From assembly GCA_024235615.1 (NCBI GenBank), contig JACKMB010000002.1, forward strand, positions 62,001 through 126,000: DNA of 64,000 nt, written 5' to 3'. The position numbers and the translations under genes were made by a program. The notes beneath the pieces are model-generated. The model did not search any database. It was not told where the DNA came from and saw only the letters and a program-made list of their open reading frames with translations. The DNA is from Thauera sp. (GTDB taxonomy: Bacteria; Pseudomonadota; Gammaproteobacteria; Burkholderiales; Rhodocyclaceae). Positions 1 to 64,000 of the stretch are shown in pieces. Position 1 is the stretch's first letter, and every line of letters starts with the position of its first letter.

Positions 1-44
1 ACGACCGCAAGCTCAACGAGCGCTTCCTGAGCGTGGTGTCCTGA
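1..44 (+). CDS. Catechol 2,3-dioxygenase, C-terminal fragment (cut by window edge)
   Basis: Only the last 13 complete codons and the TGA are inside the window. They read DRKLNERFLSVVS, which matches the end of the complete catechol 2,3-dioxygenase at 15630-16559 (DRKLNERFLTVVT) in all but two positions. This shows directly that the locus carries a second extradiol dioxygenase gene just to the left. The family opens the catechol ring next to the hydroxyls to give 2-hydroxymuconic semialdehyde. Whether the rest of this copy is intact cannot be seen. Confidence 0.8.
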   Translation, partial: DRKLNERFLSVVS

Positions 45-170
45 CCGCGCCGCCGCGCCGGCGGTCCCTGCCGAGGGGGCAGGGTCGTCGGCGGGCGTGT
101 GCTGCGGCGCGCAGTGCCGGCAAGATCGGGACTTGCGGACGCGGGTGCTGCAGGGTCTGGAATTGCCGGC

Positions 171-890
171 TCAGGACTTCCGCTTGCCGGCGAAGAACTC
201 CGCCGGCAACAGCTTGACCGCGTCGAGCGTGCGCAGCACGTGCTCGGTGAGGATGGAGGTCGCGCGCGTGGTGTCGCGGGCCAGGCAGGCGTTGAACAAG
301 GCCTGGTGCTCGGCGTGGATGTCGCGCGGAATCGGATGGCTGAACAGGCTCAGGCGCCGGTAGCGTTCGGACTGCTGGTAGAGGATGTGCTGGAAGTGAC
401 GGATCCAGCGCGAGGGCGAGGCGGCGATCAGCGCCTCGTGGAAGGCGCGGTTGCGGCGCTCCCACTCCTCGGCGGCCAGCGAGTCGTTGTCGCCGAGCTT
501 CTGTTCGGCGCGCGACAGGCGGTGGAAGGCGGCGACGATGGCGGCTTCCCAGTCCTCGCCACCGAGCTGCAGTGACTGCCGCAGGGCCTCGGTCTCGAGC
601 AGCAGGCGGGTGCGCGTGATGTCCTCGAAGTCCTCGATCGAGATCGGCGACACGCGGAAGCCGCGCTGGCCCTGGGCGACCACGAGGGCGTCGGTGACGA
701 GCAGGAGGAGGGCCTCGCGCAGGGTGCCGGCGCCGACTTCGTAGCGGTCCTTGAGATGTTCGACGCGAAGCTTCTCGCCGGGCGGGTGGACGCCCTCGAT
801 GATGTCCCGGCGCAGGCGCTGGTAGGCGCCCTCGACGAGGGTCTTGGGCTCGACGGCCTCCGGTGTTCTTGGCGGGACGGCTTCGTTCAT
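171..890 (-). CDS. GntR-family regulator with FCD ligand domain
   Basis: Protein of 239 residues. Residues about 17-85 form a winged HTH (LRRDIIEG, then TLREALLLLVTDALV and a QGQRGFRV wing). Residues about 90-220 are an all-helical FCD effector domain. FCD regulators usually repress catabolic genes and release DNA when they bind an acid or acyl metabolite. The gene diverges from the meta-pathway operon starting at 1051, so that operon is a natural target; the shared intergenic region holds a GGGAT-TCT-ATCCC palindrome and a TCTCGAGA palindrome. A close paralogue lies at 25334-26046. The effector is unknown. Start is the ATG at 890, with only a weak ribosome-binding site. Confidence 0.88.
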   Translation of the reverse strand: MNEAVPPRTPEAVEPKTLVEGAYQRLRRDIIEGVHPPGEKLRVEHLKDRYEVGAGTLREALLLLVTDALVVAQGQRGFRVSPISIEDFEDITRTRLLLETEALRQSLQLGGEDWEAAIVAAFHRLSRAEQKLGDNDSLAAEEWERRNRAFHEALIAASPSRWIRHFQHILYQQSERYRRLSLFSHPIPRDIHAEHQALFNACLARDTTRATSILTEHVLRTLDAVKLLPAEFFAGKRKS

Positions 891-921
891 GATCGCGACA
901 ATGTTGGATACACCCCGATTC

Positions 922-934
922 GGGATTCTATCCC
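922..934. promoter_or_regulatory. Short palindrome upstream of the gntR gene, candidate operator
   Basis: Perfect 5-bp arms GGGAT and ATCCC around TCT, 32 bp upstream of the gntR ATG. GntR proteins bind short palindromes of this size and often regulate themselves. Assignment rests on position and symmetry only. Confidence 0.35.
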
Positions 935-961
935 AGGGTGATGGAATTAGCTTCTCCTATA

Positions 962-1007
962 AATCTCGAGAAAAAACCTTGACGTCGACATTGGCCTGGC
1001 CTATCTT
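962..1007 (+). promoter_or_regulatory. Sigma70-type promoter with TCTCGAGA box, for the lower meta-pathway operon
   Basis: TTGACG at 979-984 and TATCTT at 1002-1007 are 17 bp apart, a good sigma70 arrangement. The palindrome TCTCGAGA (within AATCTCGAGA, 962-971) lies just upstream of the -35. The same 10-mer recurs at 5071-5080. The predicted transcript starts about 35 bp before the ATG at 1051. Confidence 0.55.
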
Positions 1008-1050
1008 CAAAAACATTACAAATCAAACCTGAACCACAGGAGCTCACCCG

Positions 1051-1488
1051 ATGAAAGTCGCTGTTCCTCAGGCCACCATCAGCTGGGAGGCGGCGCATGC
1101 CGCCGTCGCCGCCGCGGTCGAGAAGGCCGAGGCGCTCGGGGTGCGGATCAACGTCGGGGTTGCCGACGCCTCCGGCAACCTCGTCGCCTTCCTGCGCATG
1201 CCCGGCGCCTTCCCGCAGTCGATCGCGATCGCCATCGACAAGGCCTACACCGCCGGCGGCTTCGGCTTCCCGACCGGGAAGTGGATGGACGTGTGCGCGG
1301 GCAACGAGGGCATGAAGCTGGGCTTCTCGGCGCAGCCGCGGCTGGTGGTGTTCGGCGGCGGCCTGCCGATCCGCGTCGGTGGCGAACTGGTGGGCGGCAT
1401 CGGTGTCTCGGGCGCGTCCGAGGAGCAGGACGGCGTCTGCGCGCGCGCAGGCCTGCTCGCGATCGGCGCCGACGACGTCGAGTCCTGA
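1051..1488 (+). CDS. HbpS/GlcG-like (DUF336) protein
   Basis: Protein of 145 residues of the GlcG/HbpS family, recognised by GVADASGNLVAFLRMPGA near the N terminus and the glycine-rich GGLPIRVGGELVGGIGVSG near the C terminus. Members bind heme or accompany oxidation pathways; no catalytic role is established for this branch. It has no signal peptide, so it is probably cytoplasmic. It is first gene of the operon that continues with acetaldehyde dehydrogenase, aldolase and tautomerase, suggesting an accessory job in aromatic catabolism. CAGGAG precedes the ATG at a normal distance. Confidence 0.8.
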   Translation: MKVAVPQATISWEAAHAAVAAAVEKAEALGVRINVGVADASGNLVAFLRMPGAFPQSIAIAIDKAYTAGGFGFPTGKWMDVCAGNEGMKLGFSAQPRLVVFGGGLPIRVGGELVGGIGVSGASEEQDGVCARAGLLAIGADDVES

Positions 1489-1628
1489 CCGGCTGATTCT
1501 GCTTTTCTCGTCCGCGCTGCGGGCAACTCCCGGTTGCAGTCGTGCGGCGGTCCGTTCCTCTCCCCTCTCCCCGGACCGTCGCGCGGCCTGCATCCCTGGA
1601 AACGATCCAACCCCAAAGGAAGACAGGC

Positions 1629-2552
1629 ATGAACAAGATCAAGTGTGCGCTGATCGGACCGGGCAACATCGGCACCGACCTGCTGTACAAGCTCAAGCGC
1701 AGCCCGGTGCTCGAGCCGGTGTGGATGGTCGGTATCGACGCCGGCTCGGAAGGCCTCGTGCGCGCCCGCGAGCTCGGCCTCAAGACCACCGCCGACGGTG
1801 TCGACGGGCTGCTGCCGCACGTCAAGGCCGACGGCGTGCAGATCGCCTTCGACGCTACCTCGGCCTACGTCCATGCCGAGAACAGCCGCAAGTTGAACGA
1901 GCTGGGCGTGCTGATGATCGACCTCACCCCGGCCGCGATCGGCCCGTTCTGCGTGCCGCCGGTGAACCTTGCCGAGCATGTCGGCAAGGGCGAGATGAAC
2001 GTGAACATGGTCACCTGCGGCGGCCAGGCCACGATCCCGATGGTCGCGGCGGTGTCGCGCGTGCAGCCGGTGGCCTACGGCGAGATCGTCGCCACCGTGT
2101 CCTCCAAGAGCGCCGGCCCCGGCACGCGCAAGAACATCGACGAATTCACCCGCACCACCGCGGGCGCGGTCGAGAAGGTGGGCGGCGCGAAGAAGGGCAA
2201 GGCGATCATCATCCTCAATCCGGCCGAGCCCCCGCTGATCATGCGCGACACGGTGCATTGCCTGACCGAGACCGAGCCCGACCGCGAGAAGATCACCGCC
2301 TCGATCCACGCCATGATCCAGGAAGTGCAGAAGTACGTGCCCGGCTACCGCCTGGTCAACGGCCCGGTGTTCGACGGCAACCGCGTCTCCGTCTTCCTCG
2401 AAGTGGAAGGACTGGGCGACTACCTGCCCAAGTACGCCGGCAACCTCGACATCATGACTGCGGCCGGTGCGCGCACCGCCGAGATGTTCGCCGAGGAGAT
2501 CATCAAAGGGCGTCTGAAGCTCGAATCCAACCGCGCCACCATGGTGGCCTGA
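1629..2552 (+). CDS. dmpF: Acetaldehyde dehydrogenase, acylating (meta-pathway)
   Basis: Protein of 307 residues that oxidises acetaldehyde to acetyl-CoA with NAD+ and CoA, the last step of catechol meta-cleavage. The N terminus has the nucleotide-binding loop [10 protein letters not shown] (residues 9-18), and the catalytic Cys is in [12 protein letters not shown] (Cys130). The family works as a channelled complex with the aldolase, whose gene follows 25 bp downstream. The ATG at 1629 was chosen because AAAGGAAG sits just before it; an in-frame upstream start at 1542 would add residues unlike the family. MhpF and BphJ are the same enzyme from other pathways. Confidence 0.95.
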
Positions 2553-2577
2553 GCGCCCCGGCCAAAAGGAGATGAAC

Positions 2578-3609
2578 ATGGAACTTCGCGGCAAGAAGAT
2601 CACCGTCCACGACATGACCCTGCGGGACGGCATGCACCCCAAGCGCCACCTGATGACGCTCGAGCAGATGAAGACCATCGCCACCGGGCTCGACGAGGCG
2701 GGCGTGCCGCTGATCGAGGTCACCCACGGTGACGGCCTTGGCGGCGCCTCGGTCAACTACGGCTTCCCGGCGCACAGCGACGAGGAATACCTCGGCGCGG
2801 TGATCCCGCTGATGAAGCAGGCCAAGGTCTCGGCGCTGCTGCTGCCGGGCATCGGCACCGTCGACCACCTCAAGATGGCGCACGAGCTCGGCGTATCGAC
2901 GATCCGCGTCGCCACCCACTGCACCGAGGCCGACGTCTCCGAGCAGCACATCGGCATGGCACGCAAGCTCGGCATGGACACCGTCGGCTTCCTGATGATG
3001 GCGCACATGAACAGCCCCGAAGGGCTGGTCAAGCAGGCCAAGCTGATGGAGGGCTACGGCGCCAACTGCATCTACGTTACCGACTCCGCCGGCCACCTGC
3101 TGCCCGATACCGTCAAGGCCCGGCTGGCCGCGGTGCGCGATGCGCTGAAACCCGAGACCGAGCTCGGCTTCCACGGCCACCACAACCTGGCGATGGGCGT
3201 GGCCAACAGCCTCGCCGCGCTCGAAGTGGGCGCCACCCGCATCGACGCGGCCGCCGCCGGCCTGGGCGCCGGTGCCGGCAACACCCCGCTGGAGGTCTTC
3301 ATCGCGGTGTGCGACCTGATGGGCATCGAGACCGGCGTGGACGTGTTCAAGATCCAGGACGTGGCCGAAGACCTCGTCGTGCCGATCATGGACTTCCCGA
3401 TCCGCGTCGACCGCGACGCGCTGACGCTGGGCTACGCCGGCGTGTATGGCTCCTTCCTGCTGTTCGCCAAGCGCGCCGAGAAGAAGTACGGCGTGCCGGC
3501 GCGCGAGATCCTCGTCGAGATGGGCCGTCGCGGCATGGTCGGCGGGCAGGAAGACATGATCGAGGATACGGCCTTGAACCTCGCCCGGGCGAAGGGGCTG
3601 GCCGCCTGA
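2578..3609 (+). CDS. dmpG: 4-hydroxy-2-oxovalerate aldolase
   Basis: Protein of 343 residues that splits 4-hydroxy-2-oxovalerate into pyruvate and acetaldehyde, passing the aldehyde to the DmpF partner encoded just upstream. The HMGL-type TIM barrel begins with [14 protein letters not shown]; Arg16, Asp17 and His20 match the catalytic and metal residues of DmpG. A second metal motif is GFHGHHN (around residue 200). The ATG at 2578 is preferred over the in-frame ATG at 2572, because AAAAGGAG (2564-2571) is six bases before the former and abuts the latter. Confidence 0.95.
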
Positions 3610-3732
3610 ATGTGAGCTGCGCCCCCGCTGGCCGATGCCGCGGGGGCGCGCCACATCGGGGCCGAGTGCAACGCAGCGGCGTCGTGCCACCGGGCAGGGC
3701 GCCATCGTTTCGATGACAAGGAGGGGCAGAGC

Positions 3733-3924
3733 ATGCCGTTGGCAGAAATCACCATGATCGAAGGCCGCACCGAAGACCAGAAGCGCGCCGTGATCGAGAA
3801 AGTCACCCAGGCGCTCGTCGAGGCAGTGGGCGCGCCGATCCAGACCGTCCGCGTCGTCATCCGCGAGGTGCCCAAGACCAACTGGGGCATCGGCGGGGTG
3901 TCGGCAAAAGACCTCGGACGCTGA
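3733..3924 (+). CDS. dmpI: 4-oxalocrotonate tautomerase
   Basis: Protein of 63 residues, the usual size for this hexameric enzyme. After Met removal Pro1 is the general base. Arg11 and Arg39 are present, and Trp50 occupies the active-site aromatic position, all as in characterised 4-OT proteins. It converts the 2-hydroxymuconate formed by the semialdehyde dehydrogenase (16703-18163) into 2-oxo-3-hexenedioate. AAGGAGGGG lies just before the ATG. About 120 bp separate it from the aldolase gene, with no clear promoter in the gap. XylH is the same function in TOL plasmids. Confidence 0.93.
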   Translation: MPLAEITMIEGRTEDQKRAVIEKVTQALVEAVGAPIQTVRVVIREVPKTNWGIGGVSAKDLGR

Positions 3925-4026
3925 GGGCTGCGCAGTCGCAGGCAGGATTCACCGAGCGCCCCGCAGAGGGCGCCGGTCCAGGAGCAGCACACTCGTCGCA
4001 AGACCAATCAAGGAGGAGATGAAGGG

Positions 4027-4944
4027 ATGAAGATCAGCAAGATTGCGGCTGCGGTCGCGCTCGGCGCGCTCGCGATCGGCGGTGCCCACGCCAAGGATGG
4101 CGGCGACCAGTACCCCAACGGGGCCGAGACCTGGCTGGGCGGCGCGGTGCCGCCGCCGGGCAACTATTTCATCAACTACTTCGGCTACTACGGCGGAGAG
4201 CTGCGCGACGGGGACGGCAACAAGGCACCCTCGGGCGAGGTCGACGCCTGGTTCAACGCCTTCCGCTTCGTGCACACCAGCGAGCACAAGATCCTGGGTG
4301 GCAACTGGGGTTGGCACGTGATCGTGCCACTGGTGCACCAGAAGGTCGATCTGTTCGGCTCCAAGTCGGTCAACGGCGTGGGCGATATCACGATCGATCC
4401 GTTCATCGTGTCGTGGCATTCGAAGAACTGGCACTGGGCGATCGGCCTGGACATCAATCTGCCGACCGGGCGCTACAAGGAAGGCGATGCGCGCCAGAGC
4501 ATCGGGGCCAACTACTGGAGCTACGAGCCGCTGTTCGCCTTCACCTATATGGGCGACACCGGCTGGGAGGTCTCGGCCAAGCTGATGTACAACATCAAGA
4601 CCAAGAACAAGGACTACGACGGTCCGGCCGGTGTTGGCAGCTACGCTTCGGGCGACGAGTTCCACATGGACTATCTTGTCGGCAAGCGCATCGGGCCCTG
4701 GGGCGTAGGCCTGTCGGGCTACTATCTCAAGCAGACCACCGACGACGAGATCAATGGACAGAAGGTTGCGGCGAACGCCTTCTGGTCGGAAGGCCGTCGC
4801 GGGCAGGTCTTCGCCATCGGCCCCACGGTCAGCTACACGACCAAGGGCGGCGTGCACCTCACCGCGCAGTGGAACCACGAGACCAAGGTGGAGAACCGCT
4901 TCGAGGGCGACAAGTTCGTCGTCAAGCTGATCATGCCGCTGTAG
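4027..4944 (+). CDS. MetA-pathway-of-phenol-degradation type outer-membrane protein
   Basis: Protein of 305 residues. It starts with a signal peptide (MKISKIAAAVALGALAIGGAHA, about 22 residues), followed by alternating aromatic strands and ends on a basic/hydrophobic C-terminal strand (FVVKLIMPL), as expected for an outer-membrane beta barrel. It resembles the SphA/MetA-pathway family found beside phenol and benzoate genes, thought to admit hydrophobic aromatics. AAGGAGGAG precedes the ATG. It is last gene of this operon, ending 22 bp before a strong terminator. Substrate is unproven. Confidence 0.8.
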   Translation: MKISKIAAAVALGALAIGGAHAKDGGDQYPNGAETWLGGAVPPPGNYFINYFGYYGGELRDGDGNKAPSGEVDAWFNAFRFVHTSEHKILGGNWGWHVIVPLVHQKVDLFGSKSVNGVGDITIDPFIVSWHSKNWHWAIGLDINLPTGRYKEGDARQSIGANYWSYEPLFAFTYMGDTGWEVSAKLMYNIKTKNKDYDGPAGVGSYASGDEFHMDYLVGKRIGPWGVGLSGYYLKQTTDDEINGQKVAANAFWSEGRRGQVFAIGPTVSYTTKGGVHLTAQWNHETKVENRFEGDKFVVKLIMPL

Positions 4945-4966
4945 GTCGCCGCCTCCGATCGTGATC

Positions 4967-5004
4967 AAGACCCCGGCACACCGCCCTGGTGGCCGGGGTC
5001 TTTT
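4967..5004 (+). terminator. Rho-independent terminator after the lower meta-pathway operon
   Basis: AAGACCCCGGC (4967-4977) pairs perfectly with GCCGGGGTCTT (4992-5002) around a 14-nt loop, and the T run continues to 5004. Confidence 0.88.
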
Positions 5005-5030
5005 CGTCTGCTGCGTGCCCTGCATAGTCG

Positions 5031-5080
5031 ATCGTGATCATGGTAAATGTTAATCACGATTATTTATCAAAATCTCGAGA
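5031..5080. promoter_or_regulatory. Inverted repeat plus TCTCGAGA box upstream of the ABM-domain gene
   Basis: ATCGTGAT (5031-5038) and ATCACGAT (5053-5060) are perfect 8-bp arms with a 14-bp spacer. AATCTCGAGA (5071-5080) repeats the 10-mer found at 962-971. The segment is AT-rich against its surroundings, as expected of a promoter/operator, and lies 80-130 bp before the ATG at 5161. The bound protein is unknown. Confidence 0.4.
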
Positions 5081-5160
5081 ATTATGCGTTAGAGTAGCGC
5101 TCTACCTGCGGTGAGCTTCCCGTTCGGTTTCACCGCCCCGTCAGAACAGGAGAGTCCTCG

Positions 5161-5739
5161 ATGAATGCCCCCGCCGCCGCACCTGCCGCCGCTCCCGCCC
5201 GCGTCACCCGCATCGCCCGCCGTCGTGCCCGTCCCGGGCACGAGGCCGAGTACGAAGGGATGTTGCGTGAGATGCTCGCCAAGATGCGCGAGCACAAGGG
5301 TTTTCTGGGGGGCGACCTGATCCCGCCCGAGGCGCCGGGCGAGGAGTATCAGCTCGTGGTCCGCTTCGCCTCGGAGGCCGAGCTGCAGGCCTGGGACATG
5401 AGCGACGCCCGCGGCGCGCTGCTCGAGCGCATGAAGGCGGTCGCCGAAGGCGAGCCGGAGTTCCGCAAGCTGAGCGGGCTCGAGGCCTGGTTCGAGCCCG
5501 CGGTGGTGCCGGCGACGATGCACCCGCCGCGCGCGCGCATGGCGCTGGTGACCTGGCTGGGCATCTTCCCCACGGTGTCCTTCTTCCTGTGGTTCGTGCT
5601 GCCATGGATCCAGCCGCTGCCCTTCCTGCCGCGCACCGCGGTGCTCACCGCGCTGATCGTGGTGACGATGACCTGGGTGGTCATGCCGCGGCTCACCCGC
5701 GTGCTGCGCGGCTTCCTGAATCCGCCGCGCAAGGGCTGA
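5161..5739 (+). CDS. ABM-domain protein with two membrane segments
   Basis: Protein of 192 residues. Residues about 14-110 look like an antibiotic-biosynthesis-monooxygenase (ferredoxin-like) domain. Two hydrophobic segments follow at about 127-150 and 158-176, and the tail is basic. Homologues of this ABM-plus-membrane layout are usually labelled antibiotic biosynthesis monooxygenase, but no real substrate is known. CAGGAG precedes the ATG. It stands alone between the upstream terminator and the convergent RidA gene. Its AT-rich upstream region, with the same TCTCGAGA box as the meta operon, hints at shared control. Confidence 0.7.
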   Translation: MNAPAAAPAAAPARVTRIARRRARPGHEAEYEGMLREMLAKMREHKGFLGGDLIPPEAPGEEYQLVVRFASEAELQAWDMSDARGALLERMKAVAEGEPEFRKLSGLEAWFEPAVVPATMHPPRARMALVTWLGIFPTVSFFLWFVLPWIQPLPFLPRTAVLTALIVVTMTWVVMPRLTRVLRGFLNPPRKG

Positions 5740-5844
5740 GCGGGCGCGCGTGAAGGCGGCACGCGGCGCGCGCCAGCCGTGCCGTCACGAGACGGAGAGT
5801 CGTGCCCGGCATGCCGCCTCGCAGCGGCGTACCGGGCTGCTGCG

Positions 5845-6243
5845 TCACTGCGCAGCGATGATGTCGATCTCGACCCGCAGCCCGGGGAAGGCGAGGCGCT
5901 CGATGCCGAGCAGGGTGACCGCCGGCGGACGCTCGGTGTCGAAGTAGGCGGAGCGGATCTCGCGGATGCGGGTGGTGTCCTCGGGGCGCAGGCCGACGAC
6001 GTAGATCGTCACCTGCACCAGGTCGCGCATGCTCGCGCCCTGCGCGCGCAGCGCGATCTTGAGGTTGTCGAGCGTGCCTGCGAGCTGCGCCTCGAGGTCG
6101 TCGGGGTTGCGCACCTTGCCCTCGCGGTCGCAGTCGACCTGGCCGGACACGAAGATCAGCCGTTGCGGCGTGCTGATCGAGAAGGTCTGGCTGAAGGCCT
6201 TGCCACTGAAGAGCTCGGGTGGATTGATCGCGATGCGTTCCAT
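5845..6243 (-). CDS. RidA/YjgF-family protein
   Basis: Protein of 132 residues with RidA hallmarks: SGQVDCDREGKV, a central QVTIYVVG strand and the C-terminal VEIDIIA. RidA proteins hydrolyse reactive enamines/imines; some relatives are 2-aminomuconate deaminases in aminophenol meta-pathways. The neighbourhood makes a catabolic role possible, but nothing in the sequence separates the two. The start at 6243 follows CAGGAG; the open frame upstream lacks RidA similarity. It lies about 100 bp downstream of the AraC-type gene on the same strand, so the two may be co-transcribed. Confidence 0.85.
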   Translation of the reverse strand: MERIAINPPELFSGKAFSQTFSISTPQRLIFVSGQVDCDREGKVRNPDDLEAQLAGTLDNLKIALRAQGASMRDLVQVTIYVVGLRPEDTTRIREIRSAYFDTERPPAVTLLGIERLAFPGLRVEIDIIAAQ

Positions 6244-6347
6244 GGCGGATTTCTCCTGATGAGGTCGTGACCGCGCGTGCCCGGAGCAGGGCAGGTACGG
6301 GGCGGGATGGGGGCATGCGGCGCCCGGCAATGGACGCCGCGCGGCGT

Positions 6348-7319
6348 TCAGCGCCCGGCCTGGGGCTGGCGGCAGCGGATCGACTGCGAGGGCAGCACGC
6401 CGTAGGTGGACTTGTAGAGCTCGGAGAAGCGGCCCAGGTGCGAGAAGCCGTACTCGAGCGCCACCGCGGTGACGTTCGGACAGGCCTGGGCGGGGTCGTT
6501 CAGGATCGAATGCACCTTCTCGAGCTTCTTCTGGCGCACGAAGTTCTTCGGCGTCGTCTTCACGTTCTTCTCGAACAGCAGGTAGAGCGAGCGCAGGCTC
6601 AGCCCGGCGTACTGGGCGAGCTCGTCGGCGCCGAGCTCGAGCTTGATGTTGCGCTCGATGTAGTTGACCAGGCGCTCGAAGCTGGGCGCGTGGCGGGAGG
6701 GCGCGACCATGCTGACGTTGTGCTTGAGCATCACCATCAGCTTGGTGGTGACCACGCGGCAGTAGTGCTGCAGCATCTGCGGCGTCGCCAGCTCGGATTC
6801 GGCCTCCTCGCACAGCAGGCGCAGCAGCAGCAGCAGGCTGTCGATGTCCTCGAAGCGCTGTGGCTCGGGGCTGAACTTGATGCGCTCGTTGGGCTTGAAC
6901 CAGCGGTGCTCGGTGCACGCGTCGTCGAGCATCGACGAGGGGATGCGGACGATGAACTTCTCGCAGTTGTCCGAGTAGGTGAGGTCCACCGGCTCGTCGG
7001 GGTTGAGCACCAGCACGTGGCCGGCGGGCAGGTCCAGCGTGCGGTTGGCCAGCGTGTAGCTGCAGTAGCCCTGCAGGATGAACTGGGCGTGGTAGATGTC
7101 GCCGAGGCTCTCGGAGAGCACGCGCGCCTGCGCGCCGTAGCTCAGGCGGCACAGGTCGAGGGTGCCGGCGCGGCGGTGGCTGAGCGAGGCGCTGGCGTCG
7201 CTGGCGCGCGGCAGGCGCAGGCTGTGCGAGCCCACGTTGGCGCGCACGTATTCGGAGACCTCGAAGGGGTTGGCGGCGGCGAAGACGTTGCTCTGGCCGT
7301 TGAGGAAGCGGATGGACAT
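6348..7319 (-). CDS. AraC/XylS-family regulator, probable BenR-type activator
   Basis: Protein of 323 residues. The N-terminal two thirds form an AraC-binding-like sensory domain (AGHVLVLNPDEPVDLTY region). The C-terminal ~100 residues hold two helix-turn-helices (LGADELAQYAGLSLRSLYLLFEK, then VTAVALEYGFSHLGRFSELYKSTYGVLPSQ). The layout fits XylS/BenR, benzoate-responsive activators of ben and meta-pathway promoters. Four XylS-type boxes between benA and the oxidoreductase operon are its likely targets. The ATG at 7319 follows GGAGGA at 7 nt; an in-frame ATG at 7334 would add five residues. The effector is inferred, not shown. Confidence 0.85.
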   Translation of the reverse strand: MSIRFLNGQSNVFAAANPFEVSEYVRANVGSHSLRLPRASDASASLSHRRAGTLDLCRLSYGAQARVLSESLGDIYHAQFILQGYCSYTLANRTLDLPAGHVLVLNPDEPVDLTYSDNCEKFIVRIPSSMLDDACTEHRWFKPNERIKFSPEPQRFEDIDSLLLLLRLLCEEAESELATPQMLQHYCRVVTTKLMVMLKHNVSMVAPSRHAPSFERLVNYIERNIKLELGADELAQYAGLSLRSLYLLFEKNVKTTPKNFVRQKKLEKVHSILNDPAQACPNVTAVALEYGFSHLGRFSELYKSTYGVLPSQSIRCRQPQAGR

Positions 7320-7455
7320 CACGCGGTCCTCCATTCGAGTTGGCTCACGTGCATCTGAAACCGGCGTTCCTTGCTCATGCGCTTCTCCTCTCCGCCTGGC
7401 GTGCAGGCTGTCTCGCTCTCTGTGGGACGAAGTCGGCTTCTTGATGGGCCGTTCT

Positions 7456-7477
7456 TCGAGATACTTAAGAATCTCGA
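7456..7477. promoter_or_regulatory. TCGAGAT/ATCTCGA inverted repeat upstream of the AraC-type gene
   Basis: Perfect 7-bp arms at 7456-7462 and 7471-7477, in an AT-rich stretch about 140 bp before the regulator start. The half-site resembles the TCTCGAGA boxes at 963-971 and 5072-5080. The rest of 7320-7558 has no gene that can be supported. Confidence 0.4.
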
Positions 7478-7558
7478 TTTTATTTGGATGGAAAAGCCCT
7501 GTCTATGCTTCTATCCATAAAGTTTTTTGATTCATTGCCGGCACGGATCGTGCGAACG

Positions 7559-7591
7559 AAAAAAAGCCGCGCTGCATCGCTGCAGCGCGGC
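7559..7591 (-). terminator. Rho-independent terminator of the ben operon
   Basis: On the minus strand an 11-bp perfect stem (arms at 7581-7591 and 7566-7576, 4-nt loop) is followed by seven T residues (complement of 7559-7565). It lies about 35 bp past the benD stop. Confidence 0.9.
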
Positions 7592-7626
7592 CGAGGCGTC
7601 CGAGGGGAGGGAGAGGACGCGGGAAA

Positions 7627-8403
7627 TCAGCCCAGGTCGCCACCGCCCACCGGCACGATGGTGCCGGTGATGTAGGCGGCGTCGTCGGAGGCGAGGAACA
7701 GGATCGGGTCGGCCTGCTCGTCGAGCGTGCCGTAGCGCTTCATCAGGCTGCTGTCGATCGACTGGGTGTAGATCTGCTTGTACCAGAGCTTCTCCTGCTC
7801 GCTCTGCTCCTTGGTGTTGCGCGGGATCAGGCGCGGCGGCGCCTCGGTGGCGCCGGGCGCGGTGGCATTGACGCGGATGCCGCGCTCGCCATTCTCCAGC
7901 GCCAGGCAGGCGGTGAGCGCGTTCACGCCGCCCTTGGCCGCGCCGTAGGGCACGCGATTCACCCCGCGGGTGGCGATCGAGGACACGTTCACGATCGCGC
8001 CCTTGCCCTGTTCCTGCATGTAGGGCAGGGCGGCGCGGCAGCACCACAGCGTGGGGAAGAGCGAGCGCCGCACCTCGGCCTCGATCTCGTCCTCGCCGTA
8101 GTGCTCGAAAGGCTTGGTCCAGATCGTGCCGCCGACGTTGTTGATCAGGATGTCGATGCGGCCGAACTTCTCCACCGCGGCTTCCATGACGCGCTTGCAG
8201 TCGGCGAACTTCTCCAGGTCGGCGGTGAGGCTGAGGACCTCGACCTTTGCGGACAGCTCCTTGGCCACCTCATGGACGAGCTCGGAGCGGTCGACCAGCA
8301 CCAGGGTGCCCTTCTCCTTGGCCATCTTCTCGGCGACGCGCTTGCCGATGCCCTGCGCGGCGCCGGTGATCACGGCCACTTTCTTCTTGAAACGGTTTGC
8401 CAT
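7627..8403 (-). CDS. benD: Benzoate diol dehydrogenase (1,6-dihydroxycyclohexa-2,4-diene-1-carboxylate dehydrogenase)
   Basis: Protein of 258 residues of the short-chain dehydrogenase family. The cofactor motif TGAAQGIG is near residue 14, NNVGG follows the fourth strand, and the catalytic Ser and Tyr-x3-Lys appear in NVSSIAT and YGAAK. It oxidises and decarboxylates the benzoate cis-diol to catechol using NAD+. It is last gene of benABCD, 27 bp after benC, with CAGGAG before the ATG. Sequence and position agree, so the assignment is firm. Confidence 0.94.
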   Translation of the reverse strand: MANRFKKKVAVITGAAQGIGKRVAEKMAKEKGTLVLVDRSELVHEVAKELSAKVEVLSLTADLEKFADCKRVMEAAVEKFGRIDILINNVGGTIWTKPFEHYGEDEIEAEVRRSLFPTLWCCRAALPYMQEQGKGAIVNVSSIATRGVNRVPYGAAKGGVNALTACLALENGERGIRVNATAPGATEAPPRLIPRNTKEQSEQEKLWYKQIYTQSIDSSLMKRYGTLDEQADPILFLASDDAAYITGTIVPVGGGDLG

Positions 8404-8430
8404 TGTCGCTCCTGACGGGATGGGCAGCGC

Positions 8431-9441
8431 TCAGACGCTGGCGGCGAACTTCTCGTAGTGGAAGCTGTTGGGCTCGACCTTGCGCTCGCGCAGGTCGTGG
8501 GCGACCGCCTCGACCATGGGCGGGGGGCCGCACAGGTAGATGTCCACGTTGCCTTCGTTGAGGTGGGCGGGCTCGATGTGGGCGGTGACGTAGCCCTTCT
8601 TCGGCCAGCTGCTGTCGTCGGCGACCACGCAGACGTCGTAGCTGAAGTTCGGCAGTGCGGCCTTGAAGGCGTCCAGGCGCTCGAGCTCGACCACGTCGGC
8701 GTCGGTGTTGACGCCGTAGATCAGGTGGATCGGGTGCGCGCTGCCGCCAGCCGCGACGAGCTTGTCGAGCATGGCGAGGAAGGGCGCGAGGCCGGTGCCG
8801 CCGGCGAGCATCAGCACCGGGCGGGCGACGTCGCGCAGGTAGAAGCTGCCGATCGGGCCGGCGAGCTTGATGGTGTCGCCGGGCTTGGCGGCACCGGTGA
8901 GGTAGCCGCTCATCAGGCCGTTGGGCACATTGCGGATGAGGAAGCTCACCTTGCTGTCTGCGGGCATGGAGCTGAACGAGTAGGCGCGCGTCTGCTCGGT
9001 GCCGGGTACGGTGAGGTTGGCGTACTGGCCGGGCAGGAAGGCGAGCTTGCCGACGCCCTCGCCCTGCAGCACCAGGGAGAGCGTGCTCGGCGACAGCTGG
9101 CGCACCTCGGCGACGGTGGCAGTGAGGGTGGCGTGCTTGATCTTGCAAACCTCGGACGAGGCGGGCACGTTCACCACGCAGTCGCTCTTGGGGTGCATCT
9201 GGCAGGTGAGGACGTAGCCGAGCTTGGCCTCTTCCTCGCTCATGGCGTCGTCGATGTAGAAGCCGAGCTCGTACTTGCCCGATTCGGCCTTGCACTTGCA
9301 GGCGCCGCAGGCACCATCGCGGCAGTCGATGGGGACGTTCACACCCTGGCGGTAGGCGGCGTCGGCCACGGTCTCGGTGGCGTTGCACTCGATGAAGCGG
9401 GTGACGCCGTCCTCGAAGTTCAGCGCGATCTTGAATGTCAT
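8431..9441 (-). CDS. benC: Benzoate 1,2-dioxygenase electron-transfer component
   Basis: Protein of 336 residues passing electrons from NADH to the BenAB oxygenase. The N-terminal plant-type [2Fe-2S] domain uses Cys40, Cys45, Cys48 and Cys80 (CRDGACGACKC, then LTCQM). A ferredoxin-reductase module follows, with FAD-binding RAYSFSSMP and the nicotinamide motif GGTGLAPFLAML. Length and domain order match BenC/XylZ. It is third in the operon; GGGAGAG precedes the ATG. Confidence 0.95.
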   Translation of the reverse strand: MTFKIALNFEDGVTRFIECNATETVADAAYRQGVNVPIDCRDGACGACKCKAESGKYELGFYIDDAMSEEEAKLGYVLTCQMHPKSDCVVNVPASSEVCKIKHATLTATVAEVRQLSPSTLSLVLQGEGVGKLAFLPGQYANLTVPGTEQTRAYSFSSMPADSKVSFLIRNVPNGLMSGYLTGAAKPGDTIKLAGPIGSFYLRDVARPVLMLAGGTGLAPFLAMLDKLVAAGGSAHPIHLIYGVNTDADVVELERLDAFKAALPNFSYDVCVVADDSSWPKKGYVTAHIEPAHLNEGNVDIYLCGPPPMVEAVAHDLRERKVEPNSFHYEKFAASV

Positions 9442-9510
9442 GGTTGTCTCTCCCGGTTGGGGCGGGGTCGCCCCGCGCCGTTGCCGGCGCGCGGTGCCCC
9501 GCCCTCGTTG

Positions 9511-9999
9511 TCAGACGTGGTAAACGTCGATGACGTGGCGGATGTAGTCGGTCTTCAGGACGACCTTCTTTTCCTTGATCAGCGGGCTCGCACCGGACAC
9601 GTCCAGGGTGTAGAAGCTGGTGCCGCAGAAGTGGTCGGTGTGGTTGTAGCGCACGCTCATGGTGTGCCAGTTGAAGCGCAGCTTGACCGTCTTGTCGTTC
9701 TGCTCGACCACCTCGATGTTGCTGATGTGGTGGTTGGTGCGGGTGTCGGGGATGGTCGCGCTCGAGCGCTCGGTGCGGATGCGGAACACGCGGTCTTCCA
9801 GGCCGGAACGGCGGCCGTACCAGATCAGCGAGATCTCGGACTGCGGGTCTTCGGTCAGCTCGCCATCGTCATCCCATGCCGGCATCCAGAAGGTGCAGTT
9901 CTCGTCGTACATTGCCAGCCACTCGTCCCACTCGCGGTCGTCGAGGTGACGGGCCTCACGATACAGGAAGGCGCACAGGTTCTCGTAGGAAATGCTCAT
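9511..9999 (-). CDS. benB: Benzoate 1,2-dioxygenase beta subunit
   Basis: Protein of 162 residues, the small non-catalytic subunit of the ring-hydroxylating dioxygenase. Family features are the early FLYREARHLDDREWDEWLAMY segment and a late RLRFNWH-type strand region typical of the cone-shaped beta subunit. It starts 15 bp after the benA stop behind GGAG, so the two subunits are tightly co-translated. Assignment rests on family resemblance and on its place between benA and benC. Confidence 0.94.
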   Translation of the reverse strand: MSISYENLCAFLYREARHLDDREWDEWLAMYDENCTFWMPAWDDDGELTEDPQSEISLIWYGRRSGLEDRVFRIRTERSSATIPDTRTNHHISNIEVVEQNDKTVKLRFNWHTMSVRYNHTDHFCGTSFYTLDVSGASPLIKEKKVVLKTDYIRHVIDVYHV

Positions 10000-10014
10000 C
10001 TCGTAAGTCTCCGA

Positions 10015-11355
10015 TTATGCGTTCTTGGCTTCGGCTTCGGCGGCCTTGCGGATCTGCTCGAGCCAGTAGGTGTGCTGGGCGACGTACAGGCCCTCGTCCT
10101 CGGTCTTGACGCCGGACAGGATGGGCTTGAGGCCGATCTTGTCGGCCTCGTCGTCCGGGCCTTCGACCCAGTGCGTGGCGCCGCGCGACATGTCGTTCCA
10201 TTCCAGCGCACGCCCCATGAAGCCTTCCTGGCAGGCGCGGAATTCCTCGAGGTCGTCCGGCGTGGCCATGCCCGAGGCGTTGAAGAAGTCTTCGTACTGG
10301 CGGATGCGGCGGGCGCGCGCCTCGGCCGACTCGCCCTTGGGCGCGATGCAGTAGATGGTGACTTCGGTACGGTCGACCGACAGCGGGCGGAACACGCGGA
10401 TCTGCGAGCTGAACTGGTCCATCAGGTACACGTTCGGGTACAGGCACAGGTTGCGCGAGTTGCCGATCATCCAGTCGGCCTTGGCTTCGCCGAACTCGCC
10501 CACCAGGCGGTCGCGCTGTTCCATCAGCGGACGGTCTTCGGGGTTGTCCCAGCGCGTCCACAGCAGCAGGTGGCCGTTCTCGAACGAGTACGAGCCGCCG
10601 CCCTTCTTGGCCCAGCCGCCGGCGCTCATGGCCTTGATGTCGTCGCCGGCGTCGCGGCTCTTGCGCTGCGCCTGGGTGGCGGCGTAGTTCCAGTGGACTG
10701 CGGTGACGTGGTAGCCGTCGGCGCCGTTCTCGGCCTGCAGCTTCCAGTTGCCTTCATAGACGTAGGTCGAGGAGCCGCGCAGCACTTCCAGGCCCTCGGG
10801 CGACTGGTCGACGATCATGTCGATGATCTTCTTCGATTCGCCCAGATAGTCCTCGAGCGACTGCACGTCCGGGTTCAGGCTGCCGAAGAGGAAGCCGCGG
10901 TAGGACTCGAAGCGCGCGATCTTCTTGAGGTCGTGCGAGCCCTCGCAGTTGAAGCCCTCGGGGTAGCCGGTCTCGGTGGGATCCTTGATCTTGAGCAGCT
11001 TGCCCGAGTTGTTGAAGGTCCAGCCGTGGAAGGGGCAGGTATAGGTGGCCTTGTTGCCGTGCTTGAAGCGCGCCAGCGTGGCGCCACGGTGGGCGCAGGC
11101 GTTGATGAAACAGTTGAGCTGGTTGTCCTTGTTGCGGGTGATGAACACCGGCTGGCGACCGATCTTGGTCGTGTAGTAGTCGTTGATCTTCGGCAGCTGG
11201 CTCTCGTGGGCGAGATAGATCCAGTTGCCCTCGAAGATGTGTTTCATCTCGAGGTCGAAGAGCTCACTGCTCGTGAACATCTCACGCTTGCAGCGGAACA
11301 GGCCCTTTTCCTTGTCCTTTTCAATCAGTGAGTCCAGATATTCCGTGGTGATCAT
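10015..11355 (-). CDS. benA: Benzoate 1,2-dioxygenase alpha subunit
   Basis: Protein of 446 residues, catalytic subunit that adds O2 across C1-C2 of benzoate. The Rieske centre is CAHRG (Cys87, His89) and CPFHGW (Cys107, His110). The mononuclear iron site begins at [13 protein letters not shown], with His216 and His221 as likely ligands. The protein is close to BenA/XylX in length. It opens the leftward operon; AGGAG precedes the ATG. The promoter region carries two XylS-type boxes facing this gene. Close ring substrates such as toluate or 2-halobenzoate cannot be excluded. Confidence 0.95.
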
Positions 11356-11394
11356 CGCCAGAGTCTCCTGTGTTGTCTGATGCGCGGAGTTCGC

Positions 11395-11458
11395 ATCGTA
11401 GGGAGGTCGATTGGCGTGAAATATCCAGTTCTTGCAACATCAGTATCCACTCTCTGCA
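11395..11458 (-). promoter_or_regulatory. benA promoter with two XylS/BenR-type boxes
   Basis: Read on the minus strand, TGCAGAGAGTGGATA (11458-11444) and TGCAAGAACTGGATA (11436-11422) both fit TGCA-N6-GGATA and are direct repeats 22 bp apart. The proximal box abuts TTTCAC (11421-11416), which is 15 bp from TACGAT (11400-11395). Promoter spacing is short, as in activator-dependent promoters. Confidence 0.72.
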
Positions 11459-11471
11459 GGCCGGTCCCTGC

Positions 11472-11535
11472 TGCACAAAGCGGATAGCGGTTGTGCACGA
11501 AGTGGATATTGCCGTGTGGCCGCTCCCCCTAATCT
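11472..11535 (+). promoter_or_regulatory. Promoter of the oxidoreductase/xylE operon with two XylS/BenR-type boxes
   Basis: TGCACAAAGCGGATA (11472-11486) and TGCACGAAGTGGATA (11494-11508) are direct repeats 22 bp apart and match the XylS box pattern. TTGCCG (11509-11514) directly follows, and TAATCT (11530-11535) comes after 15 bp. The geometry mirrors the benA side exactly. Confidence 0.72.
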
Positions 11536-11628
11536 GCGCCCCAGATCGTTCCATCATGCCGTCCGGCGCAAGTGGGGCGAGACGGACAAAACGCCCGGCG
11601 ACGGGCTGATAAAAGGGGAAGGACACTC

Positions 11629-14600
11629 ATGTCATCCGGCAAGCAAATCTCCAACACGTTCACCCAGGAAGAAGGAGACATCCACCTGGGCGGCATCGAT
11701 GCGATCGTCCGCCTGACCCTCGATCAGGTGCGCACCGACGCCCGTCGCGGGCTCAAGACCGGGATGTTCGTCTCCGGCTACCGCGGCTCGCCCGTCGGCA
11801 TGCTCGACGCCGCGCTGATCAAGCAGCAGAAGCTGCTGGTGCAGAACCACATCCACTTCGTGGACGGCATCAACGAGGACCTCGCCGCCACCGCGGTGTG
11901 GGGTACGCAGATGCTGCACACCGTCGGCAAGCAGAAGTTCGACGGCGTCACCGGCATGTGGTACGGCAAGGCGCCGGGCGTGGACCGCTCGGGCGATGCG
12001 CTCAAGCACGCCAACTACACCGGCATCGCCAAGAACGGCGGCGTGCTCGCGATCGCGGGCGACGACCCGAGCTGCAAGAGCTCCTCGCTGTGCTCGCAGT
12101 CCGAGCCGATGCTGTTCCATGTCGGCATCCCCTCGCTGTACCCGGGCAATGTCCAGGAGATCCTCGACTACGGCCTGCACGGCTACCAGATGTCGCGCCT
12201 GGGCGGGCTGTGGGTGGGCATGAAGATCGTCACCAACGTCGCCGACGGCACCGGCACCGCCAGCGTGTCGCCGGAGCGCCTGAACTTCGTCACCCCCGAC
12301 CTCGAGTTCGACGGCAAGCTGTTCACGCCCAACATGAACCTGGGCATGAACGTGCGCGTCGAGGCGCTGGAGATGGAGCAGTCGCTGTACACCCGCCGCC
12401 TCGAGGTGGCCAAGCGCTACGCCCGCGCCAACAACCTCAACAACGTCGTCTTTCCCAACCCGGACGCCTGGATCGGCATCATCACCGCAGGCAAGACGTA
12501 CAACGACCTCAACCAGGCCTTCCTCGAGATGGGCCTGGACGACGCCGCGCTGCGCCGCTACGGCATCCGCATCCTCAAGATGGGCATGCTGTTCCCGATG
12601 GAGCCGACCATCGTGCGCGAGTTCGCGCAGGGTCTGGAAGAGATCTTCGTCATCGAGGAGAAGCGCCCCTTCCTGGAGATGTTCGCCAAGCAGGTGCTCT
12701 ACGGCATGGCCAACGCGCCGCGCATCGTCGGCAAGTTCGACGAGGAGGAGAAGGAGCTGCTGCCGCACTACGGCGAGTTCGAATCCGACATCATCGTGCG
12801 CGCGCTGCTGAAGCGCCTGTCGCGCAAGACCCGCATCGAATCGGCCGAGAACTGGCTCAAGCGCCTGGACGAGATCCACTCGCGCAACAAGCTGCCGACG
12901 GCGGTGCGTACGGCCTGGTTCTGCTCGGGCTGTCCGCACAACTCCTCGACCCAGGCCCCCGACGGCAGCATCGTGTCGGCCGGCATCGGCTGCCACACCA
13001 TGGCGATGTGGATGGGCCGCAACGTGGTCATGGGCACCCACATGGGCGCCGAAGGCACGCAGTGGATCGGCATGGCGCCCTTCACCGAGGCGCAGCACAT
13101 CTTCCAGAACATGGGCGACGGCACCTACGCCCACTCGGGCAGCCTGGCGATCCGCTACGCGGCCTCGACCGGGGTGAACATCACCTTCAAGCTGCTGCGC
13201 AACGCCCATACCTCGATGACCGGTGGCCAGGCCATCCAGGGCGAGGTCCCGGTGACCAACATGGTCTCCGACCTGCTCGCCAATGGCGTCAAGAAGATCA
13301 TCGTCACCACCGACGACCCCTCGCGCTTCAACGGCGTGCAGCTGCCCGGCGGCACCGAGGTCTGGCATCGCGACCGCCTCGACGAGGCCCAGAAGGTGCT
13401 CGCCGCCACCCCGGGCTGTACCGTGCTGCTGCATGACCAGGAGTGTGCCGCCGAGCTGCGCCGTGCGCGCAGCCGCGGCAAGGCCGACGAGCCGGTCGAG
13501 GTCACCGTCATCAACGAGCGCGTGTGCGAAGGCTGCGGCGACTGCGGCGAGAAGTCGAACTGCATGTCGGTCGAGCCGGTGCAGACCGAGTTCGGCCGCA
13601 AGACCCGCATCCACCAGTCCTCGTGCAACAAGGACTTCAGCTGCGTGAAGGGCTTCTGCCCGTCCTTCCTGACCATTACTCCGCATCCGGCCCCGGCCGC
13701 CGATGGCGCGCCCAAGAAGAAAAAGGGCCGCATCCCGGCGCTCGAGCGCGAGCTGCCGGCGCCGGTCAACAAGGTCGACGACAGCCTGGGCTTCGGCATC
13801 CACGTCATGGGCATCGGCGGCACCGGCTCGGTGACCGTGGTGGCGACGCTGGCGCGTGCTGCGCGCCTCGAAGGCAAGCACGTGATCGGCCTCGACCAGA
13901 CCGGCCTGGCGCAGAAGGGTGGCGCGGTGATCTCCGACATCAAGATCACCCACGCCCCGTTCAAGGGTTCGAACAAGATCTCGGACGGCCGTGCCGACCT
14001 GTATCTGGGCTTCGACATCCTCAACGCCACCGACCCGAAGAACCTCGACAAGTGCAACCCGGAGCGCACCATCGCGGTCGTGTCCACCACCCAGACCCCG
14101 ACCGGCCAGATGGTGACCAACCGCAAGGCGCTGTTCCCGGCCACCAGCGGCCTCACCGGCGGCATCGACCGCGTCACCCGCAAGGAGCACAACGTGTTCC
14201 TTGACGGCGAGGCGCTGGCCGCGGGCCTGTTCGGCGACGCCATGGCGACCAACAACTTCATGGTCGGCGTGGCCTTCCAGGCCGGCACCATCCCGCTCAA
14301 GGCGGAGTCGATCGAGGAGGCCATCCGCCTGTCCGGCGTGGCGGTGGACATGAGCCTGGCGGCCTTCCGCTGGGGCCGCATGGCGGTGGTCGACCGTGCC
14401 TTCGTCGAGGCCGAGGTGGCGCGCCAGAAGTCGGGCGGCCAGGTGGTGGTGCTCAACAAGGCGCCGCAGCTGACGCCGGCCGCGCGTGCGATCGTCGATT
14501 CGATCGGCGCCGACGGCGAGGTCAAGCGCCTGGTCGAGATCCGTGTCCCCGAGCTCATCGCCTTCCAGGACGAGGCCTACGCCAAGCGCTACGCCGAGGT

Positions 14601-15171
14601 CGTCAAGCGCGTGGTCGCGGGCGAGCAGAAGGCGGTGTCCTCGTCCAGGCTTGCCGAGGCGGCCGCCCGCTACCTGTACAAGCTGATGGCCTACAAGGAC
14701 GAGTTCGAGGTCGCGCGCCTGCACACCGACCCGGCCTTCCTCGCCGAACTCGAAGCGCAGTTCCCGCACGGCTACTCGGTCAAGTACAACCTCGCGCCGC
14801 CGCTGCTGGCCAAGACCGACCCGGTCACCGGTCATCCGCAGAAGAAGCAGTACGGCGAGTGGATGTTCAAGGCCTTCAAGCGCCTGGCCGGCCTGAAGCG
14901 CTTCCGCGGCAGTTCGCTCGATGTGTTCGCCAAGACCGAGGAGCGTCGGACCGAGCGCCAGCTGATCGAGGAGTACATCCAGCTGCTCGACCAGATCCTC
15001 GCCCGGCTCAACCCTGTGAACCACGCTGCGGCGGTGGCGCTGGCGAGCGTGCCCGACGAGATCCGCGGCTTCGGCCACGTCAAGGAGAAGAACCTCGCGG
15101 CGGCGCGCGAACTGCAGGCCGCGCGGCTGAAGGCGTTCAACGAGGCGCAGCAGGAACGGCAGGTGGCCTGA
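11629..15171 (+). CDS. Fused indolepyruvate:ferredoxin oxidoreductase-family enzyme (2-oxoacid oxidoreductase)
   Basis: Protein of 1180 residues. Order of parts: PYR-type domain (MFVSGYRGSPVGML, ~45); CSGCPHNSS (~432) and a TPP-binding region with GDG (~496); a cysteine-rich iron-sulfur segment starting CEGCGDCGEKSNC (~633); a gamma domain with GIGGTGSVTVVATLARAA (~728); and a long C-terminal extension. It joins what archaea make as IorA and IorB. The family oxidatively decarboxylates 2-oxoacids to acyl-CoA and reduces ferredoxin. Substrate here is unknown. It leads an operon with an XylT-like ferredoxin and catechol 2,3-dioxygenase, an unusual place for this enzyme. ATG at 11629 follows AAAAGGGGAAGG. 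Confidence 0.85.
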   Translation: MSSGKQISNTFTQEEGDIHLGGIDAIVRLTLDQVRTDARRGLKTGMFVSGYRGSPVGMLDAALIKQQKLLVQNHIHFVDGINEDLAATAVWGTQMLHTVGKQKFDGVTGMWYGKAPGVDRSGDALKHANYTGIAKNGGVLAIAGDDPSCKSSSLCSQSEPMLFHVGIPSLYPGNVQEILDYGLHGYQMSRLGGLWVGMKIVTNVADGTGTASVSPERLNFVTPDLEFDGKLFTPNMNLGMNVRVEALEMEQSLYTRRLEVAKRYARANNLNNVVFPNPDAWIGIITAGKTYNDLNQAFLEMGLDDAALRRYGIRILKMGMLFPMEPTIVREFAQGLEEIFVIEEKRPFLEMFAKQVLYGMANAPRIVGKFDEEEKELLPHYGEFESDIIVRALLKRLSRKTRIESAENWLKRLDEIHSRNKLPTAVRTAWFCSGCPHNSSTQAPDGSIVSAGIGCHTMAMWMGRNVVMGTHMGAEGTQWIGMAPFTEAQHIFQNMGDGTYAHSGSLAIRYAASTGVNITFKLLRNAHTSMTGGQAIQGEVPVTNMVSDLLANGVKKIIVTTDDPSRFNGVQLPGGTEVWHRDRLDEAQKVLAATPGCTVLLHDQECAAELRRARSRGKADEPVEVTVINERVCEGCGDCGEKSNCMSVEPVQTEFGRKTRIHQSSCNKDFSCVKGFCPSFLTITPHPAPAADGAPKKKKGRIPALERELPAPVNKVDDSLGFGIHVMGIGGTGSVTVVATLARAARLEGKHVIGLDQTGLAQKGGAVISDIKITHAPFKGSNKISDGRADLYLGFDILNATDPKNLDKCNPERTIAVVSTTQTPTGQMVTNRKALFPATSGLTGGIDRVTRKEHNVFLDGEALAAGLFGDAMATNNFMVGVAFQAGTIPLKAESIEEAIRLSGVAVDMSLAAFRWGRMAVVDRAFVEAEVARQKSGGQVVVLNKAPQLTPAARAIVDSIGADGEVKRLVEIRVPELIAFQDEAYAKRYAEVVKRVVAGEQKAVSSSRLAEAAARYLYKLMAYKDEFEVARLHTDPAFLAELEAQFPHGYSVKYNLAPPLLAKTDPVTGHPQKKQYGEWMFKAFKRLAGLKRFRGSSLDVFAKTEERRTERQLIEEYIQLLDQILARLNPVNHAAAVALASVPDEIRGFGHVKEKNLAAARELQAARLKAFNEAQQERQVA

Positions 15172-15172
15172 C

Positions 15173-15532
15173 ATGAACACCCCCGCGCCCAAGGTGTTCC
15201 ATCAGGTCACCATCGTCGAGACCGGCGAGGTGTACCGCTGCCGCGAGGACGAGACCCTGCTCGCAGGCATGGAGCGGCTCGGCAAGCGCGGCATCCCGGT
15301 GGGCTGCCGCGGCGGTGGCTGCGGCGTGTGCAAGGTGCAGGTCGAGGCTGGCGAGTACAGCAAGCGCGTGATGAGCCGGGCCTACGTCAGCGCCGAGGAG
15401 GAGGCCGGCGGCATCGTCCTCGCCTGCCGCGTTAAGCCGCTGTCGGACATCCGCCTGGCGGTGCTCGGCAAGATGAAGAAGAACGTGTGCGCGACGCCGT
15501 CAGCGGCGGCCGCGGACGCAAGGCAGTCGTAG
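15173..15532 (+). CDS. XylT/DmpQ-like [2Fe-2S] ferredoxin
   Basis: Protein of 119 residues with a plant-type cluster motif CRGGGCGVCKV and a later LACRV cysteine. XylT/DmpQ ferredoxins rescue catechol 2,3-dioxygenase by reducing its active-site iron after inactivation, and they sit directly upstream of the dioxygenase gene, as here. Its ATG lies one base after the oxidoreductase stop, so it could equally take electrons from that enzyme. The C-terminal ~20 residues are Ala-rich and probably unstructured. Confidence 0.87.
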   Translation: MNTPAPKVFHQVTIVETGEVYRCREDETLLAGMERLGKRGIPVGCRGGGCGVCKVQVEAGEYSKRVMSRAYVSAEEEAGGIVLACRVKPLSDIRLAVLGKMKKNVCATPSAAAADARQS

Positions 15533-15544
15533 AAACAGGCGGGC

Positions 15545-15582
15545 GCGACCCGCCGCATGAGAACCCGGGGAGCGCGGGTCGC
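15545..15582 (+). other. Possible RNA hairpin between ferredoxin and dioxygenase genes
   Basis: GCGACCCGC (15545-15553) and GCGGGTCGC (15574-15582) are perfect 9-bp arms with a 20-nt loop and no T run. It could act as an mRNA stability element or partial attenuator ahead of the dioxygenase gene. Confidence 0.35.
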
Positions 15583-15629
15583 ACAAGGCGCCCGCAACCC
15601 CGTCCGTGACCCCTGAGAGGAGATGCAAG

Positions 15630-16559
15630 ATGGCAACTACCGGAGTGATGCGTCCCGGCCATATCCAGCTGCGCGTGCTGGACCTGGATGAAAGCGTGGC
15701 GTTCTACAAGGACGTGGTCGGTCTCGTCGAGACCGGCCGCGATGCAGCCGGCCGCGTATATTTCAAGGCCTGGGACGAGCGCGACCACAATAGCGTGATC
15801 CTGCGCCAGGCCGACCGTGCCGGCGTGGACCTGATCGGCTTCAAGGTCAAGGACAAGGCCACGCTAGAGCAGCTCGACAAGGACCTGCAGGCCTATGGCG
15901 TCGCCACCGAGCGCATCCCGGCCGGCGAACTGCTCGAGACCGGTGAGCGCGTGCGCTTCACCATCCCCACCGGCCACGTCATGGAGCTGTATGCCGAGAA
16001 GACCGACGTCGGCAACGGTCAGCCCTACACCAACCCGGATCCGTGGATCGCCGCCTCCGAGCATGGCATCGCCCCGCACCGCTTCGACCACTGCCTGCTC
16101 TACGGCCCGAACCTCGAGGAGAACCTCAAGCTGTTCACCGAGGTGCTCGGCTTCCACCTCGTCGAGCGCGTGCTGCTGGAGGACGGCAAGTCCCTGCTCG
16201 CCACCTTCATCTCGTGCTCGCACAAGGCGCACGACCTCGCCTTCGTGGCCCACCCCGAGCCGGGCAAGCTGCATCACCTGTCCTTCCTGCTCGACAGCTG
16301 GGAAAAGGTGCTGCGCGCCGCCGACATCATGTCGATGAACCGCGTGTCGATCGACATCGGCCCGACCCGCCACGGCATCACCCGCGGTTCGACGATCTAC
16401 GCCTTCGACCCCTCGGGCAACCGCTTCGAGACCTTCTGCGGCGGCTACGAGACCTATCCCGACCACGCGCCGATCACCTGGACCTTCGACGAGGTCGGGG
16501 CCGGCATCTTCTACCACGACCGCAAGCTCAACGAGCGCTTCCTGACCGTCGTGACCTGA
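15630..16559 (+). CDS. xylE: Catechol 2,3-dioxygenase
   Basis: Protein of 309 residues, type I extradiol dioxygenase with two VOC modules. It opens catechol to 2-hydroxymuconic semialdehyde with Fe(II). Ligands are visible as His154 (RFDHCLLYG), His216 (KLHHLSFLL) and Glu267 (NRFETFCGGY), aligned one or two residues from XylE. GAGAGGAG precedes the ATG at 15630; the open frame 24 bp upstream has no such support. The C terminus nearly repeats the fragment at 1-44, so the island has two copies. XylE/DmpB-like; exact ring preference is not readable. Confidence 0.95.
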   Translation: MATTGVMRPGHIQLRVLDLDESVAFYKDVVGLVETGRDAAGRVYFKAWDERDHNSVILRQADRAGVDLIGFKVKDKATLEQLDKDLQAYGVATERIPAGELLETGERVRFTIPTGHVMELYAEKTDVGNGQPYTNPDPWIAASEHGIAPHRFDHCLLYGPNLEENLKLFTEVLGFHLVERVLLEDGKSLLATFISCSHKAHDLAFVAHPEPGKLHHLSFLLDSWEKVLRAADIMSMNRVSIDIGPTRHGITRGSTIYAFDPSGNRFETFCGGYETYPDHAPITWTFDEVGAGIFYHDRKLNERFLTVVT

Positions 16560-16702
16560 TCCGCTTCGCATGCCCGGCACATTGCGCCGGGCATGCGTCC
16601 GGACGCCCCCCGACCCCATCCCCGACGCCGCCCGCCCGACGAGGCCACGACGACAAGCGGCACTACAATCGACACACGTTCCGAAACGCAACGGGAGAAA
16701 TC

Positions 16703-18163
16703 ATGATCACTGACAAGATCCTCAACTTCATCGACGGCGAATACGTCGCCACCGACAAGTGGTACGAAAACCGCAATCCGATCAACAACAAGGTGATCGG
16801 CATGGTCGCCGAGGCGGGCGAGAAGGAAGTCGACGCCGCCGTCAAGGCCGCCAAGGCCGCGCTGAAGGGCCCCTGGGGTTCGATGTCGCTGCAGAAGCGC
16901 ATCGAGCTGCTCGAGGCGCTGGTGGTCGAGATCAACAACCGCTTCGACGACTTCCTCGAGGCCGAGTGCGCCGACACCGGCAAGCCCAAGAGCATGGCCT
17001 CGCACGTGGACATCCCGCGCGGTGCGGCCAACTTCAAGGTCTTCGCGGACATGGTCAAGAACGTCCCGACCGAGTTCTTCGAGATGAGCACGCCCGACGG
17101 TGGCAAGGCGATCAACTACGGCTATCGTCGCCCGGTCGGCGTCGTCGGCGTGATCTGCCCGTGGAACCTGCCCCTGCTGCTGATGACCTGGAAGGTCGGC
17201 CCGGCGCTGGCCTGCGGCAACACCGTGGTCGTCAAGCCCTCGGAAGACACCCCGCGCACCGCCGCGCTGCTCGGCGAGGTGATGAACAAGGTCGGCATCC
17301 CCAAGGGTGTCTACAACGTGGTCAACGGCTTCGGCGCCAACTCCGCCGGTGCCTTCCTGACCGCCCACCCGGACGTCGACGCGCTCACCTTCACCGGCGA
17401 GACCCGCACCGGCGAGGTCATCATGAAGGCGGCGGCCAACGGCTCGCGCCCCGTGTCGCTGGAGATGGGCGGCAAGAACGCCTCCATCGTGTTCGCCGAC
17501 TGCGACTTCGACAAGGCCATCGAAGGCACCCTGCGCTCCGTGTTCCTGAACTGCGGCCAGGTCTGCCTGGGCACCGAGCGCGTCTACGTCGAGCGTCCGA
17601 TCTTCGACAAGTTCGTCGCCGCCCTCAAGGCCGGCGCCGAAGGCATGAAGATCGGCGTGCCGGATGATCCTGCCGCCAACTTCGGCCCGCTGGTGAGCAA
17701 GAAGCACCAGGAGAAGGTGCTGTCCTACTACAAGGTCGCCGTGGAAGAGGGCGCGACCGTGGTCACCGGCGGTGGCGTGCCCGACATGGCGGGCGAGCTC
17801 GCCGATGGCTGCTGGGTCCAGCCGACCATCTGGACCGGCCTGCCGGAAACCGCCCGCGTGATCAAGGAAGAGATCTTCGGGCCGTGCTGCCACATCGCCC
17901 CCTTCGACACCGAGGACGAAGTGCTGGAGAAGGCCAACGACAACAAGTACGGCCTGGCCTGCGCGATCTGGACGCAGGACGTCTCGCGCGCGCACCGCGT
18001 CGCGCAGAAGATGGAAGTGGGCATCTCCTGGGTGAACAGCTGGTTCCTGCGCGACCTGCGCACCCCCTTCGGTGGCTCCAAGCAGTCGGGCATCGGCCGC
18101 GAGGGCGGTGTGCACTCGCTCGAGTTCTACACCGACCTGAAGAACGTCTGCATCAAGCTGTAA
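16703..18163 (+). CDS. dmpC: 2-hydroxymuconic semialdehyde dehydrogenase
   Basis: Protein of 486 residues of the aldehyde dehydrogenase superfamily. It oxidises the ring-cleavage product to 2-hydroxymuconate with NAD+, entering the 4-oxalocrotonate branch. Catalytic Cys288 is in NCGQVCLGTERV and Glu254 in LEMGGKNA; PWNLPLLLMTWK and FTGETRTG line the cofactor site. GGGAG precedes the ATG at 16703. It follows the dioxygenase by about 140 bp in the same direction. XylG is the TOL equivalent. Confidence 0.94.
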   Translation: MITDKILNFIDGEYVATDKWYENRNPINNKVIGMVAEAGEKEVDAAVKAAKAALKGPWGSMSLQKRIELLEALVVEINNRFDDFLEAECADTGKPKSMASHVDIPRGAANFKVFADMVKNVPTEFFEMSTPDGGKAINYGYRRPVGVVGVICPWNLPLLLMTWKVGPALACGNTVVVKPSEDTPRTAALLGEVMNKVGIPKGVYNVVNGFGANSAGAFLTAHPDVDALTFTGETRTGEVIMKAAANGSRPVSLEMGGKNASIVFADCDFDKAIEGTLRSVFLNCGQVCLGTERVYVERPIFDKFVAALKAGAEGMKIGVPDDPAANFGPLVSKKHQEKVLSYYKVAVEEGATVVTGGGVPDMAGELADGCWVQPTIWTGLPETARVIKEEIFGPCCHIAPFDTEDEVLEKANDNKYGLACAIWTQDVSRAHRVAQKMEVGISWVNSWFLRDLRTPFGGSKQSGIGREGGVHSLEFYTDLKNVCIKL

Positions 18164-18177
18164 TAGGAAGACCGTAC

Positions 18178-18960
18178 ATGGACCAGAAAACCATCGAAGC
18201 CCTGGGCGATTCGCTCTACGACGCGCTCGTCGCGCGCACGCCGATCGCGCCGCTGAGCGCAGCGCATCCCGACATGACGATCGAGGACGCCTACCACGTG
18301 CAGCAGCGCATGATCGCGCGCCGCCTCGAGAAGGGCGACCGCGTGATCGGCAAGAAGATCGGCGTCACCAGCAAGGCGGTGATGAACATGCTGGGCGTGC
18401 ATCAGCCCGACTTCGGCTATCTGCTCGACAGCATGGTCTTCAACGAGGGCGAGTCGGTCGACATGGACACGCTCATTCAGCCCAAGGCCGAGGGCGAGAT
18501 CGCCTTCCTGCTCAAGAAGGACCTGCAGGGCCCGGGCGTGACCGCGGCCGACGTGCTCGCCGCCACCGAAGGCGTGATGGCCTGCTTCGAGATCGTCGAT
18601 TCGCGCATCCAGGACTGGAAGATCAAGATCCAGGACACCGTGGCCGACAACGCCTCGTGCGGCGTGTTCGTGCTCGGCGACCAGCTGGTCGACATCGCCG
18701 ACCTCGACCTCGCGCTCGCCGGCATGGTGCTGGAGAAGAACGGCGAGATCGTCGTCACCGGCGCCGGTGCGGCCACCATGGCCCACCCGGTCAACGCCAT
18801 GGTGTGGCTGGCCAACATGCTCGGCTCGCTCGGCATCGCCCTCAAGGCTGGCGACATCGTGCTCTCCGGCGCGATGGGCGCCATGGTCCCGGTGGCGCGT
18901 GGCGACAACCTGCGCATGACGATCGGCGGCATCGGCGGCTGCTCGGTGCGCTTCGTCTGA
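18178..18960 (+). CDS. dmpE: 2-oxopent-4-enoate (2-hydroxypenta-2,4-dienoate) hydratase
   Basis: Protein of 260 residues of the fumarylacetoacetase-like hydratase/decarboxylase family. It adds water to 2-hydroxypentadienoate, giving 4-hydroxy-2-oxovalerate for the DmpG aldolase. Metal-binding acidic residues are seen in PKAEGEIAFLL and FEIVDSRI. The N terminus (IEDAYHVQQRMIARR) resembles DmpE more than DmpH. It is 14 bp downstream of the dehydrogenase. The paralogue that follows makes swapped labels the main risk, but DmpE-then-DmpH fits both sequences. Confidence 0.88.
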   Translation: MDQKTIEALGDSLYDALVARTPIAPLSAAHPDMTIEDAYHVQQRMIARRLEKGDRVIGKKIGVTSKAVMNMLGVHQPDFGYLLDSMVFNEGESVDMDTLIQPKAEGEIAFLLKKDLQGPGVTAADVLAATEGVMACFEIVDSRIQDWKIKIQDTVADNASCGVFVLGDQLVDIADLDLALAGMVLEKNGEIVVTGAGAATMAHPVNAMVWLANMLGSLGIALKAGDIVLSGAMGAMVPVARGDNLRMTIGGIGGCSVRFV

Positions 18961-19001
18961 TCCGCCCGATCCCCGCCCCCCAATCCAACAGGAAACTTCC
19001 A

Positions 19002-19790
19002 ATGAAACTGAATCAGCAAACCATCGAACAACTCGCCGAACACCTCGAGAACGCCGAGCTGCAGGCCTTCGAAGTGGTGAAGATCACCGAGGCGCATCCC
19101 GACATGGACTGGGACGACGCCTACGCGATCCAGGCCGAGATCCTGCGCCGCAAGCTGGCGCGCGGTAACCGCGTGGTCGGCCTCAAGGCCGGCCTGACCT
19201 CGCGCGGCAAGATGAAGCAGATGGGCGTCGACACCCCGGTGTTCGGCTGGCTCGTCGACTACTTCAGCGTGCCGGATGGCGGCGAGATCAAGACCAGCGA
19301 GCTGATCCACCCGAAGGTCGAGCCCGAGATCGTGTTCGTGACCAAGCGCGCGCTCAAGGGCCCCGGCTGCCACATCGGCGCGGTGCTCGCGGCGACCGAC
19401 TTCGTCATGCCCGGCATCGAGATCATCGATTCGCGCTACAAGGACTTCAAGTTCGACCTCAAGAGCGTGATTGCCGACAACTGCTCGTCGACCCGCTTCG
19501 TGCTCGGCGGCCAGGCCGCGCCGGTGGCCGGCCTGGATCTGCGCACCCTGGGCGTGGTGCTCGAGAAGAACGGCGAGCCGGTGGCGGTCGGTGCCGGCGC
19601 CGCGGTGCTCGGCCACCCGGCGGCGGCGATCGCGGCCCTGGCCAACCACCTCGGCGCGCGCGGCGAGGAGATCCCGGCGGGCACCATGATCCTGTCGGGC
19701 GGCGTCACCGAGGCGGTCGCGGTGCAGGCCGGCGACAGCGTGAACCTGCGCATCCAGTCGCTCGGCAGCGTCAGCACCCGTTTCATCTGA
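19002..19790 (+). CDS. dmpH: 4-oxalocrotonate (2-oxo-3-hexenedioate) decarboxylase
   Basis: Protein of 262 residues, paralogue of the preceding hydratase. It decarboxylates 2-oxo-3-hexenedioate to 2-hydroxypentadienoate, and in known systems forms a complex with the hydratase so the unstable product is channelled. Acidic metal ligands lie in HPKVEPEIVFV and PGIEIIDSRY. Its IKTSELIHPKVEPEI and RGNRVVGLKAGLTS segments are DmpH-like. CAGGAAA precedes the ATG at 19002. XylI is the TOL counterpart. Confidence 0.88.
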   Translation: MKLNQQTIEQLAEHLENAELQAFEVVKITEAHPDMDWDDAYAIQAEILRRKLARGNRVVGLKAGLTSRGKMKQMGVDTPVFGWLVDYFSVPDGGEIKTSELIHPKVEPEIVFVTKRALKGPGCHIGAVLAATDFVMPGIEIIDSRYKDFKFDLKSVIADNCSSTRFVLGGQAAPVAGLDLRTLGVVLEKNGEPVAVGAGAAVLGHPAAAIAALANHLGARGEEIPAGTMILSGGVTEAVAVQAGDSVNLRIQSLGSVSTRFI

Positions 19791-19941
19791 GGCCGCGGCC
19801 TCGTTCCTTCGCGGTCGCCCACGGGCGGCCGCGTTTCGTGTCCCGTCGAGGCGCGTCGCGTGCAGCCGACGGGCGCCCAGGCAGCAAGACGATGCGTCGT
19901 CCAGAAGACGCACGAACCCAATCCACCTTCAAGGAAGAGAC

Positions 19942-21117
19942 ATGATGAAGAACACGTTCAAACTCGCTGGCAACCTCGCCCTGACCCTCGCGCTGGCCGC
20001 CGCCGGCATCGGCGCTGCCAACGCGGCCGACAAGGTCAAGGTCGGCCTGATGCTGCCCTACACCGGCACCTACGCGGCGCTCGGTACCGCGATCACCAAC
20101 GGCTTCAAGCAGTTCGTCGATGAGAACGGCGGCAAGCTCGGCGGCCGCGAGGTCGAATACTTCACCGTCGACGACGAATCCAACCCGGCCAAGGCGACCG
20201 AGAACGCCAAGAAGCTGGTGTCGCGCGACAAGGTCGACGTGCTGGTCGGTACGGTGCACTCCGGGGTCGCGCTCGCCATGGCCAAGGTGGCCCGCGACAC
20301 CAAGACCCTGATGATCGTCCCCAACGCCGGCGCCAACGATCTCACCGGTCCGCTGTGCTCGCCCTATGTGTTCCGCTCCTCCTTCTCGGCCTGGCAGCCG
20401 TCCTACGCCATGGGCGAGGCGCTGGCGAAGAAGGGCGTCAAGAGCGTCGCCACGGTGACCTGGAAGTACTCCTTCGGCGAGGAGTCGGTCGCCGGCTTCA
20501 AGGAGGCCTTCGAGAAGGGCGGCGGCAAGCTCGTCAAGGAAATGACGCTGCCTTTCCCCAACGTCGAGTTCCAGCCCTTCCTCACCGAGATCGCCTCGGC
20601 CAAGCCCGACGCGGTGTTCGTGTTCTTCGCCGGCGCCGGTGCGGCCAAGTTCGTCTCCGACTACGCCGCGGCCGGCCTCAAGAACAGCATCCCGCTGTAC
20701 GGCCCGGGCTTCCTCACCGACGGCAACCTCGGCGCCATGGGCGGCGCGGGCGAGGGCCTGCTCACCACGCTGCATTACGCCGACGGACTCACCAACGCCA
20801 AGGACGCGGCCTTCCGCACCAAGTACGCGCAGACCTACAAGCTGCAGCCCGACGTGTATGCGGTGCAGGGCTACGACGCCGCGCAGATGTACGAGGCCGG
20901 CCTGAAGGCCGCCGGCGGCGATCCGGAGAAGAAGGACGACGTCATCAAGGGCATGGAGTCCGCCAAGATCGACAGCCCGCGCGGCGCCTTCACCCTGTCC
21001 AAGGCGCACAACCCGGTGCAGGACATCTACATGCGCCAGGTCAAGGGTGACCAGAACGTGATGCTCGAGGTCGTCTCCAAGGGCCTCGAGGATCCCGCCC
21101 GCGGCTGCAAGATGTAA
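19942..21117 (+). CDS. Branched-chain-type ABC transporter substrate-binding protein
   Basis: Protein of 391 residues with a Sec signal peptide ending about ANA-28, then a periplasmic binding protein type I fold (VGLMLPYTGTYAALGTAITNG; YKLQPDVYAVQGYDAAQMYEAG). This subgroup (LivK/Peripla_BP_6) often binds aromatic acids rather than amino acids when it sits in aromatic clusters, so benzoate or hydroxybenzoate uptake is inferred. It heads the transporter set SBP-permease-permease-ATPase-ATPase. AAGGAAGAG precedes the ATG. A GC hairpin follows the gene. Confidence 0.88.
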   Translation: MMKNTFKLAGNLALTLALAAAGIGAANAADKVKVGLMLPYTGTYAALGTAITNGFKQFVDENGGKLGGREVEYFTVDDESNPAKATENAKKLVSRDKVDVLVGTVHSGVALAMAKVARDTKTLMIVPNAGANDLTGPLCSPYVFRSSFSAWQPSYAMGEALAKKGVKSVATVTWKYSFGEESVAGFKEAFEKGGGKLVKEMTLPFPNVEFQPFLTEIASAKPDAVFVFFAGAGAAKFVSDYAAAGLKNSIPLYGPGFLTDGNLGAMGGAGEGLLTTLHYADGLTNAKDAAFRTKYAQTYKLQPDVYAVQGYDAAQMYEAGLKAAGGDPEKKDDVIKGMESAKIDSPRGAFTLSKAHNPVQDIYMRQVKGDQNVMLEVVSKGLEDPARGCKM

Positions 21118-21132
21118 GCCCCCGGCCTCGCA

Positions 21133-21155
21133 GGGGCGGCCCGGCGGGTCGCCCC
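21133..21155 (+). other. Intercistronic hairpin after the binding-protein gene
   Basis: GGGGCG (21133-21138) pairs with CGCCCC (21150-21155) around an 11-nt loop, without a T run. Such hairpins commonly protect binding-protein mRNA and lower expression of downstream permeases. Confidence 0.4.
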
Positions 21156-21223
21156 CAAGTCCCGTTTCTTCTTGAACCCTGATCGATCCTGACAGGCGCA
21201 CGCCTGCCGGGAGGGGGAGTGTC

Positions 21224-22090
21224 ATGGATTTCGCAAGCTTTCTGATCCAGACGCTGAACTCGCTGCAGTACGGATTGCTGCTGTTTCTCGTGGCAAGCGG
21301 ACTGACGCTGGTGTTCGGCATCATGGGCATCATCAACCTGGCGCACGGCAGTTTCTACATGATCGGCGCCTACCTCGCCTTCGTGCTCACCAGCGCGACC
21401 GGCAGCCTGGTGCTGGCCATCGTGCTCGGCATCCCGCTGGCGCTGGCCTTCGGCGCCTTCCTGGAGTGGGCGCTGTTCTCCCACCTGTACAAGCGCGACC
21501 ACCTCGAGCAGGTGCTGCTGACCTACGGCCTCATCCTCATCTTCGAGCAGCTGCGCAGCCTGCTCGTCGGTGACGACGTTCACGGGGTGGCGATCCCGGC
21601 CTTCCTCGACGCCTCGATCCAGCTCACCGAGGTCATGAGCTATCCGGTGTACCGGCTGGCCATCTCGGTGATCTGCATCGTGCTCGCGGTCGCGCTCTAC
21701 TACGTCATCCAGCGCACCCGCCTGGGCATGATGATCCGTGCCGGCAACGACGACCGCGGCATGGTCGAGGCGCTCGGCATCAACATCAACATGATCTACC
21801 GCGTCGTGTTCGCGCTCGGTGTCGCGCTCGCCGCGCTCGCCGGCATGCTCGCCGCGCCGATCTCGTCGGTGTTCCCGAACATGGGCAGCCACGTGCTGAT
21901 CATCTCGTTCGTGATCGTGGTCATCGGCGGCATCGGCTCGGTGTGGGGTGCGCTCGTCGCTGCGCTGATCGTCGGCTTCGCCGACACCTTCGGCAAGGTG
22001 CTGGTCCCCGAGCTCTCCGGCATCGTGGTGTATGTGGTCATGGCGGTGGTCCTGCTGTGGCGCCCCGAAGGCATCCTCAAGAAGGGCTGA
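21224..22090 (+). CDS. LivH-type ABC transporter permease
   Basis: Protein of 288 residues, almost wholly hydrophobic with about eight membrane segments. Typical LivH features are the start (LIQTLNSLQYGLLLFLVASGLTLVFGIMGIINLAHGSFY) and the late GGIGSVWGALVAALIVGFADTFGK cytoplasmic loop that contacts the ATPases. It forms the inner-membrane channel with the next gene product. GGGAGGGGGAG precedes the ATG. The gap to the next gene is 4 bp. Substrate is inferred from context only. Confidence 0.9.
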   Translation: MDFASFLIQTLNSLQYGLLLFLVASGLTLVFGIMGIINLAHGSFYMIGAYLAFVLTSATGSLVLAIVLGIPLALAFGAFLEWALFSHLYKRDHLEQVLLTYGLILIFEQLRSLLVGDDVHGVAIPAFLDASIQLTEVMSYPVYRLAISVICIVLAVALYYVIQRTRLGMMIRAGNDDRGMVEALGININMIYRVVFALGVALAALAGMLAAPISSVFPNMGSHVLIISFVIVVIGGIGSVWGALVAALIVGFADTFGKVLVPELSGIVVYVVMAVVLLWRPEGILKKG

Positions 22091-22094
22091 GACC

Positions 22095-23056
22095 ATGAAC
22101 GCAAACGCTTCCCTGATTCCCAAGCTGGTCGCGCTCGCGATCGTGGCCTGCGTGCCGCTGTCGGGCGAGTCCTTCTACATCGAGATCGTCGGCAAGGTGC
22201 TGGTGATGGCGATCTTCGCCATGAGCCTGGACCTGCTGGTGGGCTTCACCGGCCTGGTCAGCTTCGGCCACGCGGCCTACTTCGGCATCGCCGCCTACGC
22301 GGTGGCGATCCTGAGCCCCGAGTACGAGGCGGCCAGCCTGTGGTACGTGCTGCCGGCGTCGGTCGGCCTGTCCGCGCTCGCCGCCTTCGTCATCGGCCTG
22401 TTCGTGCTGCGCACCAAGGGCATCTACTTCATCATGGTGACGCTGGCCTTCGCGCAGATGGCCTACTTCATCTTTCACGATACCCCGCTCGGCGGCGGCT
22501 CGGACGGCAAGTACCTCAACAACAAGCCGTCGGCCTCGATCTTCGGCTGGGAACCGTTCGACCTCACCAACGAAGTGCACATGTTCTACTTCGTGCTCGC
22601 CGTGCTGGTGCTGGTGTACCTGTTCCTCGCCCGTGTGCTGCAGTCGCCCTTCGGCCGCGTGCTGGTGGGCATCAAGAGCAACGAGCACCGCATGCAGTCG
22701 CTCGGCTACCTCACCTTCCGCTACAAGCTCGGCGCCTTCACGCTGGCCGGCGCGCTCGGCGGGCTGGCGGGCTTCCTCTACGCCGTGCTGTTCGGCTTCG
22801 TGACCCCCGAGCTGCTGTCCTGGCACGAGTCGGGCAACGTGCTGCTGATGGTGATCCTGGGTGGCATGGGCAACCTCGCCGGCGCGATCGCCGGGGCCTT
22901 CGCCTTCGAGGCGATGCGCGAGATCTTCGCCGACATCACCAAGTACTGGCAGCTGCTGATGGGCGGCGTGATCGTCGCGGTCGTGCTGTTCCTGCCGGGC
23001 GGGCTGGCCGGCGTTCCGGGCCGCATCAAGCGCGCCCTGCAGGGGGGAGAAGCCAA

Positions 23057-23060
<4 letters not shown>
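22095..23060 (+). CDS. LivM-type ABC transporter permease
   Basis: Protein of 321 residues, second membrane subunit. LivM signatures are FAMSLDLLVGFTGLVSFGHAAYFGIAAY near the N terminus and GGMGNLAGAIAGAFAFEAMRE near the C terminus. It pairs with the LivH-type subunit. Its TGA overlaps the start of the following ATPase gene by an ATGA junction, showing translational coupling. The ATG at 22095 sits 4 bp after the LivH stop. Confidence 0.9.
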
Positions 23061-23822
<762 letters not shown>

Positions 23823-23830
<8 letters not shown>

Positions 23831-24536
23831 CATGCTGCTCGAAGGCAAGGAAATTCATACCTACTACGGTGCGAGCCACATCCTGCACGGCATCGACTTC
23901 AACATCCGCGAAGGCGAGGGCATCGCCCTCATGGGCCGCAACGGCATGGGCAAGTCGACGCTGATCAAGAGCATGCTCGGCATCGTCCGTCCGCGGCACG
24001 GGCGCGTGCTCGTGCGCGGCGACGACTACACCAGGGCACGTACCTTCCAGACCGCGCAGCAGGGCATCGCCTACGTGCCGGAAGGGCGTGGCATCTTCAA
24101 GAGCCTGACGGTGCGCGAGAACCTGCTGATGTCGGCGCGCGCCGGCGTCGATGGTCGCCGCGAGTGGACCTTCGACCGGGTCATGGAGACCTTCCCGCGC
24201 CTGGGCGAACGCATCAACAACGGCGGCTGGCAGCTCTCGGGCGGCGAGCAGCAGATGCTCACCATCGGCCGCGCGCTGATGACCAACCCCGACCTGCTGA
24301 TCCTGGACGAGGCCACGGAAGGTCTCGCGCCGCTGATCGCGATGGAGATCTGGCGCATCGTCAAGGAGATCCGCAGGACCGGCATCGCCACCGTGATCGT
24401 GGACAAGAACCACGGCGCGGTCACCAGCATCTGCGACCGCGCGATGATCCTGGTCAAGGGGCAGGTCGTGTTCGACGGCACGAGCGAAGAGATCCGCGCC
24501 CAGCCCGAGCTGATCCAGAAGCACCTCGGCGTCTAA
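23823..24536 (+). CDS. LivF-type ABC transporter ATP-binding protein
   Basis: Protein of 237 residues. Walker A is GRNGMGKST, the signature is LSGGEQQMLTIGRAL and Walker B is LLILDEATEGLAP. The H-loop position has VIVDKNHGAV, where most LivF proteins have an E-Q-N or E-H sequence followed by a different pattern; the Asn-His pair may keep function. It completes the five-subunit importer. It overlaps the LivG-type gene by 8 bp. Confidence 0.9.
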
Positions 24537-24556
24537 GTCCAAGGAGGAAACCAAGC

Positions 24557-25132
24557 ATGAGCAAAAAGTCGCTGGAAATCATCCATGACGAGCACCGCGC
24601 CCTGGCGGCGATGCTGAGCGGGCTGCGCGGGCTCGTGGCCTCGATCGAGGCGGGCCGGCTGAAGCCCGATTTCGAGCTGATGGCGTCGATGATCGAGTAC
24701 ATCGAGATGGTCCCCGAGAAGGTGCACCACCCCAAGGAGGACACCTATCTCTTCGCCCGCCTGCGCGAGCGCAGCGCCGAGGCGCTGCCGATCATCGAGC
24801 GCCTCGAGGCCGAGCACCGCGAGGGCGATGCGCGCATCGCCGCCTTGCGCAGCGCGCTCGAGGCCTACCGGCGCGAGGGCGAAGCCGGCCTGGCGGGCTT
24901 CCAGGCCGCGCTCAAGACCTACATCGAGCATGAGTGGCAGCACATGAACACCGAGGAGCACCTGATCTTCCCGCTCGCCAGGAAGCACCTGAGCGCGGAG
25001 GACTGGGCGCAGATCGATGCCGCCTTCCTCGCCAACGACAACCCCTGGCAGGGTCCGGCGGGCAAGTACGCGGCGCTGTTCACCCGCATCGTCAACACCG
25101 CCCCGGCGCCGGTCGGGCTGGGCGGCGGCTGA
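24557..25132 (+). CDS. Hemerythrin HHE-domain protein
   Basis: Protein of 191 residues, mostly helical. Candidate di-iron ligands lie in HDEHRAL (N terminus), KVHHPKEDTYLF, EAEHREGD and EHEWQHMNTEEHLIFPL, the order expected for a hemerythrin cation-binding four-helix bundle. Such proteins bind O2, NO or iron, or protect iron enzymes. It is last gene of the transporter operon, 20 bp after the LivF-type gene behind AAGGAGG, and ends before a strong terminator. A link to oxygen supply or protection of the iron dioxygenases is inference from position. Confidence 0.82.
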   Translation: MSKKSLEIIHDEHRALAAMLSGLRGLVASIEAGRLKPDFELMASMIEYIEMVPEKVHHPKEDTYLFARLRERSAEALPIIERLEAEHREGDARIAALRSALEAYRREGEAGLAGFQAALKTYIEHEWQHMNTEEHLIFPLARKHLSAEDWAQIDAAFLANDNPWQGPAGKYAALFTRIVNTAPAPVGLGGG

Positions 25133-25268
25133 GCGCACGCTCCGGCGGCGTTGGCCGCAGGCGCCGCGGCGCCTGGCATCCCTCGCCGCCCCAGGCTCTC
25201 CCTCCCCGAAATCGAGCAGTTCGTCGTGGTTGCCTTCTGCGCGCCCGCGCAGAGGTGATTTCGGGTTT

Positions 25269-25293
25269 GGCCCGCTTCGGCGGGCCTTTTTTT
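25269..25293 (+). terminator. Rho-independent terminator at the end of the catabolic operon
   Basis: GGCCCGC (25269-25275) and GCGGGCC (25280-25286) enclose a stable TTCG tetraloop and are followed by seven T residues. Confidence 0.92.
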
Positions 25294-25333
25294 GTGCTCG
25301 CTCGCCGCGACGTGGCGGCGGGCCGGCGGCGGC

Positions 25334-26046
25334 TCAGTGGCTGGCGGTGGAGGCGTTGTCGAGGCGGACCGACTGCAGCGTCAGGCGGATGTGTTCGCCG
25401 AGCAGGCGGGTGGCGGTGTCGGCGTCGCGCGCCATCGCGGCCTCGAACAGGGCAGCGTGCTCGTCGTGCAGCCGGCGCGTGCCTTCGCTGCGGCGCAGCG
25501 AGAGGTGGCGGTAGCGCTCGGCCTGGTGGTAGAGGATGGACAGGAAGTGCTTGGTCCAGCGCGAGGGGCAGGCGGCGATCAGCACCTCGTGGAAGATGCG
25601 GTTGCGCTCTTCCCACTGCTCGCGGTTGTTGCCCTCGGCGAGCTTCTCCTCTGCGCGGGTGAGGCGGTGGAAGGCGGCGGTGAGCTCGGCCTCCCAGGCG
25701 TCGTCGCCGAGCGCGATCGACTGGCGCAGCGCGCTGCACTCGAGCATCACACGCGTCTCGGTGATGTCGGCGAGGTCCTCGAGCGAAACCGGGGCGACGC
25801 GAAAGCCGCGCTGGCCCTGCGACACCACCAGTGCATCGGAGGTGAGCAGCGAGAGCGCCTCGCGCAGCGTCGCCCCGCCGACGCCGTAGTCGTTCTTGAT
25901 GTGCTCGATGCGCAGCTTCTCGCCCGGCGACAGGCGGCCCTCGATGATGTTGCGGCGCAGGCTGCGGTAGGCGGCCTCGACCAGCGTCTTCGGTTCGGCG
26001 ACCTCGGTTTCTTGGCGGACTGCGTAGGGGGCGAGGTGTGGAGCAT
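25334..26046 (-). CDS. GntR-family regulator with FCD domain, N terminus frameshifted or miscalled
   Basis: The main frame encodes a winged HTH (LRRNIIEGRLSPGEKLRIEHIK, TLREALSLLTSDALV, QGQRGFRV) and an FCD domain, closely similar to the regulator at 171-890. That frame is open back to a stop at 26104-26102 but has no ATG, GTG or TTG upstream of the HTH. The ATG at 26046 is one base out of frame: one extra base between 26046 and about 26010, for example in the C run near 26027-26031, would join it to the HTH frame. So this is a frameshifted gene, a sequencing error or a rare start codon. An internal GTG at 25828 would lose the HTH. It probably regulates the adjacent catabolic operons. Confidence 0.7.
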
Positions 26047-26139
26047 GATGTGCGCGACGACTGCGAGGAAGGGAGGAAAGGCGAGGCCGGTGAAGACCCG
26101 TTTAATGTAGCCGCAGCCTCGACGGCTCACAAGAAAAAT

Positions 26140-26212
26140 ATCGAGAAACGACCTGAAATACGGCTCGTGCGCAGCGCTTCGGCGTAGTCGCCGAGCATCG
26201 AGAAATGCTCGG
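26140..26212. promoter_or_regulatory. ATCGAGAAA repeats and inverted repeat between gntR-like and hbd genes
   Basis: ATCGAGAAA occurs at 26140-26148 and 26197-26205. The second lies across a perfect inverted repeat, CCGAGCAT (26191-26198) and ATGCTCGG (26205-26212). The rest of the 26047-26367 gap shows no gene and no convincing core promoter. Confidence 0.35.
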
Positions 26213-26367
26213 GCGGCGGGTCCTGCAAGCCACCCCGCTGCGCCGCCGCTTCATGCTGGCACCCCCCTGCGGAATCCGCTAAAGTCTCCCGCGCATACGC
26301 AGCGGTATGGAGACCGTCGTCCGGCGGCCGCTGTGTCGACCAAAATCCTGTTCGGAGAGCGAAGGCG

Positions 26368-27219
26368 ATGAGTATCGGCAAGATCGGAGTGGTGGGTGCG
26401 GGCACGATGGGGAACGGCATCACCCAGGCGTTCGCGGTCGCGGGGCGCGCGGTGGTGATGATGGACATCGGCGAGGCGCAGGTGCAGCGCGGGCTCGCGA
26501 CCATCTCGGCCAGCCTCGACCGCCTGATCAAGAAGGACAAGATGACCGCGGAGCAGAAGGCCGCCGCGATGGCCTGCATCACCACGGTGACCTCGCTCGA
26601 GGCGCTCGCCGACTGCGACCTCGTGATCGAGGCGGCGACCGAGAACGTCGATCTCAAGCTGCGCATCTTCGCCGACCTCGACCGCATCGTGAAGCCCGAG
26701 GCGATCCTCGCCAGCAACACCTCGTCGATCTCCATCACCCGCCTGGCCGCCGGCACGCAACGCCCCGGCCAGGTGATCGGCATGCACTTCTTCAACCCGG
26801 TGCCGGTGATGGCGCTGGTCGAGCTGATCAACGGCCTGCAGACCTCGGCGGCGACCTACACGGCGGTCGAGGACGTCGCGAAGGCGATCGGCAAGACCCC
26901 GATCAAGGTCAAGAACAGCCCGGGCTTCGTGGTCAACCGCATGCTGTGCCCGATGATCAACGAGGCCGTGTTCGCGCTCGGCGAGGGCCTGGCGACCGCG
27001 GCCGAGATCGACGAGGCGATGAAGCTGGGCTGCAACCACCCGATCGGCCCGCTCGCGCTGTGCGACCTTATCGGCCTCGACGTCGAGCTGGCGGTGATGC
27101 AGGTCCTCTACGAGGGCACCAAGGACCCCAAGTACCGCCCGGCGCCGCTGCTGGTCGAGATGCTCGAGGCGGGCTACCTCGGCCGCAAGAGCGGCAAGGG
27201 CTTCTACGACTACAAGTAA
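26368..27219 (+). CDS. 3-hydroxybutyryl-CoA (3-hydroxyacyl-CoA) dehydrogenase
   Basis: Protein of 283 residues, the length of stand-alone Hbd/PaaH enzymes. The N-terminal Rossmann domain has GAGTMGNGITQAFA; catalytic context is SNTSSISIT and HFFNPVPVM; the C-terminal dimer domain contains FVVNRMLCPMINEA and ends GRKSGKGFYDYK. It oxidises 3-hydroxyacyl-CoA to 3-oxoacyl-CoA with NAD+. It may serve butyrate or PHB turnover, phenylacetate or benzoyl-CoA lower pathways; the sequence does not decide. Single-gene unit ending at a bidirectional terminator. Confidence 0.92.
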   Translation: MSIGKIGVVGAGTMGNGITQAFAVAGRAVVMMDIGEAQVQRGLATISASLDRLIKKDKMTAEQKAAAMACITTVTSLEALADCDLVIEAATENVDLKLRIFADLDRIVKPEAILASNTSSISITRLAAGTQRPGQVIGMHFFNPVPVMALVELINGLQTSAATYTAVEDVAKAIGKTPIKVKNSPGFVVNRMLCPMINEAVFALGEGLATAAEIDEAMKLGCNHPIGPLALCDLIGLDVELAVMQVLYEGTKDPKYRPAPLLVEMLEAGYLGRKSGKGFYDYK

Positions 27220-27264
27220 GCGCAGGCGCCGGCCGCGCGTCGCGCGGCGGGGCCCTACGAAAAA

Positions 27265-27289
27265 AACGCCACCTGCGAGGTGGCGTTTT
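27265..27289. terminator. Bidirectional terminator between hbd-like gene and rho
   Basis: AACGCCACCT (27265-27274) pairs perfectly with AGGTGGCGTT (27278-27287) around GCG. A T run follows on the plus strand and an A run precedes it, so it can stop both convergent genes. Confidence 0.9.
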
Positions 27290-27305
27290 GCTGTCGGGCG
27301 CGCGC

Positions 27306-28760
27306 TCAGCCGCGGCCGGTGCGCATCGCGTCGAAGAACTCGGCGTTGCTCTTGGTGGCCTTGACCTTGTCGAGGAGGAATTCCATCGCGTCGATGTCGT
27401 CCATGCCGTAGAGCAGCTTGCGCAGGATCCACACCTTCTGCAGCACGTCGGACTTGAGCAGGAGCTCCTCGCGGCGGGTGCCGGAGCGGTTGACGTTGAT
27501 CGCCGGATAGACGCGCTTCTCCGCCATGCGGCGGTCGAGGTGGAGCTCCATGTTGCCGGTGCCCTTGAATTCCTCGTAGATCACGTCGTCCATGCGGCTG
27601 CCGGTGTCGACCAGCGTGGTGGCGATGATGGTCAGCGAGCCGCCTTCCTCGATGTTGCGCGCCGCGCCGAAGAAGCGCTTGGGCTTCTGCAGCGCGTTGG
27701 CGTCGACACCACCGGTGAGCACCTTGCCCGAGGCCGGCACCACGGTGTTGTAGGCGCGCGCCAGGCGGGTCAGCGAGTCGAGCAGGATCACCACGTCGTA
27801 CTTGTGCTCGGTCAGGCGCTTGGCCTTCTCGATCACCATCTCGGCGACCTGCACGTGACGGGTGGCGGGCTCGTCGAAGGTGGAGGCCACGACCTCGCCC
27901 TTCACCGAGCGCAGCATCTCGGTCACTTCTTCCGGGCGCTCGTCGATCAGCAGCACGATCAGCTTGACGTCCGGATGGTTGGCCGTGATCGCGTGCGCGA
28001 TGTGCTGCAGCATGACCGTCTTGCCGCTCTTGGGCGGGGCGACGAGCAGGCCGCGCTGGCCTTTGCCGATCGGCGCGATCATGTCGATGATGCGGCTGGT
28101 GATGTTCTCCTCGCCGCGGACCTCGCGCTCGAGCTTCAGGCACTCCTGCGGGTGCAGGGGCGTGAGGTTCTCGAACAGGATCTTGGTCTTGCACTCTTCC
28201 GGCGGACGCCCGTTGATCTTGTCGAGCTTGGTCAGCGCGAAATAGCGCTCGCCGTCCTTGGGCGTGCGGATCTCGCCCTCGATGGTGTCGCCGGTGCGCA
28301 GGTTGAAGCGCCGGATCTGCGAGGGCGACACGTAGATGTCGTCGGTTCCCGCGAGATACGAGGTGTCGGGGGAGCGCAGGAAGCCGAAGCCGTCAGGCAG
28401 CACTTCGAGTGCGCCATCGCCACAGATCGGTTCGCCCCTGCGGGCACGGTTGCGCAGCAGCGCGAAGACGAGTTCCTGCTTGCGCAGCCTGTTCGCGCCC
28501 TCGACGCCGGCGTCCATCGCCATCTGCAGCAGCTGGCTGACGTGCAGGGCCTTGAGTTCGGACAGGTGGAGCGCGGGCGCGTCGGGGTCGCGCGGCGTGG
28601 AAGAGCCTTCCTCGCCGCCGTTCTCGACGTCGAACAGATCGTCTTCGGTCTGCGGATTCTGGGGGGAATTGCCGTCCCGGTTGCGCGCGCCGCGGCGACG
28701 GGCGCGCGAGGAACCGCGGGAGCGGGCCGGAGCCTGGTCCGGCTTAGATGTTGCTGTCAA
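27306..28760 (-). CDS. rho: Transcription termination factor Rho
   Basis: Protein of 484 residues, an RNA-dependent ATPase hexamer. The core begins [15 protein letters not shown]; the RNA-binding domain has [23 protein letters not shown]; Walker A is APPKSGKT and Walker [11 protein letters not shown]; the Q/R-loop region follows. The first ~62 residues are a charged, disordered extension ([16 protein letters not shown], then acidic). The only in-frame start upstream of the core is a TTG at 28760, inside the 3' end of trxA, giving a 17-bp overlap. A missed start is possible, but no ATG or GTG exists between 28760 and the conserved core. Confidence 0.93.
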
Positions 28761-29070
28761 TGAAGGCGGTCAGTTGAGATTTGGAAAGGGCGCCCACTTT
28801 GGTCGCCTCGACGTTGCCGCCCTTGAACAGCATCAGCGTCGGAATGCCGCGGATGCCGTACTTGGCGGGCGTGTCCTGGTTGTCGTCGATGTTGAGCTTG
28901 GCGACCTTGAGCTTGCCCGCATAGTCCTTGGCGACGTCGTCCAGGATCGGCGCGATCATCTTGCAGGGGCCGCACCACTCGGCCCAGTAATCGACCAGGA
29001 CAGGGGTCTGGGACTGCAGCACTTCGCTGTCGAAGTTGCCGTCGGTCACATGGTGGATGTGCTCGCTCAT
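28744..29070 (-). CDS. trxA: Thioredoxin 1
   Basis: Protein of 108 residues with the redox motif WCGPC and the conserved cis-proline region [11 protein letters not shown]. It is the general cytoplasmic disulfide reductant, recycled by thioredoxin reductase. Length and sequence match TrxA. It lies directly upstream of rho, the common order in proteobacteria, and its 3' end overlaps the predicted rho start. A good sigma70 promoter lies at 29272-29300. Confidence 0.96.
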
Positions 29071-29271
29071 GATTCCTCACTAAGGCTGGCAGGGGTGGTG
29101 ACGAAGGCGAAAGCCCTCGTTGCCGGGTAAAAGGTGCTGCGGAGTAATGCGAACGGGTACTGCGTGCGGGAAGGGGCGAATCGCCTGCGATCTCGCCGCG
29201 AGCGCGAAACGCTGCGGCGATGCACGACGATCCAGCGGAAGGAGAGGCCTTCCGTAAAGAAATTTTTCCGA

Positions 29272-29300
29272 AACTTATGCGATGCCGAGGGCGCCGTCAA
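29272..29300 (-). promoter_or_regulatory. Sigma70-type promoter for trxA-rho
   Basis: On the minus strand TTGACG (29300-29295) and TAAGTT (29277-29272) are separated by 17 bp. It would give a leader of about 195 nt before trxA. The remaining part of the 29071-29426 gap serves as the divergent trxA/fdxA control region; TATATT at 29365-29370 is a candidate fdxA -10. Confidence 0.5.
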
Positions 29301-29426
29301 GGAAATCGCAGCCCGCGGTCGCGCATGTGCCGGCTCGCCGTGGCAAAAAAGCAAACGGCTGGTCTATATTGTGCCTCCTTCGGCCAGCCGCAGCGGGTGG
29401 CGGCCGTTCTTGCCTGGAGAATGTAG

Positions 29427-29750
29427 ATGACCTACGTCGTTACCGAGCGCTGCATACGCTGCAAATACACCGACTGCGTGGACGTCTGTCCGGTCGACTG
29501 CTTCCGAGAGGGCCCCAACTTCCTCGTCATCGATCCGGAGGAGTGCATCGACTGTACCCTGTGCGTGGCCGAGTGCCCGGTCGAGGCGATCTACTCCGAG
29601 GACGACGTGCCCGACGATCAGAAGGAATACATCGCGCTCAACGCCGAACTGGCGAAGCAGTGGAAGCCGATCGTCGAGCGCAAGGACCCGCTGCCGGACG
29701 CCGACCACTGGGCCCGCATCAAGGGCAAGCTCGGCGAGCTGAAGCGCTGA
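29427..29750 (+). CDS. fdxA: 7Fe ferredoxin
   Basis: Protein of 107 residues, of the Azotobacter-type FdxA family carrying one [3Fe-4S] and one [4Fe-4S] cluster. Cysteine patterns are [17 protein letters not shown] and [12 protein letters not shown]; the C-terminal half ([17 protein letters not shown]) is the usual extension. It is a low-potential electron carrier and could serve the 2-oxoacid:ferredoxin oxidoreductase family enzyme at 11629, although nothing links them besides function. It diverges from trxA. TGGAG precedes the ATG. Confidence 0.95.
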
Positions 29751-29842
29751 ACGCCCGCCGCGGCCGGCTTTGCGAGCACGCGGCGATGCACTAAGATGGT
29801 GAGCGTCATCAAACCTGTTAGCGAAACGGCACGGAGACCGAC

Positions 29843-30292
29843 ATGCTGGTGAGCGAGATTCTCGCGATCAAGGGCAAGGTGTTATTCACCATCGGCCCCA
29901 ACCGACCCATCGCCGAGGCGGTCGAGATCATGAACGAGCAGGACGTCGGCTCGCTGGTCGTGTTCTCGCGTGGCGAGATGGTCGGCATGCTCACCTTCCG
30001 CCAGGTGCTGCAGGCGGTGCAGCGCGGCGGGGCGGACTGGCAGGCGCTGCAGGTCGAGGAGGTCATGCTGCGCGAGCCGCGCGCGGCCGCACCCGACATG
30101 GAGATGGACGAGCTGCGCCGGCTGATGGTCGAGCACCACCAGCGCTACCTCCCGGTGATGGACGGCACCACGCTGCTCGGCGTGGTGAGCTTCCATGACG
30201 TCGCCAAGGCGGTGCTCGAGGAGCAGAGCTTCGAGAACCGCATGCTCAAGAACTACATCCGCAACTGGCCCGCGGGCGAGGGCGAAGAATAA
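29843..30292 (+). CDS. CBS-domain pair protein
   Basis: Protein of 149 residues built of two CBS motifs. The first spans about 8-60 (FTIGPNRPIAEAVEIMNEQDVGSLVVF) and the second about 75-130 (DELRRLMVEHHQRYLPVMDGTTLLGVVSFHDV). CBS pairs bind adenine nucleotides and sense energy state. No catalytic domain is attached. CGGAGA precedes the ATG. Its partner is unknown; neighbours do not suggest one. Confidence 0.85.
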   Translation: MLVSEILAIKGKVLFTIGPNRPIAEAVEIMNEQDVGSLVVFSRGEMVGMLTFRQVLQAVQRGGADWQALQVEEVMLREPRAAAPDMEMDELRRLMVEHHQRYLPVMDGTTLLGVVSFHDVAKAVLEEQSFENRMLKNYIRNWPAGEGEE

Positions 30293-30505
30293 GCGGCACG
30301 GCCGGGTTGCAAGCCCGGCGGCGGCGGGCAGTCCGCCGCGCCTCCAGGAGCGGGTCCAGCCCGCTCCGCCGACACCCACACCAAGATCGGGTGCGGCATG
30401 GTTGGAATGAACGGACGGGCCGCTTGCCCGTCCGACGCCTTGGGAGGGCGGAGCCGGGGTGCCATGGCGGCCCTCCGGCAGTATTTCCAGCAAGAGGAGG
30501 AGACC

Positions 30506-32167
30506 ATGGAAAAAATCTGGCTGAAGAGCTACCCCCCGGGCATTCCCGCGGAAATCGACGTCGACGCGTTCCGCTCCCTGGGCGACCTGTTCGAGCGCAG
30601 TGTGGCGCGCTTCGCGGACAAGCCTGCCTATCACTGCATGGGGAAGTCGATCACCTACGCCGAACTCGACGCGCTCAGCGCGCGCTTCGGTGCCTGGCTG
30701 CAGAGCGAGCTGAAGCTCCCGGCAGGCGGGCGTGTCGCGCTGATGATGCCCAACGTGCTGCAGTATCCGATCGCGCTCTTCGGCACGCTGCGCGCCGGCT
30801 ACACGGTCGTCAACGTCAATCCGCTCTATACCGCCCGCGAGCTCGAGCACCAGCTCAAGGATTCCGGCGCCGAGGCGATCGTGATCCTGGAGAACTTCGC
30901 CCACACGCTCGAGCACGTGCGTGCGCAGGTGTCGGTGCGCCACATCGTGGTCACCAGCCTGGGCGAGATGCTCGGCCTGGTGAAGGGCACGATCGTCGAT
31001 TTCGTCGTGCGCAAGGTGCGCAAGCTGGTCCCGGCGTGGCGGCTCGACGGCCACGTGCGCTTTTCCACGGCCTTGCAGCGCGGCGCGGCGCACAAGCTGC
31101 AGCCGGCGACGGTCGGCCACGATGACATCGCCTTCCTGCAATACACCGGCGGCACGACCGGGGTGGCCAAGGGCGCGATGCTCACCCACCGCAACATCAT
31201 CGCCAACCTGCAGCAGGCGCACGCCTGGATCGCTCCCTACGTGGGCGAGGGCAGGGAAATCATCATCACCGCGCTGCCGCTGTACCACATCTTCTCGCTC
31301 ACCGCGAACTGCCTCACCTTCCTGAAGATCGGCGCCAAGAACGTGCTGATCCCCAATCCGCGCGACATCCCGGGCTTCATCAAGGAACTCGGCCAGCACC
31401 GCTTCACCGCCATCACCGGCGTCAACACACTGTTCAACGCGCTGCTCAACAACCCCGAGTTCGCCAGGCTCGACTTCTCGACGCTGCGCGTGAGCCTAGG
31501 CGGCGGCATGGCGGTGCAGCAGGTGGTCGCCGAGAAGTGGAAGAAGGTCACCGGGGTGTCGCTGGTCGAGGCCTATGGCCTCACCGAGACTTCGCCCGCG
31601 GTGACGATCAACCCGCTCGACATCGCCGAGTTCAACCACTCGATCGGTCTGCCGGTGTCCTCCACCGAGATCAGCATCCGCGACGATGCCGGCAACGAGG
31701 TGCCGCTCGGCCAGCGCGGCGAGCTGTGCGTGCGTGGTCCGCAGGTCACGCCGGGCTACTGGCGGCGCCCCGAGGAGACCGCGCGCGTGTTCACGCACGA
31801 CGGCTTCCTGCGCACTGGCGACATCGCCACGGTTGACGAGCACGGCTTCGTGCGCCTGGTCGATCGCAAGAAGGACATGATCCTGGTGTCGGGCTTCAAC
31901 GTGTATCCGAACGAGGTCGAGGACGTGGTCGCCAGCCATCCGGGTGTGCTCGAGGTCGCCGCGGTCGGCGTGCCCGACGAGCGCAGCGGCGAGGCGGTGA
32001 AGATCTTCGTGGTGCGCAAGGATGCCGGCCTGACGGCCGAGGCCCTGGTCGCCTTCTGCCGCGAGAACCTCACCGGCTACAAGGTGCCGCACCACGTCGA
32101 GTTCCGCGACGAACTTCCCAAGAGCAACGTCGGCAAGATCCTGCGCCGCGAGTTGCGGCCGAAGTGA
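30506..32167 (+). CDS. fadD: Long-chain acyl-CoA synthetase (AMP-forming)
   Basis: Protein of 553 residues. The ATP-binding loop [14 protein letters not shown] is near residue 213; [18 protein letters not shown] and [20 protein letters not shown] follow; the acidic-to-basic C-terminal domain ends with the adenylation lysine in [13 protein letters not shown]. It activates fatty acids to acyl-CoA for beta-oxidation at the membrane. Start at 30506 follows AAGAGGAGG. It stands alone, about 210 bp after the CBS gene. Activity on aromatic or medium-chain acids cannot be ruled out. Confidence 0.9.
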
Positions 32168-32249
32168 GTGCGCATGCGGGGAGGGCGCCGGAGCCTCCCC
32201 GCGCGACACCGGGTGTGGACGTGCGCACCGGGGCCACGCGAGATTCTTC

Positions 32250-32279
32250 TTGTGCGGTGCAGCTTTTCGTGATTAAACT
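32250..32279 (+). promoter_or_regulatory. Candidate promoter of the ilvBN operon
   Basis: TTGTGC (32250-32255) and TAAACT (32274-32279) are 18 bp apart. The predicted start near 32286 would give a short 5' leader before the leader-peptide ATG at 32314. Confidence 0.5.
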
Positions 32280-32313
32280 CATGGCCATGTCGTTTTCGAG
32301 CAGATCCGTTTCA

Positions 32314-32394
32314 ATGTCCCTTTTCCGCCCTTCCTCGCTGCTGTCGCTGGTACTCGTAGTACGCGTAGTAGGCGTAGGCACGCGCGCGACGTAA
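32314..32394 (+). CDS. ilvB operon leader peptide (ivbL-like)
   Basis: A 26-codon frame ending in TAA whose middle reads LLSLVLVVRVVGVG. It has six valines, all GTA, and five leucines. GTA is a rare codon choice in this GC-rich DNA, so slow decoding would be sharply sensitive to charged tRNA-Val. The enteric IvbL leader has a very similar valine block. In-frame ATGs at 32281 and 32287 are too close to or before the predicted transcription start. It ends 31 bp before an attenuator hairpin and about 120 bp before ilvB. Role: ribosome stalling on valine/leucine shortage prevents attenuation. Confidence 0.8.
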   Translation: MSLFRPSSLLSLVLVVRVVGVGTRAT

Positions 32395-32425
32395 AGGGAC
32401 CGGACACTCGAGACTCAGGAAACCC

Positions 32426-32465
32426 AGACCCCCGTCGGCGCGCAAGCCCGGCGGGGGTCTTGCTT
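32426..32465 (+). terminator. Attenuator terminator upstream of ilvB
   Basis: AGACCCCCG (32426-32434) pairs with CGGGGGTCT (32452-32460), followed by TGCTTTT. It sits between the leader peptide stop and the ilvB ribosome-binding site, the standard place for an amino-acid-controlled attenuator. The 17-nt loop may hold further pairs. Confidence 0.8.
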
Positions 32466-32512
32466 TTGTGCCCGCCGGTCCGGCCGTCGAACCCGAAGCC
32501 AAGGAGAGCAAC

Positions 32513-34180
32513 ATGATGCAAATGACCGGCGCGCAATTGATGGTGCGCCTTCTCGAGCGCCAGGGCGTGCGCACCGTCGCCGGCATTCCCGGCGGCGCGA
32601 TCCTGCCCTTCTACGATGCCTTGTCGGGCAGCGAGCAGATCCACCACGTGCTCGCCCGTCACGAGCAGGGCGCGGGCTTCATCGCCCAGGGCATGGCGCG
32701 CGTGTCGGGCGTGCCGCAGGTGTGCATCGCCTCGAGCGGGCCGGGTGCGACCAACCTCGTCACCGCGATCGCCGACGCCTGCCTGGATTCCATCCCGATG
32801 GTCGTCATCACCGGCCAGGTGCCGCAGGCGATGATCGGCACCGACGCCTTCCAGGAGGTCGACATCTACGGCATCACGGTGCCCATCACCAAGCACAACT
32901 TCCTCGTGCGTTCGGCGCGGGATCTGCTCGAGGTGGTTCCGGACGCCTTCCGCATCGCCATGTCCGGCCGCCCCGGCCCGGTGCTGATCGACGTGCCCAA
33001 GGACGTGCAGAACCAGCTCGTCGAGGTCGCCGACTTTCCCGCCCCGGCGGTCGCCGATCCGGCCCCTCAGCTCGACCTGGCGGCGGTGGAGCTTGCGGCG
33101 AAGATGATCAACGAGGCCGAGCAGCCGGTGCTCTATCTCGGCGGCGGGGTGATCAACTCCGGCGCCGCGCCACTGGCGGCCCAGCTCGCCGAGCAGGCCG
33201 GGCTGCCCACCACGATGACGCTGATGGCGCTCGGCGCGATGCCGATGGACCACCCGCTGTCGATCGGCATGCTCGGCATGCACGGTGCGCGCTACACCAA
33301 CTTCGTGCTGGAGGAGGCCGACCTGCTGGTGTGCGTGGGCGCGCGCTTCGACGACCGTGCGATCGGTCGCGCCGCGCAGTTCTGCCCGAACGCGAAGATC
33401 GTGCACATCGACATCGACCGCTCCGAGCTGCACAAGATCAAGAGCGCCCATGTCGCCATCCACGCCAACGTGAAATGCGCGCTCGAGGCCCTGCTGCCGC
33501 GTGTGCAGGCCACGCTGCGCAAGCGCTGGCTGTCGCATGTGGACAGCCTGAAGACGCGCTTCCCGATGCAGTTCCCCGGTCAGGACGACCCGCGCACCCA
33601 CTACGGGCTCATCCACGCGGTGGCGGCTGCGCTCGACGACCGCGCCATCGTCGCCACCGACGTCGGCCAGCACCAGATGTGGGTGGCGCAGGCCTATCCC
33701 TTCCGCCGGCCGCGCCAGTGGCTGACCTCGGGCGGCCTGGGCACGATGGGCTTCGGCCTGCCGACCGCGATCGGCGCCGCCCTCGCCGAGCCGGACCGCA
33801 CGGTGGTCTGCTTCACCGGCGACGGCAGCTTCAAGATGAACATCCAGGAGCTCGCGACGCTGGCCGAGGAGGGCCTGAACGTCAAGATCGTGCTGATGAA
33901 CAACAACGCGCTCGGTCTGGTGTACCAGCAGCAGACGCTGTTCTACGGCCAGCGCCTGTTCGCCTCGAAGTACCGCACCGAGCCCGACTTCGTGAAGATC
34001 GCCGAGGGCTTCGGCGTGCCGGCGGTGGATCTCGACCTCGCCGACAACCCGCGCGCCGCGCTCGCCGAGGCGCTGCATCGTCCCGGTCCGTGCCTGATCC
34101 ACGCGACCATCGACCGCGAACAATTCGTCTATCCCATGGTGCCGCCGGGTGCCGCCAACACCGAGATGATCGGAGGCTGA
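32513..34180 (+). CDS. ilvB: Acetolactate synthase large subunit
   Basis: Protein of 555 residues, TPP- and FAD-dependent. It condenses two pyruvates, or pyruvate with 2-oxobutyrate, as first step of valine, leucine and isoleucine synthesis. The catalytic Glu is in [10 protein letters not shown]; the TPP motif is [37 protein letters not shown] belongs to the FAD domain. AAGGAG precedes the first ATG at 32513. It is translationally coupled to ilvN (TGATG). Attenuation by the upstream leader is expected. Confidence 0.93.
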
Positions 34181-34497
34181 TGATGATCGAACAGGTTGCC
34201 GACCCGCTGCCGCAAGCCGGCTACGCCAAGGTCGTTCTGGAGCTGGATGTGAACAACCACCCCGGGGTGATGAGCCACATCTGCAATCTCTTCGCGCGCC
34301 GCGCGTTCAACGTCGAGGGCATCCTGTGCATGCCGGTGTCCGACGGCAAGCGCTCGCGCATCTGGCTGCTGGTGTTCGAGGACCAGCGTCTCGAGCAGAT
34401 GGTGCGCCAGCTCGAGAAGCTCGAGGACGTGCTCAACGTTCGCCGCCACGGCGCCGAGCACGAGGTCTTCGAGCGCCTGGAGGGCTTCTTCCACTGA
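34180..34497 (+). CDS. ilvN: Acetolactate synthase small (regulatory) subunit
   Basis: Protein of 105 residues with a single ACT domain ([31 protein letters not shown]). It binds valine for feedback inhibition and stimulates the catalytic subunit. At about 100 residues it is the short type seen with enteric isozyme I, not the ~160-residue IlvH type. The first ATG overlaps the ilvB stop; a second ATG at 34183 is equally possible. Confidence 0.9.
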
Positions 34498-34592
34498 GTG
34501 TCGGCGCCTCGGCGCCCAAGCAGAAGGGGACGGCACGCGTGCTAGACTCGCGTCCCGTCCCCGTTTCGTCATCGCGATCAGGCAGGCAACCC

Positions 34593-35723
34593 ATGTCCGG
34601 CAACACCCTCGGCACGCTCTTCACCGTCACCTCCTTCGGCGAATCCCACGGCCCGGCGATCGGCTGCATCGTCGACGGCTGCCCGCCGGGACTGGCGCTC
34701 TGCGAGGCCGACATCCAGGCCGAGCTCGACCGCCGCAAGCCGGGCACCTCGCGCCACGTCACCCAGCGCCGCGAGCCCGACACGGTCGAGATCCTCTCCG
34801 GCGTGTTCGAGGGCGTCACCACCGGCACGCCGATCTCGCTGCTGATCCGCAACCAGGACCAGCGCAGCAAGGACTACGGCAACATCGCCGACACCTTCCG
34901 TCCCGGCCACGCCGACTACGCCTATCTGCAGAAGTACGGCCTGCGCGACCACCGCGGCGGCGGGCGCTCGTCGGCGCGCGAGACCGCGGTGCGCGTGGCC
35001 GCCGGCGCGATCGCGAAGAAGTGGCTGAAGGAGCGCCACGGCATCGTGATCCGCGCCTGCATGGGCGCGCTCGGCCCGCTCGAGATCCCCTTCGTGTCCT
35101 GGGACGAGGTCGACGGCAACCCCTTCTTCGCCCCCAACGCCGCGATCGTGCCCGAGCTCGAGGCCTACATGGATGCGCTGCGCAAGTCGGGCGACTCGAT
35201 CGGCGCGCGCATCGACGTCGTCGCCAGCGGTGTGCCGGTGGGCTGGGGCGAGCCGGTGTACGGGCGCCTCGATGCCGACATCGCCTACGCGATGATGGGC
35301 ATCAACGCGGTCAAGGGCGTGGAGATCGGCGCCGGCTTCAAGGCGGTGGCGCAGCGCGGCACCGAGCACGGCGACGAGATGACCCCGGAGGGCTTCCTGT
35401 CCAACCACGCTGGCGGCGTGCTCGGCGGCATCTCCACCGGGCAGGACATCCTCGCCAGCATCGCGATCAAGCCGACCTCGAGCCTGCGCCTCGAGCGCCG
35501 CTCGATCGACCGCGCCGGCAACCCGGTCATGGTCGCCACCGAAGGCCGCCACGATCCCTGCGTCGGCATCCGCGCCACGCCGATCGCCGAGTCCATGCTT
35601 GCGCTGGTGCTGATCGACCACGCGCTGCGCCACCGCGCACAGTGCGGCGACGTGCGCACCGACACCCCGCGCATCCCCGCGCTCGCGCCCGAGGGGCGCC
35701 AGCGCCTGCCTTCGCCGCGCTGA
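34593..35723 (+). CDS. aroC: Chorismate synthase
   Basis: Protein of 376 residues that converts EPSP to chorismate with reduced FMN, the last common step of aromatic amino-acid synthesis. Signatures are [18 protein letters not shown], the [10 protein letters not shown]-like segment [15 protein letters not shown], and [14 protein letters not shown]. Length fits the family. A possible -10 (TAGACT, 34543-34548) lies in the short gap after ilvN, so it may have its own promoter. Confidence 0.96.
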
Positions 35724-35804
35724 GGCGATGCGGGCAGGGTGGGGCGGCGCGGTGTGCCGCCCGGGCGCAGGGGCTGGAGCGGGTTCCTACGCGGAGCGGG
35801 CGCG

Positions 35805-36974
35805 ATGATTCCCTACTGGCGCCTGTCGGCCTACTACTTCTTCTACTTCGCCTTCGTCGGCGCGTTCTCGCCCTACTTCACGCTCTACCTGCAGTCGATC
35901 GCGCTGTCGGCCACCGACATCGCGCTGCTGATGTCGCTGATGCAGCTGATGCGCGTGCTGGCGCCCAACCTGTGGGGCTGGCTCGCGGAACGCCTGGGGA
36001 TGCGCATCGCGATCGTGCGCTTGTCGGCGCTCGCCAGCCTGGCGGGCTTCTCGGTGTTCTTCCTCACCACCGAGTTCGCCGGGCTGTTCGCCGCGATGGC
36101 GCTGATGGCCTTCTTCTGGAGCGCGGTGCTGCCGCTGATCGAGGGATTGGCCTTCGCCCACCTCGGCGAGCAGGCGCACCGCTACGGCAGCATCCGCGTG
36201 TGGGGGTCGGTCGGCTTCATCGTGGCCGTGCTCGCCCTCGGCCACTCGCTCGACCGCCTGCCGATCGAGGCGGTGCTGTGGGTCACCGTATCCATCCTCG
36301 CCGGCATCGTGCTGTGCAGCTTCATCGTCCCCGAGGCCCCGCGCCCGCCGCCGCAGCGCGACGCCGCGAGCTTCGGCGACACCCTGCGCCGCCCCGAGGT
36401 GCAGGCGCTGCTCGGGGCCTGCTTCCTGATGTCGGCGGCGCACGGCGCGCTCTACGTGTTCTATTCCATCTATCTGGTCGACATCGGCTACGACAAGGGC
36501 CTGGTGGGCTGGATGTGGACCCTGGGCGTGCTCGCCGAGATCGTCGTCTTCATGTGGATGCCGCGGCTGACCCGGCGCTTCTCGCTGCGCGCGATCCTGC
36601 TGTTCTCCTTCGCGTGCGCGGTGGGGCGCTTCCTGATGATCGGCTGGGGCGCGCACAGCCTGGTGTTGCTGCTGCTCGCGCAGGTGCTGCACGGCGCGAC
36701 CTTCGGCGCCTACCATGCGGCGGCGATCGCGGTGGTCAACGAGTGGTTCCCGGGCCGCCTGCAGTCGCGCGGTCAGGCGCTCTACGGCAGCATCTCCTTC
36801 GGTGCCGGCGGCATGCTGGGCGGTTTGCTGAGCGGTTACACCTGGGAGGGCATCGGGCCGGCGTGGACGTATACGATCGGTTCCGGCTTCGCGCTCGCCG
36901 GCCTGCTGTGGTTGCTGCTGGGCTGGAAGAGGGAACCGGGCGCCGCGGAGGGACTCCACGAACCGAGGAGGTAA
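35805..36974 (+). CDS. MFS transporter, HcaT-like
   Basis: Protein of 389 residues with about 12 hydrophobic segments. The opening YWRLSAYYFFYFAFVGAFSPYFTLYLQS and motif RYGSIRVWGSVGFIVAV resemble the 3-phenylpropionate transporter HcaT/MFS_1-like family. Such carriers import aromatic acids, sugars or nucleosides; substrate is not readable. It follows aroC in the same direction by about 80 bp and precedes a protease lipoprotein gene by 7 bp. The ATG at 35805 begins the conserved part; an upstream in-frame start would add a non-conserved stretch. Confidence 0.8.
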   Translation: MIPYWRLSAYYFFYFAFVGAFSPYFTLYLQSIALSATDIALLMSLMQLMRVLAPNLWGWLAERLGMRIAIVRLSALASLAGFSVFFLTTEFAGLFAAMALMAFFWSAVLPLIEGLAFAHLGEQAHRYGSIRVWGSVGFIVAVLALGHSLDRLPIEAVLWVTVSILAGIVLCSFIVPEAPRPPPQRDAASFGDTLRRPEVQALLGACFLMSAAHGALYVFYSIYLVDIGYDKGLVGWMWTLGVLAEIVVFMWMPRLTRRFSLRAILLFSFACAVGRFLMIGWGAHSLVLLLLAQVLHGATFGAYHAAAIAVVNEWFPGRLQSRGQALYGSISFGAGGMLGGLLSGYTWEGIGPAWTYTIGSGFALAGLLWLLLGWKREPGAAEGLHEPRR

Positions 36975-36981
36975 TCACCGC

Positions 36982-37797
36982 ATGCAATCCATCCTGAAGA
37001 TCGCCCTGCCGGTGCTGCTCGCCGGCACCATCACCACCGCCTGCCAGACCGTGCAGACCACGCACGGCGGTGCGGTGGGCGTGCAGCGCTCGCAGCTGAT
37101 GATGGTCTCGGCCCAGGAGGTCGAGCAGGCCTCGAGCCAGCAATACCAGCAGATGGTCGCGGAAGCGCGGCGCAAGAATGCGCTCGACCGCGACCCGGCC
37201 ACCGTGCAGCGCGTGCGCCGCATCGTCTCGCGCCTGACCGCGCAGACCGGCGCCTTCCGGCCCGACGCGCCGTCCTGGGCCTGGGAGGTGCACGTGTTCA
37301 GCTCGAACGAACTCAACGCCTGGTGCATGGCCGGCGGCAAGATGGCGATCTACACCGGGCTGATCCAGCGCCTCGCGCTGAGCGACGACGAGATCGCCGC
37401 GGTGATGGGCCACGAGATCGCGCACGCGCTGCGCGAGCACGCGCGCGAGCGGGTGTCGAAGTCGATGGCGACCGGGCTGGGGATCTCGGTCGCCGGCGCC
37501 CTGCTCGGCGTGGGCCAACTCGGCCAGGACCTCATGAGCCAGGTCGCCAAGGTCACCTTCGAGCTCCCCAACTCGCGCGAGCACGAGACCGAGGCCGACC
37601 GCATGGGCGTGGAGCTCGCCGCGCGCGCCGGCTACGACCCGCGCGCCGCGGTGACGCTGTGGAACAAGATGGCGGGCCAGTCGGCCGGGGCGCCGCCGCA
37701 GTGGCTGTCCACCCACCCCTCGCACGCGACGCGGCAGAAGGACCTGGCCGAGTACGCCGCGCGCGTGATGCCGCTCTACCAGGGGGCACGGCGCTGA
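36982..37797 (+). CDS. M48-family metalloprotease, predicted lipoprotein
   Basis: Protein of 271 residues. A lipobox-like ITTAC (Cys21) follows a hydrophobic N terminus, so it is probably anchored to a cell-envelope membrane. The zinc motif HEIAH is at 144-148 and the third ligand is in HETEADRMG (Glu204). It is close in size and layout to LoiP/YcaL, which digest misfolded outer-membrane proteins. It lies 7 bp after the MFS gene and may be co-transcribed. Confidence 0.87.
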   Translation: MQSILKIALPVLLAGTITTACQTVQTTHGGAVGVQRSQLMMVSAQEVEQASSQQYQQMVAEARRKNALDRDPATVQRVRRIVSRLTAQTGAFRPDAPSWAWEVHVFSSNELNAWCMAGGKMAIYTGLIQRLALSDDEIAAVMGHEIAHALREHARERVSKSMATGLGISVAGALLGVGQLGQDLMSQVAKVTFELPNSREHETEADRMGVELAARAGYDPRAAVTLWNKMAGQSAGAPPQWLSTHPSHATRQKDLAEYAARVMPLYQGARR

Positions 37798-37873
37798 GGA
37801 CCGGGCGCGCCTACACAGTTTTGCAGGCTTTGTGAAATAATCGATTTCTTTTTCAGACGCGGAACCATCCGGG

Positions 37874-39280
37874 ATGCAAGCTCAAACGCTGTACGAAAAG
37901 CTCTGGTCCAGTCACGTCGTCCACCAGGAGGCCGACGGCACGGCGCTGATCTACATCGATCGGCACCTGGTGCATGAAGTGACCAGCCCGCAGGCCTTCG
38001 AGGGGCTCAAGCTCGCCGGGCGCAAGCCGTGGCGCATCGGCTCCATCGTCGCCACCGCCGACCACAACACGCCTACCGACCACTGGGACCTGGGCATCCA
38101 GGATCCGGTGTCGCGCCAGCAGGTCGAGACGCTCGACGCCAACATCCGCGAGGTCGGCTCGCTGGCCTACTTCCCGTTCAAGGATGCGCGCCAGGGCATC
38201 GTGCATGTCATCGGTCCGGAGAACGGCGCCACGCTGCCCGGCATGACCGTGGTCTGCGGCGACTCGCACACCTCCACGCACGGTGCCTTCGGCTGTCTGG
38301 CGCACGGCATCGGCACCTCCGAGGTCGAGCACGTGCTCGCCACCCAGTGCCTGCTGCAGAAGAAGTCGAAGACCATGCTGGTCAGGGTCGACGGTCAGCT
38401 CGGCCGCGGCGTCACCGCCAAGGACGTCGTGCTCGCCATCATCGGCAGGATCGGCACTGCCGGCGGCACCGGCTACGCGATGGAGTTCGGCGGCAGCGCC
38501 ATCCGTGCGCTGTCGATGGAAGGCCGCATGACGATCTGCAACATGGCGATCGAGGCGGGCGCGCGCGCGGGGATGGTCGGCGTGGACGAGACCACCATCG
38601 AATACCTGAAGGACCGCCCCTTCTCGCCCAAGGGCGAGCAGTGGGAGCAGGCGGTCGACTACTGGCGCAGCCTGCACAGCGACGAGGGCGCCGAGTTCGA
38701 CAAGGTCGTCGAGCTGAAGGCCGAGGACATCCTGCCGCAGGTCACCTGGGGCACCTCGCCCGAGATGGTCACCACGGTCGACGGCCGCGTGCCCGATCCC
38801 GCCGCCGTCACCGACCCGGTGCGCCGCGAGGGCATCGAGCGCGCGCTCAAGTACATGGGCCTCGCGGCCAACACCCCGATCACCGACATCCCGGTCGACC
38901 AGGTCTTCATCGGTTCGTGCACCAACTCGCGCATCGAGGACCTGCGCGAGGCCGCCGCGGTGGCCAAGGGCCGCACGAAGGCCGCCAGCGTCAAGCGCGT
39001 GCTGGTGGTGCCGGGCTCGGGCCTGGTCAAGCGCCAGGCCGAGGCCGAGGGCCTGCACGAGGTCTTCCTCGCCGCCGGCTTCGAGTGGCGCGAGCCGGGT
39101 TGTTCGATGTGCCTGGCGATGAACGCCGACCGCCTCGAGCCGGGCGAGCGCTGTGCCTCGACCTCGAACCGCAACTTCGAGGGCCGCCAGGGCGCGGGTG
39201 GGCGCACGCATCTGGTGAGCCCGGCGATGGCAGCTGCCGCCGCGGTCACCGGCCGCTTCACCGACGTGCGCGCGCTCTGA
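37874..39280 (+). CDS. leuC: 3-isopropylmalate dehydratase large subunit
   Basis: Protein of 468 residues of the aconitase superfamily. It isomerises 2- to 3-isopropylmalate in leucine synthesis together with LeuD. The [4Fe-4S] cysteines are in [12 protein letters not shown] and [29 protein letters not shown] and the [10 protein letters not shown] end are characteristic. It starts the leuC-entericidin-leuD-leuB cluster. The upstream 75 bp is AT-rich and is a probable promoter region. Confidence 0.96.
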
Positions 39281-39308
39281 GCGGGCGTTCCGGACAGAGG
39301 AGAAGGCA

Positions 39309-39437
39309 ATGAAGAAACTCGCACTGATCGCCGCCGCGCTCGTCGCCGGCTTCGTCTCCATGGCCTGCAATACCGTGCAGGGCGTCGGGCGCGACATTGA
39401 AGCGGGTGGCGAGGCCATCCAGAGGGCAGTGAAATAA
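39309..39437 (+). CDS. Entericidin-family small lipoprotein
   Basis: Peptide of 42 residues. A lysine-rich start and hydrophobic stretch end in the lipobox VSMAC (Cys20), followed by [17 protein letters not shown], the entericidin A/B tail. These membrane lipoproteins have been tied to stress-linked lysis, but function is uncertain. It sits between leuC and leuD, and its TAA overlaps the leuD ATG (TAATG), so leuD translation is probably coupled to it. GGAGAAGG precedes the ATG. Confidence 0.85.
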
Positions 39438-40075
39438 TGAATCCGTTTACCCAGCTCGACGGCCTGGTCGCGCCGCTCGACCGCGCCAACGTCGACACCG
39501 ACGCCATCATCCCCAAGCAGTTCCTGAAGTCGATCAAGCGCAGCGGCTTCGGCCCCAACGCCTTCGACGAGTGGCGCTACCTCGACGTCGGCCAGCCCGG
39601 GCAGGACAACAGCACGCGCCCGCTCAATCCCGACTTCGTGCTCAACCAGACGCGCTACCAGGGCGCCCAGATCCTGCTCACGCGCGACAACTTCGGCTGC
39701 GGCAGCTCGCGCGAGCACGCGCCGTGGGCGCTCGAAGACTACGGCTTTCGCGTGCTGATCGGGCCGAGCTTCGCCGACATCTTCTTCAACAACAGCTTCA
39801 AGAACGGCCTGCTGCCGATCAAGCTCGACGCGGCCGAGGTCGACGAGCTGTTCCGTCAGTGCGAGGCGAGCGTGGGTTACCGCCTGAAGGTCGACCTCGC
39901 CGCGCAGACCATCACCCGCCCGGACGGCAGGTCGATCGCCTTCGACATCGACCCCTTCCGCAAGGAATGCCTGCTCAACGGCTGGGACGACATCGGCCTC
40001 ACGCTGCGCCACGCCGACAAGATCCGCGCCTTCGAAGACCGGCGCCGCGCCGAACACCCCTATTACTTTGCCTGA
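39437..40075 (+). CDS. leuD: 3-isopropylmalate dehydratase small subunit
   Basis: Protein of 212 residues that completes isopropylmalate isomerase with LeuC. Signatures are [37 protein letters not shown] and [17 protein letters not shown]. Length is normal for the bacterial small subunit. The ATG shares bases with the stop of the small lipoprotein gene. leuB follows after 36 bp. Confidence 0.96.
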
Positions 40076-40111
40076 GCCGGCCCGGCTCACCGAACCAAGG
40101 AAAACGATTCG

Positions 40112-41176
40112 ATGAAGATTTGCGTGCTGCCGGGTGACGGCATCGGTCCCGAGATCATGGCCCAGGCCGTGCGCGTGCTGAACGCGCTCGACCTGAAGTT
40201 CGAGATGGAAGAGGCCCTGGTGGGCGGCTGCGCGGTGGACGCCACCGGCAACCCGCTGCCCGAGGCCACGCTCGATCTGGCGCGGGCGGCCGACGCCATC
40301 CTGCTCGGCGCGGTCGGTGGCCCGAAGTGGGACAACCACCCGCGCAACCAGCGCCCCGAACTCGGCCTGCTCGGCATCCGCAAGGAGCTGGCGCTGTTCG
40401 CCAACCTGCGCCCGGCGATCCTGTATCCGGAGCTGGCCAACGCCTCCACCCTCAAGCCCGAGATCGTCGCCGGCCTGGACATCCTGATCGTGCGCGAGCT
40501 CACCGGCGACATCTACTTCGGCCAGCCGCGCGGCATCGAGTTGCGCGAGGTCAATGGCGAGACCCAGCGCGTGGGCTGGAACACCATGATCTACGCCGAG
40601 TACGAGATCCGCCGCATCCTGCGCGTGGCCTTCGAGGCCGCGATGAAGCGCGGCAAGCGCCTGTGCTCGGTCGACAAGATGAACGTGCTCGAGACCACCC
40701 AGCTGTGGCGCGACATCGCGATCGAGGTGAGCAAGGACTTCCCCGAGGTCGAGCTCACCCACATGCTGGTCGACAACGCCGCGATGCAGCTCGTGCGTGC
40801 GCCCAAGCAGTTCGACGTGATGGTCACCGGCAACATGTTCGGCGACATCCTGTCCGACGAGGCCTCGATGCTCACCGGCTCGATCGGCATGCTGCCCTCG
40901 GCCTCGCTCAACGCCGACAACAAGGGCATGTACGAGCCCTCGCACGGCTCCGCGCCCGACATCGCCGGCAAGGACCTCGCCAACCCGCTCGCCACCATCC
41001 TGTCGGCGGCGATGATGCTGCGCTACACCTTCAATCAGGAAGAAGCCGCGCAGCGCATCGAGCGTGCGGTCAAGAAGGTGCTGGCCGAGGGCTATCGCAC
41101 CGGCGACATTTTCGAGCCGGGCACGAAGCGGGTGGGTACGCGCGAGATGGGCGACGCGGTGCTCGCGGCGCTGTAA
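40112..41176 (+). CDS. leuB: 3-isopropylmalate dehydrogenase
   Basis: Protein of 354 residues. It oxidises and decarboxylates 3-isopropylmalate to 2-oxoisocaproate with NAD+. Signatures are the start ([15 protein letters not shown]), GGPKWDN, and the metal/substrate region [35 protein letters not shown] precedes the ATG. Last leucine gene of the cluster; asd follows after about 50 bp. Confidence 0.96.
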
Positions 41177-41224
41177 GCTTCTGCGCCTCAACAGGTTTTT
41201 CGAGAAACGTCTGAGTAGAGAGTG

Positions 41225-42364
41225 ATGAACATGAATCGAGTCGGTCTGGTTGGCTGGCGTGGCATGGTCGGTTCCGTGCTGATGCAGCGCATGGTGGAAG
41301 AGGGCGACTTCGCCTTCATCGAGCCGGTGTATTTCTCCACCTCGAACGCCGGCGGCAAGGCGCCGTCCTTCGGCGGCAAGGAAGCCGCCGCGCCGCTGCA
41401 GGACGCGATGAACATCGACGCGCTGAAGTCCTGCGACATCGTGATCACCTGCCAGGGCGGCGACTACACCAAGGAAGTCTTCCCCAAGCTGCGCGCCACC
41501 GGATGGAACGGCCACTGGATCGACGCCGCCAGCGCGCTGCGCATGAACGACGACGCGGTGATCATCCTCGACCCGGTCAACCGCAACGTCATCGACGCCG
41601 CGCTCGCCAAGGGCGGCCGCAACTGGATCGGCGGCAACTGCACCGTGTCGCTGATGCTGATGGGCCTGGGCGGCCTGTTCCGGCACGGCCTGGTCGAGTG
41701 GATCTCGGCGATGACCTACCAGGCGGCCTCGGGCGCCGGCGCGCAGAACATGCGCGAACTCATCAGCCAGATGGGCACCATCCACGACTCGGTCAAGGAC
41801 CTGCTCGCCGACCCGGCCTCGGCCATCCTCGAGATCGACCGCAAGGTCGCCGAGACCATGCGCTCGGACGCCTTCCCGAAGAAGAACTTCCGCAACACCC
41901 CGCTCGCTGGCAGCCTGATCCCCTGGATCGACGTGCCGGTCGAGCACGGCCAGAGCAAGGAAGAGTGGAAGGGCGGCGCCGAGTGCAACAAGATCCTCGG
42001 CAACCCGGCTTTCCGCACCCCGGGCTCGATCCCGATCGACGGCCTGTGCGTGCGCATCGGCGCGATGCGCTGCCACTCGCAGGCGCTCACCATCAAGCTG
42101 AAGAAGGACGTGCCGCTCGACGAGCTCACCGAGATCATCGCCGGCGCCAACGATTGGGTGAAGGTCGTGCCCAACGATCGCGAGACCACCGAGCGCGAGC
42201 TCACCCCGACCGCCGTCACCGGCACGCTGACCGTCCCGGTCGGCCGCCTGCACAAGATGGCGATGGGCCCCGAGTACCTCGGCGCCTTCACCGTCGGCGA
42301 CCAGCTGCTGTGGGGCGCGGCCGAGCCGCTGCGCCGCATGCTGCGCATCCTGCTCGAGCGCTGA
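41225..42364 (+). CDS. asd: Aspartate-semialdehyde dehydrogenase
   Basis: Protein of 379 residues that reduces aspartyl phosphate to the semialdehyde for lysine, threonine, methionine and cell-wall precursors. It opens with [18 protein letters not shown]; the catalytic Cys is in [15 protein letters not shown]; the active-site His is near [12 protein letters not shown]. It is the gammaproteobacterial-like Asd type. Start is uncertain among GTG 41222, ATG 41225 and ATG 41231. A terminator follows. Confidence 0.94.
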
Positions 42365-42384
42365 GCGCTTCGCGGCAGTCCGGC

Positions 42385-42408
42385 AAGGGGGGCGCGAGCC
42401 CCCCTTTT
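42385..42408 (+). terminator. Rho-independent terminator after asd
   Basis: AAGGGGGGC (42385-42393) pairs through GCGA with GCCCCCC, then TTTT to 42408. Confidence 0.9.
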
Positions 42409-42558
42409 CGTTGCGGACTCGTGGCGAAACGCGGTATTTCTTCACGCCGGGCGGGTACGAATCAGGCTCGGCTAATGCGATGCAGGCCCGGAAATGCTAG
42501 ATTCCCAAGCCAGATACGGCGAAATCGACCGTGATGCTCCGTTGCGGGGGAACGAGTC

Positions 42559-45500
42559 TTGAAATCCAAAATGACAAAGTCGGTCAGGGCTTCCCTGCTC
42601 GCCCTCTCCATCGCCGCGCTGCCGCTTTCGGTGCAGGCGGCCGGGCTTGGCCAGATCAACGTCCTGAGCGGCCTGGGCCAGCCCCTGCGTGCCGAGATCC
42701 AGATCTCGGCCAACGCGCAGGAGCTGCAGTCGCTGAGCGCCCGCATCGCTTCGGCGGATGCGTTCCGGCGCGCGAACCTGAGCTATGGCCCCGCGGTGAG
42801 CGCGATCCGTGTCAGCGTGGATACGCGGGCCGCGCGCCCGGTGGTGCGCCTCAGCAGCGACCGCCCGATCAACGACCCCTTCGTCGACCTGCTGGTCGAG
42901 CTCGACTGGGCGGGTGGCAACCTGGTGCGTGAATACACCTTCCTGCTCGACCCGGTGGAGCTTTCCGCGCCGCGCCCGCTCGCCGCGCCGATTCAGGCTC
43001 CGGCGGCACGGCCCGCGCGTGCGGTGCCGCGCTCCACCGTGGCCGCGCCCACGCGTGCGCTGCCTGCCGAACGTGCGCCCGTCGACACATGGACGGTGCG
43101 GCGTGGCGACACCATGCACCGCATCGCGAGCGCGAACGCCCACCCCGGCACCACCCTCGACCAGATGCTGATCGCGCTGCTGCGCGCGAACCCCCAGGCC
43201 TTCGATGGCGGCAACATCAACCGCCTGCGCGCCGGTGCGGTCCTCAACGTTCCTGCGGCCGACGCGGTGCGCGCCATCGATGCCGGCGAGGCGCGGCGCG
43301 AGATCCGTGCCCAGGCTGCCGACTTCGACGCCTACCGGCGCGGCCTCGCGACCTCGGTCGCCGGTCGCGCGCCCACACCCGCGGCGGCGGCGGCGCAGGA
43401 GAGCGGCGGACGGATCGTGCCGCGCGTGCAGGAAGCGGCCGCGCCGACCGATGCGGGCGACAAGGTGACCGTCTCGCGCAGCGATACCGGTGCGGATGCG
43501 AGTGGCGAGGCGCGCCTGCAGGTGCTCGAGGAAGAACTGGCCACGCGCTCGAGAGCGCTCGAGGAGGCCAACGAGCGCCTCGTCCAGCTCGAGCGCAGCA
43601 TCCGCGACCTCCAGCGCCTGCTCGAGGTGCAGAGCGGCACCATGGGCCAGCTGCAGGCGTCGGCCGGCGCGCCGAGCGGGGCCGCGGCGGTCGCCGAAGC
43701 GCCTGCGGCAGCGCAGGTGGTCGAGGCTCCCGCCGCGCGGGAGCCCGCCCCCGCTGCCCCGGCGCCAGCGCCGCAGGAGCCCGCGCCTGTGGCCGCAGCC
43801 GCGGCGCCTGCACCGGCTCCGGCTGCATCGACGCCCGCTCCCGCAGCGGTGCCCGCTCCCCCCGCTGCGACCAAGCCGCCGGCCGCTGCGCCGGCTGCAA
43901 CGCCGGCAGCGCCCAGCTTCATCGACACGCTGGTGCAGGAACCGAGCGTGCTCTATGGCGGCGCAGGCATCCTCGCGCTCTTGCTCGCCTACGCCGGCCT
44001 CAAGGCGCGCCAGCGCCGCAAGGAGGAAGAGGTACGAGCCGCCGAGGCCGCGCTCGGCGCCGCCTCGGTGGGTACGGGTGGGCAGAGCGTGTTCGCCGGC
44101 ACCGGCGGCCAGAGTGTCGACACCGGCGCGACCAGCATCATGCACACCGACTTCAGCCACTCCGGCCTGTCCGCGATCGATGCCGATGAAGGTGTCGATC
44201 CGGTAGCCGAGGCCGACGTTTACATGGCCTACGGTCGCGACGCGCAGGCCGAAGAGATCCTGCAGGACGCGCTCAAGGCCGACCCTGCCCGCGCCGCCAT
44301 CCACCTCAAGCTGCTGGAGATCTACGCGCAGCGCCGCAACGACCGCCAGTTCGAGACCGTGGCCAGCGAGCTGTTCGCGCGCACCGGCGGCCAGGGGCGT
44401 GACTGGGAGAAAGCCGCGGCGCTGGGTCGCCGGCTCGACCCCGAGAATCCCCTCTATGCCGCCGAGCCTGCCGAGGCCGTCACACAGCGCGCGCCGCAGG
44501 GTGAGCCGGCGGTGGCCGCTGCGGCAGCGGGCGCCGCCGCTGCAGGCGCAGTCGCGGCTTCCGCCGCTGCCGCGCCGACGGGCCCGGAGCTGGCCTCGCT
44601 CGACTTCACCGCCGCAGCCGCCGCGCAGCCGAGTCACTCGCAGATGCGCGACACCTGGACGCTGCCCGGCGAGCTCAACAAGCTCGCCGCAGGCGAGCGC
44701 GAGGGCGAGCCCGCAGCGGGCGGGGGGGCGACGGGAGAGGGGGCGTCGGCGGCCCCTCTGGCCGACGAGATCCCGTTCGACACCGGCGCGCTCGATTTCG
44801 AGCTCGACCTGGCTGACGAGACGCCCACCGCGATGCCCGACCTTTCGGCGACCACGCCTGGTCTCGAGCGCGAGTTCGACCTCACCCTGGAACCGGCGGA
44901 GGAGGAACCTTCCGACCTGCCTCCCGCAACCATTCCTGAATCCCTTCCTGCTTCCATGCCGGCGGATGACGGCGCGCTGACCTTCGACCTCGACCTGGGT
45001 GAGCCCGACGAGTCCGTGGCGGCCGCCCCGGCGGCACCGCAGCCGGCTGTCCCGGTCGCGCCCGAAGCATTCGCCTCCGCGCCGACGATCTCGGTGGAGG
45101 ACTCCGGTACGATCAGCAGCCTCGACTTCGAGCTGCCCGGCATGGAGGCCCCGAGCGGCGAGGCCTTCGATCTCGACGCGACCGTGATCAGCGCCACCGG
45201 CACGCTCGACGACGAGCCGGCGCCGCCGCCCGCGGCCAAGGCCGACGAGGCCGTGGTCGATCTCGAGAAGACGGCCTTCGACTCCAGCCTGCTCGACTTC
45301 GATTTCGAGCTCGATGCGCCCGCGCCCGCGGCGAATTCCGCGATGCCGGCCGGGCTGGACCTGACCTCGATCGATCTCGACCTCGAGGCGCCTCCGGTCG
45401 ATCCCGGTGCCGCCTTCGACGCCGTGCCGTTCTCGGTCGCCGACACCCAGTTCGACCAGCCGGCTGCCGGCGGTGCGGAAGAGGCCGGGCCGGTGAACGA

Positions 45501-45648
45501 GGAGGCGGAGACCAAGCTCGAGCTGGCCCGCGCCTATGAAGAGATGGGCGACAAGGAGGGGGCGCTCGAGCTGCTCGAGGAAGTGGTCGCCGAGGGCACG
45601 CCGAGACAGCAGGCCACGGCCCGCGATATGATCGCGCGCCTGGGCTGA
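42559..45648 (+). CDS. fimV: FimV-like pilus/polarity protein
   Basis: Protein of 1029 residues. Order: signal peptide to about residue 27; conserved FimV N domain (GLGQINVLSGLGQPLRAEI); a LysM-like peptidoglycan-binding segment (WTVRRGDTMHRIASAN, ~180); coiled coil (~320-360); Ala/Pro-rich linker; one membrane helix (~465); a long acidic cytoplasmic part with repeated LDFELD-type motifs; and a C-terminal TPR-like end (ETKLELARAYEEMGDKEGALELLEEVV). FimV homologues organise type IV pili and cell poles. TTG at 42559 follows GGGGGA at good distance; an ATG at 42571 is the alternative. Confidence 0.9.
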   Translation: MKSKMTKSVRASLLALSIAALPLSVQAAGLGQINVLSGLGQPLRAEIQISANAQELQSLSARIASADAFRRANLSYGPAVSAIRVSVDTRAARPVVRLSSDRPINDPFVDLLVELDWAGGNLVREYTFLLDPVELSAPRPLAAPIQAPAARPARAVPRSTVAAPTRALPAERAPVDTWTVRRGDTMHRIASANAHPGTTLDQMLIALLRANPQAFDGGNINRLRAGAVLNVPAADAVRAIDAGEARREIRAQAADFDAYRRGLATSVAGRAPTPAAAAAQESGGRIVPRVQEAAAPTDAGDKVTVSRSDTGADASGEARLQVLEEELATRSRALEEANERLVQLERSIRDLQRLLEVQSGTMGQLQASAGAPSGAAAVAEAPAAAQVVEAPAAREPAPAAPAPAPQEPAPVAAAAAPAPAPAASTPAPAAVPAPPAATKPPAAAPAATPAAPSFIDTLVQEPSVLYGGAGILALLLAYAGLKARQRRKEEEVRAAEAALGAASVGTGGQSVFAGTGGQSVDTGATSIMHTDFSHSGLSAIDADEGVDPVAEADVYMAYGRDAQAEEILQDALKADPARAAIHLKLLEIYAQRRNDRQFETVASELFARTGGQGRDWEKAAALGRRLDPENPLYAAEPAEAVTQRAPQGEPAVAAAAAGAAAAGAVAASAAAAPTGPELASLDFTAAAAAQPSHSQMRDTWTLPGELNKLAAGEREGEPAAGGGATGEGASAAPLADEIPFDTGALDFELDLADETPTAMPDLSATTPGLEREFDLTLEPAEEEPSDLPPATIPESLPASMPADDGALTFDLDLGEPDESVAAAPAAPQPAVPVAPEAFASAPTISVEDSGTISSLDFELPGMEAPSGEAFDLDATVISATGTLDDEPAPPPAAKADEAVVDLEKTAFDSSLLDFDFELDAPAPAANSAMPAGLDLTSIDLDLEAPPVDPGAAFDAVPFSVADTQFDQPAAGGAEEAGPVNEEAETKLELARAYEEMGDKEGALELLEEVVAEGTPRQQATARDMIARLG

Positions 45649-45662
45649 TCGCCCCCGCCGGC

Positions 45663-45697
45663 AGGCCGCCACGAGCGCGGGCTCGCGGCGGCCTTTT
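45663..45697 (+). terminator. Rho-independent terminator after fimV
   Basis: A 12-13-bp interrupted stem (arms starting at 45663 and ending at 45693, GCGG loop) is followed by TTTT. Confidence 0.88.
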
Positions 45698-45707
45698 CCG
45701 TTTACCG

Positions 45708-46325
45708 ATGCACTCCGGTCTTGTCCTGCTCCTCTGGCTCGCGGCGGTCGCCGCCGTCCAGCTGCTGCCGCCGCTCGCGCTCGGCGTCGCCGTCGCGGCC
45801 TGCGCGCTCGCGGCCGCCGCGCTCGCGCGCGCGCGCACCTGGCGCCTCGTGCGGCGCATCCGCGTGCTGTTGATCGCGATCACCGTGCTCTTCGCCTGGT
45901 TCACCCCGGGCGAGGCGGCGTTGCTCGACTGGCCGCGCCTGGGGCCGACACGCGAGGGCCTCGCGCTCGCGGCGCTGCATGCCGGGCGGCTGCTCGCGGT
46001 GGTGTGTGCGGTCGGCATCCTGCTCGAACGCCTGCCGCTGGCTCGCCTGGTCGGCGGCCTCTATGCGCTGTCGCGCCCGCTGCGTCTGGCCGGCGTAGAC
46101 CCCGAGCGCCTCGCCCTGCGCCTCTTGCTGGTGCTGCGCTATGTCGATGCCTCGCCGCGCGGGCAGGGCCCGGTCGACTGGCGACACTGGCTGGCCGACG
46201 AGTCCCCGTCGGACGCCGCCGCCGAGGCCGCGCCGGTGGTGCTGGCGCGCGAGCGCCTCGGACCGGGCGAGGGGCTGCTGGCCGGCGCGCTCTTCGGTGC
46301 GCTGCTGTGGTGGAGCCTGGCATGA
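45708..46325 (+). CDS. Membrane protein, CbiQ/EcfT-like
   Basis: Protein of 205 residues with about five hydrophobic segments. The middle (LLERLPLARLVGGLYALSRPLRLAGVDPERLALRLLLVLRYV) resembles the coupling helices of energy-coupling-factor T components. No ECF ATPases or substrate subunit are adjacent, so a working transporter is unproven. It overlaps truA by ATGA and may only be co-transcribed with it. The last ~60 residues are Ala/Gly-rich and carry a final membrane segment. Confidence 0.6.
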   Translation: MHSGLVLLLWLAAVAAVQLLPPLALGVAVAACALAAAALARARTWRLVRRIRVLLIAITVLFAWFTPGEAALLDWPRLGPTREGLALAALHAGRLLAVVCAVGILLERLPLARLVGGLYALSRPLRLAGVDPERLALRLLLVLRYVDASPRGQGPVDWRHWLADESPSDAAAEAAPVVLARERLGPGEGLLAGALFGALLWWSLA

Positions 46326-47119
46326 AGCGCATCGTGCTCGGCCTCGAATACGCCGGTGACGCCTTCTGCGGCTGGCAGAGCCAGGCTCACGGCCGCACCG
46401 TGCAGGACGTGCTCGAGCGCGCGCTCGCGCAGATCGCAGGCGAGCCGGTGCGCACCCACTGCGCCGGGCGCACCGACACCGGCGTGCATGCGAGCGCGCA
46501 GGTGGTGCATTTCGATACCGGCGCGGAGCGCCCGGCCTCGGCCTGGGTGCGCGGCGTCAACGCGCTGCTGCCGCCCGCCGTGGTGGTGCGCTGGTCGACC
46601 GAGGTGGCCGACGACTTCCACGCCCGCTTCCTCGCCTGCGAGCGCCAGTACCGCTATATCCTGCACAACGCGCCGACGCGGCCGGCGATGCTCGCCGGGC
46701 GGGTGGGCTGGTACCACCTGCCGCTCGAGGTGGCGCGCATGGCCGCCGCCGCCGAGTGCCTGGTCGGCACCCACGATTTTTCCAGCTTCCGCGCCGCCGG
46801 CTGCCAGGCGAAGACGCCGGTGCGGGTGATGCACGAGGCGCGCGTCGTGCGCCAGGGCGAATACCTGCTGTTCGACTTCCGCGCCAACGGTTTCCTGCAT
46901 CACATGATCCGCAACCTGGTCGGCGCGCTGGTGTACGTCGGCAAGGGGCGTTATCCGGTGGAGTGGATGCGCGAGCTGCTCGAGGCCCGCGACCGCGCGC
47001 ACGCGGCGCCGACCTTCTCCCCCGACGGGCTCTACCTGTGCGGCGTGGCCTACCCGCCGCGCTGGCCGCTGCCCGGTGATGGGCGTATCATCGCGCTGCC
47101 CCAGCTCCCCCTCGTCTGA
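46322..47119 (+). CDS. truA: tRNA pseudouridine(38-40) synthase
   Basis: Protein of 265 residues that modifies uridines 38-40 in the anticodon stem of many tRNAs. The catalytic Asp is in GRTDTGVHASAQVVHF; YAGDAFCGWQSQ opens the protein and FRANGFLHHMIRNLVGAL lies in the second half. Length is normal. The ATG overlaps the stop of the preceding gene, and trpF begins directly at the next base after its TGA. Confidence 0.95.
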   Translation: MKRIVLGLEYAGDAFCGWQSQAHGRTVQDVLERALAQIAGEPVRTHCAGRTDTGVHASAQVVHFDTGAERPASAWVRGVNALLPPAVVVRWSTEVADDFHARFLACERQYRYILHNAPTRPAMLAGRVGWYHLPLEVARMAAAAECLVGTHDFSSFRAAGCQAKTPVRVMHEARVVRQGEYLLFDFRANGFLHHMIRNLVGALVYVGKGRYPVEWMRELLEARDRAHAAPTFSPDGLYLCGVAYPPRWPLPGDGRIIALPQLPLV

Positions 47120-47729
47120 ATGACCCGTACCCGAATCAAGATCTGCGGCCTGACCCGGCCGCAGGACGTGCGCGCGGCCGTAGCGAGCGGCGCCGACGCG
47201 ATCGGCTTCGTCTTCTACCCGCCCAGCCCGCGCGCGGTCTCCATCGAGCAGGCCGCCGAGCTCGTCGCGCTGCTGCCGCCCTTCGTCGTCTCCGTCGGCC
47301 TCTTCGTGAATCCCGCGCCCGGCGAGGTCGAGACGGTGCTCGCGCGCGTGCCGCTGCAACTTCTGCAGTTCCACGGTGACGAAAGCGAGTCCGACTGTGC
47401 CCGTCACGGGCGCGCGTGGATCAAGGCGGCGCGAATGCGGCCCGGGGTCGATCTGCTAGAATTTGCGGCTTCGTACCCGCGCGCGAGCGGCATCCTGGTC
47501 GACGCCTTCGTCGACGGCTATGGCGGCGGGGGCAAGACTTTCGACTGGACGCTGATCCCCGCCGGCTTCACGCGTCCGCTCGTGCTATCGGGCGGACTCG
47601 ACGCGGACAACGTGGGCGACGCCGTGCGCCGCATCCGCCCGTGGGCGGTGGATGTGTCGAGCGGAGTCGAGAGTGCAAAGGGAATCAAGGACGCGGACAT
47701 GATCGCCGCGTTCATCGCCGGAGTTCGAC

Positions 47730-47743
<14 letters not shown>
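47120..47743 (+). CDS. trpF: Phosphoribosylanthranilate isomerase
   Basis: Protein of 207 residues, TIM barrel. It isomerises phosphoribosylanthranilate to CdRP in tryptophan synthesis. Catalytic Cys is in [12 protein letters not shown], and the acid in [28 protein letters not shown] and VDVSSGVES form the phosphate site. Its end overlaps trpB by 14 bp. Confidence 0.95.
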
Positions 47744-48941
<1,198 letters not shown>

Positions 48942-48960
48942 ACCCGAATCCGAACCTGAA

Positions 48961-48982
48961 GCGGGCCGCTGATGCGGCCCGC
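48961..48982 (+). other. Intercistronic hairpin between trpB and trpA
   Basis: GCGGGCCGC (48961-48969) and GCGGCCCGC (48974-48982) form a perfect 9-bp stem with a TGAT loop, 14 bp before the trpA ATG and without a T run. It could influence trpA translation or mRNA stability. Confidence 0.45.
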
Positions 48983-48996
48983 AGTGTGATCGAGAC

Positions 48997-49818
48997 ATGT
49001 CGAGAATCCAGACCGTTTTCCAGCGCCTCCAGGCCGATGGCCGCAAGGCGCTGATCCCCTTCGTCACCGCCGGCTTCCCGGCGCCCGAGCTCACCCTGCC
49101 GCTGATGAACGCGCTGGTCGAGGGCGGCGCCGACATCCTCGAGCTCGGCGTGCCCTTCTCCGACCCGATGGCCGACGGCCCCACCATCCAGCGCGCCTCC
49201 GAGCGCGCGCTCGCGCAGGGCATGAGTCTGCGCAAGGTGCTCGAGACCGTGCGCGCCTTCCGCGCCACCAACGCCGACACGCCCGTGGTGCTGATGGGCT
49301 ACGCCAACCCGATCGAGGCCATGGGCCAGGAGCGCTTCGTCGCCGCGGCGCACGAGGCCGGCGTCGATGGCGTGCTCGTGGTCGACTATCCGCCCGAGGA
49401 GTGCGTCAGCTTCGCCGCCACCGCGAAGGCCGGCGGCCTCGACCCCATCTTCCTGCTCGCGCCCACCTCGGGCGAGCAGCGCTTCGCCGACGTCGCGCGC
49501 GCCGGCAGCGGCTACATCTACTACGTCTCGCTCAAGGGCGTGACCGGCAGCGCCAAGCTCGACGTCGACGAGGTCGCGCGCCGCATCCCCGAGATCCGCG
49601 CCGCGGTCGGCATGCCGGTGGGCGTGGGCTTTGGCATCCGCGACGCCGAGAGCGCGCAGCGCATCGGCGCGGTCGCCGACGCGGTGGTGATCGGCAGCCG
49701 GATCATCGAGGAGATCGAGAACAACCCGGGCGAGGAGGTCGCGCGCGTGCGCGACTTCATGCGTCCGATCCGCGCCGCGCTCGACGCGCTGGCGGCGGGC
49801 AAGGGAGCACAGGCATGA
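48997..49818 (+). CDS. trpA: Tryptophan synthase alpha chain
   Basis: Protein of 273 residues that splits indole-3-glycerol phosphate and channels indole to TrpB. Catalytic Glu is in [16 protein letters not shown], and the second acid in [22 protein letters not shown] binds phosphate. Its stop overlaps the accD start (ATGA). Confidence 0.96.
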
Positions 49819-50690
49819 GCTGGTTCGAGAAACTCATCCCGCCGCGCATCAAGCGCGGCGATTCGTCGCGCAGCAAGTCGATCCCCGAAGGGCTGTGGAG
49901 CAAGTGCGAGGGCTGCGAGTCGGTGCTGTACCGCTCCGACCTCGACAGCAACCTCGGCGTGTGCCCCAAGTGCGGGCACCATCACCGCCTGCGCGCACGC
50001 CGCCGCCTCGACCAGCTGCTCGACACCGAGGGCCGCGTCGAGATCGGCGCCGAGGTCACGCCGGTCGATGCGCTCAAGTTCAAGGACTCGCGCAAGTACC
50101 CCGACCGCCTGTCCGCCGCCGCTGCCGACACCGGCGAGGCCGACGCGATGGTGGTGATGCGCGGTGCGATCAAGACCGTGCCGGTCGTGGTCGCCTGCTT
50201 CGAGTTCGACTTCCTCGGCGGCTCGATGGGCTCGGTGGTGGGCGAGCGCTTCGTGCGCGGCGCGCGCGCGGCCTTCGAGGAGCGTCTGCCCTTCATCTGC
50301 ATCACCGCCTCGGGTGGCGCGCGCATGCAGGAAGGCCTGCTGTCGCTGATGCAGATGGCCAAGACCACGGCGGCGATCACTCGCCTGTCCGAGCGCCGCC
50401 TGCCCTTCATCACCTTGCTCACCGACCCCACCATGGGCGGCGTGTCGGCGAGCTTCGCCTTCATGGGAGACGTCGTCGTCGCCGAGCCCAACGCGCTGAT
50501 CGGCTTCGCCGGCCCGCGCGTGATCGAGCAGACGGTGCGCGAGAAGCTGCCTGAAGGCTTCCAGCGCGCCGAGTTCCTGCTCGACAAGGGTGCGATCGAC
50601 CTGATCGTCGACCGCCGCGAGCTGCGCGACCGCCTCGCGGTGCTGCTCGCCATGCTCAACCGCCAGCCCGCGGACGTGGTCGTCGGGTGA
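49815..50690 (+). CDS. accD: Acetyl-CoA carboxylase carboxyltransferase beta subunit
   Basis: Protein of 291 residues. The N-terminal zinc ribbon is CEGCESVLY...CPKCGHH; the crotonase-like transferase core has [19 protein letters not shown] and [15 protein letters not shown]. It makes malonyl-CoA for fatty acid synthesis together with AccA, not in this window. The trpA-accD-folC order is common in proteobacteria. Confidence 0.96.
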
Positions 50691-52003
50691 TGGCCGAGCA
50701 AGCCGGATTGCCCGCCAGCCTGGACGGCTGGCTCGCCCTGCTGGAACAGCGTCATGGCCAGCACATCGAGCTCGGGCTGGAGCGCGTCGCCGCAGTGCGC
50801 GCGCGCATGCAGGCGGAGTCGGACGCGGTGGTCATCACCGTCGGCGGCACCAACGGCAAGGGTTCGTGCTGCGCGATGCTCGAGGGCATCCTGCTCGCCT
50901 CGGGCTACCGCGTGGGCTGCTACACCTCGCCCCACCTGCTGCGCTACAACGAGCGCGTGCGCATCGACGGCAAGGACGTCGACGACGCGGCCCTGGTGGC
51001 CGGCTTCGCGGCGGTCGAGGGCGCGCGCGGCGACACCGCGCTGACCTACTTCGAGCACGGCACCCTGGCGGCCTGGCAGGTCTTCGCCGCGGCCCGGCCG
51101 GACGTGATCATCCTCGAGGTCGGCCTCGGCGGCCGGCTCGACGCGGTCAACGTCTTCGAACCCGACTGCGCGCTGGTCACCAGCGTGGCCATGGACCACA
51201 TGGACTACCTCGGCGACACGCGCGAGGCCATCGGCTTCGAGAAGGCGGGCATCTTCCGCGCCGGCCGTCCTGCCGTGTGCGGTGATCCGCAGCCGCCCGC
51301 GAGCCTGGTCGAGCACGCCGCGGCGATCGGCGCCCAGCTGTGGATCAGCGGGCGCGACTTCGGCTTCGGTGGCGACCGTCAGCAGTGGGGCTACTGGCGC
51401 TACGCCCAGCCGCCGCGCGAGGGTGCGCTGGTGCGCCGGGGCGGGCTCGCCTACCCGGCGCTGCGCGGCGCCAACCAGCTGCTCAACGCGGCGGCGGTGA
51501 TCACCGTGCTCGAGTGCCTGCGCGACCGCATCCCGGTGTCGATGCAGCACGTTCGCCAGGGCCTCATGCTGGTCGAGCTGCCCGGCCGTTTCCAGGTGCA
51601 GCCGGGGCGTCCCTCGGTGGTGCTCGACGTCGCGCACAACCCACAGGCCGCCGGCGTGCTCGCCGACAACCTCGGCAACATGGGCTTCTACCCCGAGACC
51701 TGGGCGGTGCTGGGCATGCTCGCCGACAAGGACGTGGCGGGCGTGGTCGAGCTGATGGCCGGCCGGGTCGACCACTGGCTGCTCGCCGACCTGTCCGGGC
51801 CGCGCGGCCTCTCCGCCGAGGCGCTCGCCGCGAAGGTGCGCGCGGTGAAGGAGGGCGCCGACATCCGCTGCTTCCCCACGCCGGCCGAGGCCTATGCTGC
51901 GGCGCAAAAACTGGTCGCCGAGGATGATAGAATCGTCGTTTTCGGTTCCTTCCTGACGGTGTCGGACGTGCTCGCCGCGATCAAGGCGGCACGGCGCGGA
52001 TGA
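50690..52003 (+). CDS. folC: Bifunctional folylpolyglutamate/dihydrofolate synthase
   Basis: Protein of 437 residues that adds glutamate to dihydropteroate and folates. The ATP loop is TVGGTNGKGSCCAML; YTSPHLLRYNERVRI and the C-terminal LDVAHNPQAAG are diagnostic. The ATG at 50690 overlaps the accD stop by one base; a GTG at 50687 would overlap by four. Confidence 0.94.
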   Translation: MAEQAGLPASLDGWLALLEQRHGQHIELGLERVAAVRARMQAESDAVVITVGGTNGKGSCCAMLEGILLASGYRVGCYTSPHLLRYNERVRIDGKDVDDAALVAGFAAVEGARGDTALTYFEHGTLAAWQVFAAARPDVIILEVGLGGRLDAVNVFEPDCALVTSVAMDHMDYLGDTREAIGFEKAGIFRAGRPAVCGDPQPPASLVEHAAAIGAQLWISGRDFGFGGDRQQWGYWRYAQPPREGALVRRGGLAYPALRGANQLLNAAAVITVLECLRDRIPVSMQHVRQGLMLVELPGRFQVQPGRPSVVLDVAHNPQAAGVLADNLGNMGFYPETWAVLGMLADKDVAGVVELMAGRVDHWLLADLSGPRGLSAEALAAKVRAVKEGADIRCFPTPAEAYAAAQKLVAEDDRIVVFGSFLTVSDVLAAIKAARRG

Positions 52004-52012
52004 GGTTTTGCG

Positions 52013-52708
52013 GTGACTGAGGCAGATTCCCTCGAGATCAAGAAGCGCGCGCGCCGACGCCTGGTCGGTGCGATCGCGCTCGCCCTGCTGGCCGCGATCG
52101 TGCTGCCGATGATGATGGACGAGGAGCCGCATCCCTCGATCGAGGACATCCAGGTCTCGATTCCCGACCGCGACAAGGCGGTCGCCGCGCGTCGCGCCAG
52201 TGCGCCCGAGAGCGCGAGCGCGCCGGTCGCCGTCGCCGTGCCGGAGGACGACGAGGTGGTCGCGGCCGAGAAGCCCGCAGCCGAGAAGGCCCCGGCCGCG
52301 CCGGACAAGCCCGCGCCGGCGGCGGCAGCTGCGAAGCCCGCCAGCCCGCCTGCTCCAGCCACACCGCCCGCCGCGGCAACGCCGCCGCGCCCGCCCGCGC
52401 CCGCGGCGACCCCCGAGCCGCGCCGCCCCTCCGCCGACGAAGAGGCTCGCCTGCGCGCGCTCATCGAGGGCAAGGCCTCGCCCGCGCGCGGCGACAGCTA
52501 CGTGCTGCAGATCGGCGCCTTCAGCGACGCCGGCAAGGCTGCGAAGCTGGTCGACGAGCTGCGCGCGCGCGGCTTCCCGGCCTACACCGAGCGCGCCGGC
52601 AACGTCACGCGGGTGCGTGTCGGCCCGGTCGCCGGGCGCGCCGAGGCCGACGCCGCCGCAGCCCGCCTCAAGTCCGCGGGTCATCCGGCCGTGCTGCAGG
52701 CGCGCTGA
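52013..52708 (+). CDS. SPOR-domain cell-division protein (DedD-like)
   Basis: Protein of 231 residues. A basic N terminus precedes one membrane helix (about 17-35, RLVGAIALALLAAIVLPMM), a long Ala/Pro-rich periplasmic linker and a C-terminal SPOR domain (SYVLQIGAFSDAGKAAKLVDEL; TRVRVGPVAGRAEADAA). SPOR binds denuded septal peptidoglycan. Position between folC and cvpA is the usual dedD location. Start is a GTG. Confidence 0.88.
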   Translation: MTEADSLEIKKRARRRLVGAIALALLAAIVLPMMMDEEPHPSIEDIQVSIPDRDKAVAARRASAPESASAPVAVAVPEDDEVVAAEKPAAEKAPAAPDKPAPAAAAAKPASPPAPATPPAAATPPRPPAPAATPEPRRPSADEEARLRALIEGKASPARGDSYVLQIGAFSDAGKAAKLVDELRARGFPAYTERAGNVTRVRVGPVAGRAEADAAAARLKSAGHPAVLQAR

Positions 52709-52719
52709 TTTCCCCAGCC

Positions 52720-53211
52720 ATGACCGTCTTCGACTACGTCTTCCTCGGCCTGCTCGGCTTTTCCGCGCTCATCGGCATGTGGCGCGGCCTGGTCAGCGAG
52801 GTCATGGCGGTGCTCGCATGGGCGGCAGCGCTCTTCGCCGCATGGCGCTATAACGGAGAGGCGGCCGAGGTATTCACCGGCATGATCGTCGAGCCGATGT
52901 GGCGACAGGTTGCCGGTGGCGCGCTGGTCGTGGTCGGCGTGCTCATCCTCGCGGCGCTGCTGCGCTACCTGCTGCGCGAGCTGCTGCGCGCCGCCGGCCT
53001 GGGCGCCACGGACCGCTTCTTCGGTGCGCTCTTCGGCATCGCGCGCGGGCTGGCGGTCGCCTTCGTGGTGGTGCTGATCGGCGGGCTCGCCGGAGTCGCA
53101 AAGGAGCCGTGGTGGCGCGATGCGCTGTTCTCGGCGCCGCTGGAGTCGGCGGTGATCGCCGCCAAACCCTGGCTGCCTGCAGAGGTGGCCGACAAGATTC
53201 GATTCAGATAG
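52720..53211 (+). CDS. cvpA: CvpA-family membrane protein
   Basis: Protein of 163 residues with four hydrophobic segments. The opening FDYVFLGLLGFSALIGMWRGLVSEVMAVLAW is the CvpA pattern, and the amphipathic GLGATDRFFGALFGIARGL loop follows. Needed for colicin V export in E. coli, though its basic function is unknown. It directly precedes purF, the conserved order. Confidence 0.92.
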   Translation: MTVFDYVFLGLLGFSALIGMWRGLVSEVMAVLAWAAALFAAWRYNGEAAEVFTGMIVEPMWRQVAGGALVVVGVLILAALLRYLLRELLRAAGLGATDRFFGALFGIARGLAVAFVVVLIGGLAGVAKEPWWRDALFSAPLESAVIAAKPWLPAEVADKIRFR

Positions 53212-53221
53212 GCCTCAATCC

Positions 53222-54757
53222 ATGTGCGGAATTCTCGGTGTCGTCGCCACCTCCCCGGTCAACCAACTGCTCTACGACGGCCTCCAGGTGCTGCAGCACC
53301 GCGGCCAGGACGCGGCGGGCATCGCCACCTCCGAGGGCGGGCGCTTCCACATGCACAAGGGCTCCGGCCTGGTGCGCGATGTGTTCCGTACGCGCAACAT
53401 GCGCAACCTGGAGGGCAACTGGGGCATCGGTCACGTGCGCTACCCGACCGCGGGCTCGGCCTACAACGCCGCCGAGGCGCAGCCCTTCTACGTCAATTCG
53501 CCCTTCGGCCTGCTGCTGGCGCATAACGGCAACCTGACCAACTCGGAAGCGCTCAAGCGCGAGATGTTCCTGTCCGACCTGCGCCACATCAACACCAGCA
53601 GCGACTCCGAGGTGCTGCTCAACGTGTTCGCGCACGAGCTGCAGGCCGCCTGCAAGGGCCTCAAGATCGACGAGGAGGCCATCTTCACCGCGGTCGCCGG
53701 GGTGCATCGGCGCTGCCGCGGCGCCTACGCGGTCGTGGTGATGATCGCCGGCTACGGCCTGCTCGCCTTCCGCGACCCCTACGGCATCCGCCCGCTGGTC
53801 ATCGGCCGCAACGACTGCGAGGCCGGCACCGAGTGGCTGGTGGCCTCGGAGTCGGTGGCGGTCGATGTGCTCGGCTTCCGCCTGCTGCGCGACGTCGCGC
53901 CGGGCGAGGCGGTGCTGGTCGATACCGCGGGGCGCTTCCACAGCCGCCAGTGCGCCGCGCGCACCGTGCACGCGCCCTGCATGTTCGAGTTCGTCTATCT
54001 GGCGCGGCCGGATTCGATCATCGACGGCGTGTCGGTGTACGAGTCGCGCATGAAGATGGGCGAGTACCTCGCCGACAAGATGCGCCGCACCATGCCCAAC
54101 GTGCACATCGACGTGGTGATCCCCATCCCCGACTCCAGCCGCCCCTCGGCGATGCAGATGGCCGACCGGCTCGACCTGCCCTTCCGCGAGGGCTTCGTCA
54201 AGAACCGCTACATCGGCCGCACCTTCATCATGCCGGGCCAGGCCACGCGGCGGAAGTCGGTGCGCCAGAAGCTCAACACCATCCACCAGGAGTTCAAGGG
54301 CAAGAGCGTGCTGCTGGTCGACGACTCCATCGTGCGCGGCACGACCAGCAAGGAGATCGTCAACATGGCGCGCGAGGCGGGGGCCACCAGGGTCTATCTC
54401 GCCTCCGCCGCGCCGCCGGTGCGCTACGCCAACGTCTACGGCATCGACATGCCCACCCGCGGCGAGCTGATCGCCTCCGACCGCAGCGAAGAAGAGATCT
54501 GCCGCGAGATCGGCGCCGACGGCCTCATCTACCAGGACCTCGACGACCTCAAGGCCTCGGTGCGCGCGCTCAACCCCTCGCTGCAGTTCTTCGAGACCTC
54601 CTGTTTCGACGGCCAGTACGTCACCGGCGACATCACCGTCGAGTACCTCAACGGCGTCGAGAACCAGCGCGGCGAGGCCAAGCCGGGCAAGAACGACCAT
54701 GACGACGACGGCGACGGCCAACTCGACCTCAACCTCGCCTCCGACGCCGAGCGCTGA
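53222..54757 (+). CDS. purF: Amidophosphoribosyltransferase
   Basis: Protein of 511 residues that starts purine synthesis from PRPP and glutamine. Cys2 (MCGILGVV) is the glutaminase nucleophile once Met is removed; LQHRGQDAAGI belongs to the same domain, and the PRPP motif is VLLVDDSIVRGTTS. The last ~30 residues are Asp-rich and variable. cvpA lies 10 bp upstream; metZ follows after about 40 bp. Confidence 0.96.
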   Translation: MCGILGVVATSPVNQLLYDGLQVLQHRGQDAAGIATSEGGRFHMHKGSGLVRDVFRTRNMRNLEGNWGIGHVRYPTAGSAYNAAEAQPFYVNSPFGLLLAHNGNLTNSEALKREMFLSDLRHINTSSDSEVLLNVFAHELQAACKGLKIDEEAIFTAVAGVHRRCRGAYAVVVMIAGYGLLAFRDPYGIRPLVIGRNDCEAGTEWLVASESVAVDVLGFRLLRDVAPGEAVLVDTAGRFHSRQCAARTVHAPCMFEFVYLARPDSIIDGVSVYESRMKMGEYLADKMRRTMPNVHIDVVIPIPDSSRPSAMQMADRLDLPFREGFVKNRYIGRTFIMPGQATRRKSVRQKLNTIHQEFKGKSVLLVDDSIVRGTTSKEIVNMAREAGATRVYLASAAPPVRYANVYGIDMPTRGELIASDRSEEEICREIGADGLIYQDLDDLKASVRALNPSLQFFETSCFDGQYVTGDITVEYLNGVENQRGEAKPGKNDHDDDGDGQLDLNLASDAER

Positions 54758-54795
54758 GCGCTGAACCGCTCCAGACGAATCCAGCCACGATCACG

Positions 54796-55980
54796 ATGAA
54801 CCGTCCCCTTCCGCCCGAGCTTCACCCCGACACCCTGGCCGTGCGCGCCGGCACCGAGCGCACGCAGTTCCGCGAGCATGGCGAGGCCATGTACCTCACC
54901 TCGAGCTTCGTCTTCGGCAGCGCCGCGCAGGCCGCGGCGTGTTTCTCGGGCGAGGAGGAGGGCTACGTGTACGCGCGCTTCTCCAACCCGACCGTGACCG
55001 CCATGCAGACCCGGCTCGCCGCGCTCGAAGGCGGCGAGGACTGCGTCGCCACCGCCTCGGGCATGTCGGCGATCCTGTCGCTGGCGATGGCGACCATGCA
55101 GGCGGGCGACCACGTGGTGGCGTCCAACGGCCTCTTCGGCGCCACCCAGCAGCTCTTTGGCGGCATCCTGTCCAAGTTCGGCATCAGCACGACCTTCGTG
55201 CCGGCCACCGACCTCGACGCCTGGCGCGCCGCGATTACGCCGCGCACCAGGCTGTTCTTCACCGAGACGCCGTCCAACCCGCTCACCGAGGTCATCGACA
55301 TCGCCGGCGTGGCGGCGATCGCGCGCGCCGCGGGGGTGATCTTCGCGGTCGACAACTGCTTCTGCACACCGGCGCTGCAGCGCCCGCTCGAGCTCGGCGC
55401 CGACGTCGTCGTGCATTCGGCCACCAAGTATCTCGATGGCCAGGGCAGGGTGCTCGGCGGCGCGGTGGTCGGCAGCAAGGCGGTCACCGACGAGGTCTTC
55501 AAGTTCCTGCGCACCGCCGGCCCGACCCTGTCGCCCTTCAACGCCTGGGTCATCCTCAAGGGCCTGGAAACCCTGCGCATCCGCATGGAGGCGCAGTCGG
55601 CGAGCGCACTCGAGCTCGCGCGCTGGCTCGAGGCCCAGCCCGGCGTGGCGCGGGTGTACTACCCGGGGCTGGAGTCCCACCCGCAGCACGCGCTGGCGAT
55701 GCGCCAGCAAAAGAGCGGCGGCGCCATCGTCAGCTTCGACGTCAAGGGCGGCCGCGATGCGGCGTGGAAGGTGGTTGACGCCACCCGCCTGATCTCGATC
55801 ACCGCCAACCTCGGCGACACCAAGAGCACCATCACCCACCCCGCCACCACCACCCACGGCCGCATCAGCGCCGAGGCGCGCGCCACCGCCGGCATCGGCG
55901 ACGGCCTGCTGCGCATCGCCGTGGGGCTGGAAGACATCGACGACCTCAAGGCCGATCTCGCCCGCGGGCTGGCGAGCTGA
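54796..55980 (+). CDS. metZ: O-succinylhomoserine sulfhydrylase
   Basis: Protein of 394 residues of the Cys/Met-metabolism PLP family. It converts O-succinylhomoserine and sulfide to homocysteine. The PLP lysine is in VVHSATKYLDGQG; YARFSNPTVTAMQTRLAALEGGE and SNPLTEV are family blocks. Position after purF matches betaproteobacterial metZ. Substrate (succinyl or acetyl ester) is inferred from that context. Confidence 0.92.
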   Translation: MNRPLPPELHPDTLAVRAGTERTQFREHGEAMYLTSSFVFGSAAQAAACFSGEEEGYVYARFSNPTVTAMQTRLAALEGGEDCVATASGMSAILSLAMATMQAGDHVVASNGLFGATQQLFGGILSKFGISTTFVPATDLDAWRAAITPRTRLFFTETPSNPLTEVIDIAGVAAIARAAGVIFAVDNCFCTPALQRPLELGADVVVHSATKYLDGQGRVLGGAVVGSKAVTDEVFKFLRTAGPTLSPFNAWVILKGLETLRIRMEAQSASALELARWLEAQPGVARVYYPGLESHPQHALAMRQQKSGGAIVSFDVKGGRDAAWKVVDATRLISITANLGDTKSTITHPATTTHGRISAEARATAGIGDGLLRIAVGLEDIDDLKADLARGLAS

Positions 55981-56066
55981 GCCCGCAGCGTCGGGACCGC
56001 CCCGGCGCTGCCGATGACGTCCAACCGTCGGGATCGCCCCACCGCCCGAGATGCGCGATATCCCTC

Positions 56067-56483
56067 TGTAGGAGCGCCGGCAGGCGCGAACAGGACGCCG
56101 AAAGCCTGCGCCTCCGCCGCCACCCACGCGTCCCGGTTCGCGCCTGCCGGCGCTCCTACAGAAACCGCCACGCGTCCCGGACCTCCTGCAGGAGCTGCGG
56201 CAGCTGCGAATGGAGCGGTTCGGCGACCGCGGCGCCGGAAGGAGCCCGGACGCCGCTTTCGCGCCTGCCGGCGCTCCTACATGGAGCGCAGCGCCTCCGC
56301 CGCCACCCACGCGTCCCGGTTCGCGCCTGCCGGCGCTCCTACAGAAACCGCCACGCGTCCCGGACCTCCTGCAGGAGCTGCGGCAGCTGCGAATGGAGCG
56401 GTTCGGCGACCGCGGCGCCGGAAGGAGCCCGGACGCCGCTTTCGCGCCTGCCGGCGCTCCTACATGGAGCGCAGCGCCTCCGC
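56067..56483. repeat. REP-like palindromes with a 183-bp tandem duplication
   Basis: A 24-bp unit containing GTAGGAGCGCCGGCAGG appears once forward (56067-56090) and four times inverted (56137-56160, 56258-56281, 56320-56343, 56441-56464). The block from 56108 is repeated at 56291 with a period of 183 bp, and copy two ends at 56473 with ten extra matching bases to 56483. Each unit also contains a variant palindrome (CTGCAGGAGCTGCGGCAGC). This fills the 513-bp gap between metZ and the Uma2 gene; no gene is supported in it. Confidence 0.85.
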
Positions 56484-56493
56484 GCAAACCACG

Positions 56494-57074
56494 TCACTGC
56501 TCCGGTCGAGCCTCCTCGTCCAGGTCCTCGAACGCCTCTGCCGGTGAAAGCGTCATGTCCACGCTCTCCAGGCGCAGCGCCGGCCCGTCCCGCTCGCTCT
56601 CGAGCAGGATCCAGCGCCCGGCCGCGCGCCGGTACAACTCCAGGCGGCGCTGATCGACGTCAACCAGCAGGTATTCGCGCAGATCGGCCAGCTTGCGATA
56701 AGCGGCGAACTTGATGCCGCGATCGTAGGCGGCGGTGGAGTCCGACAGCACCTCCACCACCAGGCGCGGATGCTCGATCGCCAGCTCGGCACGGCGGTCG
56801 CGCTCGTCGCAGGTGACCATCACGTCCGGGTAGAGGTAGGCGTCCGCATCGGCGACGAAAAGTTTCATCTCGGAAACGAAGGTTCGCAGCGCGAGCCCTT
56901 GAGGTGCGCGCGAAGTCGACTCGCGACTGCGAGCGCTGCCAGCGCATGCCCGCGCCTGACCCCAACCATCGCGAACACCTTGCCGACCAGATACTCGTTC
57001 TTGTCCGGCTGCGCGGCCTCCCAGTCGAGGTAGGCCTGCCGATTCAGCGTCGCGGCTTCCTGTGCCGGCTCCAT
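56494..57074 (-). pseudogene. Uma2-family (DUF820) endonuclease-like gene, frameshifted
   Basis: The N-terminal half reads from the ATG at 57074 (RQAYLDWEAAQPDKNEYLVGKVFAM to HLKGSRC) and hits a stop at 56865. The C-terminal half continues in another frame (TFVSEMKLFVADADAYLYPDVMVTC, RLVVEVLSDSTAAYDRGIKF, LREYLLVDVDQRRLELY) to 56494. One missing base near 56884-56890 would join them into a normal ~190-residue Uma2 protein with its PD-(D/E)XK-like core. So it is a recent pseudogene or contains a sequencing error. Its role is unknown for the family. The ATG has GGAG 7 bases upstream. Confidence 0.75.
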
Positions 57075-57225
57075 TGCGAAGCTCCGGTCGATGTCCCGCC
57101 ATTGTGGGCGAGGAGGGCGACGGGTTCAACGCTGCACCCCAGCAGCGTTGCAGTTCGAGGCCCGCGGCGTCGCGCCCGCCCCCGTGGCATCCTGTGCACT
57201 CCTCATCCTCCCGGACCCGCCCCCC

Positions 57226-57930
57226 ATGAAGACCATCGGCCTCCTCGGCGGCATGAGCTGGGAATCCACCGTGCCTTACTACCGCCAGATCAACGAAGCG
57301 GTGAAGGCCCGCCTCGGCGGCCTGCACTCGGCCAGGATCGTGCTGTACAGCGTCGACTTCGCCGAGATCGAGCGCCTGCAGCGCGACGGCGACTGGGACG
57401 CCGCCGGCGTGTTGCTCGCCGCGGCCGCGCAGGCGCTCGCGCGCGCCGGAGCCGACTTCATCGTGCTGTGCACCAACACCATGCACAAGGTGGCCCCCGC
57501 CATCGAGGCCGCGACGAACATCCCGCTGCTCCACATCGCCGACCCCACCGCAGCCGCCATCCGCCGCGCCGGCCTGTCCCGCGTCGGCCTGCTCGGCACG
57601 CGCTTCACCATGGAGCAGGCCTTCTACCGCGGCCGTCTCGTGGAGCGCCACGGTATCGAGGTGCTCGTCCCCGAGCCGGGCGACCGCGAACGCGTGCATC
57701 GGGTGATCTACCAGGAGCTCTGCCTCGGCCGCGTCGAAGACGCCTCGCGCGCCGCCTACCGCGAGGTGATGCGCCGCCTGGTCGAGCGCGGCGCGCAAGG
57801 CATCGTCCTCGGCTGCACCGAGATCTCGCTGCTGGTGGCGGCGGAGGACGCGAGTGTGCCGCTGTTCGACACCACGGCGATCCATGCGGGGGCGGCGGTG
57901 GAACTGGCGTTGGGGCTTGGGCAGGGATAG
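57226..57930 (+). CDS. Aspartate/glutamate racemase family protein
   Basis: Protein of 234 residues with the two-cysteine racemase plan: IVLCTNTMHKVAP and GIVLGCTEISLLV. It opens with KTIGLLGGMSWESTVPYYRQIN, typical of the YgeA/aspartate racemase subgroup. These are PLP-independent and invert amino acids; substrate here is open. Single-gene unit. The ATG at 57226 begins the conserved sequence, though the ribosome-binding site is poor. Confidence 0.88.
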   Translation: MKTIGLLGGMSWESTVPYYRQINEAVKARLGGLHSARIVLYSVDFAEIERLQRDGDWDAAGVLLAAAAQALARAGADFIVLCTNTMHKVAPAIEAATNIPLLHIADPTAAAIRRAGLSRVGLLGTRFTMEQAFYRGRLVERHGIEVLVPEPGDRERVHRVIYQELCLGRVEDASRAAYREVMRRLVERGAQGIVLGCTEISLLVAAEDASVPLFDTTAIHAGAAVELALGLGQG

Positions 57931-58000
57931 GGGAGCTGCAGGGGAGGGATAGGGGGCAGTGGCGGACCGTCGCCGCCGATGCCGCCCCCTTGAACTCCGA

Positions 58001-58411
58001 TCAGTACTCCAGCACCCTCGGCAACTCCTTCGCCTGCTCGACCCACTTGGCGACGTCGGCCTCGGGCGGGACGCGGCGGGTGAGCTTTTTCTCCTCGTTG
58101 ACCTGGGCCAGCGTCGCGGCCAGGTTGGCCGGGGCGCGGCGGGCGAGGGCGGGGACGGTGTCCACGCCGGCGGCCTCGAGGAGCTGGGCGTAATCGGAGC
58201 CGATGCCGTGGATGCGGTAGAGGTCGGCCATGTTGGCGAACTTCAGCACCTGGGCGCTGGAGAGGCCGGTGGCTTCGGCGAGCTTGGCGCGCGCCGAGGG
58301 CGTGGTGCTCGCGGCGAGCAGCGTGTCGGTGTCCTTGACGCCGGCTTCGCGGAACTTCTTGCCGGTGACTTCGCCGATGCCTTCGATGTCTTCGATCTTG
58401 TAATTCGCCAT
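58001..58411 (-). CDS. DUF4332-like helix-hairpin-helix protein
   Basis: Protein of 136 residues made of two helix-hairpin-helix-like repeats (YKIEDIEGIGEVTGKKFREAGVKDTDTLL and ADLYRIHGIGSDYAQLLEAAGVDTVPAL). It resembles DUF4332 proteins, of unknown function and possibly nucleic-acid binding. AGGAGG precedes the ATG at 58411; longer in-frame starts lack support. It may be transcribed after the lpxH-ppiB genes. Confidence 0.8.
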   Translation of the reverse strand: MANYKIEDIEGIGEVTGKKFREAGVKDTDTLLAASTTPSARAKLAEATGLSSAQVLKFANMADLYRIHGIGSDYAQLLEAAGVDTVPALARRAPANLAATLAQVNEEKKLTRRVPPEADVAKWVEQAKELPRVLEY

Positions 58412-58532
58412 CCTGCAGCCTCCTGTGGGCGTTGAACGAGTGGCCCGGTCCCGGCGCCGGGGTTGCTCCGTGGAGACCCCCGGCGCCGGTCCTGACGATT
58501 CGATCTTAAGCCCACAGCGCTGCCGTGGTGCG

Positions 58533-59384
58533 TTAAATCCTGACGGCATCGCCCGATTCGGGCGTGAAGTCGCGGCCGTCCCAGCGCAGCCAGCAGGCGT
58601 GGCCGCGCCAGTCGGGCAGCACGCGGCGCACGCAGTCGCGGCCGTCCACTGTGAGGCGGTGGGTGGCGGGGCGGTGGGTGTGGCCGTGCACCAGGGTGGG
58701 GTAGCCGTGCTCGCGCAGCAGGGCGGCGACCGCGTCGGCGTTGACGTCCATGATCTCCATGGCCTTCTCGGCCTTGGCGGCCTCGCTCTTCTGGCGCAGG
58801 CCGGCGATGAAGGCCTTGCGCGCGGCCAGCGGCTGGGCGAGGAAGCCGGCCTGCCAGGCGGGGTCGCGCACCTGGCGGCGGAAGGCCTGGTAGGCGAGGT
58901 CGTCGGTGCACAGCGCGTCGCCGTGGGCGAGCAGCAGCATCGGGGTGTCGGCGCCGTCGTTGTCGTCGCGATCGCCGAAGCGCACGCGCGCCGGGTCCTC
59001 CAGCAGGGTGGCGCCGATGGCGCGGGCGAAGTCCGCGCCGGCGAGCAGGTCGCGGTTGCCGGTCATGAAGAAGACCGCGGTGCCGGCGTCGGCGAGCGCG
59101 CGGATCGCGGCGGCGATGCCGGCATTGAAGGGGGTCTCGAGGTCGTCGTCGCCGGCCCAGTATTCGAACAGGTCGCCGAGGATGAAGAGGCTGGCCGCCT
59201 CGCGCGCCGAGCCTTGCAGGAAGGCCAGGAAGGCGGCGACGTTGGCGGGCTCGTCCTCGGTCAGGTGGAGGTCGGAAATGAACAATGCCGGAAGCGCCGC
59301 GCGGGCGGCTTCCGGCATCGTGGCGGCGGCCCCGCCCGGCCGGGCCGGGGCGGAAGCCGCTTGCGAAGGGTCGCGCGCGGGCAC
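58533..59384 (-). CDS. lpxH: UDP-2,3-diacylglucosamine diphosphatase
   Basis: Protein of 283 residues of the calcineurin-like phosphoesterase family. It cleaves UDP-diacylglucosamine to lipid X in lipid A synthesis at the inner membrane. Metal motifs in order: ISDLHL, LGDLFEYW, TGNRDLL, LAHGDAL and HGHTHRP. A GTG start at 59384 lies just after the ppiB stop; the first ATG (59318) would remove a 22-residue Ala-rich leader that the family usually lacks, so the true start is unsure. Confidence 0.92.
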   Translation of the reverse strand: MPARDPSQAASAPARPGGAAATMPEAARAALPALFISDLHLTEDEPANVAAFLAFLQGSAREAASLFILGDLFEYWAGDDDLETPFNAGIAAAIRALADAGTAVFFMTGNRDLLAGADFARAIGATLLEDPARVRFGDRDDNDGADTPMLLLAHGDALCTDDLAYQAFRRQVRDPAWQAGFLAQPLAARKAFIAGLRQKSEAAKAEKAMEIMDVNADAVAALLREHGYPTLVHGHTHRPATHRLTVDGRDCVRRVLPDWRGHACWLRWDGRDFTPESGDAVRI

Positions 59385-59386
59385 GA

Positions 59387-59881
59387 TCAGACGACTTCGG
59401 CGCGCTCGATGATCACGTCTTCCTTGGGCACGTCCTGGTGGAAGCCGCTGGAGCCGGTCTTGACCTTGCGGATGCTGTCGACCACGTCCATGCCCTCGGT
59501 GACCTTGCCGAACACACAGTAGCCCCAGCCCTGCAGGTCGGGCGAGGTGTGGTTGAGGAAGGCGTTGTCGGCGACGTTGATGAAGAACTGCGCGGTGGCC
59601 GAGTGCGGGGCCTGGGTGCGCGCCATGGCGATGGTGCCGCGGTCGTTCTTGAGGCCGTTGTCGGCTTCGTTCTTGATCTGCTCGCCGGTGGCCTTCTGCT
59701 TCATGCCGGGCTCGAAGCCGCCGCCCTGGATCATGAAGCCGTCGATGACGCGGTGGAAGACGGTGTTGTCGTAGTGGCCGGCCTCGACGTAGGCGAGGAA
59801 GTTGGCGACGGTGACCGGGGCCTTCTCGGCGTCGAGTTCGAGGGTGATGACGCCGTGGTTGGTGTGCAGCTTGACTGCCAT
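59387..59881 (-). CDS. ppiB: Cytoplasmic peptidyl-prolyl cis-trans isomerase (cyclophilin)
   Basis: Protein of 164 residues without a signal peptide. Cyclophilin active-site blocks are [16 protein letters not shown] and [16 protein letters not shown]. It speeds proline isomerisation during folding. It sits between a periplasmic cyclophilin gene and lpxH, a known betaproteobacterial order. Confidence 0.94.
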
Positions 59882-59974
59882 GCGGATTCTCCTGGAATGG
59901 ATCTGGCGTGGGCTCGGCGGGGTGGCCGCCGGGCGGTGGGGTTGGGTCTTGCTTCGAGGGCCTGCTTCGCGGGC

Positions 59975-60562
59975 TTACTTCGAGGGCTTTTTCGCCGGCG
60001 CGGCGGTGCCGACCACGCGGGCGCTCTCGACGACGATGGCCTCGACCGGCACGTTCTGGTGGAAGCCGCGGTTGGCGGTGGGCAGCTTGGCGATCTTGTC
60101 GACCACCTCCATGCCCTTCACGACCTTGCCGAACACCGCGTAGCCCCAGCCGTCGCGCGAGGGGTAGTCGAGGAAGGTGTTGGGGACGAGGTTGATGAAG
60201 AACTGCGCGCTCGCCGAGTGCGGGTCGGAGGTGCGCGCCATCGCCAGCGTGCCGCGCTCGTTCTTGAGGCCGTTCCTGGCCTCGTTCTCGATCGGGGCGC
60301 GGGTGGCCTTCTGGTTCATGTTCGCGTCGAAGCCGCCGCCCTGCACCATGAAGCCGTCGATCACGCGGTGGAACACGGTGCCGTCGTAGAAGCCGTCCTT
60401 CACGTACTGGACGAAGTTCTCGGCGGACTTGGGTGCCTTGTCGGCGAAGACCTCGACGACGATGTCGCCCTGGCTGGTCTTGAGCTCGACCGTCGGGTTG
60501 GCGGCGAACGCCGGGAAGGCGAGGCTGGCCGCGGTGGCGAAGGCAAGCAGGTGTCGTTTCAT
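59975..60562 (-). CDS. ppiA: Periplasmic peptidyl-prolyl cis-trans isomerase (cyclophilin)
   Basis: Protein of 195 residues, paralogue of the next gene but with a signal peptide ending about residue 20 (SLAFPAFA). Active-site blocks are [16 protein letters not shown] and [13 protein letters not shown]. It helps fold exported proteins. The ATG at 60562 starts the signal peptide; an upstream GTG would add an Arg/Pro stretch incompatible with it. It diverges from cysS. Confidence 0.93.
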
Positions 60563-60688
60563 GGGGGCTCCTGGGATGGGGCGGGAGGGTGGCCGCGGCG
60601 ATGCCGGATGCGGGCGCCGCCTGCGATTCCGATGCACGCCGGGCGCGAGGTCGGGGCGTGGGCGAGGGGGGTGCCGGGGGCTGCGTGC

Positions 60689-60694
60689 TATACT
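60689..60694 (+). promoter_or_regulatory. Candidate -10 element of cysS
   Basis: TATACT within TGCTATACTC, about 145 bp before the cysS ATG. No good -35 is visible 17 bp upstream, but the TGC preceding it resembles an extended -10. The rest of 60563-60839 shows no gene. Confidence 0.4.
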
Positions 60695-60839
60695 CGCGCG
60701 CTTGCGTGGGCCTGCCCGGAACCCTGGAGCCGAAGCTCTTTTCGAGCGCCGGATTCTAGCAACAAGGCCCCCCCCTCACAATCGAGCCGCCGCCCGCGTC
60801 CCGCCGGTGGCCGGTCTCCAGCCACGACCCGTCCGCCCG

Positions 60840-62225
60840 ATGCTCTCCATCTACAACACCCTGTCGCGCAGCAAGGAAGCCTTCACGCCCATCGAACCCG
60901 GCAAGGTCCGCATGTACGTGTGCGGCATGACGGTGTACGACTTCTGCCACCTCGGCCATGCGCGCGTGATGGTGGTGTTCGACATGGTCGCGCGCTGGCT
61001 GCGCGCGAGCGGGCTCGAAGTGACCTACGTGCGCAACATCACCGACATCGACGACAAGATCATCCGCCGCGCGCAGGACAACGGCGAGAGCATCCGCCAG
61101 CTCACCGACCGCTTCATCGCCGCGATGCACGAGGACGCCGACGCGCTCGGCGTGCTGCGCCCCGACCACGAGCCGCGCGCCACCGACTACGTGGCGCAGA
61201 TGCAGTCGCTGATCTCGCGTCTCGAGCAAAAGGGCCTGGCCTACGTCGCCGCCAACCGCGACGTGTGCTACGCGGTGCGCAAGTTCGAGGGCTACGGCAA
61301 GCTTTCGGGCAAGTCGCTCGACGAGCTGCGCGCCGGCGAGCGCGTCGACGTGGCGCAGGACAAGAACGACCCGCTCGACTTCGTGCTGTGGAAGCACGCC
61401 AAGGTCGAGGAGCCGGGCGAGGTCAAGTGGGCGTCGCCGTGGGGCGAGGGCCGCCCGGGCTGGCACATCGAGTGCTCGGCGATGAGCTCGGACCTGCTCG
61501 GCGACCACTTCGACATCCACGGCGGCGGCATGGACCTGCAGTTCCCCCACCACGAGAACGAGATCGCCCAGTCCGAGGGCGCGCACGGCCACGCCTTCGT
61601 CAATTACTGGATGCACAACGGCTTCGTGCGCGTCGACGACGAGAAGATGTCGAAGTCGCTGGGCAACTTCTTCACCATCCGCGAGGTGCTGCAGAAGTAC
61701 GACCCCGAGGTGGTGCGCTTCTTCATCCTGCGCGCGCACTACCGCAGCGCGCTCAACTACTCCGACGCGCATCTCGAAGATGCCCGCAACGCGCTCACCC
61801 GGCTGTACACCGCGCTGAAGAACGTGCCGGTGGTCGGCGAACCGGTGGTCGACTGGAGCGAGCCCTTCGCGCAGCGCCTGCGCGCGGCGATGGACGACGA
61901 CTTCAACACCGCCGAGGCCGTGGCCGTGCTGTTCGAGCTCGCCAACGAGGTCAACCGCAGCGCCGCGCCGGCGCTCGCCGCGCAGTTGAAGGCGCTCGGC
62001 GGCGTGCTCGGCCTGCTCGGTCGCGAGCCGCAGGCCTTTCTGCAGGCGGGCGCGCCGGACGCCGGCGGGCTCGACGCCGACGCGATCGAGGCCCGCATCG
62101 CCGAACGCGCCGCCGCCAAGAAGGCGAAGAACTTCGCCGAGGCCGACCGCATCCGCGCCGAGCTCACCGCAGCCGGCGTGATCCTGGAGGACGGCGCCGG
62201 CGGCACCACCTGGCGCCGCGCCTGA
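60840..62225 (+). CDS. cysS: Cysteinyl-tRNA synthetase
   Basis: Protein of 461 residues, class I synthetase. Zinc/cysteine site starts at [12 protein letters not shown]; the HIGH-like motif is HLGHAR and the KMSKS loop is intact ([11 protein letters not shown]). [20 protein letters not shown] is diagnostic. It diverges from the cyclophilin genes, as in many betaproteobacteria. Confidence 0.97.
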
Positions 62226-62352
62226 GCGCTCTATCGACGGCGTGCGGAACGCAGCGATCGCGCATCACGGCCGCGCTGCCGGTGCGCCTCGCGGTTCCCT
62301 GCCCGGCCGAAACGAATCCAACCGACCCGAACCCGCACAAGGACCCCTGCAC

Positions 62353-62778
62353 ATGATCATCACCGGCTTCCAGAGCCTGCTCGACGCCGCTCGCCAGCAG
62401 CCCGAACCGCAGCGCCTGCTGCTCGTCTTCACCCGCGCCGAGCTCCCCGAGAAGGCCACCGCCGAGCAGCGCGCCAAGTTCGAGCAGGGCGAGGGCGGCG
62501 CGCTGGTGCCGGTGATGTACGTCGACAAGAAGCCCGACGAGCTGCAGAGCTTCGACGAGCTGGTCGAGGAGTCGCGCCACACCGGGCAGAGCTGGGACAT
62601 GATGTTCGTCGGCTGCCTGAGCGGGCAGGGTGGGCGCGAGCCGGACGACGACACGGTGCAGAAGGCGCTCGAGACCATGATCATGTCGATCCAGGGCGGC
62701 ATCGTCGCCCACCTGCTGGCCTACCGCCCCAACGGCGAGCAGGTCTGGCTGCCCGACCAGGCCGAAGGCCTCGCCTGA
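62353..62778 (+). CDS. Conserved hypothetical protein
   Basis: Protein of 141 residues, soluble, no signal peptide. The start LDAARQQPEPQRLLLVFTRAELP and an acidic middle are recognisable from betaproteobacterial proteins often labelled ribonucleotide reductase subunit alpha; nothing in it resembles that enzyme. Function unknown. It follows cysS by about 125 bp and is followed directly by a REP block. Confidence 0.75.
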   Translation: MIITGFQSLLDAARQQPEPQRLLLVFTRAELPEKATAEQRAKFEQGEGGALVPVMYVDKKPDELQSFDELVEESRHTGQSWDMMFVGCLSGQGGREPDDDTVQKALETMIMSIQGGIVAHLLAYRPNGEQVWLPDQAEGLA

Positions 62779-62780
62779 GG

Positions 62781-63000
62781 GATCGGGGTGCGCGTCGTCT
62801 CCGGATTGCCCCATTCGCGGCTGCCGCCGCTCCTACAAGGAGCGCCGCGACGGTTTCTGTAGGAGCGCCGGAAGGCGCGAACGCGGCGGTCGGGATCGGG
62901 GCGCGCGTCGTTTCCGGATTGCCCGATTCGCGGCTGCCGCCGCTCCTACAGGGGAGGCGGCGACGGTTTCTGTAGGAGCGGCGGCAGCCGCGAACGCTTG
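62781..63000. repeat. REP-like block, two ~113-bp tandem units
   Basis: GATCGGGG at 62781 recurs at 62894 (period 113) with the surrounding sequence largely the same but not identical. Each unit has an inverted pair of GTAGGAGCG-type palindromes, one as GCCGCCGCTCCTACA and one as TGTAGGAGCGCCGGAAGG or TGTAGGAGCGGCGGCAGCC. It lies between the convergent hypothetical gene and dnaJ, a typical REP/BIME location. Confidence 0.8.
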
Positions 63001-63017
63001 CCGCCGCGCTACCCGTC

Positions 63018-64000
63018 TCAGCCGCCGAAGAAGTCCCGCACCTTGTCCATCCACCCCTGCGCCTTGGGGTTGTGGCGAGTGGCGTTGCCGCTGGAGATCT
63101 CCTCGAACTCGCGCAGCAGCTCGCGCTGACGCTCGGTGAGGTTCACCGGGGTCTCGACCACCACGTGGCACATCAGGTCGCCGTGCACATGGCTGCGCAC
63201 GTTCTTGATGCCCTTGCCGCGCAGCCGGAAGACCTTGCCGCTCTGGGTCTCGGCGGGGATCTTGAGCCGCGCCATGCCTTCGAGCGTGGGGATCTCGATC
63301 TCGCCACCGAGCGCCGCGGTGGTGATGCTGATCGGCATCTCGCAGTGCAGGTCGTCGTGGTCGCGCTCGAACACCGCGTGCTTGCGGATGTGGATCTCGA
63401 CGTAGAGGTCGCCCGGCGGGCCGCCGTTGAGGCCGGGCTCGCCGTGACCGGCGTGGCGCAGGCGCATGCCGTCGTCGATGCCGGCGGGGATCTTGACCTC
63501 GAGTGTCTTCTGCTTCTTGGTGCGGCCGGCGCCGCCGCAGTCGCGGCAGGGGTCGGGGATGATCTTGCCGCTGCCGTGGCACTTCGGGCAGGTCTGCTGG
63601 ATCGAGAAGAAGCCTTGCTGCACGCGCACCTGGCCGTGGCCCTGGCAGGTGGGGCAGGGCTTGGGGTGGGTGCCGGGCTTGGCGCCGCTGCCGTGGCAGG
63701 TGCCGCACTCCTCGACGGTGGGGATGCGGATCGTCTTCTCGGCGCCGCGCGCGGCCTCTTCCAGGGTGATCTCGAGGTTGTAGCGCAGATCGGCGCCGCG
63801 ATAGACGTTCGAGCGCCCGCCGCGCCCGCCGCCGCCGAAGAGGTCGCCGAAGATGTCGCCGAAGGCATCGGCGAAGCCGTCGAAACCCTGTGCGCCGGGG
63901 CCGGCACCCATGGACGGATCGACGCCGGCGTGGCCGTAGCGGTCGTAGGCGGCCTTCTTCTGCGGGTCGGAGAGCATCTCGTAGGCCTCCTTGGCCTCCT
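63018..64000 (-). CDS. dnaJ: Chaperone DnaJ, missing its N terminus at the window edge
   Basis: About 327 residues are visible; the frame continues past position 64000. The end of the J domain ([22 protein letters not shown]) is followed by a Gly/Phe-rich linker, four zinc-binding repeats ([32 protein letters not shown]) and the C-terminal substrate domain. It is a full-length type I co-chaperone stimulating DnaK ATPase. The missing part should be roughly 45-50 residues including the HPD motif. Confidence 0.96.

Follow-up and report, generated by a model that had tools for sequence, protein, structure and literature searches.

Two tandem TGCA-N6-GGNTA boxes read by a XylS-type activator define the Pm promoter of pWW0, a single promoter standing before the benzoate-dioxygenase and meta-cleavage genes, all on one strand. 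In the pWW0 sequence the repeats are spaced by 21 bp, which bears out the value that an earlier note on the present DNA had given for Pm, and the hexamer TAGGCT lies 21 bp past the proximal box. According to PMC5481539, XylS occupies the proximal repeat of Pm before the distal one, introduces a bend in the DNA, and makes contact with RNA polymerase; sigma-32 and sigma-38 holoenzymes are named there as acting at Pm. Tandem XylS-type boxes are also found upstream of benA in Pseudomonas (Pb), with the -10 hexamer at the same distance; the P. fluorescens Pben promoter (PMC1360089) is of this type.

The closest described system is a BenR divergon in Thauera sp. MZ1T and Dechloromonas aromatica RCB. 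For these strains, a comparative study (PMC6449761, main text) briefly predicts that BenR controls benABCD and a divergent meta-cleavage operon, the latter comprising a COG4231 oxidoreductase, the ferredoxin aphQ (Thauera only), aphBCEH, an ABC transporter, and a COG3945 hemerythrin-like protein. No other description of the divergon was found in the literature searched, which was mostly open-access.

We analyzed 64,000 nucleotides of Thauera sp. (GCA_024235615.1, contig JACKMB010000002.1, positions 62,001 to 126,000), hereafter called the window. It has the same gene content as the divergon in the main text of PMC6449761, with benABCD divergent from genes for an oxidoreductase, ferredoxin, catechol 2,3-dioxygenase (C23O), dehydrogenase, hydratase, decarboxylase, ABC transporter, and hemerythrin-like protein, and it is a further member of that divergon. 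Joint control of the two arms is already predicted in print for a related strain; added here, as base-level detail, are the exact layout, its conservation, and where it is replaced. The main text of PMC6449761 makes no mention of the symmetry of the four boxes, of repeats spaced by 22 bp, of the constant 21 bp to the -10 hexamer, or of how widely the arrangement is distributed. The geometry, spacing pattern, alternative wiring, and clade results come from the present analysis and may be published elsewhere.

Layout of the two promoters and their genes

Four exact matches to TGCA-N6-GGATA lie between benA and the oxidoreductase gene. On the minus strand, the proximal box TGCAAGAACTGGATA (11422..11436) and the distal box TGCAGAGAGTGGATA (11444..11458) point to benA; on the plus strand, the distal box TGCACAAAGCGGATA (11472..11486) and the proximal box TGCACGAAGTGGATA (11494..11508) point to the meta arm. 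These coordinates and strands agree with those claimed in the earlier note, as does the box-to-box spacing of 22 bp in each pair. The two tandem pairs point away from each other across an inner gap of 13 bp (11459..11471), a length found in 8 of 11 aligned four-box loci, the other three having 11, 12, and 14 bp. A TAnnnT hexamer follows 21 bp past the proximal box in both arms, namely, TACGAT on the benA side (11395..11400, minus strand) and TAATCT on the meta side (11530..11535, plus strand). The two -10-like hexamers are 129 bp apart and, judged from this distance alone, both promoters could be served at once. The -35-like hexamers that had been noted as abutting the proximal boxes, with 15-bp spacers, are literally present (TTTCAC and TTGCCG); with an alternative 17-bp spacer, the -35 hexamer would overlap the box by its two final bases, and the sequence cannot decide between the two.

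Both arms thus contain exactly the two direct repeats of a XylS/BenR-type (Pm/Pb-type) promoter with the -10 hexamer at a fixed distance, and a XylS/BenR-type activator is encoded nearby. Unlike Pm, the repeats are spaced by 22 rather than 21 bp on both arms, and two divergent promoters take the place of the one that precedes the single TOL-type unit of benzoate-dioxygenase and meta genes. Pseudomonas benA loci, among the best 80 of 588 relatives, differ in having one pair, spaced by 21 or 22 bp according to BenR lineage, and mostly no meta-cleavage arm facing benA.

The activator gene (6348..7334, minus strand) encodes a benR/xylS-type AraC-family regulator (Pfam AraC_binding_2 and HTH_18) that is 45% identical to pWW0 XylS and whose five best plasmid matches are all xylS. 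It had been placed at 6348-7319; the open reading frame extends to 7334, and the claimed start stands as an alternative, being an in-frame Met at residue 6 that aligns with Met1 of XylS. On the same strand follow benD for the benzoate diol dehydrogenase (7627..8403, NF040811), benC for the electron-transfer component (8431..9441, NF040810), benB for the small subunit (9511..9999, TIGR03232), and benA for the large subunit (10015..11355, TIGR03229), all above the model cut-offs. Among named genomes in the best 80 of 588 relatives, Thauera sp. 28 has the best BenA match (95%).

The second arm, termed an oxidoreductase operon in the earlier note, proved to be the meta-cleavage operon itself; it is indeed led by the oxidoreductase, which together with a ferredoxin stands ahead of C23O. 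On the plus strand, a fused indolepyruvate-type 2-oxoacid:ferredoxin oxidoreductase of 1180 aa (11629..15171; NF009589/PRK13030 above cut-off, with POR and DUF6537) is followed by a [2Fe-2S] ferredoxin (15173..15532; Pfam Fer2) that lies next upstream of C23O, as in the pWW0 gene order. Then come C23O (15606..16559; TIGR03211), 2-hydroxymuconic semialdehyde dehydrogenase (16721..18163, start approximate; TIGR03216 over residues 227-706 of ORF 16043-18163), 2-oxopent-4-enoate hydratase (18178..18960, start approximate; TIGR03220), and 2-oxo-3-hexenedioate decarboxylase (18999..19790, start approximate; TIGR03218), each above cut-off. A branched-chain/urea-type ABC transporter with a binding protein (Peripla_BP_6), two permeases, and two ATPases comes next (19942..24536, plus strand; UrtB/C/D/E-type matches all below curated cut-offs) and is a candidate benzoate importer. 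The hemerythrin-domain ORF after it (24164-25132) fits the COG3945 member listed in the main text of PMC6449761. The acetaldehyde dehydrogenase and aldolase of the pathway are encoded at 1542-3609 on the plus strand.

The window contains five exact TGCA-N6-GGATA matches, compared with a mean of 0.11 and a largest count of 2 in dinucleotide shuffles (n = 100); the fifth (57937-57951) is solitary. One-mismatch boxes number 9 against a shuffled mean of 5.38, indicating that single imperfect boxes mean nothing. The tandem-pair pattern occurs three times in the whole genome of 4,012,043 bases, with none added at two mismatches, and a reversed control pattern occurs 0 times in the same bases. The three pairs are those of the benA arm and the meta arm and one that precedes the ORF of an MFS transporter (L004:6389-8356); the best NCBIfam match of this ORF, to aromatic acid/H+ symport, is below cut-off. 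A chance origin of the boxes is ruled out by the shuffles, the whole-genome counts, and the reversed controls.

Distribution of the tandem pairs and their spacing

We next consider the tandem pairs in 29 genomes of the genus, where 39 pairs with 21- or 22-bp spacing were detected. Twenty lie before benA, 12 before the meta arm, and 7 before an MFS gene, and none was found elsewhere in these genomes. Three of the benA-side pairs are cut by contig ends (L187-L189) and are followed by only 48-63 residues of benA, and one of the seven MFS genes is only 34% identical to that of the window genome. TAnnnT stands at +21 in 38 of the 39 pairs, the exception being the meta arm of L108.

The four-box divergon is present in 12 of the 29 genomes. 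Nine of these were chosen by the inner inverted pair alone, and in all nine the outer boxes proved exact on either side, at 22 bp from the inner ones. Allowing wider gaps added three genomes (G013, G018, and G025), in which four exact boxes are arranged with an inner gap of 43-44 bp. Four exact boxes were also seen in MAGs named Oxalobacteraceae (L006) and Dechloromonas (L008), both found as benA neighbors; a Zoogloea MAG (L007) has three, with one meta-arm box off by one base. The 11 aligned loci whose gap is 11-14 bp share all 18 fixed box letters, which is no evidence on its own because the loci were taken by box patterns. Outside the boxes, 1 of the 7 positions between boxes is invariant in each arm, as are 4 (benA arm) and 3 (meta arm) of the 21 bases before the -10 hexamer, and 4/6 and 1/6 positions of the hexamer itself, respectively.

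A fixed helical phase between the arms was rejected, as inner gaps of 11, 12, 13, 14, and 43-44 bp all occur. The 43-44 bp gap of L187-L189 exceeds the 13-bp form by about 30 bp, near three helical turns, and the three long-gap divergons cluster on the C23O tree. When 399 genomes sampled across the order were searched for a single inverted pair separated by 8-20 bp, 2 were positive, the window's own and G343. The four-box arrangement is therefore rare across this sample, which is without other genomes of the genus and is no census, the gap limit missing the 43-44 bp form.

The spacing of the repeats was compared in 81 benA loci, comprising the window and the best 80 of 588 confirmed relatives, a set dominated by close relatives and Pseudomonas. 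A tandem pair scoring >20 was present in 71 of these, 45 with 21 bp and 26 with 22 bp. The earlier note had contrasted the 22 bp with the 21 bp of Pm; since 26 of the 71 promoters share it, 22 bp is not unusual for the family, and the 21-bp spacing describes Pm rather than the XylS/BenR family. In the same 71 loci, TAnnnT was found at +21 in 70, and none of the other offsets between 10 and 28 showed it; the weight matrix for the pairs was built from these benA loci, and the -10 hexamer lies outside it.

Mapped onto a quick tree built from 56 BenR proteins, the 21/22 label requires 2 changes, compared with means of 18.3-18.5 after shuffling, indicating that spacing follows BenR lineage. These 56 rows are hits of >290 aa without a stop at loci with a pair score >15 (25 of the 81 loci were dropped), and each is the best hit in its locus, up to about 10 kb from benA, so that some may be non-cognate paralogues. 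The BenR protein itself may read the difference between 21 and 22 bp. Two plain rules for XylS/BenR promoters are suggested: the -10 hexamer lies 21 bp past the proximal box, and whether the repeats are 21 or 22 bp apart follows the lineage of the regulator.

Control of the two arms

The layout corresponds to two complete XylS/BenR-type promoters placed back to back, from which BenR is predicted to activate benABCD and the meta operon, along with the distant MFS gene; we give this reading a probability of roughly 0.86. The proposal in the earlier note that one regulator serves both arms is well supported at the level of sequence by the exact tandem boxes on both sides and the XylS homologue encoded beside them, and it gains from the confinement of all 39 pairs in the genus to benA, the meta arm, and the MFS gene with the nearly constant TAnnnT hexamer. 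Counting against it are the lack of TAnnnT at +21 in the meta arm of L108, the one-base deviation in a meta-arm box of the Zoogloea MAG, the variable inner gap, the rarity of the arrangement, and a second AraC-family protein of the genome as a conceivable binder of the boxes. When benzoate is present, BenR (6348-7334) would act as XylS does at Pm, occupying the proximal and then the distal box of each pair as a dimer and bringing RNA polymerase to the -10 hexamer that lies 21 bp further on. The benABCD genes and the meta operon, with its oxidoreductase, ferredoxin, C23O, lower enzymes, and ABC importer, would then be turned on together, and the same BenR would also switch on the distant MFS transporter gene through the third tandem pair. 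We infer the binding of BenR, the response to benzoate, the start sites, and the simultaneous use of both arms. If control by BenR is true, the first and the ring-opening steps of benzoate breakdown would come on together. The logic of the pathway matches that of pWW0, in which genes of these kinds are arranged on a single strand behind Pm.

In quick trees, the BenR proteins of four-box loci form one clade (12 rows, SH-aLRT 98), and so do their C23O proteins (14 rows, SH-aLRT 100); in the BenA tree, the four-box loci and those with an AphS-type operator in place of the meta-side boxes (BenR/AphS form) are not cleanly separated. The BenR/AphS form contributes 6 rows to the C23O tree and 4 to the BenR tree, short or missing rows having been left out. 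These clades suggest that the regulator, the promoter, and the gene for ring cleavage are inherited as a single module.

The BenR/AphS form occurs in seven sister genomes of the genus (L143-L149), which carry a tandem pair at benA and no boxes on the meta side. Instead, the gap between benA and the meta genes contains a palindrome with 0-1 mismatch to the AphS consensus given in the main text of PMC6449761. In L143, the dehydrogenase rather than C23O comes first among the meta genes detected. A further genome (L150) has the meta genes downstream of benD in a TOL-like colinear order, benABCD-C23O-lower genes-oxidoreductase; a single 21-bp pair stands at its benA, and an AphS-type palindrome lies immediately before C23O. 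A BenA match at E 1e-100 or better was obtained in 18 genus genomes. At the benA so matched, the four-box form is present in 9, the BenR/AphS form in 7, and the colinear form in 1, and the remaining one (L151) has no pair. G013 has two loci on different contigs, one of the BenR/AphS form and one of the four-box form, and G018 and G025 fall outside the BenA matches because their contigs end inside benA. The BenA matches G003:C60 and G023:C19 have one internal TGA each. The same operon pair thus appears within one genus under two control schemes, with BenR boxes on both arms or with BenR boxes and an AphS-type operator.

These seven genomes raise the question of whether the benA arm alone is a working BenR promoter in the window, with the boxes of the meta arm playing a secondary part and its main control coming from a phenol-responsive activator or a GntR repressor of the AphS type. 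The main text of PMC6449761 predicts AphS control of the divergon in D. aromatica too, and a GntR-family gene is located at 171-890 of the window. However, no AphS-type palindrome with ≤2 mismatches was detected in the divergon of the 15 four-box loci scanned (the window, L104-L111, L006-L008, and L187-L189); that of the window has one 3-mismatch match, at 11419, overlapping a box. The meta-arm outer boxes are, moreover, exact in all nine genomes chosen by the inner pair, and we regard this reading as improbable. That another AraC-family protein reads the boxes appears far less probable still. The candidate is a 38% paralogue on contig C3, the genome's only other BenR relative matched over most of its length; the 14-kb stretch around it on C3 has no tandem pair and no match to the other window genes queried. 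In contrast, benR adjoins benD both in the window and in all 11 four-box loci covering that flank (L104-L111 and L006-L008), and the clade of four-box BenR proteins likewise speaks for the neighboring gene. Finally, the inverted TGCA elements recall BoxR/BzdR operators, which are TGCA repeats 1, 6, or 15 nt apart according to the main text of PMC6449761. The inner TGCA words here are 13 nt apart (11, 12, 14, 43, and 44 in relatives), and each has GGATA at the XylS distance, leaving this identification with next to no probability. Activation of both arms by BenR is thus the reading we prefer.

AphS-type palindromes were also noted at other positions. The main text of PMC6449761 predicts AphS control of benR; the gap between benR and benD contains a 3-mismatch palindrome at 7469-7482, with 2-mismatch versions in L105, L109, and L007. 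A palindrome with one mismatch (5070-5083) lies upstream of a small monooxygenase-like ORF (5161-5739), and a similarly placed one is present in L104, L107, and L110. In addition, a second BenR/AphS divergent pair was noted (L190:6043-6253, L191:3817-4027, L192:4258-4455, and L195:5641-5839). Here, a dehydrogenase-hydratase-decarboxylase operon runs away from an MFS gene that bears BenR boxes, and the gap between the two also contains an AphS-type palindrome.

The oxidoreductase of the meta-cleavage arm

The oxidoreductase may be a catabolic pathway enzyme, a doubtful assignment that we put forward tentatively. It would decarboxylate a 2-oxo acid of meta cleavage oxidatively to a CoA thioester, for example, 2-oxo-3-hexenedioate, a substrate suggested on chemical grounds, to glutaconyl-CoA, and would pass electrons to the [2Fe-2S] ferredoxin encoded beside C23O. 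If true, the products of aerobic catechol cleavage would have a short route into the glutaryl-CoA/crotonyl-CoA steps that belong to anaerobic degradation of aromatics. A use of these electrons for the repair of C23O is entertained as a hypothesis only if the oxidoreductase is such a catabolic enzyme. A precedent is EdcC, which by annotation falls into the same broad family; in estrogen degradation, it reportedly acts on the product of ring-A meta-cleavage (PMC7793797).

Across the 29 genus genomes, 20 copies at least 70% identical to the oxidoreductase were detected, one of them partial (G021, 603 residues). All 20 adjoin one or more meta-pathway genes, the gene being either first in the arm, as in the window, or last, after the decarboxylase; for the copies in L155 and L156, the hydratase-like gene is the one neighbor found among the queries used. 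This points to the oxidoreductase, whose role is hypothetical, as a regular part of Thauera meta-cleavage clusters. It is absent from the stretch examined in seven four-box loci (L106, L108, L006, L008, and L187-L189), indicating that it is not needed for the divergon. More distant copies of the oxidoreductase show about 40-47% identity, together with one fragment at 65%.
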